A stretch of DNA of 64,000 bases from Acholoe squamosa (Eukaryota; Annelida; Polychaeta; Phyllodocida; Polynoidae), in contig OX439036.1 in NCBI GenBank assembly GCA_949317995.1, positions 25,565,854 through 25,629,853 on the forward strand, in the 5' to 3' direction. The notes under the pieces were generated by a model. That model did not search any database. It saw only the letters and a program-made list of their open reading frames with translations, and was not told the origin of the DNA. Positions 1 to 64,000 of this stretch are shown here, one piece after another. The position numbers and the translations under genes were made by a program. Position 1 is the first letter of the stretch. Each line of letters starts with the position of its first letter.

Positions 1-145
1 GCTCATCCCCCTACTCCCCCAGTCCCCTCCTAGTTAATTCCCCTACTCCTCCACTCCCCACTTAGCCCATTCCCTACTCCCCCACTTCATCATTCTCCTA
101 CTCCCCCACACCCCTCCTGAGAGACCCCCCCCCCCCCCCATTACC
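1..145. repeat. C-rich degenerate tract with poly-C run
   Basis: Imperfect repeats of a CCCCTACTCC-type unit, ending in an uninterrupted run of about 15 C. Simple low-complexity sequence; nothing coding. Confidence 0.7.
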
Positions 146-472
146 ACATACTTACCCTATAAGCAAGGACCATGCCAATTATAAAAGATACCTGCCACAA
201 AGTGTTATGCTTGAATTGACAGTTGCAAGTGACACTAACCAATTGAATTTGACTTTTCACCTCACTTTAACTTTGACACATGCCTTGTTTTTTTATCATC
301 ATGTAGGCGTTAAAAGATACTGGTCAATCATAATTTCTTCTCCCCTTAAATTGACAGTTGACTGCTGACAGTGTACAAATGAGTACTTTTCAACACAAGT
401 TTATTTTTACAAGTGTTGTGTCATTTTGAATTTCCATTTGATAAGATTTGATGGCCCTCCTGGGCCACTGTA

Positions 473-548
473 ATATACATCTGTTTTTGTTATTCGTCCT
501 CTGGGAGGCATTAAGAAGGAAGGTGATGCATCGTGTGTGACTACAAAA
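473..548 (+). repeat. Dispersed repeat copy 1 (partner at 7,412)
   Basis: About 76 bases nearly identical to 7,412-7,488 in the same orientation. Both start ATATACATCTGTTTTTG and share CCTCTGGGAGGCATT. Family unknown. The flanks do not match, so this is a fragment of a dispersed repeat and not a local duplication. Confidence 0.65.
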
Positions 549-1262
549 TGTCCTGTATTGCTGCAGCATGAGGTCCCCCAAGAGGTGAACACCCATCACC
601 GAAAAAAAACCCATTATACACCATATACCATTAGAAAGCTCTAAATCTGCAGATTTCAGATATGGTAGGTGTAAAAAAATAAAAAAAAGAAGATATATAA
701 TTTTGGTGAGATAGAGCTAAAGAAAAAAAGTTTTTAATATTTTTTAATTCAAATTAAATCACTATTTTTTCAGAAAAAAAATATTTTACCATAAAATAAT
801 CCCCCTATCTAGGTATCTTATAAGCAGTAAAGAGTAAAGAAGATAATCATAGTCAGTATTGTGATGACTAAGACTAATTAGGTCAGTAGGTCAAAGGTCA
901 AAGATGCATATATAATCAATCATCTATACATGCAGTTGAAAGAATGGTAGGGGTAACTCTACTTTTATAACTATGAATACTTTAGTCATGGAACATTGAC
1001 AAATGAACTATATTCAGTGATGAATTTAATATTTCAGTCTCATAAGGTTCATGTGTCAACTTTCATGTTGCAAATATAGGTCACCTCATGTTAATCTATT
1101 ATCTTTTCAATAGTGATTTCTATGGGTGAATCGTAGGAATAGGTTTAGTTTGCAGATGGTCAATATTTCAACATTCAAAGTCAGAAATTGTATTCATTAT
1201 AGGTAATGAAGTGAGTGAGTTAGGCACCACAGTACCCGGTGCCGTATACACGGGGATGACAT
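549..1262. other. A+T-rich stretch, nothing recognised
   Basis: Long A and T runs with stop codons in all frames. No gene, RNA or repeat structure that I can support. Confidence 0.6.
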
Positions 1263-1742
1263 CAGGTGCGCCTTATAGGATCAGCCTGAGTTTGGGATGA
1301 GACTTATATGTGGGTTTTTTTCCGATTTTAGCATTTTAATGTAACTATAAACGTGGCAAAAAAAAGACAAACCCTAACACCCTGGAGTTGGGGGTGGGGC
1401 AGTAGACCATACACACTATCATTAGAACAGCCAAAGATGTGTGAAAGTCTGCACTAATCTGCACACTAATAAACCACTCTCACACCTATAAGTGTGCAGT
1501 GTTCACACCTGAAGGTGTGGAATTGCAGCTGCAAAACTGGAGAACATGACAGGGAGCCTGTATATGCCTAATGGTTGGTCATGGCATTTCAATGGCTTAC
1601 ACTCATGGTAGGATGTTGGCGGAGTGCACCTTCCTATTTCAAAATTTCTGTGCAAGGGATGCGCTTTACACGCAGGGTTTTGCAAAAAATACATTCTAGG
1701 CCAGGTGCGCCTTATAGGAAAGCTTTGAGTTGGGGGTATGCC
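1263..1742 (+). repeat. Direct repeat pair with GCGCCTTATAGG motif
   Basis: About 42 bases at 1,263-1,305 recur in the same orientation at 1,701-1,742; both contain CAGGTGCGCCTTATAGGA. The flanks (1,232 and about 1,790) carry weakly inverted ACCCGGTGCCGTATACAC-like sequence, so the whole may be a degenerate short DNA transposon. The ORFs in this stretch are chance. Confidence 0.45.
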
Positions 1743-1891
1743 TTATACATTGGGTCGCCTTATACACAAGGTGCTACGGTAATTTCTATTGGCTCAACAT
1801 TTGTTCAATACAGGATGGTCTTCAAGCAAGCCAAAAAGAAAACAAGATACCAATAAGTCCCAACCACAAATTAACAATCAATGTCCATGTA

Positions 1892-2112
1892 CCGTAAATT
1901 CTCTCGTATAAGCCACATGCCTCGTTTAGACGCACCCTGAGGTAGAGAGGAAGCTACAGGCCATGCCAAAGGGCTGAAAATTGATGATTTAGTACTGTTC
2001 TATAGAATTAAATACCCCCTATAAGCTGCACCCTTATTTTGGGTAGATTTTATAAACCTCATTCTGATTTGGGTTCTAGTATAAGCTGCGGCTTATATGA
2101 GAGAATTTACTA
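1892..2112. mobile_element. MITE with TA target duplication (Tc1/mariner-like)
   Basis: The 221-bp element starts CCGTAAATTCTCTCGTATAA. Its other end, read on the minus strand, is TAGTAAATTCTCTCATATAA. TA dinucleotides flank it at 1,890-1,891 and 2,113-2,114, as expected for Tc1/mariner-type insertion. Internally it has degenerate TATAAGCTGC motifs and no coding capacity. Confidence 0.65.
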
Positions 2113-2114
2113 TA

Positions 2115-3596
2115 GTCAAATAAAGCATGTGTGCTCCGTATGAAAAACATAGTACAAATAAGGGAGGATGTGCTACTGGTTAGATAACTCCATAAACCTT
2201 TCCTTTGACACGGCGTGTTGGGTCTCCATTGGGAAATTATCCCACAGTTTGCTGCCCTAAAGAGGGCTCACTTTAGAAAGCCCTTAGGCCACACTTTTTT
2301 TTTTATTGTTTGGGTTGCGGACCCACCTGCACTGCAAAAGTCAGAAACCAGAAAAAAAAAAGTTAAAAATCTACTTTTTTTTATTCTCTTCTTTGCCCAA
2401 CTGACCAAATATAGCCATGTTAGGTATCACATTGAAGATAATGATGTCAGAAATGCTTTAACCCCTAGGTGCCCAAGCATGCTTTAAAGCGTGGTTTTGG
2501 CTTTAAATACATGTATTTATATGTATATTGAAGGAATATATCATCTAGACACTTCTACTTGTCCAATCTGTAAGGTTATACCCTCTCCAGAACAGCCATA
2601 ACCTCACAAATTTAATGGTACCATCCATTAAGCTGTATCTTCATTGCCCCAGGTACAGTGAGTCAATATGTGAAATTTAGTTGTCATCTATTGGATGTAT
2701 TTGAGGGAAACCCTCCAAGGATGGAGCTAGGATCTAACATCATACCAATGTTGGATTATATGCTTCGTATTGCCACACTTGTAATAGATCATGCCCACAT
2801 TTCAGCCATTCCATTCATGGGAATCATTCATAGCCATAAAAGATCATTTCATGGGTTGTACCCAAGACATTATGTTTTTTCAGTGGTATTAGCCACAGGT
2901 AGTATTGATTAATCATAGCTCTGTAAAGGTGTGACATCTCCAGATTGATGAGAAACAGTAGAGAAGAGACCAGATGGCAATGAATGATAACAAAAAAAAT
3001 CTTTTGGTTGCTATGGTAACCAAACTTCATGTCTCATCTGAAAGACTGAAAGTCTAAGTCAGGACCACTTAGGAAATTGAATATGAGATATGGGCTATTG
3101 ATAAAAACAGATGATCAGAACAGTCTCAATGAATGGAATGACAATATATGTGAAATTTATTGAAAATCATTGAATAGATCTAGGCACGAAAATGTTAAAG
3201 TTGGATATTGAGGTCGTCCTGCACTCATTCACGCATATCTACCACTAGTAAAAATCACAAGGTCATTGGCATAGAGCAAATACCTGCTGACATTAACAAT
3301 CTGATTTATATAAACGACAAAAAGCAAAGGCCCCAGGACTATTTTTATGATGTGTATGGTGATGAGAAACTAACATTTTTGAGTGACCTAATCTACATGA
3401 CCATAAATTTGAGTCATATATATATAGGGGGGGGCATATATATTTCCCATGTTTCTTCAAACTTTATCATGTTTATCAGAAAAAGATTCGGTAAGTTTTA
3501 TTTAAGAAAAATTACGTAGAATATTCAATTTCATATTGTCCTGATCTCTTGTTATCTTTCACATGTCTCAAGGACACTGCTCATAATCATATCAGG
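2115..3596. other. No recognisable feature
   Basis: A+T-rich DNA with short chance ORFs only. No homology or motif that I can name. Confidence 0.55.
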
Positions 3597-3599
3597 CTC

Positions 3600-3815
3600 T
3601 GTTGGAGTGTGAGAGTAGGTATACAAGCATGGGGGGGGGCTCAGCCTACTCACATCCTTTCACAGGAGATAGGATCCTGTGAAAGGGTCTTTTGTTCACA
3701 GACCTATCTCCTGTGAAAGTTAGAAAGTTATCATGTCAGTCACCCAGGGATTTCATTCACATGACTCACCTCATGTGAAACTCCTCAGCCTTTGTAGGAG
3801 GCACACACTCCACTG
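3600..3815. repeat. Nested hairpin-forming repeat
   Basis: CTTTCACAGGAGATAGG at 3,657-3,673 is perfectly inverted at 3,703-3,719. A second small hairpin (TTCACATG/CATGTGAA) lies near 3,758-3,781. The block is bounded by inverted GGAGTGTG (about 3,604) and CACACTCC (3,804-3,811). Probably a short fold-back or MITE relic. Confidence 0.55.
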
Positions 3816-5103
3816 GTCAACAGTAGATACCCCCTAGAAGTACAATCAGCATACAGTAGGGTTATACCAAAGGGTACTGTTCAGATGCTAGAGGGAAAGG
3901 GATCAAAGGAAGGGTGTAATGATAAATAGATTTAAATCTGGCTGAGGTCTGGGATTCCACGTTTTCAGGCATTACATAAATTTGCGTGTCTTAGTAGACT
4001 ATGTTCTGTCTCTGAAAGCGTATTTGGAATGATTAAGCTCTAATATTCCTTTGAATCCTGTTTCATATTGTCATTTTAAGGTACCATCATTTGATTATTA
4101 ATCAAGCTGGGTATGTTGAAAGACACAATAGTGCCAATTTTGGCAGGCGAGAAGGTATACATTTGAAGCTATGTTGGCTAGATTACCTATTGGGTACTTG
4201 GCTTTGGGGATATACCTGAACATGATCAAGTATGATCCTAGACACGACTCTATATAGTGGTGATCATTTGTCTCAGAGTTTGGTGACAACAATTTTATTA
4301 TCACGCACCATATAGCCCTCTACAGATTCATACAGTGGCTAATCTATCCATCCAATTCGCAGACACATTGCGCAGGTAATTATGTTTGATGGGCAAGCAG
4401 CTGAACACATAAATTAAGACACCTGTGGATGTGAAGGAACAATCCTCCTAGGCAATGAGATCTTAGTGCTGGCAGGGTAGTTTCTCACAGAGATGAAAAA
4501 TCTAAAGTGTCACCTGTCAATACACCCCTAGGTGCTGGTTAAATAACTTAGGGATTTTCTTCCGCTTGTAACGCTGTGCTCCTCATGCGATCTATAGATC
4601 TCCATAACCACAGTATAAAAATGCTGTTAAAATTTTAAACACGCTTAAGTTGTCAGGGAAGTCCGTGATAATTGCGTAATTGACTGAGCTTTAATGGGAG
4701 GATGTACAACTGAGCGGAATCATCTGCACATTTGGTTAGAATTAAAACCATTCCTTCTCAATAGGAACTCTGTGCAGGTTTAACTTAACTCACATCATGG
4801 CAGAATCCCAAAGAAGTATGTAGAATGTGGGTCCACAGGCTTATGGAATATACCTTATCTATAATATTATGAATTATTAATACCGTGGTTATCACATTTC
4901 AGAACGATTTTTGGTGCCTAAAATAATAATGTGAATGCTTTTATTATGGGATAGAGGCACTGAGTTGACACTTGAAATTTGGCAGTATTCTTTAACATTG
5001 GCAGTGTTCTTTTCTATATACTATTTCTATATATGTGACAGCAGCTGAGGTATATATGAGGTATATAAAGCTTTGTCAGTGGTAGTTACTGAAAAGGCTC
5101 AGC
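3816..5103. other. No recognisable feature
   Basis: A+T-rich, no convincing ORF, no repeat partner found elsewhere in the window. Confidence 0.55.
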
Positions 5104-5104
5104 G

Positions 5105-5172
5105 TGGGTGTGGATAGAACCAGCAATCTTCGGATCCAAAGTGCCACACCCTATACATGAGGCCATGGGGCC
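5105..5172 (-). mobile_element. tRNA-derived SINE head
   Basis: Read on the minus strand, an A-box-like TGGCCTCATGT (plus 5,155-5,165) is followed about 34 bases later by a B-box-like GGTTCTATCC (plus 5,112-5,121), with tRNA-like spacing. The same TATAGGGTGT block between the boxes occurs in the SINE at 39,868. The acceptor arms do not pair, so it is a SINE and not a tRNA gene. Confidence 0.55.
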
Positions 5173-5783
5173 GGATAACAGTGTTGGGTTAGATGAGTCT
5201 TGTATCTCGCACCCTATGGCAACCATATATTTGTATGTTGGTGAGTGCTTTTTCTGGCCCTAAAGTCAACTTGTGCATCCATTTTTTATTACATTAATAT
5301 TAACTCAACTTCACACCATTTGTACTGAATATTACCAAATCAACTTCAGAGAGAAAGTAAATAACTTCATAATTGTCATAGTTTTGGAAAAATAAACAAC
5401 ACAGTGAATATCAATTCCAACAAAAAGGTCAAGGATTGCCACCATATCATTCAAACCCAGGTGAACCAGCAGTATCATACACCATGCGATCATAAAGAGA
5501 TACTTATTATAATTTTTAAGAGCTAACTAATTAAACCCATTTTCTCTTTAATGGAGACCCTTTTGTATTCTCGGGAGTATCAGGTGTATGGGGATACATC
5601 TTACTATAGTTAAACATTAATTCTAATATAGGGGGGCCTTTTTCTTAGAAAACAGGCATCTGTTCAACCACCTTCATTCATACGCCTCCTGTTTCCCCGT
5701 TTCAATTTACCTGTCCATTAACCTCAAAATCACCCATGCATGTATCGCCAATAACTTATAACTGTTTTTACTGTATGCACATG

Positions 5784-5842
<59 letters not shown>
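5784..5842. repeat. (TA)n microsatellite
   Basis: About 29 uninterrupted TA units. The ORF running through it is an artefact of the repeat. Confidence 0.95.
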
Positions 5843-5845
<3 letters not shown>

Positions 5846-6197
5846 AAATAGGCCTCCCTACAGGGTTATCAGACTTTCAGGACGGAATAATCTTGCGATC
5901 CGATATAGAAATAGACACCTTTCCCTTGTTTCAGGTATCTCTACCTTTAGTTTAACGTATTTGAGGGTCTGAAATCTCTCTACAATTTAGTGTAGTTATG
6001 GGTCACCAATTAAAGCCTGACACCCTAGACTGTCATTATACACAAGGATTTTGTACATCTAATTGGCTAGGTGAAAAAAGGTAAGGACACACTATAAGCA
6101 CTTATCTCGATCATCAACTGGGGTAGTTCCCTGTTTCAATAGACATCTAGCTATGGAACGACACACACTCTGTCTATCATCGAATCTGAGATTGCTT

Positions 6198-7075
6198 CAC
6201 TGCAAAAATGGTGTTCAGATCCTAAACACAATTCTAAACATATTCTTGCAACGTTTTTGTAATCACATTAATTTCCTAAACATGTTTAGCCAAACAATGT
6301 GCTTAGCTCAAGTGTTTAGAAATGTAGGTGTTTAGGTTAAAACTTTTGTGTTTAGATATATGAATTTTTGTGTTTAGGTGTTTAAGAATTTTTGTGTTTA
6401 GATGTTTAAATGATTTGATGGAGAGTTAAGGTTTGCAGACATGTATGCATTAAAAAAAAACAGAGATATATTTTTTTTTCTCATTTACTGGGGGGGGGGC
6501 ATCAGTAGGTATTTACTTGTCCAAGTCTCCAAAGATGTCAGCCACAGCTATATATGTGTACATATAGTACACACTGCATCAGAATGAGAGACTTGAGAAA
6601 GTTCAACAGCTTGGCAGGAGGGACATTGGCTTATCTATTCCAGAATAACATCAAATAGGTGTCAGTCATGGAGTTTATTGATTATTTTATGTTAATGATG
6701 GTGGCATGAGGTGAATCTAGTCAATTTTCTATTGCCCTTTCTATTCACATGACATTCTATGAAATGAAACCATGATAAACATGGGATTTGGGGACATTTG
6801 TCACAACAATTGATTATAACTGTGTGCAGTCAAAGGTAGTGCTGCTACCTGGTGTGGATTCAAATTCCAAGTATCTAAACATATTGATGTTTAATCTAAA
6901 CACCTATTATTCAACTGTCTCAACTCTAAACATCTAAACATGTTTAGTGTAAATGTTTATGTATTTAGAATAAAAGTGTTCATTTCCTAAATGTGTAGTC
7001 GATGACCTATGTGTTTAGGTTTTAAACGTGTTTAGACCTAAACATGTTTAAAATCTATACACCATTTTTGCAGTG
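6198..7075. mobile_element. Non-autonomous DNA transposon, TIR CACTGCAAAAATGG
   Basis: CACTGCAAAAATGGTGT at 6,198 is inverted at the right end, finishing at 7,075. The 878-bp interior is rich in TGTTTAGG/AAACATGTTTA motifs on both strands near the ends and has no coding capacity. No clear target duplication is visible, so the superfamily is unassigned. Confidence 0.65.
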
Positions 7076-7411
7076 TACAAATAAAGTACCTCATAAGCAT
7101 AATGAGACTTGCTATTATTTCCAAAGTAAATGTGGATCAATGAGCATTTACAACCCTTCATTAGACTTTTAAAGCTTACAATATCATTTTTGTAGATGCA
7201 CTTTTATGATGCACTTAGAAAACATGTAAGGTATTTCCTGATATGTCATGCCTTAATCATAAATTGCATATAATATTATATTGATAAGCATCATAGATAG
7301 TTATGCTTTAACCATGGGTATTATTGAGAGGGCCCGTACAGCAATTATTCATAGCACCTATTTAGGCCTCCCTCTTTCAAAACAAGAGCCATAGGCTTTA
7401 TGAGATATGCC

Positions 7412-7488
7412 ATATACATCTGTTTTTGCTATTCATCCTCTGGGAGGCATTCAGAAGGAAGCTGATGCATCATGTGTTACTACACAAA
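7412..7488 (+). repeat. Dispersed repeat copy 2 (partner at 473)
   Basis: Same orientation as, and nearly identical to, 473-548. The open frame here does not extend the similarity and is not supported as a gene. Confidence 0.65.
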
Positions 7489-9052
7489 GACCTGCCACCG
7501 CACCCCATACATCAACAACTACATAAACAGATTTTATGCCCAATAAGGCTGATAAAGGGTAGAGGGGTAGCAGAGAAAATAAAAGACCATGGCCAGCTTG
7601 ACAACATTTACCTCTTACCGAGCAAATCATATGTCATCCCTGATTACTAAAGAGCCAGAGAATGTGTTGGGGGAATGAGGGGCACCAACTATACCATAGC
7701 TTTATGCCAAGCAATTTGGCTAATCTTTCTACCAGCAAATTTCAGTATAGATCGTCCCCCTACTAAAAATCTGTTGACAATTTGTGCTGGTGAAACTAGC
7801 TAGTGCTTCACAATGGGGACATTGATGTAGAATCAATATTTATTAAACATTATGTAGGGTAGTTAAACACTGAGTTGTCCACATACATCTTCACGTCCAT
7901 CCTATGTATTGCGCATAAAATATATTTAATCTGTATTGTATTTGCAAACTAGTTGAGACAATGCTCATTCAGCAGATTCCGGAGTTGTCTCTGCACCAAA
8001 CTGATTTCTATAAACCAATACATGAGGTGGACGTCTCAAGGTTTAGATATTTGGATATCACCTATCAGCTGGTGATGCACGGTTCCCATTTCGGATGATT
8101 TTATATGTTAGAATCATTTTGTTTGTATTGTAATTTCCTCCATTTATCTTGGAGAATGTCATGTCCTGACAGAACGTGTTGTTGTATTCACAAGGGGCAA
8201 TATAATGATAATAAAATGATCCATTAGGTGGTCAAAAAGCAGGTCCTGGTCGCGGAATCATACATGAACTGATGATTCAACATTCACCCACCAGTGCGAC
8301 CATCGCTAGGTTTTCGTTTTCGGGGTCTGGTTATAAACTTTCCAGCCTTGATTAGAGCTCACAGTGAGGCGATAGCCCTACTCCCCCCATGGGGTCTACT
8401 AAGAGGTCCATCGCTGACATGTGGAGAACTTAGTAAGGCAGTTTTTACCTAATGAGCAGCTCACGCCATTCCCACTGATGGTATGAGCCACTCCTAGATG
8501 TGTCAACAGGTGGAATGCGAGCTGCTCACAGTGACAAAAGAATATATACTGTGGGGCCAAAAGGAATCGTGTCTAAGTAGGCACCTGCCCAGCCCAGCAG
8601 ACAGCCTGGCCGTTCCCACCAGCCACTGCCAGCAAGACCGGTGGTCCCTGTCCTGAAGATGGAAGTTAAAAGAGGATACCAGAATACCTTGGGGACATCA
8701 CACACATTGGCATATCACTTAGTTGGATGACATTGCCAAAGATATTAAGCATTGTGTTTTTGTTTTATTCTACCTCTAAGAACAACAGCAAACGATCTTT
8801 CAGAAGTGGGACAGAGAAAATGTTAGCTTTGGACTCAATTTTGCCTATTCAGGCATCTATCAGTGCCATATACTCAATGCTAGGATGAAAATAGGCATAC
8901 TTTGGCAATATTAGATCCATTGTCTTTTTTATTGTTTCCCGATCATTTTTTTTTAAATTTTGAAAATTGACTGAAAAATAAACGTTTTAGAGCCATATCT
9001 GGTGATAAATTGGATATCTCCTAGTATGAGAGTGGCGTACAGGGGCGTGTGT
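7489..9052. other. No recognisable feature
   Basis: Mixed-composition intergenic DNA. Short ORFs only; no motifs. Confidence 0.5.

Positions 9053-9053
<1 letters not shown>

Positions 9054-9114
<61 letters not shown>
9054..9114. repeat. (TA)n microsatellite
   Basis: About 30 TA units. Confidence 0.95.
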
Positions 9115-9117
<3 letters not shown>

Positions 9118-9214
9118 GATTGTACATAGGATAGGCTATAGTCTAAATATCGGCTACGCCATCCAGTGGACAATAAATGTATCAAAATCACAAATTGCCC
9201 TTTGAATTATAACA

Positions 9215-9218
<4 letters not shown>

Positions 9219-9298
<80 letters not shown>
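9219..9298. repeat. (TAA)n microsatellite
   Basis: About 26 TAA units. On the minus strand this produces a poly-tyrosine tail in a 190-codon chance ORF (9,207-9,779). Confidence 0.95.
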
Positions 9299-9299
<1 letters not shown>

Positions 9300-11136
9300 T
9301 AAAGAAGTGGTTAGGTATGTTTCACTAGTTGTTAGTAATTTTCTCTGTAGCAATAACCTTGTTGGTGTTAAATTGGCCTTTGTCATTAACTGGACAGATA
9401 GGATTTCTGTATGCTTTGTTCTTAGAGGTAGAATATAGATTCGTTCGTGCACGAGAGGCTCTGGGATGCTCGGCTGAAACATAGGGAGTGACACCATATT
9501 AAATTGAGTACGAAGCAGATGCATTGGGATAAGGGCGGATACTTCAAATGAATTTTGGATAAAGTGAGGAAATGAAAGAGCACAATAAAAATGTAGAAAA
9601 AGAAAACAGTTAAGAGAAGCAGGGAATGTAGTTTTGCGCAAAGGGATGGGGAGGGGGATAGAGTATGGTGATTGGGAGGTGTACCTAGAGATGGTGTGTG
9701 CCCCGGAAGCACCACAGAGCTCACTGCACACCAAGACAGATGGGTGGTGGTCTCCTGCCTCAATAGAAGGGCCGGCCACTACAGGTCAACAACTGATTCT
9801 CCCAAACCATCAGTAAACATAGGCACACACAGAGAAGGGTCAGATTCAGGAGTCGCCTTTCGGATCCTATGGAAAAACGGCCCAGGTGGTTGGATGACCT
9901 TAGCTCACAAAGGAGAGTCCCTGCAAGAGACCCTCTCTTAACACCTTCCCCTCCATTACAGGGTCAGACTCCCACAGTATCCCTCTGATTCTGCCAACTC
10001 ATCCTTCATTGTAATCTGTGATTCCTCCATGTTTATTCACTGATCTGAATATCAGTCAGAAAATTCGCCAAAGTTATTACCGTATTCTATTATTCGACAG
10101 CTTCATTGTCATTTTCACGATGAACGGTAGACTTGAGAATAAATTGTGTCTAGTTTTACATTAGACAACCATGTAAAAGATTTTACAATGGAACATCTAT
10201 CAGTACTGGTTAGGAGCTTTTCCAGAAAGATAAAGCGTAGTGTTCCCTTTAACAACTCAACTATAAACAATAGGCCGCGAAAAACTCCCAAACATCCATT
10301 AAGGGATCTGCTTTTGTTGTCCATTCACAGCGGCCCCTTAACAAATTTACGGAGACCCCTCCCCCCCATTATCCTTCTTCCATCCTCTGTCATTCCTTGA
10401 CAACGAAGAGTGGCCCTCTTAATTATACCCTAATTACCGCCATACGACGTGGCAGGACCCGTGGCAGGACCCGTCACCTAGGACCTTGGTGAACTTCGCC
10501 TGGTAATTGTCCCCCAATCAGAATACCTAATGGACATGCCAGACAAATAACTCCAGCCTGTTTGAAAAACGACATCAAACCACCGAGAGACTCTACTAAT
10601 GCATCGTCTCCACTAACCCGGCATTAATCATGTACGTTAAGGTCAGCTTCCTGCTTCCAGCTCTAGTCACGTGATGCCAGCTCAGTCACAGTGCGCTGCT
10701 TCCACACGAAGCTGGGCTATGCAAAAGGACAATATTTAGGGTCACTTGGGGTCTATTTCAAAACAACCTAAATTACCAAATAGCTCTGTGATCACCAAAA
10801 TACTACTACGATCACAGAACCTGGCTACATCGTAGGATCTACTCCTAAAATATATATACAAAATTGTGGGCTTGAGTACAGATTCGAACAATTTTTCTAC
10901 TTCTCTTATAACATAGAACAGCTCAAGACCCTTTCCATTGATTTTAAAATAACATTGGTAACATAATGTGCCTATTAGCAAATTGCACAAGGGTGATCGT
11001 TCAGGACTCCAAATGGGGTATGGAGGGGGAATCGTTGATTAATGGTTGAATAACAATGCTTTAACCTTTGCAAAATTAGCAGATCTAGTGGATAGAGCAG
11101 AAGAATAGAACGCAAGTTAAGCTTTGCATTGGTGAA
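9299..11136. other. No recognisable feature
   Basis: Several ORFs of 60-110 codons overlap on both strands without any domain signature or codon pattern that I would trust. Considered non-coding. Confidence 0.45.
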
Positions 11137-11139
11137 CAT

Positions 11140-11186
11140 GAATGGTGCCATTCATCTTTGAAAAATATAGAAACAGGGCCCTGAGG
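11140..11186 (+). repeat. Short dispersed repeat (partner at 44,128)
   Basis: ATGGTGCCATTCAT, then TTTGAAAA, then ATAGAAACAGGGCCCTGA recur in the same order and orientation at about 44,128-44,176. Family unknown. Confidence 0.5.
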
Positions 11187-11778
11187 ATCAGGAGCCGAGG
11201 GCATGATATATATATAGGATCTTGCCATAGCCATGGTCCGTTGATTGGCCATTTATAATATAATGAAGGCTTCCACTGATCAACACTATAAACGATCAGC
11301 TCAGGAGAGGCACCTTGTCGTATTGAGTTATTCATTAAGGAGAACTCATATGGATTCCTATAAAGCAACCACTCAAAATGTTCTAATCAGCCAAAGCCAG
11401 GGATCAGCAGGGTAAATGAGCACCATTGAAGTGGCACCATTATTGTCTTATCTTTTTTTGTGATCTCACTAAGGGGAAGATCCAAAGAGGCAATCAATCC
11501 AGGCATGACATGATGGAGTGGGAGAGGCGCCAATGAATCGTGTTGATCTGTATAAAGGGCCTATCTAACCCCAGCTTGCTCGATGGAAATGGCCGGTGTA
11601 TTGCTCTTGTAAGTAGCCACTTGCCGGCATGAAATGCCCCAATGGAGGTTTACTGATGGTTGGGGTAATTGAAGCTCCCAATAAACTGTGACTGCACGGC
11701 CAGATAGCTTGGAGCTGCTACACACATACATGGTAGTTGGCACTTTCTTACCAAGTGAGCTGCTCGCCCACATGTCCA

Positions 11779-11989
11779 CACTGTAAAAAAATAACTGTTG
11801 AATCTACCAGGGACCCTCGTAAAAAAAGTGAACCATCGTAATAGTATTGCAGTGAACCAGTGTAGGTTTTTCAAGAAGCCCAAAGTGGCAGTATGGTGCT
11901 ACAGGGAACCTCTGTTAACATAACAACAGATCTCTAGCAACTTTGGGACAAAGAATTTGCTGTTATTTCGCTGACATTTTTTTACAGTG
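11779..11989 (+). mobile_element. MITE family A, copy 1 (TIR CACTGTAAAAAAAT)
   Basis: The 211-bp element has inverted CACTGTAAAAAAAT ends. Its interior motif ACTGTTGAATCTACCAGGGA and its overall layout reappear in reverse orientation at 19,775-19,980, which defines a family. CA flanks both ends here and TA flanks the other copy, so a 2-bp target duplication is possible. Confidence 0.7.
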
Positions 11990-12407
11990 CAACCTTCATC
12001 TAGTCGATGACAGTGTCTGCCCAGAGAAGCAGTGTATGTAAATACATACCATAACCATCATACCATACTTGTGAGCAGTCCCCAGACACCAAAGTAGCTA
12101 GATGAACATTTTACCATGCGCTACTCTTGGCGTGAGAGCATTCCATATCCCGCCTACTGATATAGTTTCCGACTAGAGGCATCTGCGACTACCCACTGCA
12201 TAGCCAATTTGATCCAAAGACTAGAGCTATATAGGAGATCAATAGCTGGTTACTGCAGTCCATATATGGTCCTTTCTCCACTACAGTAAGTAGCTCTAGA
12301 TATCCTCATAATGATCGGTACAAAATAGTCACCGAATCGGGTCTCAGCCACAATCATCATATTATATATTAGGGAAAAGCCATAATGACTTGATAGAAAG
12401 GTGCTTA

Positions 12408-12433
12408 TGGGGGTATTCCACCGAAACCGATTC
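12408..12433 (+). repeat. Left TIR of PIF/Harbinger 1
   Basis: The first 20 bases match the inverted right end at 17,950-17,969 with one mismatch; similarity then decays into CCGATG-type subterminal repeats. Confidence 0.9.
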
Positions 12434-12805
12434 TTGGCCGATAGTCCATCTCCGATGCATTTCCGATGCATCGGCGACAGAAATAGAGAATCTGAGACGA
12501 TCGGACCCTTATCAGGTGGAAATCGGGTATCATCGGCCAAGAATCGGGTGCAGTGGAAGAGGTGGTGAAAAAAATCGGAGACCATCAGAATCACGTCGGG
12601 AACGCATCGGGAACGATCGCCGACGGTTTCACTTTGGACCTGATTTTTTCTGTTCAGACAGAAAAATCGGCCAGGAATCGTTTCTATTTTTTGTCGGCCC
12701 GGCAATTTTAGTTTCCGGGGAAGGCGGTAGGGGGGCGTACGTGTCGCCGATCACATGGAAATCACGTGACCTGCAGTTCGGCCGTACTAGAGGAAAACAT
12801 CCAAG

Positions 12806-15100
12806 ATGGCTTCACGGCGTGCAACTAAGCGCAAGACGCAAAGAAAACCCGTAAAAACAACAAATGACGAGGGGAATGAGGGCCAACAGCCTGAGGATAC
12901 CTCGAGGAAGGGACAGGGCACACGTTTCACGGCAAGAGGTAAGCCTAGACTTGAAATAACAAAGGAAGATGAAGAATCTGCTCGACGTCTTCTCGACCGT
13001 ACCGGTAGTAAATCTGGGGCAGTGGAGGAGTACAATGAAGACGACGACAATGAGCCCCAAGACCTCAGTTGCACACCTTCCTCCCATTCCAGGGGAGGCT
13101 ATTCTGACTCCAAAGGTCCCTACTCACGGCTAGGTATGGGTGGCAGCCGCCTAACCAAGAGAAAACTCATCCCCAATTATGATGAAAACAATGATGAAGA
13201 CGAAGATGAAGAGGAAGAAGGCAGTCCTCGTCCTGCCAAGTTTCTTAAGAGCCCCCCTACCTCTGCAGGTACAGAAATAATTATTGATCACGACGAGGAT
13301 GATCCCTGCTATATGGACCCCGATTATGATTCACAGGAATTTTCTTTGGACAAAGAAGAAGAAGACGATCCCCTCCCTACCATAAAGCCACCCAAAAAGA
13401 AAAGACCTGTAGCCCCCACAAACTTCGACATGACTAAAAGAAACCAGGAGGGGGCCAAGGTCACCAAGGTCACTCCTAAGAAGACTGTGAGGGAGGTTAC
13501 TCCTAAAAAGACTATAGGTCAGTTAAAGTCCAGACCAACTGCCCCTGGAAGTGGCCGACAGTACTTCAAAGACAATGCGGTCTTGGAAAGGTTGTGTGAG
13601 CTATGGGAGGCTGTTCCATACCTGTATGACAAAAATCACAAGCTGTATAAAGACCCGACAGCAAGGTGGGCCGCCTTGGGAAAAGTTGGCGACGACTTAG
13701 GGATACCAGGTAATTTATTCAAGATTTTCAAGAAAATATATTTAATCCTAGACCCACATATTTTAAATCGTCCTAGACAACAGAAAAAATCCAAGATAAA
13801 AAAGAGAGAAATAATTCTGATTAAAAACAGCTTTGTTTCATTTCTACTTGCTCTTGTATTTAAAACAAATCTGAATTAAAATGAAAATAAAAAAAATTCT
13901 ATTTTTTTTCAGCCTTCTTTGTCAACACAAGGATGAATTCGCTAAGGACAGACTATCAAAAAATAGTCTCAGGCAAGGTCAAGTCGGGCTCTTCTGCAGC
14001 CGACAGGAAGCTCCCATACAAGAAAGAGTTGATTAAGTGGCTTTGCTTCTTCTTGGATCAGTATTGCAAGAAGGAAGCAAGCATAACTAACTACAGAAAG
14101 GTAAGTTCTCCCCTGCCTTTCTTGATTTTTAGGCCAATGATGCTCGCAATGGATTGAAATAATCCCCAACAAAAAAAAATCCCAAATAAAATAATCCCAA
14201 AAAAAATACCCCAATAAAAAATTTGATTATCTATTGGCTTGCTACCTTGATCAATTAATCAATCAACGACAATTATAAAGTAATGCATCTTGGATAATTT
14301 TTGCTTGCTATTACCCTGATTAATTCATCGTACAGCAGACTTACCAGGCTACCTTCTCTGCTCATTTACTGTTCTCCCTTTCTTGTTTTTTCAAGCAAAC
14401 CCAGGTAGAGGAGGAATCACAAGAACAGGAGTCCGACAACGAGGACCAGGACCAAGGCTGTAATGAGGAGGAAAACTTGGAGCCTGATGAAGGAGGGTTG
14501 GAGGAAGCCGATGTAATCCCAGATGAATATGAAGAAGAAGCTATTTCATCCAGGACGCGTAGTTCTCCCAACAAACAGAACATTGGTAAATCTAAGACCC
14601 CCCCCTCTCTTCTGGCAAGGGGAAAGGTTCAGGTAAAAGCTCTACAAAAAAGCCAACTCCTGAGGCTACCACTAAACCCCCCCAGAAGGGCTGGCAGCAC
14701 AGGCAGTTCGACGGTACAGCGACCCTCCTCCTCTGACGGCCTGACAAAGATAAATTCTATGCAAATAATGAGGAGGTTTCCAATGAATATTTCAGGAACA
14801 AGGAGCCTCAGCATCTCCGAGAGAAAAAAAAACAAGACTGTCGCCGAGGTCCTTGAAAATCGAGAGCAATATTTTGAAAAGTGCACCAACTCTGTGGTAG
14901 AGCTGACCCAGCTTGCTGCAGCACGCCATGCTCAGCCCCCTCCACCTCCTCCTGTGGCAGAACCTGAGACGGAGGACTCCCACTGGAGTAAGATGATCTT
15001 GTTCCAGTGTCAGAGAATGAACCAGAGAGTACGAGAAAAGTTTAAGCTACACATGCACAGCTTGGCTTTAGACGCTGTGAATGGGGATTGGGTCCAATAA
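12806..15100 (+). CDS. MADF-domain protein of PIF/Harbinger 1 (three exons)
   Basis: Predicted exons are 12,806-13,709, 13,913-14,100 and 14,396-15,100, joined by GT-AG introns. The phases agree and the total is about 598 residues. The N-terminal half is basic then acidic and low in complexity (Asp/Glu runs). A MADF (Myb/SANT-like) DNA-binding domain spans the exon 1/2 junction: LCELWEAVPYLYDKNHKLYK in exon 1, then an LRTDYQKIVSGKVKSG helix in exon 2. The C-terminus (HWSKMILFQCQRMNQRVREK) resembles a short BESS-type interaction motif. The start ATG lies just downstream of a TCACGTGAC element. Intron positions are the same in the second element at 49,628-51,783. AATAAA overlaps the stop codon. 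In this superfamily the Myb/MADF partner escorts the transposase to the nucleus and to the transposon ends; that role is inferred here. The frame looks intact. Confidence 0.85.
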
Positions 15101-15770
15101 AAGACATAAAAAAACTGTTTTGCTCACGATGAATTATCCCACATTTGTAGTTAAAAGTTATATATCCCAGACATTTTTTTATATAGGATAATCCGAGCGA
15201 TGATGTCAACCAATATTCTTACTGTTAAGTGCACTTGACTCAAAAGACTTGATATTACCTTTTGCTATATGTTCTGTTGTGGTGCATAAAAAAACAATAT
15301 GCGACAACAATTTTTCATTTACCATATCTCATCAGGATATAAAGAACTATAACAGCAAGGACTGAAGACAAGGCTTGCATAACCATAAGCTGTTTTGTAC
15401 TTTCTTGTAGTAGGCGATTACCTCATGGAAAAGGAAAATATTTTTTTTTATTTCAAGGAGAGCCAAAAAGCCTTCTGGTTATCATGGAAACAGACTTGAC
15501 GACTTTATTTCTAGTTTACTACATGGTTTTTATATCAAGTTAAAAGTTGCTTCATCTGGAAGAGATCATAAAAGTTAAAAGTTCATCCGCTGTGGTGTGT
15601 TCAATAAAAAGAGGTTTCTACTTTTATAATTAATTCTTCCCTTCAATGCCTTTGATAACATTTATATTCTCCATAACAGAAAACAATACATGTCGCTCAT
15701 AAACCCAAAAGTCCTCATCAAAGATTTGTTTGTCCCAAATAAAATTATCTTGGACGTTTTTTGTCAGAGA
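15101..15770. other. Spacer between convergent Harbinger genes
   Basis: A+T-rich 3' flanks of the two convergent genes, with an AATAAA at about 15,603. No further gene seen. Confidence 0.6.
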
Positions 15771-17668
15771 TTAGTCATCCTCCTCTTCCTCAACTTCTGC
15801 TACAGCCTCCATCCGCCTTTTGCGCATGTACTTGTCTTGCCATGGTACCTTTCCGTGCCGGGAGTTGAACCAGCAGCACAGGCTTTCCCGCATGGCTTTC
15901 ACACTCTGAAGCATGTTCCTCCCATGGTGAGACCTGTCAAGGCCATCCAGGCCATGATCTTCATCCCGCCACTGTCCAGGATGGACCTCGAGCTCTGGCC
16001 CTTCATAGTCGACGGATCCTGCTGGGATGTACTCTGATGGTGCTCGAGTGCGAAGGAAGTTGTGCAGGGAAACTGCTGCCATGGTTACCATTTTAACTCC
16101 CTTCGGTTCCATGTCCTGTGTACGCAGGAAGAGGCGGAATCTGGTAGCAAAAATTCCTAAAAGCATTCTCAGACATGAGACGGCCCCGAGATACTCTGTA
16201 GTTGTACACTATCTGCTCATCTCCCTGGTCTTTTACTGCATACGGCTTCATGAGATTGGTTGCTAGGGAGAACGCATCATCCCCTACCATGAAGTAAGGT
16301 AGCAAGTCCCTCATGCCATTTATCTTAGACGCTGGTGGTATGTTCAGAGGGTTCGCTGGGTCATTAAGGTCAGCGTAGAGGGGCCCTTCCTTCCATATGC
16401 GGGAATCACCTGCCTTGCCTTCTGACCCTATGTCTACATATATGAACCGGTAGTAGGCGTCTACGACAGCCATTAACACTACACTAAAATACTTCTTGTA
16501 ATTGTAGAAGGTGGTTCCACTCTTCCGGGGTTGGCGAATACGAATGTGCTTCCCGTCCACTGCCCCGATCATGTGAGGGACTTGCCACTCCTTCCAAAAT
16601 CCATCTGCGATTTCCTTCCATTCCGCTTCTGTTTGTGGGACCTGGAGGGAGGAAAGGGCAGCTTATATAGGAAGATGTAAATTATATGTTTCTTGTATAT
16701 ATCCCAGATTTTTTTGTAGCAGACAAGACCTTCGGCTAGGTGAAATCCAAGATTTTATAATTGAAACACTTCATACCCCATAGAAAAGAAAACAAAGAAA
16801 CAAACCTTCAAGAAATCTTTAAGGATGGCAGTCATGGCAATGCAGGTGTCTCTTATTATAGGGTAGACTGTTGACCCCCCCACTAAATGACCGTGGTGTA
16901 GAGTTTGACTGCTGTCTCCTACAAAATAAAAAGGAAATTAAGTCAGGTGTCTCAGATAGTTGAAAACCCAATAAAAAAGACGCTATATTAAAATACACAT
17001 TTTATCATTGATATTCTACCTTTGTAACTTCACGGGATACATTTTATATTTCATACATTTTATAGAAAATAAAACAAAAGCTCACCTAAAGCCAAATACC
17101 GTAGGGTTATGTCTAGGCGTTTCTCTGGCTTTATAGACTCTCTGAAGTTTGTGTCACGCCTGTATATCAGGGGGTAGACCTTGCTCAGGAGCTCTTTGTA
17201 TTCTCCAGGGCCCATCCTCAGAGTGTGGCGAAACTCATTCACCTCGTCCATCTGAAATTATTTTATTATATTTTTATCTCTGATAAATTTTATCTTGGAC
17301 AAATAAGGACTCACATCTGTTTTTTTATGACCACGAGCTGCTCTTCTCCTCTTGATCTCTTTAAAATAAGTGAAAACACCACCACCCCATTGAGCTCTAC
17401 TCCTGTCAGGGGAACATGAAGCCACAGACCGGTACCCCTTGACTCCTACCCCCCGAAGTAAACAAAGAGTACTACTTACTTCCAGTAGGTCCCTGTGCAG
17501 TTTAGTGAAGGTGTTTTGCTGCAGATTGTCTGTCCGGTCCTTCAAGTATGGAGCCACGTGGTACTTGTGCTTCCTCTTCTTGCCTTGAAGTATATCAGCA
17601 TCTTCCTCATCCAGTTTCATGAGTATTAAAGTGGCGTGAGCGACCACGAGCACATCTGTGGGCTCCAT
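15771..17668 (-). pseudogene. PIF/Harbinger DDE transposase, one frameshift
   Basis: Predicted exons, read from high to low coordinates, are 17,668-17,480, 17,251-17,086, 16,918-16,806 and 16,641-15,771. They have GT-AG junctions at the same positions and phases as the copy at 47,123. A HARBI1/DDE_Tnp_4 nuclease is recognised by GAVDGKH (first Asp), GSEGKAGDSRIW (second Asp) and SRGRLMSENAF (Glu). Immediately after ENAF (about 16,160) there is one extra A on the coding strand. The frame shifts and the conserved continuation (FRLFLRTQDMEPKG) is read in the next frame down to an acidic C-terminus. The three catalytic residues are kept but the last ~130 residues are lost, so the product is probably inactive. 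The start was placed at the Met homologous to copy 2; an upstream in-frame ATG at 17,695 exists. Confidence 0.88.
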
Positions 17669-17943
17669 GTTGGATTTGCTCAGTATGTAGGTCATATGGT
17701 TGATACTAGGTCATCGCCGATGAAGAGGCCTCTGGTGGAAGAGGGTGGAACCATCCGCGATGACTGTCGGCGATGATAATCCGACAATTTTGTCCTTGGT
17801 GGAAGAGTGAATTTTTTGGTGATTTTGAGACCCGATTTCACTGTCCCCGATAAAATTTGACTATCGGGCCGACAAAATTGTCGGCCCGACAGGCGCCCGA
17901 CGACCGTCGCCGATAGCAAAAACCCACTATCTGGCCGACAATT

Positions 17944-17969
17944 CTGCCGGTTTTGGTGGAATACCCCCA
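17944..17969 (-). repeat. Right TIR of PIF/Harbinger 1
   Basis: Inverted copy of 12,408-12,433; followed by TTA at 17,970-17,972. Confidence 0.9.
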
Positions 17970-18122
17970 TTAAATGAAAATATTTTCCTGTGTGCTGAGG
18001 CTACTTTTGAGGACTTAGTCAGATTCGTGACTCAGGTCTTGTCATGTCACCATGGTTCGTAGGTAAAACGTCGAGCCTTACAATTACCGCCATTAAATTT
18101 ACAGCTTGCAATTCAGCCATAA

Positions 18123-18425
18123 GCGGGACATCCACCAAAACCCTTGATTTTTTGAGCCGATAGTGGGCCAATGGCATTGTTTTTAATAATATTAAACTGA
18201 TTTAATATTATCGGCCAGCTATCAGGAGCATCGCCGATGCAAAACGATAGGTAGACGATGCAAACTGATGGCCAACTTTGACCTCTTCCACTGAAGCCGA
18301 TTGTTGAATGATTGTTGAACGATTTGTGGCTGATGGTCAAAAATCATCGCCGATGCAAGCCAATGCATCGCCAATGAAAACCGATGCCAAAATTGTGCAT
18401 GATTTCGTTTTGGTGGAAGGCCCAC
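18123..18425. mobile_element. Harbinger-related MITE
   Basis: A ~300-bp element with inverted CATCCACCAAAAC/GTTTTGGTGGAAG ends, flanked by TAA (left) and TAT (right). The interior carries GCCGATGC-type motifs like the subterminal zones of the two PIF/Harbinger elements. There is no coding capacity. It is probably a non-autonomous derivative mobilised by such a transposase. Confidence 0.65.
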
Positions 18426-18429
18426 TATA

Positions 18430-19773
18430 GGGATGGGTGTTATAATACACCAATGGTTCGTTTGGCAGGTACCTGTCAAATTAGAAGGAAACATTGTAAG
18501 ATTTATGACATATCTTTATCTTAAAAGTGGAAAGACACAGTAATAAGAGTTCCTAAAAGACTTGTCTGACAACATTGTCCTAACATCTCAACACTCCTCT
18601 GGCCGTGCATGCGCTGTAAAGATGGTAATTACTGATTTGTAATTGCTAATCTGGGATCGATTGTAGAGCGTTGTACGATCACCAATTTGCTGCACGATCA
18701 CCGAAGTCCATTTCTATTACATATACATGATAGGAGCTGCAGATAATCACCAAGATCCCTTACTATGCAAATTGTAGCAGGTGAGTATACTGTATTTTAC
18801 AGCTACTACATGTACACTTCTTACACCATGGCTCTGAAGCAGCCTTGGGCCTTGATCCAGGGCGGCAATTTTAATGGCGAACTATAGGGGCTCAATTTTC
18901 CACTAGAGGTCAGTTCCATTTTAATAGAGAATAGGTAGATAGAAAATTTCATGATGATGAAATTTGATATCATTCTAAAATGCCCTCCAGGATAGCATTT
19001 CTCGACACACTACGACTTGAGCTTTTCAATTATAGAACATAATGAATTGAAAAGAAAATGTCACATTCGGTTTTAAAAGAGTGCTGGGTAGGTGCCTCGT
19101 GTATATCAAAAACACCCCTCTATACAGGGAAATTCATTATTGGCTTAGATATTCCTGGTAGTTATGTCAGAACCGCTTTTTGAACATAGATAATTGTTCA
19201 TATCTGAAATCGATGATTAAGCTCTAAATACATTATAGACCATAATTATGTCTAAAAACACAATAGCCCAGCCCTTTTTTTCAATAAAAAAAAACAAACT
19301 GTTTTTTATCATAGATTTCGATGTAGAGGGAATTTTTCACTTTGTTTTCAGTTTTGGGTTTTGGTGAAAATTGACATAAAAATCGGCAAATTTCGATTAT
19401 TGGAATGGTTGCCATGGCAACCAATAACAGGCATATAGGCCAATTTTCCATAAAAAAAATTCATTTTAGAGTTATTTTCCCCTCCAATGTTCCCCGGTGA
19501 CCAAAGGGGTGTTCTCCCTTGCTGAGTCACAACTATTTCAGTACAGGGAAATATTCATAGGTCAGCTTGAACCCTGATCACATTAGGGAAGAAGATATTG
19601 CAATTTGAGCTGAGATTTCCAAATTTTACATAGAGTAGAAAACACACTATCCGCCCACCACATGGATATACAGTAGAGTCCTTATTATTCTGAAATACAG
19701 TTATACCTGCTGTAGGTATGAACCTTCATACCAGAATTACATTCTACTGTAGGCACAGCTGGTTCTATTGCCT
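18430..19773. other. No recognisable feature
   Basis: A+T-rich, stop-dense. Nothing supported. Confidence 0.5.
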
Positions 19774-19774
19774 A

Positions 19775-19980
19775 TACTGTAAAAAAGATGTCCAAATAAT
19801 CAAGTATTCCTCACCCCAATGTTACCAGAGATCCGTCATTATTTTCACAGAGATGATGTTGTTATTTTCACAGAGATTCCTTGTACCACCACACTGCCAC
19901 GTGGGGCTTCATGTAAAACTACAGTGCTACCCTGCTTTACAAAGGATCCCTGGTAGATTCAACAGTTAATTTTTACAGTG
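19775..19980 (-). mobile_element. MITE family A, copy 2 (inverted relative to copy 1)
   Basis: Read on the minus strand this matches 11,779-11,989: CACTGTAAAAATTAACTG, then TTGAATCTACCAGGGA, TTTTACATGAAGCCCC and a terminal TTTTTTACAGTA. TA flanks both ends. An internal short repeat (CTCTGTGAAAATAA) is doubled compared with copy 1. Confidence 0.7.
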
Positions 19981-21086
19981 TACTTATAGCGGTATTTATA
20001 GCCTATTTACAGTTTCGGCTGAGAGTGCACTGTTATCTGTGGTTGACCGTATTCCAAAGATGTGGCACTGTTATCTGTGGTTGACCGTATTCCAAAGATG
20101 TGATTACAGTGGACTGAAGAAGTGGCTTCCGCCTATTCCAATGATATCCTATCAAAGAAGAACTGAGAGCTCCTGTGTAAAACCAGGAGGGTGTTGCTCC
20201 TATAGTAAAAGGAAGAGCTGGCTAAAAATGCCCTTGTTTCCAGTCCTTTCTTTTCATGTAGATATAACTTGTCCCTTATGTTGCGGGCTTCCCTAGCCCA
20301 CTTAAAAGGGTCTATATCTCCTCTTTACTATCCCCTCAGGATGTGTGTGGTGCACATATGCGCAGGCATCGATACATTCCTCTGTGAAATTGTGTAATGT
20401 AGTTCTTGCCATGAATATGACCTTAGCTGTCGAAATGGCATTAAACATCTATTACTCACTCTTACTCACTCCCTTATGTTGCTCACAAGTGGTCATTCAA
20501 GTACGGTGCTAAAAAAGGGGTACTTGAGTAGGTTCCTAGTTGGGAGACGTCAATCAGTATAATATACTATAGAGTGTGTGACATGAGTAGGTACATGATA
20601 GTGCAGCTCTCTCTGTTTTAAACAAGGCAGGTGACTTTTCAGACTAATGTGGTGAGTGCAAGTTGAATGGTGAAGCAGAGCGTGACTTCTTTTGAAAAGA
20701 GGGTACCTACTGACAGCTCTTTTTACCATAGGAGTAACATGCTCCAGAAATACCAAGACTGCATTGGTAATCCCAAAATCCTATCAACTTAGGGTGTCCA
20801 GAGTCTCCGCCTTGAAGAATGCTACTGGAATTTACTAACAGCTAAAACCTTGCCAGCTTACCAATATGGTGTCTGGACATTGTGCCAAATATTCATGCTG
20901 CATGATTTGGAATTTTGGTGTACTCCTTTTTCCTTTTGCCTTTCCCCTTTTTAGTCGGGAAGAACTATAACTAGATATCAAAGAATCATTTGTTTCCAGC
21001 AGTTAAGAAGACAAAGACTTTGAGAAAGGGCAGTGGTGGGAAGGGCAGTGGTGGGAACCTATCTTACCTAATCTTAGTGCCAAAGC
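19981..21086. other. Mostly unique DNA with a 42-bp tandem repeat
   Basis: A roughly 42-bp unit ending GGTTGACCGTATTCCAAAGATG is tandemly duplicated at about 20,020-20,102. Otherwise nothing recognised. Confidence 0.55.
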
Positions 21087-21190
21087 ACACGGCATTTGGC
21101 AAATTATCTGAGTAAAAGTAAGGATGGCAATCGCACTGCCTAATCAGGAAGAGGGGCACGACCAGGTCAGAGGTATGGGTGCCGGCAGGA
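21087..21190 (+). repeat. Dispersed repeat (partner at 44,447)
   Basis: About 100 bases similar to 44,447-44,560 in the same orientation. Shared blocks include CCAAATTATCTG-like sequence, GCCTAATC and GGGAGAGGAGCACGGC-like sequence. Family unknown. Confidence 0.5.
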
Positions 21191-21744
21191 GACAGCAACA
21201 GCGTACATGGCTGAGTGGAGTGGTAGTGGTTCAGTGGAGGGTGTTGCGAAAGGACAGGAATTCAATTCTGTCGGAGGTGCTATTCCCAATTGGGAACTGA
21301 CTACCCTTAGGTGATGACTTCTTCCCTGTTTTACAGCAAGGTAATACGTTATAGAATTGATTCTTAAGTTTCCATGAATTGGGGAATGCTTACCAGTATT
21401 ATTCACACAAAGAGGATTGATTCTGAGTGTAGGGTGAGAAGTTGGTTCTAAGCAGCAGACCAGCCAGGAACTGGAATGTGAGTTACAACAGTGAGAATCC
21501 GTTTCCAATTCTTTTTGCAATAGCCTCCAGCTGAAAGTCTGGTCCGATAAAGCCGAAAGAAATCTACACTTGTAGGAATTCAATGTCTAGTGAGATGTAT
21601 ATGCACAGGTTACTCTTATGATATAATTTCCAATCTTTACTGGTGCCAGTCCCTTTGCAAGAAGGAATCTGAATTGATTATAATTATGAATCAGAGCAAG
21701 GCAGGGATTTGTAAGCCACTCTGCTGAGGCTTGATCTGTAATAA

Positions 21745-23490
21745 CCCAGCAAATTGTCGTTATCTGTCGCCATGATTGGTCATCAATGGTGACTCCTTTC
21801 TGAGTGATAACTCACTGCATCATCTTTCGCCACTGTGTGTGAGTCTCACATGGCATGGCGATTTATCACAACAGTCGCCAACATGATCTCACTCACTACG
21901 TGAGTATGTGCCACCCCTTGTCATCCCTCACAAAGCATGGTGACTTATCACCACCATCGCCAACATGGATCTAACTCAGTGCTTGAGTATGTACCACTGC
22001 CTGTCAACTCTCAGTCAGAACGGCAGCTTATCCCAACCATCGCCAACATGGATCTGACTCATTGTGTGACTATGTACCACTCCCAGTCAGTTCTCACTCA
22101 GAATGGCGACTTATCACCAACATCGCTAATATGGATCTCACTCCCTGCGTGATTATGCGCCACTCCCAGTCAACTCTCACTCAGAATGGCAGCTTATCAC
22201 CACCATTGCCAACATGGATCTCACTCACTCCGTCAATATGTGCCACTGTTTGTCAACTCTCATTCAGAATGGCAACTTTTCACCTGCATTGCCACATGGC
22301 TCTCACTCACTGCATGAGTTTGTATCACTCCTAGTTAATCTTCTCTCAAAATGGTGACTTATCACCACCATTGCCAACATTGGTCTCACTCAATACGTGA
22401 ATTTGTGTCACTCCAAGTCGATGCTCTATGAGGATTGCATCATCTGTCACTCACTCTCACTCAAAGTGGCAACTTATTACCACCATTGCCAAAGTTGTTG
22501 AGACAGCACCACTGTTCAACATGTAGCCTATCTAGGAAGTGTGGGCATGAAGTATAAGTCCCATACGTATCAAATGTGATTTTTTCACACTGATTTCCAT
22601 GTAATACTTCAGAGTTGAATCAAACAAGATTATATAGAGAGAATATCAATTGAATTTAGATAGAGGTATCTCTAAAATGAAAGCAACTATTCATAAACAC
22701 CTTTTCTCTGGTTACAGGAAAAATACAAAGGGAAATATCAACATGAACACCTTGTCTGTGGTTAGAGGGAAGATACATATGGCAATACCTTCTCTGGCAA
22801 AACATACTTTGATCTGGCAGATGTGAGGCTGCATGATTACCAATGTCGATGATCATGAGCTTTTCATCTAACAAGGTGAATGATCACCAGCGTCGCCATC
22901 ACTGGTGAGTCTGAGTGATCACCACTCTCGCCATCCATGGTGAACCTGCGCTATGACGTGGTGCGCGTTTCATCTAGAGAGGTGAGTGATCAACCGCCTT
23001 GCCATCCCTGGTGAGTGTGGGTGATCAAGTTCCTCACCATCTGTGGTGAACCTGTGCTATCACAAGGTATGAGTTTTATCTAGCAGGTGACTGATCACAA
23101 TCCTTGCCATCCGTGGTGAATGTGCATTATGACGTGGTGTGTGTCTCATCTAGCAAAGTGAGTGATCACTCATGTCGCCATCCCTGGTGAGGACGAGTGA
23201 TCACTCATGTCGCCATCCCTGGTGAGGATGAGTGATCACGATCCTCGCCATCCCTGGTGAACATGTGCTATGACGAGGTGCATGTTTCATCTAGCGAGGT
23301 GAGTGATCACCCGCGTCGCCATCCCTGTTGAGTCTGAGTGATCACCATCCTCGCCATCTGAGGTGAGGCCATGTGATCACCACCATTGCTATTCCTGGTG
23401 ATCTTGTGCTATAGCGTCGTCGTGTTCCATCTAGCGACATGTGTGAGCCACTTCACACAGGTTGACGAGGAGTCACGACAATTTGCTGGG
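21745..23490 (+). mobile_element. 1.7-kb inverted-repeat element of tandem repeats, copy 1
   Basis: Begins CCCAGCAAATTGTCGT and ends with its inverse ACGACAATTTGCTGGG. The left half is a degenerate tandem array (period ~70-75 bp; ACTCAGAATGGC, TTATCACCACCAT, GCCAACATGGATCTC). The right half is a second array (GAGTGATCAC, TCGCCATCCCTGGTGA, TTTCATCTAGCGAG). A non-repetitive centre (about 22,500-22,870) lies between. A nearly identical copy lies at 54,366-56,023 on the other strand. No transposase, so it is non-autonomous. Target duplication unresolved (AA/AA here, AT/AT there). The open frames inside are by-products of the repeat. Confidence 0.8.
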
Positions 23491-26400
23491 AATTGTCCGT
23501 ACATCAGTTAATGTCCAATTGCTGTAAGAGATGGATAATGAAAAGCAATGAGTGATGTCTTGGACTGTTTATGCTTTGTCACATTAATTGTAAACTGATA
23601 TGACTTTGTGAAAAGTTATAGGTGTTACCTGTCTTAAAAGCTCCGATGTAAAGAAGGCTTATTTTCTATCAACATGGCTTATGAAAAAAAGTGGCGTAAT
23701 GAAAATGGAAAATTTATGTTATCCAAAGCTAATCGCTATACCACTCTACACACTACATGCCTTTACGTAAGTGGCGGGAGGTTATTTTGTCAAAATGAAG
23801 TTAGCAATGCAGAACCCTGCCTAAAAGATGGTAATGATCATGACAAACAATAATCTGACCTTTTTTTTGTTAACACTAAACCCGTCCCCGTATGTTTGTC
23901 AAATTTGATTCCATCATTTAATCCTTCAGGGTCTGAGCCATAAGAATCACATATAAATAACACCAAGGCAACAAAACGAGCTTTTTTGATTGCTCTGAAA
24001 AATCCAAAATGATCATTACAGACTGAAAATAGCACTATTAGACCTATTACACAGAATTAAACATAATTACCAATCAAATGTATATTGCAAACACTTTGGA
24101 ATAGTGTATGGAGTTAGTTTGTACCAAGGAAAGATATTTTCAGCACTTTTGACAAATCCACAATGGTCTTCATTATCTAAATATTTTATTTGGATTATAA
24201 AATTAAGAACTAAATCAGTAGTTATAATTTACTTCTTGGGCAGATGATATAGTTATATTCAGAGATTGGAAAGTTCAAGGACTGCTGTCTGAGGAAGTAA
24301 AGTATTCAAAGCATGAAGTCCAAAATAGAAGAAAACAAAGAGGCAGTTTCCAATTTTCTGTCCGGGGAAATGAGGGATTAAAGAAATTGAATGGAAGTGA
24401 GGGTTAATTGTCACATCATTCTTTAAGGTCATGGCCTAGACATAGTTTTAGAATACATAAATATAAGTGAAAGAGGAGCAACAGAACTCAAGTACTACCC
24501 TTTTTGGGAAATTAATTATGTGAATTTATATCATGGCATCGGTCTGTCAGGCTTCTGCAGGGATATTTATATGCGAGACTAGTCAGATCTACTTCAATAG
24601 TCTTTCAGTGCATATCCAGTTTCACTTGTTTTTATTTGCCTGCAGCAGGAGGGAATACTGTCATGTCTCACTGCAGTGGAGTTATAAAATTATCCTTATT
24701 GTATTCTAGTATTCAATAGCTAGTCCAATTTGAAATTGGATTCTTCTAGACTGTGGATTCAAAACACATGAAGGTCTATTATATTAATTAAACTGAATTC
24801 GAAACCAGTACATTAAGCAAAACTATGCTTCATTGTGAGCTCCATATCCCTGCTTTTACAATGTACTTTTATTGACATATTCCACTACTAATTGTGAGTT
24901 GTAAGTCTTTCATGATGATTCGGCAGTCCTCAGTTGTTTAATCCAGGGCATCTACATCTCAGACTGCTTTGAATACCCCTCCCTACATTACAAAGCCAGT
25001 TTTCGTTCACTTTGCTATGATGAAATGATTTTCAATGCCAATCCATGGACCTCAAACATTTCTCATTGCAACTACATGATAAGAATTTGTTGGATTTGTG
25101 ACCAATGATAGTCTTAGGAGGCCAAGGCTTATAGACCTATGCCCTCTAATCTATTATTAGGGTAGCACTTGGTCCCGTTCAAGACTACATTAGATTTTGC
25201 CAAACAGGTTTTTTTATGTCATTCCCACAGAAACTGTGTCATTTCTGCCAATTTAATTTTTTTTGAAACAGTGAAAATTAGTCTGGTTGGGGCAGATTAT
25301 TTTATACATCACACAAAGGTGTAGTCATGCACATTGTTTATGATATTTTATACAATAAGCTTTAAAATGAAATCGGCCTACTTGGCAGCCATCTTGGCTC
25401 ATTTCTTTTCACTGATTTCAAAAGCACTACAAATATTGTTGCTCCTAGCTGGGAATTAAGGGCAATTTCAGACTTCTTTTGTACCTTTGATTTTTAACCT
25501 TTTGGGTGGTCTATATTTTATGACGTGATTAGATTGCTCACAATGATGAAGGATATATGATGGGATCATGTTTGAATACTCAAGTAATTGCCATTTTCAA
25601 ACAATATTTTTTTATACCTTTCTTTTCAAATGTACGAAACATCGGAATAACACATGAGATCCTGTACTAAAGTTATTTTTACAAGTAAGCAAATGATCAT
25701 GACAATTTTCTGGGTACGTTTAAGAAAAAGGACACGACTTCTGCTATTTGATTTGATCGAAGATATAACAAATTAAACTTTCTTTCAGCCAAAATATCAA
25801 CAGTTTTCCCGAAATGCTATATGTCACAGATAAATGAATGTATTTTTAAGATTAACCGGACAAAATATTGCAGATTTGTCACGACTTTGATTCAATAGAA
25901 TCTATCTACCTTAAGTTGTTTCTCATTGTGGCACTCATATAACCCTCTTCTGAGGGTCTTGCCAAATACCTTTCCTTCTGAAAGTCTCTTTTATATATTT
26001 GGCAATTAATACTCTCAGTTGTAGTGCAGCATGCTATGCTATTTTCAGTTGAAGGTGCTAGACTTTTAAGTAACATCATGGCATCTAAATGCGTTCCAAT
26101 TCTTATAGCAGCACCCATCCTTAGCCTAGCTTATCTCCCCCTTGTACTACATCTGGCCACATCAGTCATATTACCCAACTCGACCCATCTCCACACCCTT
26201 AGCAACGCCCTCGTGCCGTCATATCAGCCAACATCAATACCAACCACTATGTGCCCTATGTTTTACACCAGCAGCCACCTATTGCTTGTAGAAGTAGGCC
26301 CAGGGTATGTCCTTTGTTGGTGATGAACATCTGCCCTTAGGACATGCTTTTTTGGGAGGGGCAGAAAGATGGCTTACCCAGCTCTGGTAGTTACCCTATG

Positions 26401-27195
26401 TACCTCCTCTTAAGGAGACCTGTATCAGCTTTATCCCCCATGGAGGGTCAGACATGTGTATAGAATGGACTGGTTATGACAAAGTACCCCCAAAATGCCT
26501 CCTTAAAGCAGCCAAAACACAGAACATTTGGGACATATTGGCTGGTTCCAGAGATCATTTCTCCCTTATGTAGCTCATACAGGGGTATTTGTCTTATCGT
26601 AAATGGCAATTCACATACGTATAGCTTTGTTTATTGACACTTCAAACTGCCAACTTGTATGATCTAATGTCTTGTTGTGTGCGTTTGGTCCATATCACTG
26701 CTCTTTACATTTGACGTCTTTTTCTCCTCCACGCTATTTTAGGCCCAGAACATGCTTAACGATCGGGAAGATGGTCGGTCATAATTCCTGGATGATTCAA
26801 GTATTGCACATCAAAATTGGCTGCAGAATCACCCATTGAGGTGCTTGCTATTTGGCATAATTCAAGGTCATGTTGTTTACAGGGCATGAGTAGTACGGTT
26901 GCTTGCAGCAAAAGCTTTCATTTTAGATTCAGTCATCTATCAATAATTGGACAATTTTAGCATAATGAAACAACCTTCACCTTTAAAACTCGGATATTCT
27001 CCTGCTTTCCCAAACCTTCTCTTTCTCAGTGAAATCCTCATGGTATCAAATAATGTTTATGCACACAATCATTTCCTATGATAGTATGATCATACAACAT
27101 AAATTATATGATGACATCACACCTCGCACATCTCAAATACAATTTCCGTTGTAATAATAACACTGAAAGTGCTTTTAATCAGCCGTTACTGTGTC
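23491..27195. other. 3.7 kb without recognisable feature
   Basis: A+T-rich DNA with many homopolymer runs. A 99-codon ORF at 26,024-26,323 has no ATG-driven or domain support that I can name. Nothing else seen. Confidence 0.55.
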
Positions 27196-27925
27196 AGTAG
27201 TATAGTATGTATCGGAACGGGACTATAGCTAATCTAAGGATATTACTCACTGGGGATGCAGCCAATCAAAGGCCTCCCTTTTGGTGGGAAATTCAAATGT
27301 GGGGTCACGTGACCTAGACCCCCCGTGGTGTGGCGCCAAAATGGACCAATCAGAACCCTCCCTTTTGGCAGGAAATTGAAATAGTCACGTAACCCAAACC
27401 CCCTGTGGTGTGCTGCCAAAATGGAGCCTCTGATTGGCTGGCTGTTTAGGTCATGTGACCTCTATTATGCAAATAAGGTCACATGACCTAATTTGAATGG
27501 ACCAATCAGAGGTCATCATTTTGGTGGGAAATTTGAAAAAGTTGGTGACGTGACTCTTTTTTTTTTAAAAATCTTTTGCCAAAATGGAGACCTCTGATTG
27601 GTTGGCTGTCCACACGTCATACCGTCAGTTGTATGCAAGCAAGTAGTTACGTGACCTTATTAGCATAAAGAGGTGTGGTTTATTATGTAGATGAGAGTGT
27701 GACTTTAGTGAGATATTTTTTATATAAATAAAAAAAGGCAAGCTGAAAGCTTGCCAAGAGAAAAACAAAAAAAAAGAAAAAAAACTAGGAAATATTTGGG
27801 GAGGGGGGCCCTTGGGTTGGGGGGCCTTTGGGGGGACCATTGGGATTGGGGGGCCTTGGGTGGGAGGGCCTCTTTTTTTTTGGAAACCCGCCCCTTGGGT
27901 AGAGGCGGGTTTACTAAAAGTAAAA
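27196..27925 (+). repeat. Left TIR of Polinton
   Basis: Matches the inverted right end over its whole length except for one extra 84-bp unit (27,262-27,345 is duplicated at 27,346-27,425) and small gaps. It carries repeated inverted CCAAT boxes (ATTGG/CCAAT), CCAAAATGG blocks, E-box-like TCACGTGAC/TCATGTGAC and one octamer ATGCAAAT (27,467-27,474). The inner end is a G-rich tract followed by an imperfect AAACCCGCC/GGCGGGTTT hairpin. Confidence 0.88.
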
Positions 27926-28258
27926 TTTACATAAGGTAGTTAAATATTAAATAGAAATACAATAGAACCCACATATGGAGTAGTACACATTCACTTTTTA
28001 TTTGTCATAATTTCATTTCATTTTTTTTTTCACATACAAACTATCTTGGTGTCTTATCTATACATGAATCATGATTCATTGTGGGTGGTCTTTGTTTAGT
28101 TCATATATGTTGTCCCTGGTGAATCTACGATGGTGTCTGGTGTATATATGTTGTTTCTCATTCATCTACTGTGTCCTCCGACATTACAGCGTTAGAAAAC
28201 ACAGAAGCTGTTGTTCAAAAGGAAAAACTCCTCCACGCTTCATTCTGAAAAGCTGCAA

Positions 28259-28705
28259 CTAGTTGTCCAGAGAGTTCAATTTCTTCACTATTTCCGTCAG
28301 CAAAATTTTGCTCTGTGGACTTAGGATCATACCTTCCGAGGCCAATGGGCAGGTAGGAGACGGTCTGAAATGCTTCACGGCGATGTCGTCACTTTCTAAC
28401 CATGTGTTTATAGCAATGCCACATTGGTAGTATTGAACAAGGTCCTTACCTCCAATGTAAAAGAATCTGTGGGCAGCAAGTTTCTCTGTGAAAGGACGGG
28501 GTTTATTCCACATAATTGTGTTGAAAGTTTTGAGGTGGTAAATGAGACACCAGAGACATGACGTGAGTGGTTCATATAGATGTGCATAATCCCCTTTCCA
28601 GCTGCATACTCTCCGTCTCCACCACTTTCCTGTGTAGCGACTTGAGATGTGATTCCCGTGGTGCACACCTCCGCCTCCTTTGCATACTTCACCACGCCCT
28701 TCCAC
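28259..28705 (-). CDS. BIR-domain (IAP-like) protein, partial or degenerate
   Basis: The minus-strand ORF contains a BIR signature at about residues 57-121. It includes the TGEKLAAHRFFYIGG-like block that corresponds to LA..GFFYTG in BIR domains, then a metal site with exact C-x2-C-x16-H-x6-C spacing. The first Cys is replaced by Tyr-92 (TAC, plus 28,430-28,432), one transition from TGC; Cys-95, His-112 and Cys-119 remain. BIR domains bind caspases or IAP-binding motifs and inhibit cell death; loss of one zinc ligand probably weakens the fold. No good ATG starts this frame (the first codon is GTG). A second frame (28,408-28,695) looks equally protein-like upstream of the BIR, so a frameshift or splice near 28,550 is likely. 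It lies 61 bases downstream of the death-domain gene on the same strand, perhaps in one transcript. Confidence 0.7.
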   Translation of the reverse strand: MEGRGEVCKGGGGVHHGNHISSRYTGKWWRRRVCSWKGDYAHLYEPLTSCLWCLIYHLKTFNTIMWNKPRPFTEKLAAHRFFYIGGKDLVQYYQCGIAINTWLESDDIAVKHFRPSPTCPLASEGMILSPQSKILLTEIVKKLNSLDN

Positions 28706-28766
28706 GATTACTCTCCATGTCTCATCTCTTTTTCTTTGATTTCAAAGTGAAGCAATATATATCTGG

Positions 28767-29375
28767 TCACGCCAACCTTCTCATGTCATCCATCAGCACT
28801 CGAATGAGCTGATGATGTGTACTATTGGGTTTAGCTTGCCACATTTTCAACACTCTGAAGGCGTGGAGAGATATATCTTGTTTCGGTTGTTGAGCAATAC
28901 TATTTAGCTTTTCAGACGTCAAGCCTAAATACGTCCCCATATCTTTCCACTCCCTGGATAGAGATTCACACATGGTGACAAAGTGCCTCTCCATTAAAAA
29001 CTGGTCGGGGTTGTTGTAATCCAATTTGTACGTCTTGAAAAAGCTCTGCGACTTAAGTAACAGATCTTGTCAATGAACACTCATGTAGTAGTGGTGGAGT
29101 TCTCCCCATCTGGCATGAGGCATAGTTTTAGAACACCTAGTTTGGAACATCTCCATACACATATCTTGCACCTTCTTGATAACAACCATCTCCTGCAGAC
29201 GATCATAGGCGATGTCTAAGTAGATTCCCAATTTCTTTCAAGATCCAACTAACAGCCTTTCTATATCATGAAGCAAACGATCGCTATATGTAAATTTCAT
29301 TTCACACATGATATCCTGTACACTCACTTCACATACGTCAGAGTCAGATAGGGAGGGATTATTTTCAAGACTCAT
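28767..29375 (-). pseudogene. Tandem death-domain protein, two premature stops
   Basis: One reading frame runs from an ATG at 29,375 to the stop at 28,767 with two in-frame TGA codons (29,238-29,240 and about 29,070). The C-terminal part is a clear death domain: SREWKDMGTYLGLTSEKL with the conserved Trp, then LHAFRVLKMW and LIRVLMDDMRRLA. The stretch around the first TGA has the same layout (stop-KKLGIYLDI, then KVQDMCMEMF and RWGELHHYY), which suggests a more diverged first death domain whose conserved Trp codon became TGA. Death domains form homotypic complexes in apoptosis and innate signalling (FADD, MyD88, RIPK1 type); a viral decoy or modulator role is inference. A TATATAAA on the minus strand (29,541-29,549) lies about 170 bases upstream of the ATG. 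Confidence 0.75.
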
Positions 29376-29540
29376 CTCGTCTGCAAAAACTTCAGAAATT
29401 ACTTGATGAAGGTCAGTAGGCGGGCAGGTAGGCAGGCAGCTGGCGGGTAGGTGGTGCTGGTCATGGTAAAGGAAGTGGCGGTAGACGCGGTAGTCGCAGT
29501 GGTCAGCAGTGATATATCCTTCCAAGAGAAATTGGGGTGC

Positions 29541-29549
29541 TTTATATAG
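29541..29549 (-). promoter_or_regulatory. TATA box of the minus-strand cassette
   Basis: CCTATATAAA on the minus strand, upstream of the death-domain gene. Together with the + strand TATA box at 30,341 it frames a 0.8-kb non-coding divergent promoter region. Confidence 0.5.
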
Positions 29550-29624
29550 GGTGTTCTAAGTCTATTCCCAGCTGGATACTTACCACCACCTTTTCCTTTC
29601 TGTGTAGCATCTTATCAGAATGAG

Positions 29625-30300
29625 CCTTTTGAATTTGTTAACATCAAACAGGAGGAAAGACACTGTGACAAGTGTATTTGGTGAAATTAGGGGTGATTGC
29701 TTTCATTCTGTGTAGCAGCTTATCTTTTAGATCTGTTGACATAAAACAGGTGGAAAGACACTGTGATAACTGTATTTTGGTGGGATTACAGGGAGTTAAA
29801 ACTGTGATAATTAGCTTAATCCACTTTACAGGTGTGAGGCAGGCTCGCTCGTTAAGGTATTATGAGATTCCTTAATTTTTTACTTCTCTCCTTGTTAACA
29901 GGGGGTGTGTTATTGCGACCAACTTCTCTTTGAAGTTTTCTAATCCTATTTAGACGAACTTTCATCTGGATCCTCCTACAGTTTGGTTTACCTGTGGAGG
30001 GCAGGTGAAATTAGATTTATAGATACCCTACCGAGTGAAGATCTCTGTGATCATAGGATTAGAGCTCTTTTCTAAAAGTTATCAAAAGCCGACTTTGATC
30101 CTGCTGGAACTTTTTTTTTTCCACCTACCCTTTGATGATCTAAGAATGGAGTGAAGTTTTTATCTGGATTCTCCTATTGTTTATTTTCCCTGTGGAGGAC
30201 AGGTGAAATTGGATTTATCGGAGTCCTACCGAGCAAAGGTCTCTTCTGTTGCAACTACAGGATTAAGCCTCTTTTCTAAGAGACGTCAAAGCCTCCTTTC
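29625..30300. promoter_or_regulatory. Divergent control region with internal duplications
   Basis: Two direct duplications: about 29,625-29,680 repeated at 29,738-29,795 (GGAAAGACACTGTGA blocks), and about 29,955-30,095 repeated at 30,155-30,300 (TCTGGAT, CTGTGGAGG, CAGGTGAAATT, CCTACCGAG blocks). It lies between oppositely oriented TATA boxes and has no convincing ORF. Probably the enhancer/promoter of the element's accessory genes. Confidence 0.45.
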
Positions 30301-30340
30301 ATCTATTCAAACTGCACTAAGCGACTTTTCTCCAGAGGCG

Positions 30341-30348
30341 TATATAAG
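30341..30348 (+). promoter_or_regulatory. TATA box of the + strand repeat-rich ORF
   Basis: GCGTATATAAGG, 56 bases before the ATG at 30,397, which sits in a good CACCATGA context. Confidence 0.55.
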
Positions 30349-30396
30349 GGAGGGAGAAAAATTTCATTCACTCACACTCTCTTTGCAACCCTCACC

Positions 30397-30651
30397 ATGA
30401 GTAGAAGACCGTCTACGTTACAGCTCTCGCAGTTGCTCCTGCTTACAACCCACATGGTGAAACTGGTGGTGGTGTTACTGCTGCTGGTGCTGCTGGTGCT
30501 GCTACTGCTGCTGCTGCTGCTACTACTGCTGCTGGTACTGCTGCTGCTGCTGCTACTGCTGCTGATAACAACGGAGCTACTGTTGACGGTGGGTCTCATG
30601 CATCTCCTTACTGGACACCGATGTTTTATACCCCCTTTGCTGCTGCTGCTA

Positions 30652-30684
<33 letters not shown>

Positions 30685-30971
30685 ATGCTGATGTTGATGC
30701 TGCTACTACTGTTAATGCTGATGGTAATGCTGATGCTGATGCTGATGCTAACGCTGATCATTATCACCCTCACGCTGGAGAAGTCCGTGCTGGTGCAACT
30801 ACAGCTGGCGTAGACACACATGATTGCAGCCATACGGATTATTTGGAGACCCACCACTTGGTAGAAACAGAGGAGGAGAAAACGGAAACGCAGGAAGAGT
30901 TGACTTCTCCAGCGGTTGCTCAAAGATCACCCGATCTACTCACCACCGCTATCATGTCCACTTTGCTATAA
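30397..30971 (+). pseudogene. Repeat-rich Polinton ORF (Ala/Gly or Leu tract)
   Basis: The ATG at 30,397 opens a short basic start (MSRRPSTLQL). It then runs through a (CTG/GCT)n tract, which reads as Leu in the ATG frame and as Ala/Gly in the frame two bases on. After the tract the second frame (to 30,971) gives a normal-looking acidic C-terminus (TEEEKTETQEELTSPAVAQ). A frameshift near 30,425 is therefore likely and the Ala/Gly frame was probably the original one. The opposite strand reads Ser-rich and is a shadow. Function unknown; it could be a virion core or minor structural protein, but nothing proves this. A non-LTR insertion follows directly. Confidence 0.45.
30450..30760 (+). repeat. 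Imperfect CTG/GCT trinucleotide tract
   Basis: Two long blocks of CTG interrupted by CTA, GTG and GAT units, joined by about 90 bases of non-repeat. Confidence 0.85.
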
Positions 30972-30993
30972 AGGAAATTGATAAAAATAAGGC

Positions 30994-32445
30994 ATGGACG
31001 GAATAAGAGGAGATATACTACATTGTGCATTATTGTTGTTGATAAATCAATTCACTCATCTGATACAAATTAGTCTGGACAGGGGTATTTTTCCAAAATG
31101 TTGGGCAAAGGCAGTTGTAAGACCATTACCTAAGGATGGAGACTTAGCAATGGTAAAAAATTGGAGACCAATATCAATACTACCAATGCCATCAAAAGTC
31201 ATTGAGAAAATTATGTATTATTACTTATGTGAAAGTATGAAGAAAAATGGTACTTTTTGTGACAACCAATATGGTTACAAAAAAGGGACGGGTACTGGTG
31301 ATGCCACTTTTGACTTTGTTAATGAGCTTTATGAATGTAGAAACAATGGTCTAGTAACAGGGGCCCAATTTATAGACTTCACTAAAGCATTTGATAGTGT
31401 AATACATTCAAAATTGCTAATTAAACTCAGTAAACTTGGTTTGAGTAAGTCTAATTTTCTATGGTTTAAACGTTACCTGGAAAATAGAAAACAACAAACT
31501 AGCTATGGTAATAAATTGTCCTCAAACCAAGATATTGATTACGGTGTTCCTCAAGGATCAGTTTTTGGTCCCCTGTTGTTTGTCCTATATATTGATGATG
31601 TTGTTAAAGTCTTAAAAAAATGCAAGATTAAACTGTATGCTGATGACATTGTGATTTATAGTTCTAACAAAGATGCAGACTTGGTTACTGAGAATTTGAA
31701 TGAGGATGTAATTAACTTTAAATGTTGGATTATCGAAAACAGACTAACAGTAAATCCAAGTAAAACAAAATTTATGTGGTTTTGCAGTGCTCATAAATAA
31801 AAAAGATGTCCGGATTCTACTATAGACTTCAATGGCAGCACTGTGCAAACTGTCACCTTCTTTCCATACCTAGGTGTACATATTGACAGTAAACTTAGTT
31901 TTGATAAACAGATTAAAATTATTAAGAGAAATGTATGCAATATACCTTTTAGGTTTGCTAAGTTAAGAAAGTTTTTGACACAAGAGCAATGTGTAAAGAT
32001 ATACTGTTGTACAATCAGACCGATAATAGAATATTGTTCATTCATAAGTACCAGTTGTAATGAGGATGGTCTTGCAGCATTACAACAACTGCAAAATAGA
32101 GCTCTTAGAGTTTGTCTGAAATGCAATATTAGACGGTATAGTGTTAAGGAGTTGCATGTGTTAGAGAAAAGATTTGACACGCTATTATTATGCCTAATGT
32201 ATAAGAAATCAAAGACTGTGTTAAATAAACCACAATCCTATAATACAAGGTCTTTAAGGAAGATTGTCTTTGAACTACCTAGGGTTGTTACTAGACACTA
32301 TAAAAGATCGCCATGGTACAGAGGAGTGGCTCTCTGGAATACTCTACCTGAGGAGATTCAGAGAGCCACGACAAAGGTAAAATTCAAGGAGGGTGTGATG
32401 AAGAAAGAAAATATAAGGTTGAACCTGAAATTGGGTTATAATTGA
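30994..32445 (+). pseudogene. Non-LTR reverse transcriptase
   Basis: The frame runs from 30,994 to the stop at 32,445 with one premature TAA at 31,798-31,800. RT motifs appear in order: NWRPISILPMPSKVIEK, FIDFTKAFDSV (motif A Asp), YGVPQGSVFGPLLFVLYIDD (motif B) and LYADDIVIY (motif C Asp-Asp). After the stop the usual C-terminal part continues (FPYLGVHIDSKLSFDKQIK, then a thumb-like region). Upstream, IKEIDKNKA in another frame is the expected RT start, so a small deletion near 30,985 broke the frame. The clade is Jockey/CR1/L2-like; I cannot be more precise. Not functional. Confidence 0.88.
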
Positions 32446-32545
32446 TAATAAGAAGCAGGTGTAGAAACCATGTCGCTTCATATTCTAAAATTGGGTTATA
32501 ATTGACAATGAGAAGCAGGTGTAGAAACCACACCGCTTTATATTC
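32433..32545 (+). repeat. Tandem 65-bp duplication in the 3' part of the RT element
   Basis: A unit containing ATTGGGTTATAATTGA and GAAGCAGGTGTAGAAACCA occurs twice, about 64 bases apart; the first copy overlaps the end of the RT frame. Confidence 0.75.
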
Positions 32546-33119
32546 ATATTCATATCCCTTTTCATGTTTATATCCATATTGATATTGTTGATGTTCCCAT
32601 ATGCATATAACAACAGTATAACACTTGAATTATCACTTATTTGAACTCAAAACAAGATGTATCTAGCTTAATCATGACGTACTGAAATAACGTGTAGAGG
32701 CACAAATCTCTATGTATGACACATTATTATCCTTCTATTTATTTTGCTTTAAGTGTGTTTGTCTGTACTTACTATGTTAATAACCAGTTGTGTGAATATT
32801 GCCAGCCCCTATTTCTTCTCCATCTCCTGATTGTGTTCATATTGACATTTGTCAAGATCTGTGATGTTATTATACTGTTTCATTTGTGACTTTCCTTTGA
32901 AAAATCAATAAAACTTGGTCTGCTCTATGGCATTATCTAAATGAACATAGCAGTTCATTAATGCAATGAGCAAGTCCAAAAAAAAAAAGAAATCATGAAG
33001 TCTCTAAGAACCACCGGCTTCTGCTATCCACCAGGGGACACCGACATCGAGCAGAGTAGGAGCAAGTTTTTTCTTACCTCTCCGACTTACTCACCCTCCA
33101 CAACCACATCCGACAGTGT

Positions 33120-33755
33120 GTGGTTATCCTCTTTTCAAAAGTCCCGAGATACCAATGCGTTGCTCCTGTTGCTGGTTCTGCTGTTGATTCAGGTCACACT
33201 GATGGCGCTACTCTTCTTACTTTGAAACACTCTACGCGTATCAAGAGGAGTTTTACCAAGAGTGGCGACAAGGGGGCCAAGAAGAGAAAAGCGGTAGTGA
33301 AATGTGAACCACCAACACCTTTCACAGTCCCCCGATTGGAGTTCTTCATCGAAAGTTTGAAGCTGGTGATCTGGCTCGACGGGGTTAGGATCTCCAAGGA
33401 ACGCTACAGTGTCGCAAAGTGCACCTCAACGCCCACCATAAAAGTAAACCTCACCACTGACGCACTCCTTAAGCTAATAGCAACTGTCACTGACGTCCAA
33501 GAGGAGGTAAGGATACTCGACAGAGCGGTTTCCCAAGGACTACCCAATTACAACACATGGTCCGTCGTCCTGGATCCGGAAAGTGCGCTGTATGTTGCTA
33601 TCAGCTATTACAAGGGTAAGAGCGTCATCCACATGTGCAGGTACGAAGGACTCCTAAAAAATCTGACACAGGAAGGTGTGACGCTTTCGACCAAGGCACT
33701 GAAAGAACTGGGTGACAAAAAAGAGATTGTCCTTGAATTTCTTGATAAAATTTGA
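33120..33755 (+). CDS. Possible PC4-like ssDNA-binding protein of Polinton
   Basis: A 211-codon frame without ATG at its start (the first codon is GTG), so the true 5' end may have been lost to the upstream insertion. A Lys-rich segment (GDKGAKKRK) is followed by two regions of similar layout: WLDGVRISKERYSVAK, then VNLTTDALLKLIATV; and VAISYYKGKSVIHMCRYEG, then GVTLSTKALKELGDK. The second resembles the PC4 coactivator/ssDNA-binding fold (beta strands with Y/FKGK, then a helix). A tandem PC4-like protein would fit DNA replication next to a polymerase gene. This is fold-level inference only; it may instead be an unrelated Polinton protein. Confidence 0.45.
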   Translation: MVILFSKVPRYQCVAPVAGSAVDSGHTDGATLLTLKHSTRIKRSFTKSGDKGAKKRKAVVKCEPPTPFTVPRLEFFIESLKLVIWLDGVRISKERYSVAKCTSTPTIKVNLTTDALLKLIATVTDVQEEVRILDRAVSQGLPNYNTWSVVLDPESALYVAISYYKGKSVIHMCRYEGLLKNLTQEGVTLSTKALKELGDKKEIVLEFLDKI

Positions 33756-33789
33756 TTGAGACTACTTTGTGTAGGTTTGTTGGGTATAT

Positions 33790-33866
33790 AGGTGTACAGG
33801 TGAATAGATAGATATATAGATAGAAAGAAAGATTGATTGATAGATAGATAGCTAGTTAGATAGATA
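33790..33866. repeat. GATA-rich simple repeat
   Basis: Degenerate GATAGATA units directly before the polymerase ATG. Confidence 0.85.
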
Positions 33867-33867
33867 A

Positions 33868-35710
33868 ATGAAAATGGATCATCATATCTGTAAAAATTGT
33901 TTCAAAAAATTTAAAAGGGTGTACAATTATGACAGACACATGGAAAAATGTAGGGTAATACCTAAATTTTGTCCTCTATGCGACAAAGGAAAGTGCAAAA
34001 AAATCACCTGTCAACGCGAATCTCTGGACGGAGTGACTATTCCTCTGATAATACGCACTTTACCGGAGGGTGAGGAAATGTTCACCAGGTTTGATCATCA
34101 GGGACTTACCCACGTTCGAGAACTTGTTCGATATACAAATAGGGGTTTACACCACCCGTACAGTGAGAGGTCAGAACCTGAAAAACCGAGTTACCCTGAT
34201 CAGTCCACCTTCCAAAACATCGGCCGAAAGACTCTCTAAGACCCCTTTAGAGTGGTTACGCTACATGGAGTGCACCAACAGCATGAAACTTCGCCACGCT
34301 TTCAATGGAGGGGAGATATCTCTAGGTTGCCGAATAATTCGCGTAGACGGTTTTCACCCACCCTCAAATACCGTTTTCCAATTTCACGGGTGTTGGTTTC
34401 ACGCTCATGAGTGCATACCGCTGCGCAGATATTTGTGTACTTCACACAGGGATGAGAAACATGACAGAACAGCTAGAGTGACCTCTTACTTAAAAGCTCT
34501 AGGTTACAAGTTGATCATCGTATGGGAGTGTGAATGGAGAAAGATGAAACACCAGGATCCGCAGGTTATGGTGTCCGAACAACACTGGAAGTTCGACGAC
34601 TTGAAAGCGGCTCGAAATCCCATGACATAGAGTGACATCATATCCTCTGTGAAAGACAGGAAAATGTTCGGTTTGATTCAAGTGGACATTACTACTCCTC
34701 CTCAGCTATGTAAATACTTCAAAGAAATGACTCCTGTTTTCAAGAACGTGACCATTTCGAAATCCGACATAGGAACTCACATGACAGACTTTGCGAACAA
34801 CGAAAACCTGAGGAACGCTCCTCAGAGATCCTTGATAGGTAGTTACCACGGAAAAAAGATTCTCTTGGGAACACCTCTTCTTAAGTGGTATTTGGATCAT
34901 AGTTTAATAGTCACAGAAGTGCAGATGTTCATAGAATACTTTCCTAGACGACCCTTCGCCGGTTTCGCAGACAAAGTAACCGCGGCGCGAAGACGTGGTG
35001 ATGTAAACGCATACGAGAAAATTCTGTCAGACTGTTACAAGTTGATGGGAAACACCACGTACGGTAAAAGAATTTGCAACAAAGAAAAACACACCACTGT
35101 GAAATACACTAGAGGTCGAAACTTCGAATTATTGACCAATTCATGGCGGTTCAAAAAGGGTGCAGAGTTGAGCACAGATCTCTTTGAAGTCGAACTGCAA
35201 CCGAAAACAGTCAGGAACAATCTTCCTATTCAAATAGGATTCATGGTGTACCAGTACGCCAAGTTGAAAATGTTAGAATTTTAGTTCAACTTTTTGGATA
35301 AATTTATCGATCGACACGATCTCAGCGGCGAATTGTTGGACCAACTCGTGAAACCCGACCTGAGAGAATCGTACTTTAGAGAGAAATGAAACTGGATTCC
35401 AACAGTGATGTGCGATGACCACTTAGAGCTTTTCGTAAAGATAAAAACCCAAGGTGTCAAAGAATGGATCCCCCTCGCTTGTTGTCAGAAACAATACGTT
35501 CACGATCAGAGAACTCCGGGTCTTTTCAAATCCGAGTGGGAGGGTGATGGAATTCTAAGTCTGAACTCCAAGACTTACATTTGCTACGATAAAGACTCGA
35601 TAGGTGAAAGAAAATCAAAGAAATGGAGTGCAAAGGGTGTCATAAAAAACAAAACGTTCAAGAACCCAAAGACTTCTTGGATGTTCATTTACACGAGAAA
35701 AAGGGACTGA
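33868..35710 (+). pseudogene. Protein-primed-type family-B DNA polymerase relic
   Basis: The ATG at 33,868 starts a C2H2-like finger (C-x2-C ... H-x3-C in CKNCFKKFKRVYNYDRHMEKC) followed by more Cys pairs. The frame then shifts near 34,135. From there DNA_pol_B_2-type blocks follow in one frame: WLRYMECTNSMKLRHAFNGG, VDGFHPPSNTVFQFHGCW, WECEW, then LIGSYHGKKILLGTPLLKWY, KLMGNTTYGK (motif B region) and NNLPIQIGFMVYQYAKLKML. In-frame stops lie at 34,628, 35,282 and 35,387. At 35,320/35,321 the sequence passes from a DRHD block directly to LSGELLDQLV, so the segment that should carry the catalytic motif C (two-Asp metal site) is absent. RTPGLFKSEWEG and SKTYICY follow. The type and N-terminal finger fit Polinton/adintovirus polymerases, which replicate linear genomes by protein priming. 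Clearly dead. Confidence 0.9.
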
Positions 35711-36024
35711 GTTACTTATATTTGAAGCGTCGCGTACATTCTGACGAAGTGACAATGAGTCCTTTAGAGTTATGAAAATAAAAAAAAATATAATGAATTT
35801 TTTTACATTACTGTAAAGGGAAAAAAATGTAGATGTAGATAAGCCGGTGAGATAATATCCTTTGTTGTTGTATTAACTTCATCTACTACGTCCACCGACT
35901 TACCTCGTGTATCAGTGTTGAAAAAAAAACACAAGACAATGTGTAATTGCGATCCCATTTTCACTTGGGAAATAATAGATGCATCAGATGTTTTGTTCTT
36001 TAAGGCCCCCGTTGTTAAACCAAG
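35711..36024. other. Non-coding spacer
   Basis: A+T-rich, several poly-A runs. Nothing recognised. Confidence 0.6.
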
Positions 36025-36636
36025 GTGTTAATTTCAGTCATTTCTAATGTTGTATTTGATTCATTGAGTGTGTGTTTCAAAGATGCATTTCAAAGAGTGG
36101 TTGGTACCACCAAAGATAGAGCTATAGGAGTATATCAATTCCATAATGAGAACACATGTGCTTTCGTCAAAAGGCGATATATGATAGAATCGATCAACAT
36201 CTTGCTTTCTCTCTTGGAAGAGAGCTCAGACTTCTTGAGAAAGATGTGTCATTGTTCAAAGGGAACATTCGACTCTTTTTCTCAAAAGTGTGTCGACCGA
36301 ATGTTGTGTAGCAAAGTTCCTTACCCAGGTGTACCAGCTGCTCAACTGAGAAGTATCATGTCCAGACAAACTGAATGGAGTACTCGGTATAGCACTTCAG
36401 TGGATTTCACTTCTAATATCAATGAGATGTGGATAGGAAATATGGCTTACACCTATCCTTCATTTCAAGAGGGTACTAGCTCCAAAGTTGTACACCAAGA
36501 TTACACCATATACAGTCTGAATTATGACAAACAAAAGTTGAATGTGTACATCTCAATGTGTGGGTTCTGTCATGTTCCTCTCCGATATTCGACTATGTTA
36601 AATAGAGTGTGTGAACTTGTATTTAGCAACTTGTAA
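36025..36636 (+). CDS. Uncharacterised Cys-rich Polinton ORF
   Basis: A 203-codon open frame with no homology that I recognise. It has no ATG at the start (GTG at 36,025), and a TTTCAG just before could be a splice acceptor. The first internal ATG is at 36,181. Cysteines cluster around MCHCSKGTFDSFSQKCVDRM and MCGFCHVPL. Length and composition look protein-like, and it ends 60 bases before the right TIR. In autonomous Polintons this end can hold structural or accessory genes; no claim is made here. Confidence 0.45.
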   Translation: MLISVISNVVFDSLSVCFKDAFQRVVGTTKDRAIGVYQFHNENTCAFVKRRYMIESINILLSLLEESSDFLRKMCHCSKGTFDSFSQKCVDRMLCSKVPYPGVPAAQLRSIMSRQTEWSTRYSTSVDFTSNINEMWIGNMAYTYPSFQEGTSSKVVHQDYTIYSLNYDKQKLNVYISMCGFCHVPLRYSTMLNRVCELVFSNL

Positions 36637-36696
36637 ATAATAAAGTGTTAATATTATTTATCAAAATAAAAAAAATAAAAAATAAATTTGTTTGTT

Positions 36697-37304
36697 AAGT
36701 TTTTATTTTTAGTCTACCCGCCCCTACCCAAGGGGTGGGTTTCCAAAAAGGAAAAGGGGGCCCCCACCCAAGGCCCCCCCAATCCAATGGTGCCCCCAAA
36801 GGCCCCCCACCCCAAGGCCCCGCTCCCCAAATGTTTTTTCTTTTTTTTTCTTGGCAAGCTTTCAGCTTTCCTTTTTTTATTTATATAAAAAAGATCTCAC
36901 TATAGTCACACCCTTATCTACATAATAAACCACACCTCTTTATGCTAATAAGGTCACATAACTACTTGCTTGCACACAGCTGATGGTATGACATGTGGAC
37001 AGCCAACCAATCAGAGGTCTCCATTTTGGCAAAAAAAAATTTAAAAAACAGAGTCACGTCACCAACTTCAAATTTCCCACCAAAATGACGACCTCTGATT
37101 CATCCATTCAAATTAGGGTCATGTGACCTTATTTGAATAATAGAGGTCACGTGGCCTAAACAGCCAGCCAATCAGAGGGTGCCATTTTGGCGGCACACCA
37201 CATTTGAATTTCCCGCCAAAAGGGAGGCCTCTGATTGGCTGCATCCCCAGTGAGTAATATCCTTAGATTAGCTATAGTACCATTACGATACATACTATAC
37301 TACT
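36697..37304 (-). repeat. Right TIR of Polinton
   Basis: Inverted copy of the left TIR with one unit of the 84-bp internal duplication missing. Ends at 37,304; next six bases are TATGTC. The octamer seen in the left TIR is altered here (ATTCAAAT). Confidence 0.88.
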
Positions 37305-38740
37305 TATGTCTCATTACTTCATTATAATCATAACTGTAATGTGAATTAAATCTAAATTTAGTTAAATCATGGCATATTGAATAAGCCCTTTAGTCAACGT
37401 GAGAAGTAGAGCCTTTCTACAATACCTCGAAACAGCAGGTAGAACCACCACTGGTGTATAAACTATATATAATACTGACACAATGAATACACTGTCAATT
37501 GTCATGTATAGCAAATTTTTAAAGTTGACAAAAGAACATGTTAACACCAAACAAAGCTTTACTTTTCGATTTGTATGGCTTGCTAACGTTTTCTTTTTAG
37601 CTCTTTTCAGCATGCATAAAACCTTTTTTGGCAAAAAAACAAAGAAGCAAAACGTTTCAACTGTTCAAAACCATAAGTCGTGAGTTTCAAGGAGTCGGTG
37701 TACTGCAAGCTCACAAGCGTCACTCTCAGACTAAATATCCTCGATGCAATTTTTATAAAATAATATTTTCGACAAAAGTAGTTCTATGGCATAGGGACAG
37801 TATCATTGGGCTGTTGTTTTTTTTCAAATTATATCAGAGCTTGGAGTATGTTATCATGGTTTGTATGTCCTTACTTATTTGGTTCGAGATTAATGCTAGA
37901 TCACGTGACCACGATGGGCGGTACCATGTGACTACGCTGACTCCTTGATGTCTACCGTTCAAAATGTATTATGCCACTGGAAGGTGTTTTTCCACATAGG
38001 TATTAATTATACACATATAGAGGCTCAAATGTGGGACCTATGTGGAGAAAATATTTGAAAAGAAAGAAATTGTTTTTAAAAGGGCTCCGTGTAGGGTCCG
38101 TATATTAAAGCTTAATATACGGAAATTATTTGATATATCCAGATTTTTTTTATGTGGAAGCCAGGCTTAATTGCTAAAATGGACAGAATCCAGTCTATAT
38201 TCCAGAAAGCCCCCTAGGGAATTCCCTGAATGATGTCACACATGTGGCAATGACGTCACACATGCGAGAAATTTCTCAAAAGGTGCCGTATGTGGATAAA
38301 GTGATGTGCGGAATGGGTAGGGGGGTAGGGAGATGGAATGGTGGGGGTGGGTATGGCCCGTTGGGTATTAGTATATTGAAATTTGATGTTTTAGCATAGA
38401 ATAGGGAAAGCCATACCTCATGTAGATCTGTACATTATAAAAAGAGAGGCAGCACTATACCTGAGATTTGTGTTTCAGCAGTGGGGTAAATTTCATTCTC
38501 ATCTCTATAGGTGTATGTGTTTGTCACAATCTTATGTGATCCTCTGTACATGTATACCTAAATTTTGGTTTTAAAAAATCAACGGGTACGTCAAATAGGT
38601 ACATTGCATGGATTTCTGCACAGGTATGGCATGTAGTTGCTTTATTAAACACCAAGGATATTGTGGATTATAGATCAGAGTGATATCTATGGTACAGTAA
38701 AAACGCCAGGAACACCTTCAAGGTCAATCAAGCTGGCCTG

Positions 38741-39047
38741 GGTTGCACCTTATGTCCAAGGTAAATGGAAAAAAATTAATTGTTAGATCCTTTAGAGAAC
38801 AGATTTTAATATTGGATCCACTGTTCAGAGATGCTGCCCTTGAATGGTTAGAGCTCTTAAAGAGACCCAGTGGTGAGAAAGTTGGTCCCACAGTGCAATG
38901 TACATCTGCCAAGCCACGTTATCACTAACCCTTTAAGAGCTCTAACCATTCAAGGGCAGCATCTTTGAACCGTGGATCCAATATTAAAAGCTGTTCTCAA
39001 AAGGATCTAACAATTAATTTCTCCATTTACCTTGGGCATAAGGTGCA
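38741..39047. repeat. Large palindrome, ~120-bp arms
   Basis: The arm 38,741-38,862 (GCACCTTATGTCCAAGGTAA ... GTTAGAGCTCTTAAAG) is inverted at about 38,930-39,047 with few differences and a 70-base loop. It would form a strong hairpin. Probably a fold-back MITE nested in the larger element. Confidence 0.8.
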
Positions 39048-39161
39048 CTCTCATCTCATTCTATCATTTAAACCAACCTACAGACCTATAAAATGACACA
39101 TATGGAGGAAAATGGGCCATATATAAGATACCACCTGCCCTAGAGCAGGTGGCATTCAGTG

Positions 39162-39292
39162 AACAAGTAACCAATGGATAACTGATGACGAGTGGGGGTT
39201 ATCGACGGATAATAAGACGAGGCCGTAGGCCGAGTCTTATTATCGTTGATAACCCCCACGAGTCATCAGTTATCCATTGACTACTTATTTTA
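39162..39292. repeat. Palindrome with GGTTATC/GATAACC core
   Basis: CAATGGATAACTGATGAC ... GGGGGTTATCGACG ... ATAATAAGAC, loop GAGGCCGTAGGCCGAG, then the inverted arm to about 39,285. A similar GGTTATC palindrome lies at 39,994-40,075. Confidence 0.75.
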
Positions 39293-39484
39293 TACCACGA
39301 AACCAATAAATAATCAATATAATACCAATAAATTCAATTTGAAAACAAAAATTATTCCCCCTCCCCGGGACTCGATCGAAGCCAGCCATAGTGTGTGTAC
39401 ACAGGTACATACACCTCCTTCCCCGGCAGCGGACAGCGAGAGCGGCCGTCTCGGCTCGGACAGGCAGCCAGCGGCACACGGCTA

Positions 39485-39656
39485 AAGATTTCAATGCGTC
39501 TCGCGGTTATGTTTGTGTATAATACACCTCTGCGCCCGGCAGCGGACAGCGACAGCGCACACGGCGAAAAAAGATTTCAATGCGTCTCGCTGTTATGTTT
39601 GTGTATAATACACCTCTGCGCCCGGCAGCGGACAGCGACAGCGCACACGGCGAAAA
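39485..39656 (+). repeat. 86-bp tandem duplication
   Basis: A unit starting AAGATTTCAATGCGTCTCGC occurs at 39,485 and again at 39,571, with a degenerate partial unit before it. G+C-rich compared with its surroundings. Confidence 0.8.
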
Positions 39657-39663
39657 AAAATGC

Positions 39664-39738
39664 GCCCGGGCCGGGAAACGATCCATGTACCTCTCACGGC
39701 TGAGCGCAAAGCGCTAACCGCTAGGCCACCGCGTCTCC
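39664..39738 (-). mobile_element. tRNA-derived SINE head
   Basis: On the minus strand, A box TGGCCTAGCGG (plus 39,718-39,728) and a degenerate B box GGATCGTTTCC (plus 39,674-39,684), separated by a Ser/Leu-type extended region; followed by an A-rich tail. Degenerate, not a functional tRNA. Confidence 0.6.
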
Positions 39739-39867
39739 TCCTTCTGCAGCCGTCTCGACTTGGATTGATTTGAATGCGTCCCGTGGTTATGTACGATTGG
39801 TACACACGCCTCGGCGCTCGGCTAGGATTCCTTTGTTTGGTTTAGTTCTAGCCAACCACCTCTCGTC

Positions 39868-39945
39868 GGTCTCTGTGGCGCAGTGCATAGGGTGTTAGGC
39901 TACGGACCTGAGATTGCAGGTTCGACCCCTACCATGGCAATGAAA
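39868..39945 (+). mobile_element. tRNA-derived SINE head
   Basis: A box TGGCGCAGTGC (39,876-39,886) and a perfect B box GGTTCGACCCC (39,919-39,929) with normal tRNA spacing. The 3' acceptor strand does not pair with the 5' end, so this is a SINE promoter head. It resembles the SINE at 5,105-5,172. Confidence 0.7.
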
Positions 39946-39993
39946 TATTCCGTTGGTTTTAACATGTAACATATGACATGGAGGGACATGAGG

Positions 39994-40075
39994 TTATCAA
40001 TGTAAGGCGTGCGGTTATCCAGGATAACCACACGCCTTACATGGATAACCGCACTCCTTACATTGATAACCGCAC
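39994..40075. repeat. Nested GGTTATCC palindromes
   Basis: AATGTAAGGCGTGCGGTTAT and its inverse GATAACCACACGCCTTACAT meet across a 2-base centre; a third partial copy follows. Confidence 0.8.
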
Positions 40076-40939
40076 GCCTTCCAAAATTGATGTTACAGCC
40101 TATAGGGTGTGCAATATCGACAGATATGTGGATGGGGATAGACCCCAAAAAGCACTGTGTAAGCCAGAAATCGTGGTATAATGCTCTATAAACTGACCTT
40201 ATGTGGAATTTTCATTTTCCGTATCTTGACCAAAAACACCTTTTTGTCCATATCTGGATGCGGAACTCCGTATCCACTGCGATAGGATGTGGAAATCTGA
40301 ACAAAAACGGTTTTTAGATGAGGTGTCTCGTTATCAAGTATTATATCAGGTTTATATGGATTCCAAAGATAATAGAGAGGGGACGGGATAGACTGAAATA
40401 TCCAGAGCTCTAACCTACATATAAGCCGCAGACATTCTTATGGTTATAATGGTCATGATTCAGTGGAAGACAGTGATGAAATGTACATCCATCCTGGCTG
40501 CTTGGTATAAGCCTATAAGGGCTTTAGACCTTTTAGCATGAAATGATCATGTATTCTGCCATGGTGCTTATCTCACCCACCTGTTTGCACCCCCCCCCCC
40601 CACTAAGAAAAAAAGGTTCCATATGTGTGCTGTATCATCTCCCAACCTGCCTATATAATTTCCGTATGAGTGACGTCATTTTGGGGATTTCCTAAGGGGT
40701 TCCCTGGAATGTAGACTGGATTCTGCCCTTAAACATGGCTTCCACATAAAAAAATCTGAATATATCAATTAATTTCCGTATATTAAGCTTTTATATACGG
40801 ACACTACACGGAGGCCTTTTAAAAACAATTTTTTTCTTTTCAAATGATTTTACCACATAGGTCCCGCATTTGACACTCCGCATATAGATATAAAACACCT
40901 ATATATATAGATGTGGAAAAACAGCCTCACTGCTGGTGG

Positions 40940-42350
40940 AATTCTATATGGAGGATTTTAGCATTGTATTGCATGATACTCACAGAGGCTGCCTGCTTTA
41001 TTGGAGGATGATATATTTAATGCCTATCTACACCATTCCTGCATTACCAAGTTAGCTACATATTTCTAGAATGAATGCAACACCACTGAAGGGCATCTAT
41101 AAGTCGCTTGTATACAACACACTGTTTTGTTTGATGGGTTGCCTCTTGTATCCACTCAATATGAAATGGGTCTCAGATGTAGCAAGATATCACAAAATGA
41201 TAACTCATTCCTCGATCCCATAGATACCAAGAGATAGAAATTAGGGGCTAATGTTCAAAGTATTTAGCTGTCATGGATGACTGTATGTCACACAATGTAT
41301 CTTTGTCGGCTCTAGGAGGTTCCCCCTGGACTTCTCCCACATCCCCTCCTCCATTAAGTTTTAAAAACAATGATCCTAACTTGACCATAGTCCTATCCCT
41401 AACCCGAACTAAGATCCATTTATCTAGCATACAGAAAACGTATACCACTCCAGACTCCAATGTATCATAGATGTAAGGGGGATTCCTGGGGGGGGGGTCC
41501 AGGGGAAGAATATCCGATCCAAATTTATGTTATGGCATAGAAAGTTCAAAAGCATAGAGCTCCCTACATTTTGAAAGCGTTGGGATGAGACACTAAGAAA
41601 TGTAGATTGGCAAGAGCCAGCACCATGATTGAAGGCCCATTGAACTGCCCTTGTTTTGCATTACTCCAGGCGTAAACAGGCTAAAGGAACAGTGTACTGT
41701 CGTCCCCATCTATGAGAAAACTTAAAATTTGACGGGATGTTTAAGTGTTTGTTATAATTTACAATTTCTGAAGTACATTAGGCACAAAGGGCACATTTTT
41801 ATCCCTTTTCAATGCGATTTTCTCAATGATGCCTCAAATGCAGTAGCCGTCATCACAATGGGTTGGAGATATTTCATGTTTTTTCTGGTGCACTGTTTAG
41901 TATGGTGTCTGCCTTGTTGAATAATTCATGAAGATATAGTCATCTCATTTGTGGCTGTACCATCTTGGTTAACGTGGTGGTGAGCATGTATAACAGCCCT
42001 TGGGGGCAATCCACTTTTTTCTGCTTACATGCAAATGGCTGACAGTAAGTGAACTGTTGGTAATAGAAATAGTAATGTTTAATTAAGTAAGTGTTGTAGT
42101 AAGTGTAACGGAGTCGATGAGGCCCTCATGCTTCAAAATGATTTAAATTAAGCTGGCATACAGTGGTTCCATATGATGTGGCTATGACTAGGACTTTGCA
42201 AAATTGACTCGTGGGGTTCTTGCAGCGAAATTGTGCTGAGGTGCTAAAGGCCACGTTGGGTGAAGTGGCTTCATAAGGAGTGGGAACAGTTAGAAAACAG
42301 GCGAGAAAATGGGGGCGTCTCTTTTCTATTAACCACAAGATCTACCCATA
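40940..42350. other. No recognisable feature
   Basis: Mixed DNA with short chance ORFs and a poly-G run. Nothing supported. Confidence 0.5.
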
Positions 42351-42724
42351 AAGGTTGAATCCCACATGGCGAAAAATGCCTCAAACATTTCTGCGATTTT
42401 GAATCTCTTGCATTTTTGGGTCTTTCCCAAATTCGCAAGGGATACGACTGCAATAGTGGACATAGGACACAAGGATACTGTTATGCTTTATTGTGAAGAA
42501 TTTGTGATTTATTGTCCTGGTGAATGGGTATATCTGTGTCTGACATGTTTGATATCCTAAAATCGCAAGGATATAAAACCTTAGCGCAGTCTACAGGGTG
42601 ACTTTGATATTGCACAATGATCCTAGCACTCCTTTTGATGTAGGACACCAGAAAGACCATATAACACAATTAACAAAACCGCAGAGATATTTCAGGCATT
42701 TTTCGCCATGTGGGATTCGACCTT
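42351..42724. mobile_element. MITE with ~30-bp TIR
   Basis: AAGGTTGAATCCCACATGGC and the following GAAAAATGCCT are inverted at the right end, finishing 42,724. The 374-bp element has no coding capacity. Target duplication not resolved. Confidence 0.75.
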
Positions 42725-44127
42725 AAGAAACACTAATGCAAATGGTGCCATCCAAAACCCACTATGTTTGTCTCTGTCTGCACTTTTAGCTTTGCATTAG
42801 TGGACATTGATGCAGTCTATACGAAAGGTCCCCCCCCCATAGGCCATTCGGTCCTGCAGATCTTATTGTTCTGCAGGCCCGGACTGATTTTGGCAGGACT
42901 GGATTCCTCAAGATCATTATTGTTAAGAAAGAAATGACGAAAAACAATAATCAACTCACTACTCTAATAACTTACCCCTTTAAATCCCAATTAAAAATAA
43001 TGCCTTTTGTTTTAGGCTATAAAAACATTAATAATGGTTTGATTTGCAAGCCATGAAAACTAAAGTGTAGCCCAAGATTACAGCCAGACATTCGGTCCCA
43101 CGGTCATTTCTTCAGGCCCTGCAGTGATCAGCAATCCCACTGAACAGGACTTGAGTTGGGAACGTTCACAACTTGTTAGATTTATAACTCCTTTAAAATT
43201 TCATACCCTCGAGGCACTCTATAAACCTTCCCTTTAACACATCTTATTAAAGACACGCATTTGTCTATATTCACATTGGGTTATAAAGAATCATTTCCCA
43301 AGACAGAGATATGTCAGTGATTAATCCTGGCCTAACACAGCAGCACCCCAAGCTAGCAGGGGTGCCTGGGAGCCTAGTAACCATGAATTCGGGTCAAGTT
43401 GAATCAATTGGGAGTGTATCCTTCCATGTTGTAAGGAACTACTTAAGCAGGACTTTCCTCAGATAGAAAGACAGATTTGGAGGTCACTATTGTGGTAGTG
43501 GTTAAGACGGGAACTTCGTTTTTTACATAACGTTCACAACTTGGGCAAGGAACATGATTTTCCCTGGAAATTTGGACACGCCAGAACATTTTATACTCAA
43601 GAGAAAAAAACATGTCCAGTTCCTGGAAATATCCTGAGTCTTTCCTGGGAATATCCTGAGTCTTTCCCAAGAAATTCCCGAGCTATTCCAGAGGCTTAGG
43701 AAGCAAATCCTCATTTGGGGGGGGGCCCAGTGGATGACCTTGAATTGTCCGCTTTATCACGACGACACCTATACATATCTATGTAGAATTGATATACTGT
43801 AGAAGATTTATTTTTGGTGACTTTTAGGTCTGACTTGAGGCTCAAACCGCCATTTTTCCTATCGCATTAACATAAAGATCTATTCTGAAATTCAATATTT
43901 TGGATGCTTATGCATTTTATTATAAGGTCTTGACAAATTTTGGAGGGGGCCCAGACATACTCAGGCCCCGCCTGGTTTGTGATTGGGGGGCCCAGGCCCC
44001 CCTTGCCCCCCCCCTTTTCCTACACCCCTGCATTCTCGAGATCTAGTCGGGACTCGAGAAATTACTGAGTAATTCTTGAGATCTTGTTCAGTGGGATGGC
44101 CTTGGTCCTGTGAGTTTTCATATTGAC
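42725..44127. other. Low-complexity, nothing coding
   Basis: Includes short direct repeats (GAAATATCCTGAGTCTTTCC, about 43,625-43,680) and G/C homopolymer runs at 43,715 and 43,985-44,010. Confidence 0.55.
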
Positions 44128-44176
44128 TGTGACATTGATGGTGCCATTCATTTTTGAAAAGCATAGAAACAGGGCC
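44128..44176 (+). repeat. Short dispersed repeat (partner at 11,140)
   Basis: Same-orientation copy of the 11,140-11,186 block ending AGAAACAGGGCCCTGA. Confidence 0.5.
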
Positions 44177-44446
44177 CTGAAGTATCACAAACATTAATTA
44201 TATATCAGACAAAATGACGGTAGTATTGTCCGCGTGAACATTCTGATTCTGAGATATATAGCTGGCTATGGCGGACAAATCTGGAAGAAACTGATGTAGG
44301 TGTTGATGTGTGTGTTGCTCCCCTACTGCTAGCAATTCTGGATGTGTGCAAAAGAAGTCAAATATGTGTGGTAAAGGAGAGGAGAATCCATTGGAGGCAC
44401 TTCTATGGCAGCGGGATTCTATCTGTAGATACTCTCCAGGAAAGGC

Positions 44447-44560
44447 AGACAACATCTGCCAAATTATCTGGGTGTAAGGACAGTAATCCCATGGCCTAAT
44501 CCATCAGGGAGAGGAGCACGGCTAGGTGAGGGAATGTGAGTCTAGGATGGAGGCAGTACG
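44447..44560 (+). repeat. Dispersed repeat (partner at 21,087)
   Basis: Same-orientation similarity to 21,087-21,190 over about 100 bases. Confidence 0.5.
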
Positions 44561-44932
44561 GGGCTGCTATAAGTAGTATAAGGGAATGAACTGGGTACTC
44601 CTGATGCAACTCGAGAAGCCTATCAGTACATTTCATGTATAATAAGGAAATACCAAAGATTTACATCTATCATACAGTTGTACCTTTATTTGGATGATAT
44701 CAACAGGTCAGTTATAATTATTGTGTCATAATTAACTGACTACGCATGACTCATCATGGGGTTAATTCATCAATGTGAAAGAATATTCTTTCATTGGAAT
44801 GATGAGATTTATACTGTTTCAATGCTGAAAACAATACTTTCATTGAAACCAAAATATTTTATGAAAATCGTTTACAATTTTCACGGTATAAATCAATACA
44901 GCATGTTGTGAATTGCATCAAAACGATCAAGA

Positions 44933-45155
44933 GTTTTTTTCTCACAAACCAGATCTTTTTCAAACAAATGTTATGTCTTATAATTCTTTAACTTATGAAT
45001 CGCCATCTAGATATCATGTGAAACATGAAGAATTGAGAAAGATCCTTTTCTATCATAAGGCCCTTTTGGCACAACAAACAAACGTGTTTGGAATTGGAGA
45101 AATAGTTTCATGGACAATATCAAAAATGGTTTCACAGCTAATCTGGGCGGGATTC
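44933..45155 (+). repeat. 220-bp direct repeat, copy 1
   Basis: TTCTCACAAACCAGATC through GGTTTCACAGCTAATCTGGG is repeated at 45,619-45,838 with about 10 differences. The 84-codon ORF in this copy is interrupted in the other, so coding is not supported. Confidence 0.8.
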
Positions 45156-45618
45156 AGATATTGCTAAAATTGCAGTAATCAAAAATCCTCCTGGAATAGA
45201 AGTGGTTGCAAGCACAGATCAGGGCTGCTTTTCTTAGTTCTCCAGTTACAATCAGACAGAGTCAAGATGCACTGCAAAATTAGGCATAGACGGGACCCCC
45301 ATGCCTAACTCTATAGCTTTCACAAAAGGAGAACATTAAATTCATGACAGAATTCCAAATAATAGGACTTGCCGTGCTGTGATTTGCAATGTTGTTGATT
45401 GTGAACCCACACTCCCATGGAATATCAGCCCACTTTTATGTATACATATATAACACATGTGTGCAAATTCAACTCAGTCATAACAGTGGGAGCAAATGAC
45501 CCAATGAGTGACAAGTGTTTGGTAATATACCTACAAAAGAGGTCGTTTTATAAACTGTTCAATCAGAAAAAAAATAATACAAAGTGATTCCAACACATGA
45601 TGGTCCTTACCATTTTTT

Positions 45619-45838
45619 TTTCTCACAAACCAGATCGTTTTCAAACAAATGCTATGTCTTATGATTCTTTAACTTATGAATCACCATCTAGATATCATGT
45701 GAAACATGAAGAATTGAGAAAGGTCCTTTTCTATCATGAGGCCACTTTTGGCACAACAAACTAGCGTGTTTGGAATTGGAGAACTAGTTTCATGGACAAT
45801 ATCAAAAATGGTTTCACAGCTAATCTGGGCGGGATTCG
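45619..45838 (+). repeat. 220-bp direct repeat, copy 2
   Basis: Second copy, 686 bases downstream in the same orientation. Intervening DNA unrelated. Confidence 0.8.
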
Positions 45839-45839
45839 G

Positions 45840-46849
45840 TTTCCATGAAACAGTCTCGTGTTGACCCGAGTGCCATCTCACTTTCTGCTAATCTGGTTGT
45901 ATTTTAATGATCATGACAATCCAGAGAGCAGCAATCCTCATCACTAAAGACGGATCTGTAATGGTTCACACATGGGTATGGATCTTAGTTTTATTCACTG
46001 GGACATCAGATTGCAATTTCTGATAAGAAAATTACCATAGAAGCAGCAAGCGATGTGTTTTATACCCTGTCATTCGGAAAGTAAATTGATATGGCTTCCT
46101 ACAACGAATTTCATTTTGATGTTATGGTTTCTTAAAGGCTTTCCTTCAACACCTGCAAACGTTTGATAAGAAGAGTGCAATGAAAGGGAGTGGGGATTTA
46201 TAGGACCTAGTATTTATGGAATTTATGGTTCACTTTCCTGTGCGCTTTTCAAATGTGAAAGTAGATACATCAATAGTGTTTAATTGTCGTTTTTAAGATC
46301 AGGTTCTTCTGAAGCTACACTTTTCACATTTAATTCTTCAATATTCAACTTATATGATTAAGATAATCGGATGCCTTTATTGTCGTTGTAGAAAAGGGTT
46401 CTATTGCCTATTATATCTTACAATGAGCCTGGATTTGTAAATTAAGCTTATTGCAGGCCCTTTTCTCTCAAATGGCCATGCAGGATATCCAGTATAACCT
46501 CCTTGTAGGTCATTTGATAATAAAACACATTCTTTGTGTCCAGTCATAGAATTAGAACGGCTCTCAAATCAGCTTGAACACCTCTGGAAGAGTGGAGTCT
46601 CCTTTTGAAATTTCTCTTTTCTATAGTATAAGTTTTCTATAGTAAAACAACCCTCTGCATAACGCACAGCTGAGGGACCATGAGGACTACATGCATGGAA
46701 TACTTCTTGTCAGTTTTGGGTTTGAATCCCGTAGGCAAATTTCAAATTTCACTAGGGTGAATATTTCATGTGAAATACTTTTTTTTTTATCAGATTTCAT
46801 AACAAACACGTGGTATCTATTGAGTTATTTGCATTTTTCTCTGACGTAA
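45840..46849. other. No recognisable feature
   Basis: A+T-rich. A GGTTTGAATCCCG at about 46,720 resembles a Pol III B box but lacks a proper A box. Confidence 0.5.
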
Positions 46850-46854
46850 ACCTT

Positions 46855-47110
46855 GATTCCACTGAAGCCGATATTTAGTCGGGCCGACAGAGGCCCGATC
46901 AGGGGCAAAAAGTGTCGTCGGGTTGTTGTCGGTCCGACAAAATTGTCTGGCCGATCACTGGCCGACAGCCGAGAATACCACTGTCGGGTCACTCAGACCT
47001 GGCCGATTTCAGTTCTTCCACCAAGCTCTCACTCTGTCGGATACTGTGTCCGACAGTCGTCCCCGATGTCTCAGCGAGCAGTTCCACCGGTCACGTGATC
47101 GCCGATGACC
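46855..47110. promoter_or_regulatory. Left subterminal CCGA-motif array
   Basis: More than ten GCCGAC/CCCGAT/TCGGG motifs on both strands between the TIR and the transposase start, ending with a TCACGTGAT box 25 bases before the ATG. Probable binding sites for the transposase and/or the MADF protein. Confidence 0.55.
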
Positions 47111-47122
47111 TAGTTTCTCACA

Positions 47123-48986
47123 ATGGAGGCCGAGGAGGTGGTTCTGCTCGTGCAGGCGACAGCAGGTATTTTGGCGCTAGAACAGGAGGAAATAGAGATA
47201 ATAGAGGGGACAAGAAGGAGGCACAGGTATCATGCCGCCCCATACCTGAAAGACAGGACTGACAAGACGCAGAGGAACACTTTCACCAAGCTCCACCGAG
47301 ACCTGATATCTGTAAGCATTAACATGGGGGGGGGTACCTGACGCGTTTATGTAGGTCAGCTGGCAAATGTAGCTCATGTATATATATATAATGTATCTTG
47401 TCCGATTTCCCCTCCCCCCCTCCTATATATGCATAACTTCACCAAAATTGTTCTTTGCTTCAGATGGGAGAGGATGCTGAGTTCAAACACACGCTGAGAA
47501 TGGGGCCTGACTTATACCATGAATTACTGCAAAAAGTGACCCCCCTTATATATCGTCGAGACACCAACTTTCGCCCGGCTATAAAACCAGATGAGAGGTT
47601 GGACATAACCCTACGATACCTTGCTCTAGGTAAATTATGAATGTCATTTTTCAAGGAACTACAACTTAACTAAGAAATTTCTCAATGGTTCTTCTTAAAA
47701 GAGAGAATAATTTATTTTTTTTCATATTTGTATTTCTTTTTCACAGGGGACAGCAGCCAGACTCTCCACCATGGTCATCTAGTTGGGTCGTCCACGATTT
47801 TTCCCATCATCCGCGACACCTGTGTAGCACTGACCGCCGTCTTGAGAGACGATTATTTAAAGGTACATTTCTTTTTTAATTGTTCAATAACTTTTTTATA
47901 TATTATATATATATACAATATATATATGTGAGGCATGATTTTCTGAGGCCGATTTCTCCAGTAAAAAAATTAAATAAAAAATAGATGACTGAGGTCTTCA
48001 CACACGTAGGAATTAATATACAACACATGTTCATCCCCGATGAGTTGTACATGACACTTTTTTTTTTTTTTTATATTGTTCTGTAGTTACCTAGCACCAC
48101 AGAGGAGTGGTTGGCCGTTGCAGAGCAGTATGCTAACGACTGGCAGCTTCCACACTGCATCGGGGCAGTGGACGGCAAACACATCAAGATCAGGAAGCCA
48201 AAGAAAAGTGGAGCAACTTTCTTCAATTACAAGAAATTCTACAGTGTTGTTCTGATGGCGGTGGTAGATGCCCGATACAGATTTCTGTACGTGGATGTAG
48301 GATCGGAGGGAAAGGCAGGGGACTCCCGTATATGGAAAGAAGGACCTATGTACAGGGACATGGCAGATCCTGAAAACCCACTGCAGATTCCTCCAGCTTC
48401 AGGTATCAAAGGTATGAGAGACCTTCTGCCCTACTACATTGTCGGAGACGATGCCTTTGGCCTGGCCTCAAATCTCATGAAGCCCTTTGCAGTCAAGGAT
48501 CTGGGGGCTAAGGAAGTGGCATACAACTACCGGATGTCTAGGGGGAGGAGGTGTGTAGAGAACTCGTTCGGGATATGGGTGACCCGATTTAGGCTGTTCC
48601 TCCGACAGCAGGACATGGAGCCCAAGGGGGTGAAGAAATTAGTCATGGCATCCCTAGCTCTTCACAACTTCCTCAGGACAAGGTCACCATCGGACTACAT
48701 ACCCCATGGGGCTGTGGACTACGAAGACAAGGACCATGAGCTTCACCCTGGAGAGTGGAGGGAGGACGGGGAGCTGGAAGGCCTGGACAGATCTGGAGCT
48801 GCTAGGAATATGCCACAGGATGCCAAAACCATGAGGCAGAATCTATGCCAGTGGTTTTCATCACGACACGGTCGGGTCCCGTGGCAGGACAAATACCTCA
48901 GAAGCCGTGGTTATGGGTACCTCTTCGACCGTGAGGCAGCAGGTGTTCCTGCCCAAGACATTATCCCCGACGAAGACAGTGAGTGA
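47123..48986 (+). CDS. PIF/Harbinger DDE transposase (four exons)
   Basis: Exons 47,123-47,311, 47,464-47,629, 47,747-47,862 and 48,087-48,986 join in phase through GT-AG introns to about 456 residues. The N-terminus holds a conserved block (PYLKDRTDKTQRNTFTKLHR) and a helix-turn-helix-like region in exons 2-3. The DDE_Tnp_4/HARBI1 nuclease has Asp-186 in GAVDGKH, Asp-236 in GSEGKAGDSRIW and Glu-315 in RGRRCVENSFG. No stop or frameshift is seen. The enzyme cuts and joins transposon ends at TWA sites and normally needs a Myb/MADF partner, which is encoded convergently downstream. The start Met is conserved with element 1. Compared with the pseudogene in element 1 the proteins are clearly related but diverged (for example an extra residue in exon 3). 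Confidence 0.92.
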
Positions 48987-48989
48987 GGT

Positions 48990-49627
48990 ACCCCACGTCT
49001 TGGACGACAGGTGGACATGGTTTTAATAACATGTTTTCCGTGTCTAGGATTGCTTGTCTCTATCTACTCAGGAATAGAAAGCAGAGATGTCAGTTCAAAT
49101 ATTTTTTATTCAAGACTTCAAAACTTCAAAACAACAAGAACTTATATTTTCTTGGTATATGATTACGACATGTCAGATAACTTATAAGTGTACATTGTAT
49201 CTGATAAGGCACGATTTTACCATGATACCTGAGAAGTGATGGATCGGATGAGGCAAGTTTTTTATCTAGAGTATATACATACCTATCTTTATATGAAAGT
49301 AAATATAAAAACACCTGATATGTGTCATGTCAGCATGTAGAAATATCCTTGAGAACTTGACAGTATTGAGATCTTTACATGTCCATGTTGATATATGAAA
49401 TCATGTTACGACAATTGTCTCTGCTGCTTGGCAACACGACAGATGCACGATCTCTTGCAAATAAAATATCTTAACTTTCTTGTTTAAAAAAAATAAATTT
49501 ATTTCTTCTTTTATCCAACCAGAAAGTTTTTATCATATGAAGACAGACTAGAAAACACAAATAAATAATTATCGGCCGCGTCTCCGACAGTTTTATGATC
49601 AGAACAATCTCTAGCACTTAGGTGCCC
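48990..49627. other. Spacer between convergent Harbinger genes
   Basis: A+T-rich 3' regions; AATAAA at about 49,461 (+) and TTTATT (AATAAA on the minus strand) near 49,497. No other gene. Confidence 0.6.
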
Positions 49628-51783
49628 TTACTGTCCGTCCCATTCCCCGTTTACAGCCTGCACGGCTGTCAGATAAACATGGACCTTAAATTTGTCCTTG
49701 ACCTTTTGGGTCATGCGTGCCATCTCCACCTCTAACATCTTGCACCACTGTGAGTCAGGAGAAACCTCCTTCTCAGAGGGGGGAGGATGGGCCTGAGCCT
49801 GGGTTCTGTTGCCCACTAAGGTCACAAGATCGTTCAACGATTCCCCATATGACTCATAAAACTTTTCTCTAGACTGGAGTATCTCTGAGACTGTCTTCTG
49901 TTTCTTATCTCCAGCTTTAAGGTGTTGTGGCTCTCTCTTCTCCAGGTATTCTGCCTTGGCACTTTCAGTTACCACATTTTTCTTTGGAATATTGTAGTTA
50001 ATAGTCTTACGTTTTTCACCACTGGTAGAAGGAACAGCACCTTTCTTAGAAGTTTTACCAGACCCCTTGCCCTTATCAACAGTTGTCGGAGGAGCTGCAT
50101 CTGATTTTGCAGACCCACCTGCAGAAGTGTTCATTTTTCTGTGGGGAGAAAATCTTGTCCTAGTGGCGATGGAATCGTCTAGGGTCTCATCTCCAGACTC
50201 TGCTTCAGGATTGTAGTCCACGTCCTTGATGTCGTCTTCCTCGTCGTCGTTCACCTCTATGACCATCTCATCGGCCTCCTCGGATGGTTCCTCCAGGGGT
50301 TTGGGCCGTATGACCTCCTGCAGTGAAATAAATGGTTGAGTATATTTAATAAAACAGAAAGAAATTTTCAGCCAGGTGTATTTTTTAATTTTACGTGAAA
50401 TTAGGAGCAGAATCGGTCAACTTAAAATTATAGTTACATACAAATCGGGATGGAATCTGGGTCAACTTTGACAGACAGAAATATTTAATGATTACCTTTT
50501 TCTGTGGATAATTGGTGTCACTCTCCAATTTCTTACACCATGGATCTAAGAACCCACACAGCCGTTTTATGAGGGCTTTCATGTAGGGGAGCTTCCCTTC
50601 TTCAGCAGATGAACCCGATTTAATTTTTCCAGACACAATTTTCTGGTAGTCCGATCTCAAAGACGTCATTCGCATGTTAATGAAGTAAGCTGAAAAAAAG
50701 GGGTTATTTTAAGATAAGTGACAAAAGATAAAAAGACTGTAAAAAAAAAACATTTATAACAGTCTGTTACTAAAAACATGATACGATAGAATAAATATTT
50801 TAACTTCTATATATTCTCAGGAAGCAAAGACAACAGAAGTAAATAATGAAATTATTTTTACCTGGAATGTTGAGTTCATCCGAGATCTTAGCTAGGGCAG
50901 TCCACTTTGCAGTGGGGTCCTTATACAAGGAGTGACTCTTGTCATAAAGGTGGGTGCACTGCTGCCACAGCTCACACAATCGTTCCAGAATTTCTGGATC
51001 CTTGAAGTACTGCCTCCCGCTGCCAGCTCCTGCAGGAGGTTTCTTCTTTAGTTCACCTATAGTTTTTTTAGGGGTGACTACAGCCTGACTGTCGGGGATG
51101 TATGCTTCATCACCCTCCTCACCATCGTCTCCCTGACCTTGACCTTCATCTTCACTGTCGTCTTGGACCTGCTCGCTCCTACCAGAAAGGGTGTATGGAG
51201 GGGATTTAAAACAGGCCTTCTTTGCAGGAGGTCCTGATGAACAGGAACTGTCTTGGGTTTTTTCTTGTACGACCTTTTTCGGCTTCTTTGGAGGAGGTGG
51301 GGTAGGAGAACGAGGAGAAGGTGGAGGGCTGACTGTCCCCTCCCCCTTTTCCATGTCGGGCAGCAGGTTACGCTTGGTACCCTTCTTGTTAAGGAGACGA
51401 GGCAGAGGACCTGAAGTACGGGCACAGGTGGACTCCTCCAAATTGTCACGAGACACAGGAGTGGAAGATAAAGGTTCCTGTACACTTAAGTCTAGTGCAG
51501 CGTCCTCTGTAATGTCTATTTCATCTGATTCATCGTCCACGACAGGCAGGTTTTTGGTAGCAGTACCGGTATTTTTAGACATGGCCGTGCGAGCTTCTCC
51601 CAACTCATCTTGTGTCAACTCGGGCAATCGGGCCTTACCTCTTGCAGTGAAACGTTTCGCAGGAGCCTTGGTCTCTTCCTGCGTCTCTATGACTACCTCT
51701 GAACTGTCTTTTTTACTTCTAGGGGGTTTAAAACCCTTGTTTCCTCCCCTTCCCCGACGCCTAGAACCTGCTCTACCCGACAT
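49628..51783 (-). CDS. MADF-domain protein of PIF/Harbinger 2 (three exons)
   Basis: Exons read 51,783-50,862, 50,689-50,496 and 50,317-49,628 on the minus strand, in phase through GT-AG introns, about 601 residues. The basic N-terminus (SGRAGSRRRGRGG) is followed by Pro/Ser- and acidic low-complexity stretches. The MADF domain (about residues 265-365) spans exons 1-2: ERLCELWQQCTHLYDKSHSL, then MTSLRSDYQKIVSGKIKSGS and LCGFLDPW. A basic middle (KRKTINYNIPKKN) precedes a C-terminal BESS-like helix (QWCKMLEVEMARMTQKVKDK). Exon layout matches element 1 exactly. A GCACGTGAC box lies about 40 bases upstream of the ATG. Expected to bind the subterminal motif arrays and the transposase; this is inferred from the known two-component PIF/Harbinger systems. 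Confidence 0.88.
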
Positions 51784-51839
51784 CTTGTTTGTTTACGACC
51801 AAAGCGAAGGTCACATGACTTGCACGTGACGAGCAGCCC

Positions 51840-52162
51840 GACAGCGGTACCCCAAGTGAGAGAAAAGCGAACTATTTCTGTCGGCCCGACAGCGAAGTAA
51901 CCCGACAGGTACCCGATTTTTTCTAATCAGTTAGAAAAAATCGGGTACTGTCGGGCACTGTCGGGGACCGTCGGAGATGCATCTCCGATGGTTCCCGATG
52001 AAAAAAAAATAGGTCTTCCACCAAAGACGATTTAAGCCCGATTCTTGCCCGACAGAAGCCCGACAGTGCCCGATAGCTGGCCGATAGTTCCCGATGCTGC
52101 CCGATGCGTCCCCGATGCAACCCGATGACAAAATCGGACAACTATCGGCTTCAGTGGAATCC
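51840..52162. promoter_or_regulatory. Right subterminal CCGA-motif array
   Basis: About twenty CCCGA/TCGGG motifs at roughly 10-15 base spacing on both strands, including the palindrome CGGAGATGCATCTCCG. It mirrors the left array. Confidence 0.6.
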
Positions 52163-52166
52163 ATGC

Positions 52167-54365
52167 TATAATTGAGTTATATGTTAAGGGTAAACCAAAA
52201 ACGAAATTTGGCTTATGTTTCAAGGGACTATTGGTCTACTTTCTACAGCATGGTATGTTTATACTCTGTGGCATAATGCCATGAAATTAATACTTCCATT
52301 TTGCAAATTAAGAGTTTGACTTACATGCCAGGACTAATAACTATTGTTCATTTAAGTACTCATATCCAAGCAACTATTTAGATAAGAACCCAAGATCAAC
52401 ATGTGTCACTCTTATTGTGGTGCTAGTGTATTATATATTTCTCATTTCCATTCTGGTAACTAGGCTTCAAATCCACAGTGGATTTTACATTTCTGTTGCT
52501 CATTTAGTCCTCATAGATAGATGCAGTGCATATACTATTTGATGACTATTATAGTTTCATGGGTCCTGATAGCTCGGACAGCAAGTTATTCAGCTAAAAG
52601 TTCCTTCTAAGGCACAGAGGAACTTACAGAAGAAAAAAAAACATGAATACCCTATATAACCTCGAAGGTATTTCTCAAGACGGTACGACTAGACCCCCTT
52701 CAAGTCATAGTGAGATCCCTCAGTTACATGCCATTACAGCCCTGCATCTAGTGGTCGCTAATAATTTCACTGGTGACTGCCCTACCAAACCTTATGTAAT
52801 TACTGCCTTAAGTGCTGATCATACAGAGTAGTCGTAGTGTGTTACCTACAATCACCCACTCTGATATTGAGTGTTTCAAGTTGTACTGGTTGTGTCTACT
52901 CGTACCATCTTGAGAAATGCCCTCCAGGCTGCAGGGGTGTATACAGAATTAACTTGCACATTTCTTGTACTAAGAGAATAAGCTAGGTCAACATTTAGCC
53001 TCTTTGTAAAGTTTACTTAAGTGGGCTCTTCCTAAATGACTATGTCTAGTTATTCTCTAAGATTCATACTCATGGATGGCAAATACCTTAAACTTCAACA
53101 AGGTAAGCTACATATTGATCTCGTACTTAGGAGAGAAGAGGAATTAAACTTTGAAGGTATTGTGAGAGGGCACACTTACTCCACACTGAGTAAAACTAAG
53201 CCATTGTCTCCCTATCAGACTAATCCCCTCCATTCACACCTAATTCAATGGAGAGGTATTTCGGGTGATATACTGCATTAGTGGGATCAATCATCAGCCA
53301 ATGAAGTAATCCAAAAGATTCACTGCAGATCTCTGGAGGGTAGATGGTTCCCATCTGATGAATAGTATCATTGATAACCTCTGGTACCAAGCTTCAGCAA
53401 CGGCTGCGCCCATTGGACAATCCACTACTTATCAATCACCATTGTTTCCTGCTGGGTGGAGGGGTATATAAGAGATTACCCATAGTTCTATGCTAAATCC
53501 AAGTTGGCAGTCAGGGGGATGCAATTACATAGCCAATTTTAAATGGCCACTTTCATTATAGGAATGGGTCTAAGCGGGACTGGGGCTTGTTTCTGGCGAC
53601 GTGCATTGATAAGAGCTGATAAGATGGAACCAGCTTGTCCCTGGAAGTCGTTGTTATCCAGGGACAAGGTGCCCTCATGGCATGTCTTATCAGTGTGTTT
53701 TGCCCATTTTGGAAGAACCAGCAAAATTCACAATGGTGGATCCACTGGGTGTGGGTCTTGAATCCTATAGGAATGGTTTTGTTCCCTATACCGAGGCCCC
53801 AGATCACCCAATGGGTCCGCCAAATACTGACATACCATATCAGCTACAATTACCACTGAGTTTCTTCAGAAAGTGCAAGTTATTTGATGTATATGGCTGA
53901 GGTGATGAGCAATATACATCAGGTTGGGATTTCAAAGTTTTGAGGCTTATGGCCATCAGAGCGAAGGAGAGGGTGAGTTTGGGACATTAGTGCCAGACTT
54001 GGGCCATATTGGAATATTTAATAGAAGAATTTGGGGAAGTATTAAGTATTTTCTCAATATGGAATATACCTAGATGATTCTATGCTATGCATCTAATCAT
54101 TTCGAATTAATCTGATACATTCTAAATTTGGAATATAGAGCAAGGTTTAATTATGGCAACGTATAATCCTGTTAATCTTGCAGGATAAATGATCATCAGA
54201 TGTATTACATTACCAATTTTCCTCAAGCTGATAACCATTATAGATATGACAATTCAAGTTTGTCATGGTATACAGAAAACATGTTTTTGATATCGCTATT
54301 TTCAGATAAGGTATAAAGGTCTTTATAGCTCGCCACTTATCTGTTACAGGCAGAATAGTCCACAT
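52167..54365. other. Mostly unique DNA with one hairpin
   Basis: A hairpin of about 85 bases lies at 53,606-53,693 (CTTGTCCCTGGA/TCCAGGGACAAGG arms, GATAAGA/GTCTTATC outside). Overlapping ORFs of 60-83 codons around it on both strands are chance products. Confidence 0.5.
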
Positions 54366-56023
54366 CCCAGCAAATTGTCGTGACTCCTTGTCAACCTGTG
54401 TGAAGTGGCTCACACATGTCGCTAGATGGAACACAACGTCGTTATAGCACCAGGAATAGCAATGGTGGTGATCACATGGCCTCACCTCAGATGGCGAGGA
54501 TGGTGATCACTCAGACTCACCAGGGATGGCGACGTGGGTGATCACTCACCTCACTAGATGAAACACGCACCTCGTCATAGCGCATGTTCACCAGGGATGG
54601 CGAGGATCGTGATCACTCATCCTCACCAGGGATGGCGACATGAGTGATCACTCATCCTCACCAGGGATGGCGACATGAGTGATCACTCAGTTCGCTAGAT
54701 GAGACGCACACCATGTCATAACGCACATTCACCGCGGATGGCAAGGATTGTGATCACTCACCTCGCTAGATAAAACGCGTACCTCGTGATAGCACAGGTT
54801 CACCACAGATGGTGAGGATCTTGATCACCTACACTCACCAGGGATGGCGACACGAGTGATCACTCACCTCGCTAGATGAAACGCACACCATGCCATAGTG
54901 CAGGTTCACCATGGATGGCGAGAGTGGTGATTACTCAGACTCACCAGTGATGGTGACGCTGGTGATCACTCACCTTGTTAGATGAAAAGTTCATGATCAT
55001 CGACATTGGTAATCATGCAGCCTTACATCTGCCAGATCAAAGTATGTTTTGCCAGAGAAGGTATTGCCATATGTATCTTCCCTCTAACCACAGACAAGGT
55101 GTTCATGTAGGTATTTCCCTATGTATTTTTCCTGTAACCAGAGAAAAGGTGTTTATGGATAGTTGCTTTCATTTTAGAGATACATCTATCTAAATTCAAT
55201 TGATATTCTCTCTATATAATCTTGTTTGATTCAACTCTGAAGTATTACATGGAAAGCAGTGTGAAACAAAGCACATTTGATATGTATGGGACTTATACTT
55301 CATGCCCACACTTCCTAGATAGGCTACATGTTGAACAGTGGTGCTGTCTCAACACCTTTGGCAATGGTGGTGATAAGTTGCCACTGTGAGTGAGAGTGAG
55401 TGACAGATGATGCAATCCTCAGAGAGCATTGACTTGGAGTGACACAAATTCACGCATTGAGTGAGACCAATGTTGGCAATGGTGGTGATAATTCGCCATT
55501 CTGAATGAGAGTTGACAGACAGTGGCACATATTGACGGAGTGAGTGAGATCCATGTTGGCGATGGTGGTGATAAGCTGCTATTCTGAGTGAGAGTTGACT
55601 GGGAGTGGCGCATAATCACGCAGGGAGTGAGATCCATATTAGCGATGTTGGTGATAAGTAGCCATTCTGAGTGAGAACTGACTGGGAGTGGCACATAATC
55701 ACACAATGAGTCATATCCAAGTTGGCGATGGTTGTGATAAGCCGCCATTCTGAGTGAGAGTTGACAGGCAGTGGCACATACTCACGCAGTGAGTTAGATC
55801 CATGTTGCCGATGGTGGTGATAAGTCACCATGCTTTGTGAGAGATGACAAGGGGTGGCACATACTCACGCAGTGAGTGAGATCATGTTGGCAACTGTTGT
55901 GATAAATTGCCATGCCATGTGAGACTGACACACAGTGGCCAAAGATGACGCAGTGAGTTATCACTCAGAAAGGAGTCACCATTGATGACCAATCATGGCG
56001 ACAGATAACGACAATTTGTTGGG
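54366..56023 (-). mobile_element. 1.7-kb inverted-repeat element of tandem repeats, copy 2
   Basis: Reverse-orientation copy of 21,745-23,490, with the same ends (CCCAGCAAATTGTCGT and its inverse with one change). The arrays differ in unit number; the unique centre (about 54,975-55,330) differs by a few percent. AT flanks both ends. Confidence 0.8.
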
Positions 56024-56084
56024 ATGGTAATTCATGTAGAAGAAACGTAATTGGGCTCCTGGCAAAGCTGCTGTTTCCTCCCAA

Positions 56085-56735
56085 GTTTGTTGTAACCCAC
56101 GTGATCAATGTTGAAACAATGTTTGCATATCAATGGTTGATTCAGGGTTGAAATATAGTTGAATTTGAAAGCTGACACAACATAATCAAAATCAACTGTG
56201 ATTCAACATCTAACCATCAGCGCTGATTCAACATTTGTATTTCTATGTTGATTAAACGCTGTTTCAACATTGTGTCATTGTTGAAACAACATTGATAGTT
56301 TTTAGGGTATTCTTTGTTGATATGGTAACATTGAATCAACATTGAAATCAATATCACTGATTCAATGTTGACAAATCAATGTTGAATCAATGTTGAATTG
56401 AGAACATTGATATGTCAACTGTTGTTTGGATATTGAAATGGTGATGGTTAACAACATTGAAATAGAATCATTGAAAAAGTGTTGAAGATGAGTTGATCAT
56501 AACACCAATATCGTTGATTCAACATTGTCAAATCAATGCTGAATCAACATTGAATTGAGAACAATATTTCAATGTTGATATTTCAAATGTTGATTGGATA
56601 TTGAAATGGTGATGGTTGACAACATTGAAATAGAATCATTAAAAAAGTGTTGAATATGGGTTGATTATCACCATCAACACAGTATCAATCAGTTGTCAAC
56701 GTTGACGCAACGTTCTGTGCCCACTGGGTAGAAGT
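56085..56735. repeat. TTGAATCAACATTG-type satellite-like repeat
   Basis: Dense degenerate ATTGAATCAACATTG motifs on both strands, with a ~165-bp unit duplicated in tandem (about 56,345-56,510 and 56,511-56,675). It ends CGTTCTGTGCCCACTGGG. Possibly a non-autonomous transposon with CCCA ends (CCCACGTGATCAATG at the left), but target duplication is unclear. Confidence 0.6.
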
Positions 56736-58238
56736 CATCAATTTTCTTAAATGGTAAATGAAAAGATCGTTAAGATCATAAGTTCGCCAAATATTGATGC
56801 TTTGAATTGATTATGAAAAAGAATCACAGAACTTTATACCCAACCAACCTAGCATTATTGATTTACACGATGACGAGCAAATCATTGTTAGCTGGTTAGA
56901 ATTTCATTTGTATTTTACCTTTCTAACAATTTTTCTACTTCCCCGATGCTACAATTAAATGCTATACCCCGAGCTCCTTTTAGAATATGGCTTACAAGTC
57001 ACAATCTACACCTTCCAAATCTTCTATCAATATTCACTGTTTGCAGTAGTTTTTATTTTGCTTATTCTATTATCCCTGTGTTTATTTGATTCCAATTGAC
57101 TACTTTGTCTCGTGTTGTTTTTCAGCATTCCCCTCTTGTTACCCACTTATAAAGCAGGTTTTCTTAATCTGGGACTCATTTCGATTTTCTCAGACTGTTT
57201 TCTAGACCTTCCAATATGAGAATAAACCAGGAAATATATGGGTAACAAAGTTTTAGTATCTATACATCATCGGTATACAATAAAACTAACTAAGGGTGTT
57301 AACATCACAGTTTTCTTCACAATTATAGGTGTTAGCCTTATGGGCCTACCTCACACCTGTCCTGTCACACCTGTAAGATTAGACAGGATAGGTAAGGTGT
57401 GATAGAGTATACCCTAAAGGACTTTGTACTCTCATTATTTGATATTTTAAAGATTTTGAGACAACCTTATGCCAATATATTGAATTATTTTACATGAAGC
57501 TCAACTGATATATAGACACTGTGAGATTGCACAACTTTCAACATTGTGGCCAGCATATTCATCATAATGAATACCTGACTGCTATACAGATAGGAAAAGG
57601 GGGGGGGGTCACTGTTCCACCAGGGTAATAACAGTGATTTCAAAAGAAACATGGTCTTCTACAGAAACAATTCTCTCCTAAGTAGTCTGCAATATATGTT
57701 TGATTCACCTGTTAGTAGTTTGACTATTGAAGAGCTGTCCAAATCCCAATAATACCTATTCTAGCTTCCCCATAATACTAAATGGTGATAATGTAGACCT
57801 CTCTCCCTCCATCACTCAAGCTCGAACAGGAGGTGATTTGTAAATGAAAGCATGCTGTTAATGGTTTAAGCCAAACAGACAATTTGTGACAAAACTTGGG
57901 AATTTGTAACATTAGGGGAAAATCCCGTTTTTCAAATTTATGTCTTCAGCTACATTTCGATACTTTGCATGATAAAATACTCCAAATAGCTACAGAAATA
58001 TAAGATCTTAAACATTGGATGTCAGCAACATGGAGGAATTCAGGGTAGCTTTTAGCTCAATGGTGTATTGAAATATTGTGGCAAAACACATACAAAATGC
58101 AATTATTGGAAAAAAATAACAATTTTTAAACATAATCATCCATAATTTTGGATCTAGAAAGGATAATTCAATTCTGTTTTCAGTTATAAAAATCTTATGG
58201 ACAGGTTAACAAGATTAATTTTTTATTCATAAAGAACA
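56736..58238. other. No recognisable feature
   Basis: A+T-rich. One imperfect hairpin near 57,340-57,410 (CACACCTGTCCTGTC/GACAGGATAGG). No genes. Confidence 0.5.
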
Positions 58239-58375
58239 CAATTATGGCGAATTACTGTCTTCTGGCCCCACAGTCAATTAGCTACATGTTATCTGGCCCC
58301 CAGTCATATGGCCAAAAAAAACTAGCTGCAAAATTATGAGGCCCCTATGTCTTTTGGCATAAATTTAGCCTCTTC

Positions 58376-58460
58376 TCATTGTACGTCATTGTATGTCATC
58401 GTAAGTCATTGTACCTCATCGTACGTCATTGTGCGCCATCGTACGTCATCGTAAGTAATC
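58376..58460. repeat. GTACGTCATC minisatellite
   Basis: About eight degenerate 10-bp units (GTACGTCATC, GTAAGTCATT, GTGCGCCATC). A related array on the other strand lies at 61,341-61,560. Confidence 0.8.
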
Positions 58461-58999
58461 AGACTTCACAATACCCCAATAACATAAAATGAAGGGTTGA
58501 CATACGATGAGATATGATTTTTGTTTAAAAGGTTTTATTGGGTCTAAAGTTAAATACCAGAATTCGGTCTGGCCGTTCTGCCATCTGGGCCCACATTTCA
58601 GCCTTCTATGTTGACAATTGGTATGGCGGCGAGTAATAATATTATCTTCAGTGGACCATAAAGCAGAGAAAATAGCTTCTAACAATCGTATTCACACATG
58701 ACAGATCAGCAAAACCAGAAAAGTTCAAGACTCCAGGCACTCGCATTATAGTATTGGTGAAACCACTCAGTGGTCTTGGGAAAGGGGAGGGGAGTGGTTG
58801 GTGAGGGATGAAGGGGGATTGAAAATGTGGAAGGAGTTTAGTATTTTGTCATAGTGTGATATTTTACATCCTGAAGTATAATACCTACAGCTCATAGAGA
58901 CTCCAGTACACTCAGGTTTGGCTCAATCAGTGCCGGAAGAGCTACATGTATATGTATATATATTGCTGCTAGCACAGTGAAATCAACATATAAACAGAG

Positions 59000-59450
59000 A
59001 TAGAGGGAAGCAAAAGAGAATTATCATGAGAAAGAGATCTAATACTGTGCCTGGAAAATTCAACTTAGTATATGGTATTTTGAAAAATAAGATAAGTATA
59101 GTGTAATGATATGTGAGTGAGCATAGTATGAACATCTAGCATAGTAGTAAATACTACATTACCAAAAGACCTCTTATCATAGGAGAAAAGCCCATATCAA
59201 TCTCGAGCTTAAATGTCGATTCACCATAATGACTGTGGTAATACCACATGACATACCCTAGGATGAAAATAGAATGCAATATTAAGGACATAGACATAGA
59301 TATGGAGAAACAATAAAACAGTGATAATATCATAGATAATACAGCATAGAGAGACATAGATAATGACACAATGAGCAGTGGTAACTACCAGCTGCTGCAG
59401 TGGCAAATTATAAGATTATTGTCTAGAAATGGTAATACCAGCTACTAGAC
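59000..59450 (-). other. 3' untranslated region of the retrotransposon (approximate)
   Basis: Sequence after the RT stop on the minus strand with repeated TATCTATG motifs. The true 3' end cannot be fixed; no long poly(A). Confidence 0.4.
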
Positions 59451-61330
59451 TTACCTGAACCAGTTTGTATCAATTGGTATAATAAAACAGTTTGGAAAAT
59501 CTTTTTGGATTATGTTTTTGAATAATTCTTTCTCCAGAATATTAGTGTATTTTGCACAAAGGTTATTCCAGCAGTTTATCGCTCTAAACCTGGCTGATTT
59601 ACCATATACAGGATGTTTGATACAAGTGTAACAGTACCTTGTACCGTCGAAACGTCTGGTTGGTAAATCCCTATTGTCAATGAGATCAACATTAATTTTT
59701 AGATCATAGGCATAGTAAATTAGGTGAATATACCTTCTCTCTCTCAGACTTTTGACATTGGCCCTATCATGAGTTTGTCTTGTGGTCATGCTTGGGTTAG
59801 GTCCAAGCCTGACATTATATACTATTCTCAACGCCTTGTTTTGAAGGAGCTGCAAGTCTTTGAGTTGGTCCTTACAATTATCATCATAGATTACCTCACA
59901 ATAATCGTAATGAGGAAGAATGGTGCTGGTATAGATATTTAGAGCAGTATTACCATCTGTATATTTTCTTATTCTAGCTAACTGTATAACCTTGGAGTTT
60001 ACCCTATCATAGACAGTACTAATATGCTTATTGAAGGATAGGTTATTATCTAAAATTACACCCAAATATTTGAAGGCTTGTACTTCTTCCAGTTGTACTC
60101 CCCTAATATAGAAATTGGGATGTATGGCTGGTGGTGGGCCTATGAACATCCATTGTGTTTTTTTCTGATTTATCGTAAGACTGTTCATAATACACCAACT
60201 TGACAACTTGTTTAAAGCAACTTGTAGCTCTCTCGGATCAGTGGAGGAAATCACAGCATCATCAGCATAAAGAACTATATTACAGTTTCCTACCTGCTTC
60301 ACCAGGTCATTTATATAGATAATGAACAAAATAGGACCTGCTGTTGAGCCTTGTGGCACTCCATACATTATAGGCAAGGTCTTAGAAAATTTGTTATTCA
60401 CACCAACTTCCTGAGTCCTATTTGTCAAGTAGGACTTAAACCAATCACATGTATTGTCATTAAGTCCATAATCAGATAATTTTCGTATTAGTATAGGGTG
60501 AGAAACAGTATCAAATGTCTTTTTATAGTCAATGAAGATAGAGAAGGTAGTCTTCCTATTGTTAAAGTTTTCATAGACCATATCCAAGTAATCACTGACA
60601 GCAGATAATGTAGAGTGATTTTTCCTGAAACCATGTTGGGCACAAGTGATATGATTTTTGCCTTCCATATAATTTTTAAGCCTTGTAATAACTAATTTTT
60701 CAAGAATTTTGCCAGGTAGCGGGAGTTGGCTTATGGGCCTTAGATCGTTCACAGATTTGCTATTGGGTTTCTTTGGTATGGGGGTGACAATGGCATGTTT
60801 CCACACATCAGGAAAACTTGCATCTAATAGGGATTTGTTATAGATCATCCTAAGCTTACTACAGTCTCGAAGTAATAACTGCTTAATGACAGAGGATTTC
60901 ACATTTGTGATAGCAGATGACTTAGTGACACAAATTTCAACAATAGCTTTTTTTTATATCATCTTCATCAAAAAGAGTAAACAATAGGTCATGCTTTACA
61001 TGTACTTGTGGTATATTGCTCCTATATAATACCTTGGGTAAAACATCCGCAAGTTTTTTACCAATTTTAGTGAAAAATTCATTGATATAATCAGGGATTT
61101 GAGCAGGACCATATTTGTGCCCAGTCTCATCATCAATAATTTGATTTATACAGTCACCTTTATATTTAGGGAGCAATTTTCTAACACCTCTCCAGAATTC
61201 ACGAGGATCAGTTTTATGCTTATCCAGCAGCTTGCTCAGGGTATTCTTTTTATTAACAGCAATAGCAATATCAACTCTCTTGGCAAATGTATCAGTGACA
61301 GCCCAGTCACCTGATGAGCTATGATGATTA
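59451..61330 (-). pseudogene. Non-LTR retrotransposon reverse transcriptase
   Basis: The minus-strand frame from about 61,330 to 60,937 gives the linker before RT (WRGVRKLLPKYKGD, INEFFTKIGKKLADVLP). After a one-base shift at a T/A homopolymer (about 60,947-60,955), the long frame 60,902-59,451 carries the whole RT. Motifs are LRPISQLPLPGKILEKLV, IFIDYKKTFDTV (motif A), YGVPQGSTAGPILFIIYIND (motif B), LYADDAVI (motif C), AFKYLGVILDNNLSFNKHI, and a complete C-terminal domain. The endonuclease is absent (5' truncation, ending in the minisatellite at about 61,330). Jockey/CR1/L2-like, related to but clearly different from the RT in the Polinton. Except for the homopolymer frameshift it is well preserved, so insertion is fairly recent. 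Confidence 0.88.
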
Positions 61331-61340
61331 ATGTTAAAGG

Positions 61341-61560
61341 GTGGAATAAAGTGATGATGTATAATGACATTATGATCACATAAGATCACATATGATGATG
61401 TACATTAAAAAGAGGAATAAAGTGGTGAGGTAGAATGAGGTATAAGGACGTATAATGACGTTTTAATTACCTTCAATGAGGGAAGATGATAAGAGTTTGA
61501 ATGAGCGTGAGATGATGGGGTACGATGATATATGATGATGTATTATGATAACAGATAGGT
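61341..61560 (-). repeat. GATGATGTATAATGA minisatellite
   Basis: Degenerate ATGATG/ATAATGACG units, the complement of the 58.4-kb array; it marks the 5' truncation point of the retrotransposon. Confidence 0.7.
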
Positions 61561-61743
61561 ATGATGATAATGGATGAAGTATGAGACTGTAAGAAGAAAA
61601 GAAAATTCAAAAATTCATGGGAAAGGGGTAAGTTGCGGCCTGGTGACAGGGGGCCTAATGACATAGGGGCCATTTGACATAGGGGCCAAATGACAGGGGG
61701 CTAAAGGGAAGAGGGGCCAAAAGACTGGAACCCAATTATGGCG

Positions 61744-63640
61744 TCCATGGCAACCAAATGTCAACAAATGTGCTAAATTTAGGGAAAACATTCTTTTTGT
61801 GGTCTAAATGAGGTCATTTTAGAAGAAAAATAGAGTCTTGGCTATAGCATAATCAGATTCTTCAGAAAAAGTTACCCTAGAATTGTTTTCGCTTAATTTC
61901 TTACTCTTTTTGGCCATATTTCCTTAAATATTGTATTTAGAGCATTTGTGGGTACTTCCCTTAATGTTATAATATTCCCTGTTTCGTCACATATTAGCTT
62001 TGTGGCAAAGCAATTACCCTTTTATTAAAAGAAAAAAAAACTAAAGGGCTCGACATGGACGCCATTGCTGGATCTGGCACCTAGTGAGATAAGCACTGAT
62101 GAGAGCCGGAATGGTGGGTACCAGGCGTTACACGTAACCAAAAGATTCTGCACTGAAAACAGGGAATATTTGACCCTGTATTATCGGCGACAAAACCCTT
62201 TTATGACACGGGTGATTTTATCGGTCTTATATGCTCGCAGCCTTATTCCACCTCTAATAGGCTCTATGGAATATACATTACATGATAAAATTAGATAAAT
62301 CAGTTGATCGCTTTATCACCTTTAGAGTGTCCTTATGAATCTACAAGAGTGTATCCAGATATAGACACTACCAACCTTTGGCTGCCTGATGGAAATGTGC
62401 CAACTAAAAGTATTTAGGGACTAATTGTCTTGTGCATAGCTTGAATTTATACAATATTGTGGGAATAACTTGTGGTTATCTACTGAGTTCATGCCTTTTA
62501 CAATCCCGATTCTGGAAGTTGATGCATGGATACAAATTTGTTGCCTATATCACAGCTGATATATCTCTGAATCTCCCAAACAGTGCGCCTCCAGATGGTA
62601 GATAACCACAAGCAGATCGTGCTAGGCAGAGACCAGGCCCAAACCTGGCCATTGATAACCTTATCTGTGGTCAAATCACTATCTCTAATCTCTTTACGAA
62701 GATTCAGTGCGGGTCTTAAAATGTCATCCATACATTCCTGTCAGCTTTGCTATGCAGAGATGGCTAGATGAGGTTCTAAGATAAAGAATGGATTATTGCC
62801 AGTTTGAATATAGTCGGGGTGGTTAGGGCAAGCCCATAGCTATTTGTCATCACACTAGTGATGGTTTTGGTCTGTGGCTACAACGTCACTATCTCTGTTT
62901 GCAATCCCTTTTTCCTATCTAATTCTCACATTGTACTACAAGGCAAAAGGAGGGGCAGAGATATCAGTGAAAGATAAGTCACGAAGGAGATTCTTCTATC
63001 AAAAATTTATAATTACCATACAATATTATCATACATTTTGAACCATTTATGGGAGTTGTATCCCTCGTTTTAAATTAGTTTTGTGTGAATAGAATATTTA
63101 GATATTTGTTTTCTACTGTTTTCTACAGTTTACATCCAAATCCTGTAAATAAGTCTCATGCATGAGGCATCATGTAAATACTTCTGACATGAATTGTGTT
63201 AGATGGTGGTTTAATGTTATTAGGAATACTGATTATGTCTCACAAGATTTATGATGCCACAGAAAATTCATTACCACTTTATTAATGCAGGGCTACTTCA
63301 GGTCTACAAATGAGGGGTTCTATGGTTTTATGTAGTTCAATGAGCAGCTCCTAAATGTGAGTGATGAGCACCTTAGCGCCATTATCCTGAGCCACCCAAG
63401 CTCACTCTACGCATTCCCCACATCACAACAGCTTAGTAATGCATGCAGGAGGGTAGATGGGCCATGCATTATAAGAACAGCCAGAGTGTCAGATGATTAG
63501 CTCCTACCATGGGATGTAATTAATTAGCTCAAAGGTCAGAGGCAGCAGCTACCCATGATAGTGAGGCAGCATTGTTTTCCATGCTATCTGCACATGATTT
63601 ACACTGATGAATAAGAGTATTAAGTCATGGTTCAAGAGTA
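61744..63640. other. No recognisable feature
   Basis: Ordinary A+T-rich DNA; short chance ORFs only. Confidence 0.5.
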
Positions 63641-63644
63641 TATT

Positions 63645-64000
63645 TTGTAGGGGCCGGCATCGTTGTATATATACTAGTGCGGATCACCCGAGAGATGTGT
63701 TCGTGTGTTGCTTGTTCCTTCTATGCCAACCAGGCGTCGCTTCGCGATACCCGTTTGGTACAAGAGGGGGCAGCACCACGCCTTGCGTCCAGCTCCTTCT
63801 AAGGAGCCGGGCGATTGGCAGAAGGGGACTGGACCTCGTCCAGTCCACATGCGTTACCTGACCTTCTGATTACACTTAATAAAGGCCATCTGAGAGGTGG
63901 AAGATTGAGGGCTTTGCCCAACCCGAACTACTCGTGTTGTGTTGGTTCTTATAGCTACTAAGCGAGCCAAAGAGCCACCCATATCTATATAGCATAGAAC
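63645..64000 (+). mobile_element. Possible LTR, cut by the window end
   Basis: Starts TGTAGGGGCCGGCATCG. TATA-like GTATATATAC lies at 63,665-63,674, a palindrome GGACTGGACCTCGTCCAGTCC-type hairpin at 63,829-63,849, and AATAAA at about 63,878. It is markedly more G+C-rich than the flank. This layout fits a retroelement LTR (promoter, short R, polyadenylation signal) but the other end is outside the window. Confidence 0.35.

What the first reader, a model, noticed from the sequence alone, without database searches (positions are those of the whole stretch)
28259..29375. Apoptosis-type cassette (tandem death domains plus BIR) carried by a Polinton-like element
The death-domain frame and the BIR ORF lie head to tail on the minus strand between the left TIR and a putative divergent promoter, fully inside the TIRs and target duplication. 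Seen: SREWKDMGTYLGL with LHAFRVLKMW (death domain), and C-x2-C-x16-H-x6-C spacing (BIR). Known: viruses often encode IAP or death-fold decoys. Inference: the element carried a host-cell-death control module, with DD adaptor interference and caspase inhibition side by side. I do not know a description of this combination in Polintons.
Basis: partly seen in the sequence, partly recalled or inferred. Interest (0 to 1): 0.88.

Follow-up and report, generated by a model that had tools for sequence, protein, structure and literature searches.

The report
Mobile element carrying cell-death-control genes
A virus-like jumping element present in many copies in an animal genome carries a recurring pair of genes resembling regulators of cell suicide, probably to keep its host cell alive while it copies itself.

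Summary
The cassette is real, but the window copy is a fossil. A death domain (Pfam E 2.2e-8) and a BIR (1.6e-10) lie head to tail on the minus strand inside a 10.1-kb element with (AGT)2-ended TIRs and a 6-bp target duplication (one mismatch).

It is not a chance host insertion. In the same genome, 26 of the 30 best BIR loci (window included; two hits weak) have the DD upstream within 1.5 kb. 27 of the other 29 have the element's TIR beside the BIR. Of 37 BIR places with a listed polymerase within 20 kb, 36 have it divergent on the 5' side. Pooled dN/dS is about 0.47 for both genes (polymerase piece 0.42).

A 10.5-kb copy with a perfect target duplication appears to have no room for capsid or integrase genes. 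Best reading: a capsid-less, probably integrase-dependent Polinton-type replicon with a standing anti-cell-death module. The cell-death function is inferred. Bolder: dispersed intronless 'retroposed' IAPs reported in molluscs could be such cargo; the host here is unnamed.

The parts
27190..27195 (.). left target-site duplication TGTGTC (right copy TATGTC, one mismatch)
27196..28012 (+). left TIR, starts AGTAGT; 84-95% identical to the right TIR over blastn blocks
   Evidence: matched beside BIR in 27 of 29 other loci
28131..28534 (-). BIR gene remnant (ORF listed as 28259-28705); homology to relatives runs 28534-28232 and 28184-28131; first zinc Cys is Tyr
28770..29069 (-). C-terminal death domain of the DD gene
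   Evidence: 150 of 150 scored candidates in the genome match
29073..29375 (-). N-terminal, weakly death-domain-like segment of the DD gene, in two pieces split by a stop (29238-29240)
29376..30396 (.). intergenic region with TATA-like sites at 29548 (-) and 30341 (+); 85-94% identical in its main alignments to other copies of the window's subfamily
30397..30968 (+). Ala-rich N-terminal part of the rightward gene
30991..32442 (+). LINE reverse transcriptase fragment inserted into the element (not part of it)
   Evidence: RVT_1 E 5.3e-35
33060..33752 (+). C-terminal part of the rightward gene, weakly PC4-like
   Evidence: PC4 E 0.17 in L045, below cut-off
33868..35707 (+). pieces of the polymerase gene: zinc-finger-like N-terminus, Vsr-like endonuclease stretch and motif B; the exonuclease motifs and motif A were not found in this copy
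36025..36636 (+). last rightward ORF, unknown function, runs into the right TIR
36520..37304 (-). right TIR
37305..37310 (.). right target-site duplication TATGTC

Best explanation
The cassette is standing cargo of a high-copy, capsid-less Polinton-type replicon. Shown: TIR-bounded element of about 10-11 kb with order TIR - BIR(-) - DD(-) - spacer - Ala-rich/PC4-like gene(+) - polymerase gene(+) - unknown ORF(+) - TIR; DD and BIR recur side by side genome-wide; both genes show signs of purifying selection like the polymerase. Inferred: the element replicates with its own protein-primed polymerase and depends on an integrase supplied in trans. During that replication the small RING-less BIR protein acts as an IAP mimic or decoy: it binds IAP antagonists or caspases, or poisons cellular IAP/NAIP complexes through its C-terminal helix. 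The DD protein caps FADD/RIPK1-like death-domain assemblies. Together they delay death of the replicating cell. The window copy is a dead example of this family.
For: Domains; all 50 listed fold matches to the intact relative's model are from entries titled as IAP, BIR or survivin structures. Cargo: DD piece upstream on the same strand in 26 of 30 BIR loci, window included, two of them weak hits (L008, L019); TIR beside BIR in 27 of 29 other loci; 67 of 150 listed DD hits have a listed BIR within 3 kb, 67/67 same strand and BIR on the 3' side, shifted control mean 0.07, maximum 1 in 300; 37 of 142 BIR places have a listed polymerase hit within 20 kb, 37/37 on the 5' side, 36/37 opposite strand, control mean 0.6, maximum 4 in 1000. 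Constraint: pooled dN/dS BIR 0.47 (29 loci), DD 0.47 (34), middle DD piece 0.52 (28), PC4-like 0.52 (17), polymerase piece 0.42 (14); other sense frames 0.66-1.24. Mobility: AGTAGT at 21 of 27 ends read; perfect duplication GAATAC in a 10.5-kb copy. A diverged subfamily (L057, polymerase 81% identical) keeps DD and BIR.
Against: No biochemical evidence for any cell-death effect. Several residues that I recall as lining the XIAP peptide groove differ in this BIR family. Fold evidence is weak: BIR model pLDDT 62, best E 0.018, none at E<=0.001, listed TM-scores (query) 0.23-0.27; DD model pLDDT 65.7 with no match at E<=0.001 and no death domain among those listed. Solved-structure sequence matches of the DD are weak (FADD E 0.003; for the 281-aa L045 frame best RIPK1 E 0.13). 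The second DD is sub-threshold. The polymerase has no Pfam polymerase hit, and no listed PF03175 hit in this genome lies on the element's polymerase places by eye (71 of 871 candidates scored). 83 of 150 DD hits have no listed BIR nearby; with capped lists I cannot tell absence from non-listing. Loci were picked by protein similarity, which biases dN/dS downward for BIR and polymerase, less for DD and PC4-like; one antisense frame also gives 0.46-0.58, so the signal is moderate.
Confidence: 0.6

Rival explanations
1. The pair is functional cargo, but not for blocking apoptosis: the survivin-like build (one BIR plus a long helix) serves tethering or segregation of episomes or chromatin binding, and the DD protein is a structural scaffold.
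For: The intact relatives are single-BIR proteins of 129-140 aa with a predicted C-terminal helix and no RING hit; survivin chains are among the fold matches.
Against: Best sequence matches are NAIP, DIAP1 and cIAP/XIAP BIRs; survivin is not among the 44 listed. A death domain next door points to death signalling.
Confidence: 0.17
2. The cassette serves the host or excludes competitors: it tunes innate death signalling against other Polintons or viruses, as virophage-type elements do for protists.
For: The genome also holds many long open polymerase frames of other elements (over 1,300 aa, up to 1,582), likely competitors or helpers.
Against: No sign of domestication: most fetched loci are TIR-bounded on the BIR side, dispersed over many contigs and often broken.
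Confidence: 0.1
3. Neutral passenger: a captured host fragment amplified by hitch-hiking, without function.
For: The window copy is broken; many copies carry stops; the dN/dS signal is moderate and partly shared by one antisense frame.
Against: dN/dS about 0.47 across insertions with different flanking 6-mers and presence in two subfamilies.
Confidence: 0.1
4. Chance insertion of host DD and BIR genes into one element copy.
For: None found beyond the initial single-copy view.
Against:: the pair recurs beside the same TIRs and polymerase genome-wide.
Confidence: 0.01

Closest known systems
Polintons / Mavericks (Polintoviricetes)
   Same: (AGT)2 TIR ends, 6-bp target duplication, polymerase with B-family motifs plus an OTU-like motif; vOTU domains and inserted homing endonucleases are described for polinton pPolBs (PMC11071308, passages read); ends, duplication and gene set from PMC8097293 (passages read).
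   Different: No integrase or capsid gene found; 10-11 kb instead of about 17 kb; carries the DD+BIR pair; polymerase not recognised by Pfam.
Adintoviruses
   Same: OTU-like motif in the polymerase; [quoted passage not shown]
   Different: Defined there by Hexon and an integrase with chromodomain, neither found here; 'IAP' and 'death' had zero occurrences in that main text.
Endogenous nimavirus Nimav-1_LVa BIR family (PMC7016691, passages read)
   Same: Endogenous animal DNA virus with several BIR genes.
   Different: About 280 kb, inserts in telomeric repeats; most of its BIR genes have introns and four of six have a RING; the passages seen mention no death-domain partner.
Oyster BIRC10/BIRC11 (BIR-DD, BIR-DD-RING; PMC8917759, passages read)
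   Same: BIR and death domain linked in one molluscan gene product.
   Different: Host proteins with the order BIR then DD; here two separate genes, DD first, inside a mobile element.
Hard clam clade-1 intronless IAPs (PMC7831173, passages read)
   Same: 42 of 49 are intronless BIR genes; intronless IAPs are scattered over chromosomes; DNA transposons enriched around IAPs.
   Different: Explained there by retroposition; not compared by sequence here.
NAIP/BIRC1 BIRs
   Same: Closest solved BIR by sequence (E about 6e-30 for the family profile).
   Different: NAIP chains are about 1,400 aa; this is a 129-140-aa single-BIR protein.

Membership tests
Polinton / Maverick | Long TIRs with AGT-type ends | tested here: met
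   AGTAGT at 21 of 27 ends read
Polinton / Maverick | 6-bp target-site duplication | tested here: met
   Four copies with both ends in hand: perfect GAATAC in the C18 copy, 5 of 6 in the window, no match in L003 and L004, short derivatives
[quoted passage not shown]
   Motifs (recalled definitions) found: OTU-like 12, ExoI 7, ExoII 14, A 11, B 7 of 21 loci, C 3 of 5, none in reversed controls; no Pfam polymerase hit; listed PF03175 hits lie elsewhere
Polinton / Maverick | Retrovirus-like integrase | tested here: not met
   No rve hit among the ORFs scanned; no unassigned stretch seen for it in the C18 copy, a judgement by inspection of ORF lists
Polinton / Maverick | Major and minor capsid proteins, ATPase, protease | tested here: not met
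   Same calls; no unassigned ORF of suitable size for a major capsid protein seen; no specific capsid model was run
IAP / BIR family | BIR domain with CCHC zinc ligands | tested here: met
   Family: CCHC in 28 of 31 loci and in P0001, P0003, P0004, P0005; window copy YCHC, not met
IAP / BIR family | Caspase or IAP-antagonist binding | not testable with these tools
   needs biochemistry
Death-domain superfamily | Sequence over Pfam cut-off | tested here: met
   C-terminal domain only
Death-domain superfamily | Six-helix death fold | tested here: inconclusive
   Single-sequence model pLDDT 65.7, no fold match at E<=0.001

The most novel reading that the evidence does not exclude
Cell-death control is a core function, not an accessory, of a class of capsid-less satellite Polintons that borrow integration from complete relatives. 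Such elements could be the real source of many dispersed intronless single-BIR 'IAP expansions' that have been read as retroposition in molluscs. In this genome 17 of 20 further BIR loci that I picked from the Pfam BIR list match the element's BIR family beyond the BIR into its C-terminal helix, and one of them (L077) lies 5.6 kb from another polymerase gene (1,582-aa open frame).
Probability: 0.3. Interest if true: 0.87.

Novelty: new variant of a known kind. Interest (0 to 1): 0.76.

Why it matters
It links two literatures. Polinton-type elements in animals are usually discussed by replication and capsid genes; here a paired death-domain and BIR module appears about as constrained as the polymerase and is present in very many copies, while capsid and integrase were not found. 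That makes two open questions testable: whether endogenous Polinton-type elements manipulate host cell death, and whether IAP gene 'explosions' in some invertebrates are partly mobile-element cargo. I found no description of a DD+BIR pair in Polintons in the ten searches (open-licence full texts only; listings seen, passages read in the papers named).

Tried and rejected
Viral contigs (IMG/VR): six scans with the DD piece, three polymerase pieces (window, L057, L089), P0001 and BIR alignment A2 gave no relative. Protein database: DD piece none (its length limit excludes full-length DD proteins); BIR 2 relatives, then 5 with an alignment, 3 of them new, all from short ENA contigs without genomic context. 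AlphaFold on the DD piece was uninformative. Rfam: no hit in 20000-60000. The PC4 assignment stays sub-threshold. Looking for DD beside the other BIR/polymerase pair (L077) within 1 kb found none, so the DD partner is not general to BIR-bearing elements here. Of four polymerase loci with no listed BIR nearby, one (L057) held both DD and BIR; L055, L056 and L058 showed neither in about 6 kb. The BIR tree has only one clear host-type outgroup (L070), so the origin of the element's BIR is not resolved. Host identity: 18 contigs hold 1478.6 of 1481.4 Mb (lengths, my sum); this fits karyotypes I recall for vetigastropod snails, a guess only.

Rows dropped: I passed 142 BIR places out of those listed (second pieces of the same place left out; unlisted matches not seen), 150 polymerase places (one search reports 152 matches) and 150 DD places. 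dN/dS removed near-identical loci (under 1% different) and pairs with fewer than 120 sites. The overlap with the polymerase places was compared by eye, not by script.

Full report
What is in the window. On the minus strand, 28770-29069 encodes a death domain (Pfam Death E 2.2e-8, 34.5 bits, cut-off 22.6) and 28262-28741 a BIR (E 1.6e-10, 41.8 bits, cut-off 22.9). The best solved relatives by sequence are FADD (E 0.003) and NAIP/BIRC1 (E 6.7e-11). Both lie inside a 10.1-kb element, 27196-37304, with TIRs that begin AGTAGT and are flanked by TGTGTC and TATGTC. The (AGT)2 end and 6-bp duplication are those described for vertebrate Mavericks (PMC8097293, passages).

The copy is dead. The BIR reads Tyr where the first zinc cysteine belongs. 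Relatives match beyond its stop to 28232 and again at 28184-28131. It lacks the aligned in-frame start codon that 22 of 30 loci have. The DD frame has two stops. The exonuclease motifs and motif A of the polymerase were not found here. A LINE fragment sits in the rightward gene (RVT_1 E 5.3e-35).

Same-genome copies. The genome search with the BIR gave 986 first-look candidates, 150 scored and 215 matches. In the 30 fetched loci, window included, the DD piece lies within 1.5 kb upstream on the same strand in 26 (two weak hits, L008 and L019), any DD piece in 27, and none in 3 (L017, L020, L025). The window's left TIR is found beside the BIR in 27 of the 29 other loci (not L027, L028). With the DD as query there were 1,992 candidates, and 150 of 150 scored matched. 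Of these, 67 have a listed BIR within 3 kb, all on the same strand and all with the BIR 3' of the DD, against 0.07 in shifted controls; the other 83 have no listed BIR, which capped lists cannot turn into absence. With the polymerase piece there were 2,567 candidates, 150 scored and 152 matches. 37 of 142 BIR places have a listed polymerase within 20 kb, all on the 5' side, 36 of 37 divergent, against 0.6 expected.

Anatomy of the family. Sixteen middles (L035-L050) and four far ends (L051-L054) were fetched. In the five middles whose ORFs I listed (L036, L037, L038, L042, L045) the order is DD(-), a spacer of about 0.7-0.9 kb, an Ala/Gly/Glu-rich plus weakly PC4-like protein(+), then the polymerase gene(+), each with some broken frames or inserts; the BIR lies next to the DD on its 3' side. 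In the far ends the polymerase end was seen in three of four (L051, L052, L054), the unknown ORF of about 200 aa, whole or in pieces, in four of four, and TIR sequence in three of four (L052 and L053 to the end, L054 in part). The C18 copy spans 10,535 bp between perfect GAATAC duplications (L030, L052). Its ORF lists show no unassigned stretch able to hold an integrase or a major capsid protein (judged by inspection). A second subfamily (L057; polymerase 81% identical) keeps DD (70%) and BIR (71% to P0001), whereas L055, L056 and L058, also chosen because no BIR was listed near their polymerase, showed neither in about 6 kb. Short derivatives of about 2.4-2.8 kb hold the BIR and part of the DD between TIRs (L003, L004); their outer 6-mers do not match.

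Polymerase. No Pfam polymerase model matches its pieces. The genome-wide PF03175 search (871 candidates, 71 scored) lists other loci; by eye none lies on the element's polymerase places. The assignment rests on motifs whose definitions I recall. OTU-like, ExoI, ExoII, A and B were found in 12, 7, 14, 11 and 7 of 21 loci, and C in 3 of 5, none in reversed controls; some fetched stretches do not span all motifs. In L042 and L089 a Vsr-like endonuclease stretch lies between motifs A and B (PDB 1odg E 0.001; PHROG 13076 E 5.9e-7). Homing endonucleases inserted at different positions of polinton polymerases are described in PMC11071308 (passage).

The proteins. Four ENA proteins (P0001, P0003, P0004, P0005; 129-140 aa) are intact relatives of the BIR, with all four zinc ligands and no RING hit. 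A profile of them matches NAIP best (E 6e-30) and then DIAP1, cIAP and XIAP. The predicted model of P0001 (pLDDT 62) has a long C-terminal helix. All 50 listed fold matches come from entries titled as IAP, BIR or survivin structures, but the scores are weak (best E 0.018, none at E<=0.001, TM-scores by query 0.23-0.27). The DD gene has naturally open frames of 281 and 315 aa in L045 and L037. The C-terminal death domain is over cut-off; the N-terminal segment alone is sub-threshold (E 0.07 in L042 and L057), with a bacterial death-like model (bDLD3) at E 4e-6, exactly at cut-off, in L037. The best solved match of the L045 frame is RIPK1 at E 0.13. A single-sequence model of the DD piece was uninformative.

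Selection. Pooled Nei-Gojobori dN/dS is 0.47 for BIR (29 loci), 0.47 for the DD (34), 0.52 for the middle DD piece (28), 0.52 for PC4-like (17) and 0.42 for the polymerase piece (14). Wrong sense frames give 0.66-1.24. One antisense frame gives 0.46-0.58, which I read as a leak from constrained sense codons; the share of differences at third codon positions is 0.39 for BIR, 0.42 for DD and 0.46 for polymerase. Loci chosen by protein similarity bias dN/dS downward, mainly for BIR and polymerase. The signal is moderate.

How it most likely works. Shown: a mobile, multi-copy, TIR-bounded element with a constrained DD+BIR pair next to one TIR. Inferred: replication by its own polymerase; integration by an integrase from elsewhere, since the ends and duplications are of the Maverick type but no integrase gene was found; and cell-death delay by the two proteins. 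The genome holds many long open polymerase frames of other elements (over 1,300 aa, up to 1,582), possible helpers; their integrases were not checked.

What is not known. Host species is not given. The origin of the BIR is unresolved, because only one host-type BIR (L070) served as outgroup. Of 20 additional BIR loci that I picked from the Pfam BIR list, 17 match the family profile into the C-terminal helix, two (L075, L076) match but their frames end after the BIR, and L070 is of host IAP type. Several of the 17 fall in the element's own clades in the tree, and others include members of a repeated BIR trio near contig ends. One (L077) lies 5.6 kb from another polymerase gene, without a DD within 1 kb.

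Literature. PMC7831173 (passages) reports 159 hard clam IAPs, 51 intronless; in clade 1, 42 of 49 are intronless, read as retroposition, with DNA transposons enriched around IAPs. If those genes lie inside Polinton-type TIRs, that reading changes. This was not tested. PMC8917759 (passages) describes host IAPs with BIR plus death domain. PMC7016691 (passages) describes BIR genes in an endogenous nimavirus. PMC11071296 (passages) mentions anti-apoptotic homologs in mammal-associated adintoviruses. The ten library searches showed no paper describing a DD+BIR pair in Polintons.

Noticed in passing
G000 contig ends, e.g. C10:6231, 24021, 25948; C7:24483, 41092, 43023; C1:126998600-127019085: A BIR trio (open frames of about 209, 135 and 149 aa, identical or nearly identical scores) sits near the ends of many contigs: a repeated subtelomeric element with three BIR genes, reminiscent of telomere-inserting endogenous nimaviruses. 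Three members were read (L072-L074).
   Followed up: partly
window 34052-34627 piece; L089 aa 37-103: Vsr-like endonuclease stretch embedded in the polymerase gene between motifs A and B.
   Followed up: partly
G000, e.g. C2:36205552, C10:67179134: Many open polymerase frames of over 1,300 aa (up to 1,582) from other elements, several with identical scores: young or active families.
   Followed up: no
G000:C10:67179134-67186840 (L077, L090): A different single-BIR gene lies 5.6 kb from a 1,582-aa polymerase frame; no DD within 1 kb upstream.
   Followed up: partly
L036:3065-6097: About 3 kb of tetranucleotide microsatellite inside one element copy, between the PC4-like and polymerase genes; a short version is at window 33611-33901.
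   Followed up: no
window 21745-23491 and 54365-56023: Two inverted copies (90-95% identical over the main blocks) of a 1.7-kb repeat element with AGCAAATTGTCG-type inverted ends and internal 83-141-bp tandem repeats.
   Followed up: partly
window 48111-51783 and 12806-16593: Two transposons of Harbinger type (my label): DDE_Tnp_4 E 2e-25 in the first, a 67% DNA match to it in the second, Myb/SANT-like ORFs below cut-off in both.
   Followed up: partly
window 59451-60902: LINE reverse transcriptase (RVT_1 E 2.9e-43).
   Followed up: no
L037:2723-3148: A tail of the same LINE family that interrupts the window element also interrupts this copy, near but not at the same point.
   Followed up: no
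G000:C17:14111465-14124301: Four polymerase hits at an exact 4,117-bp spacing: a tandem array of an element fragment.
   Followed up: no
L012/L013 (C1, 5.9 kb apart); L020 (C6) and L021 (C5): Copies sharing the same flanking 6-mer, so probably duplicated with their flanks rather than independently inserted.
   Followed up: no
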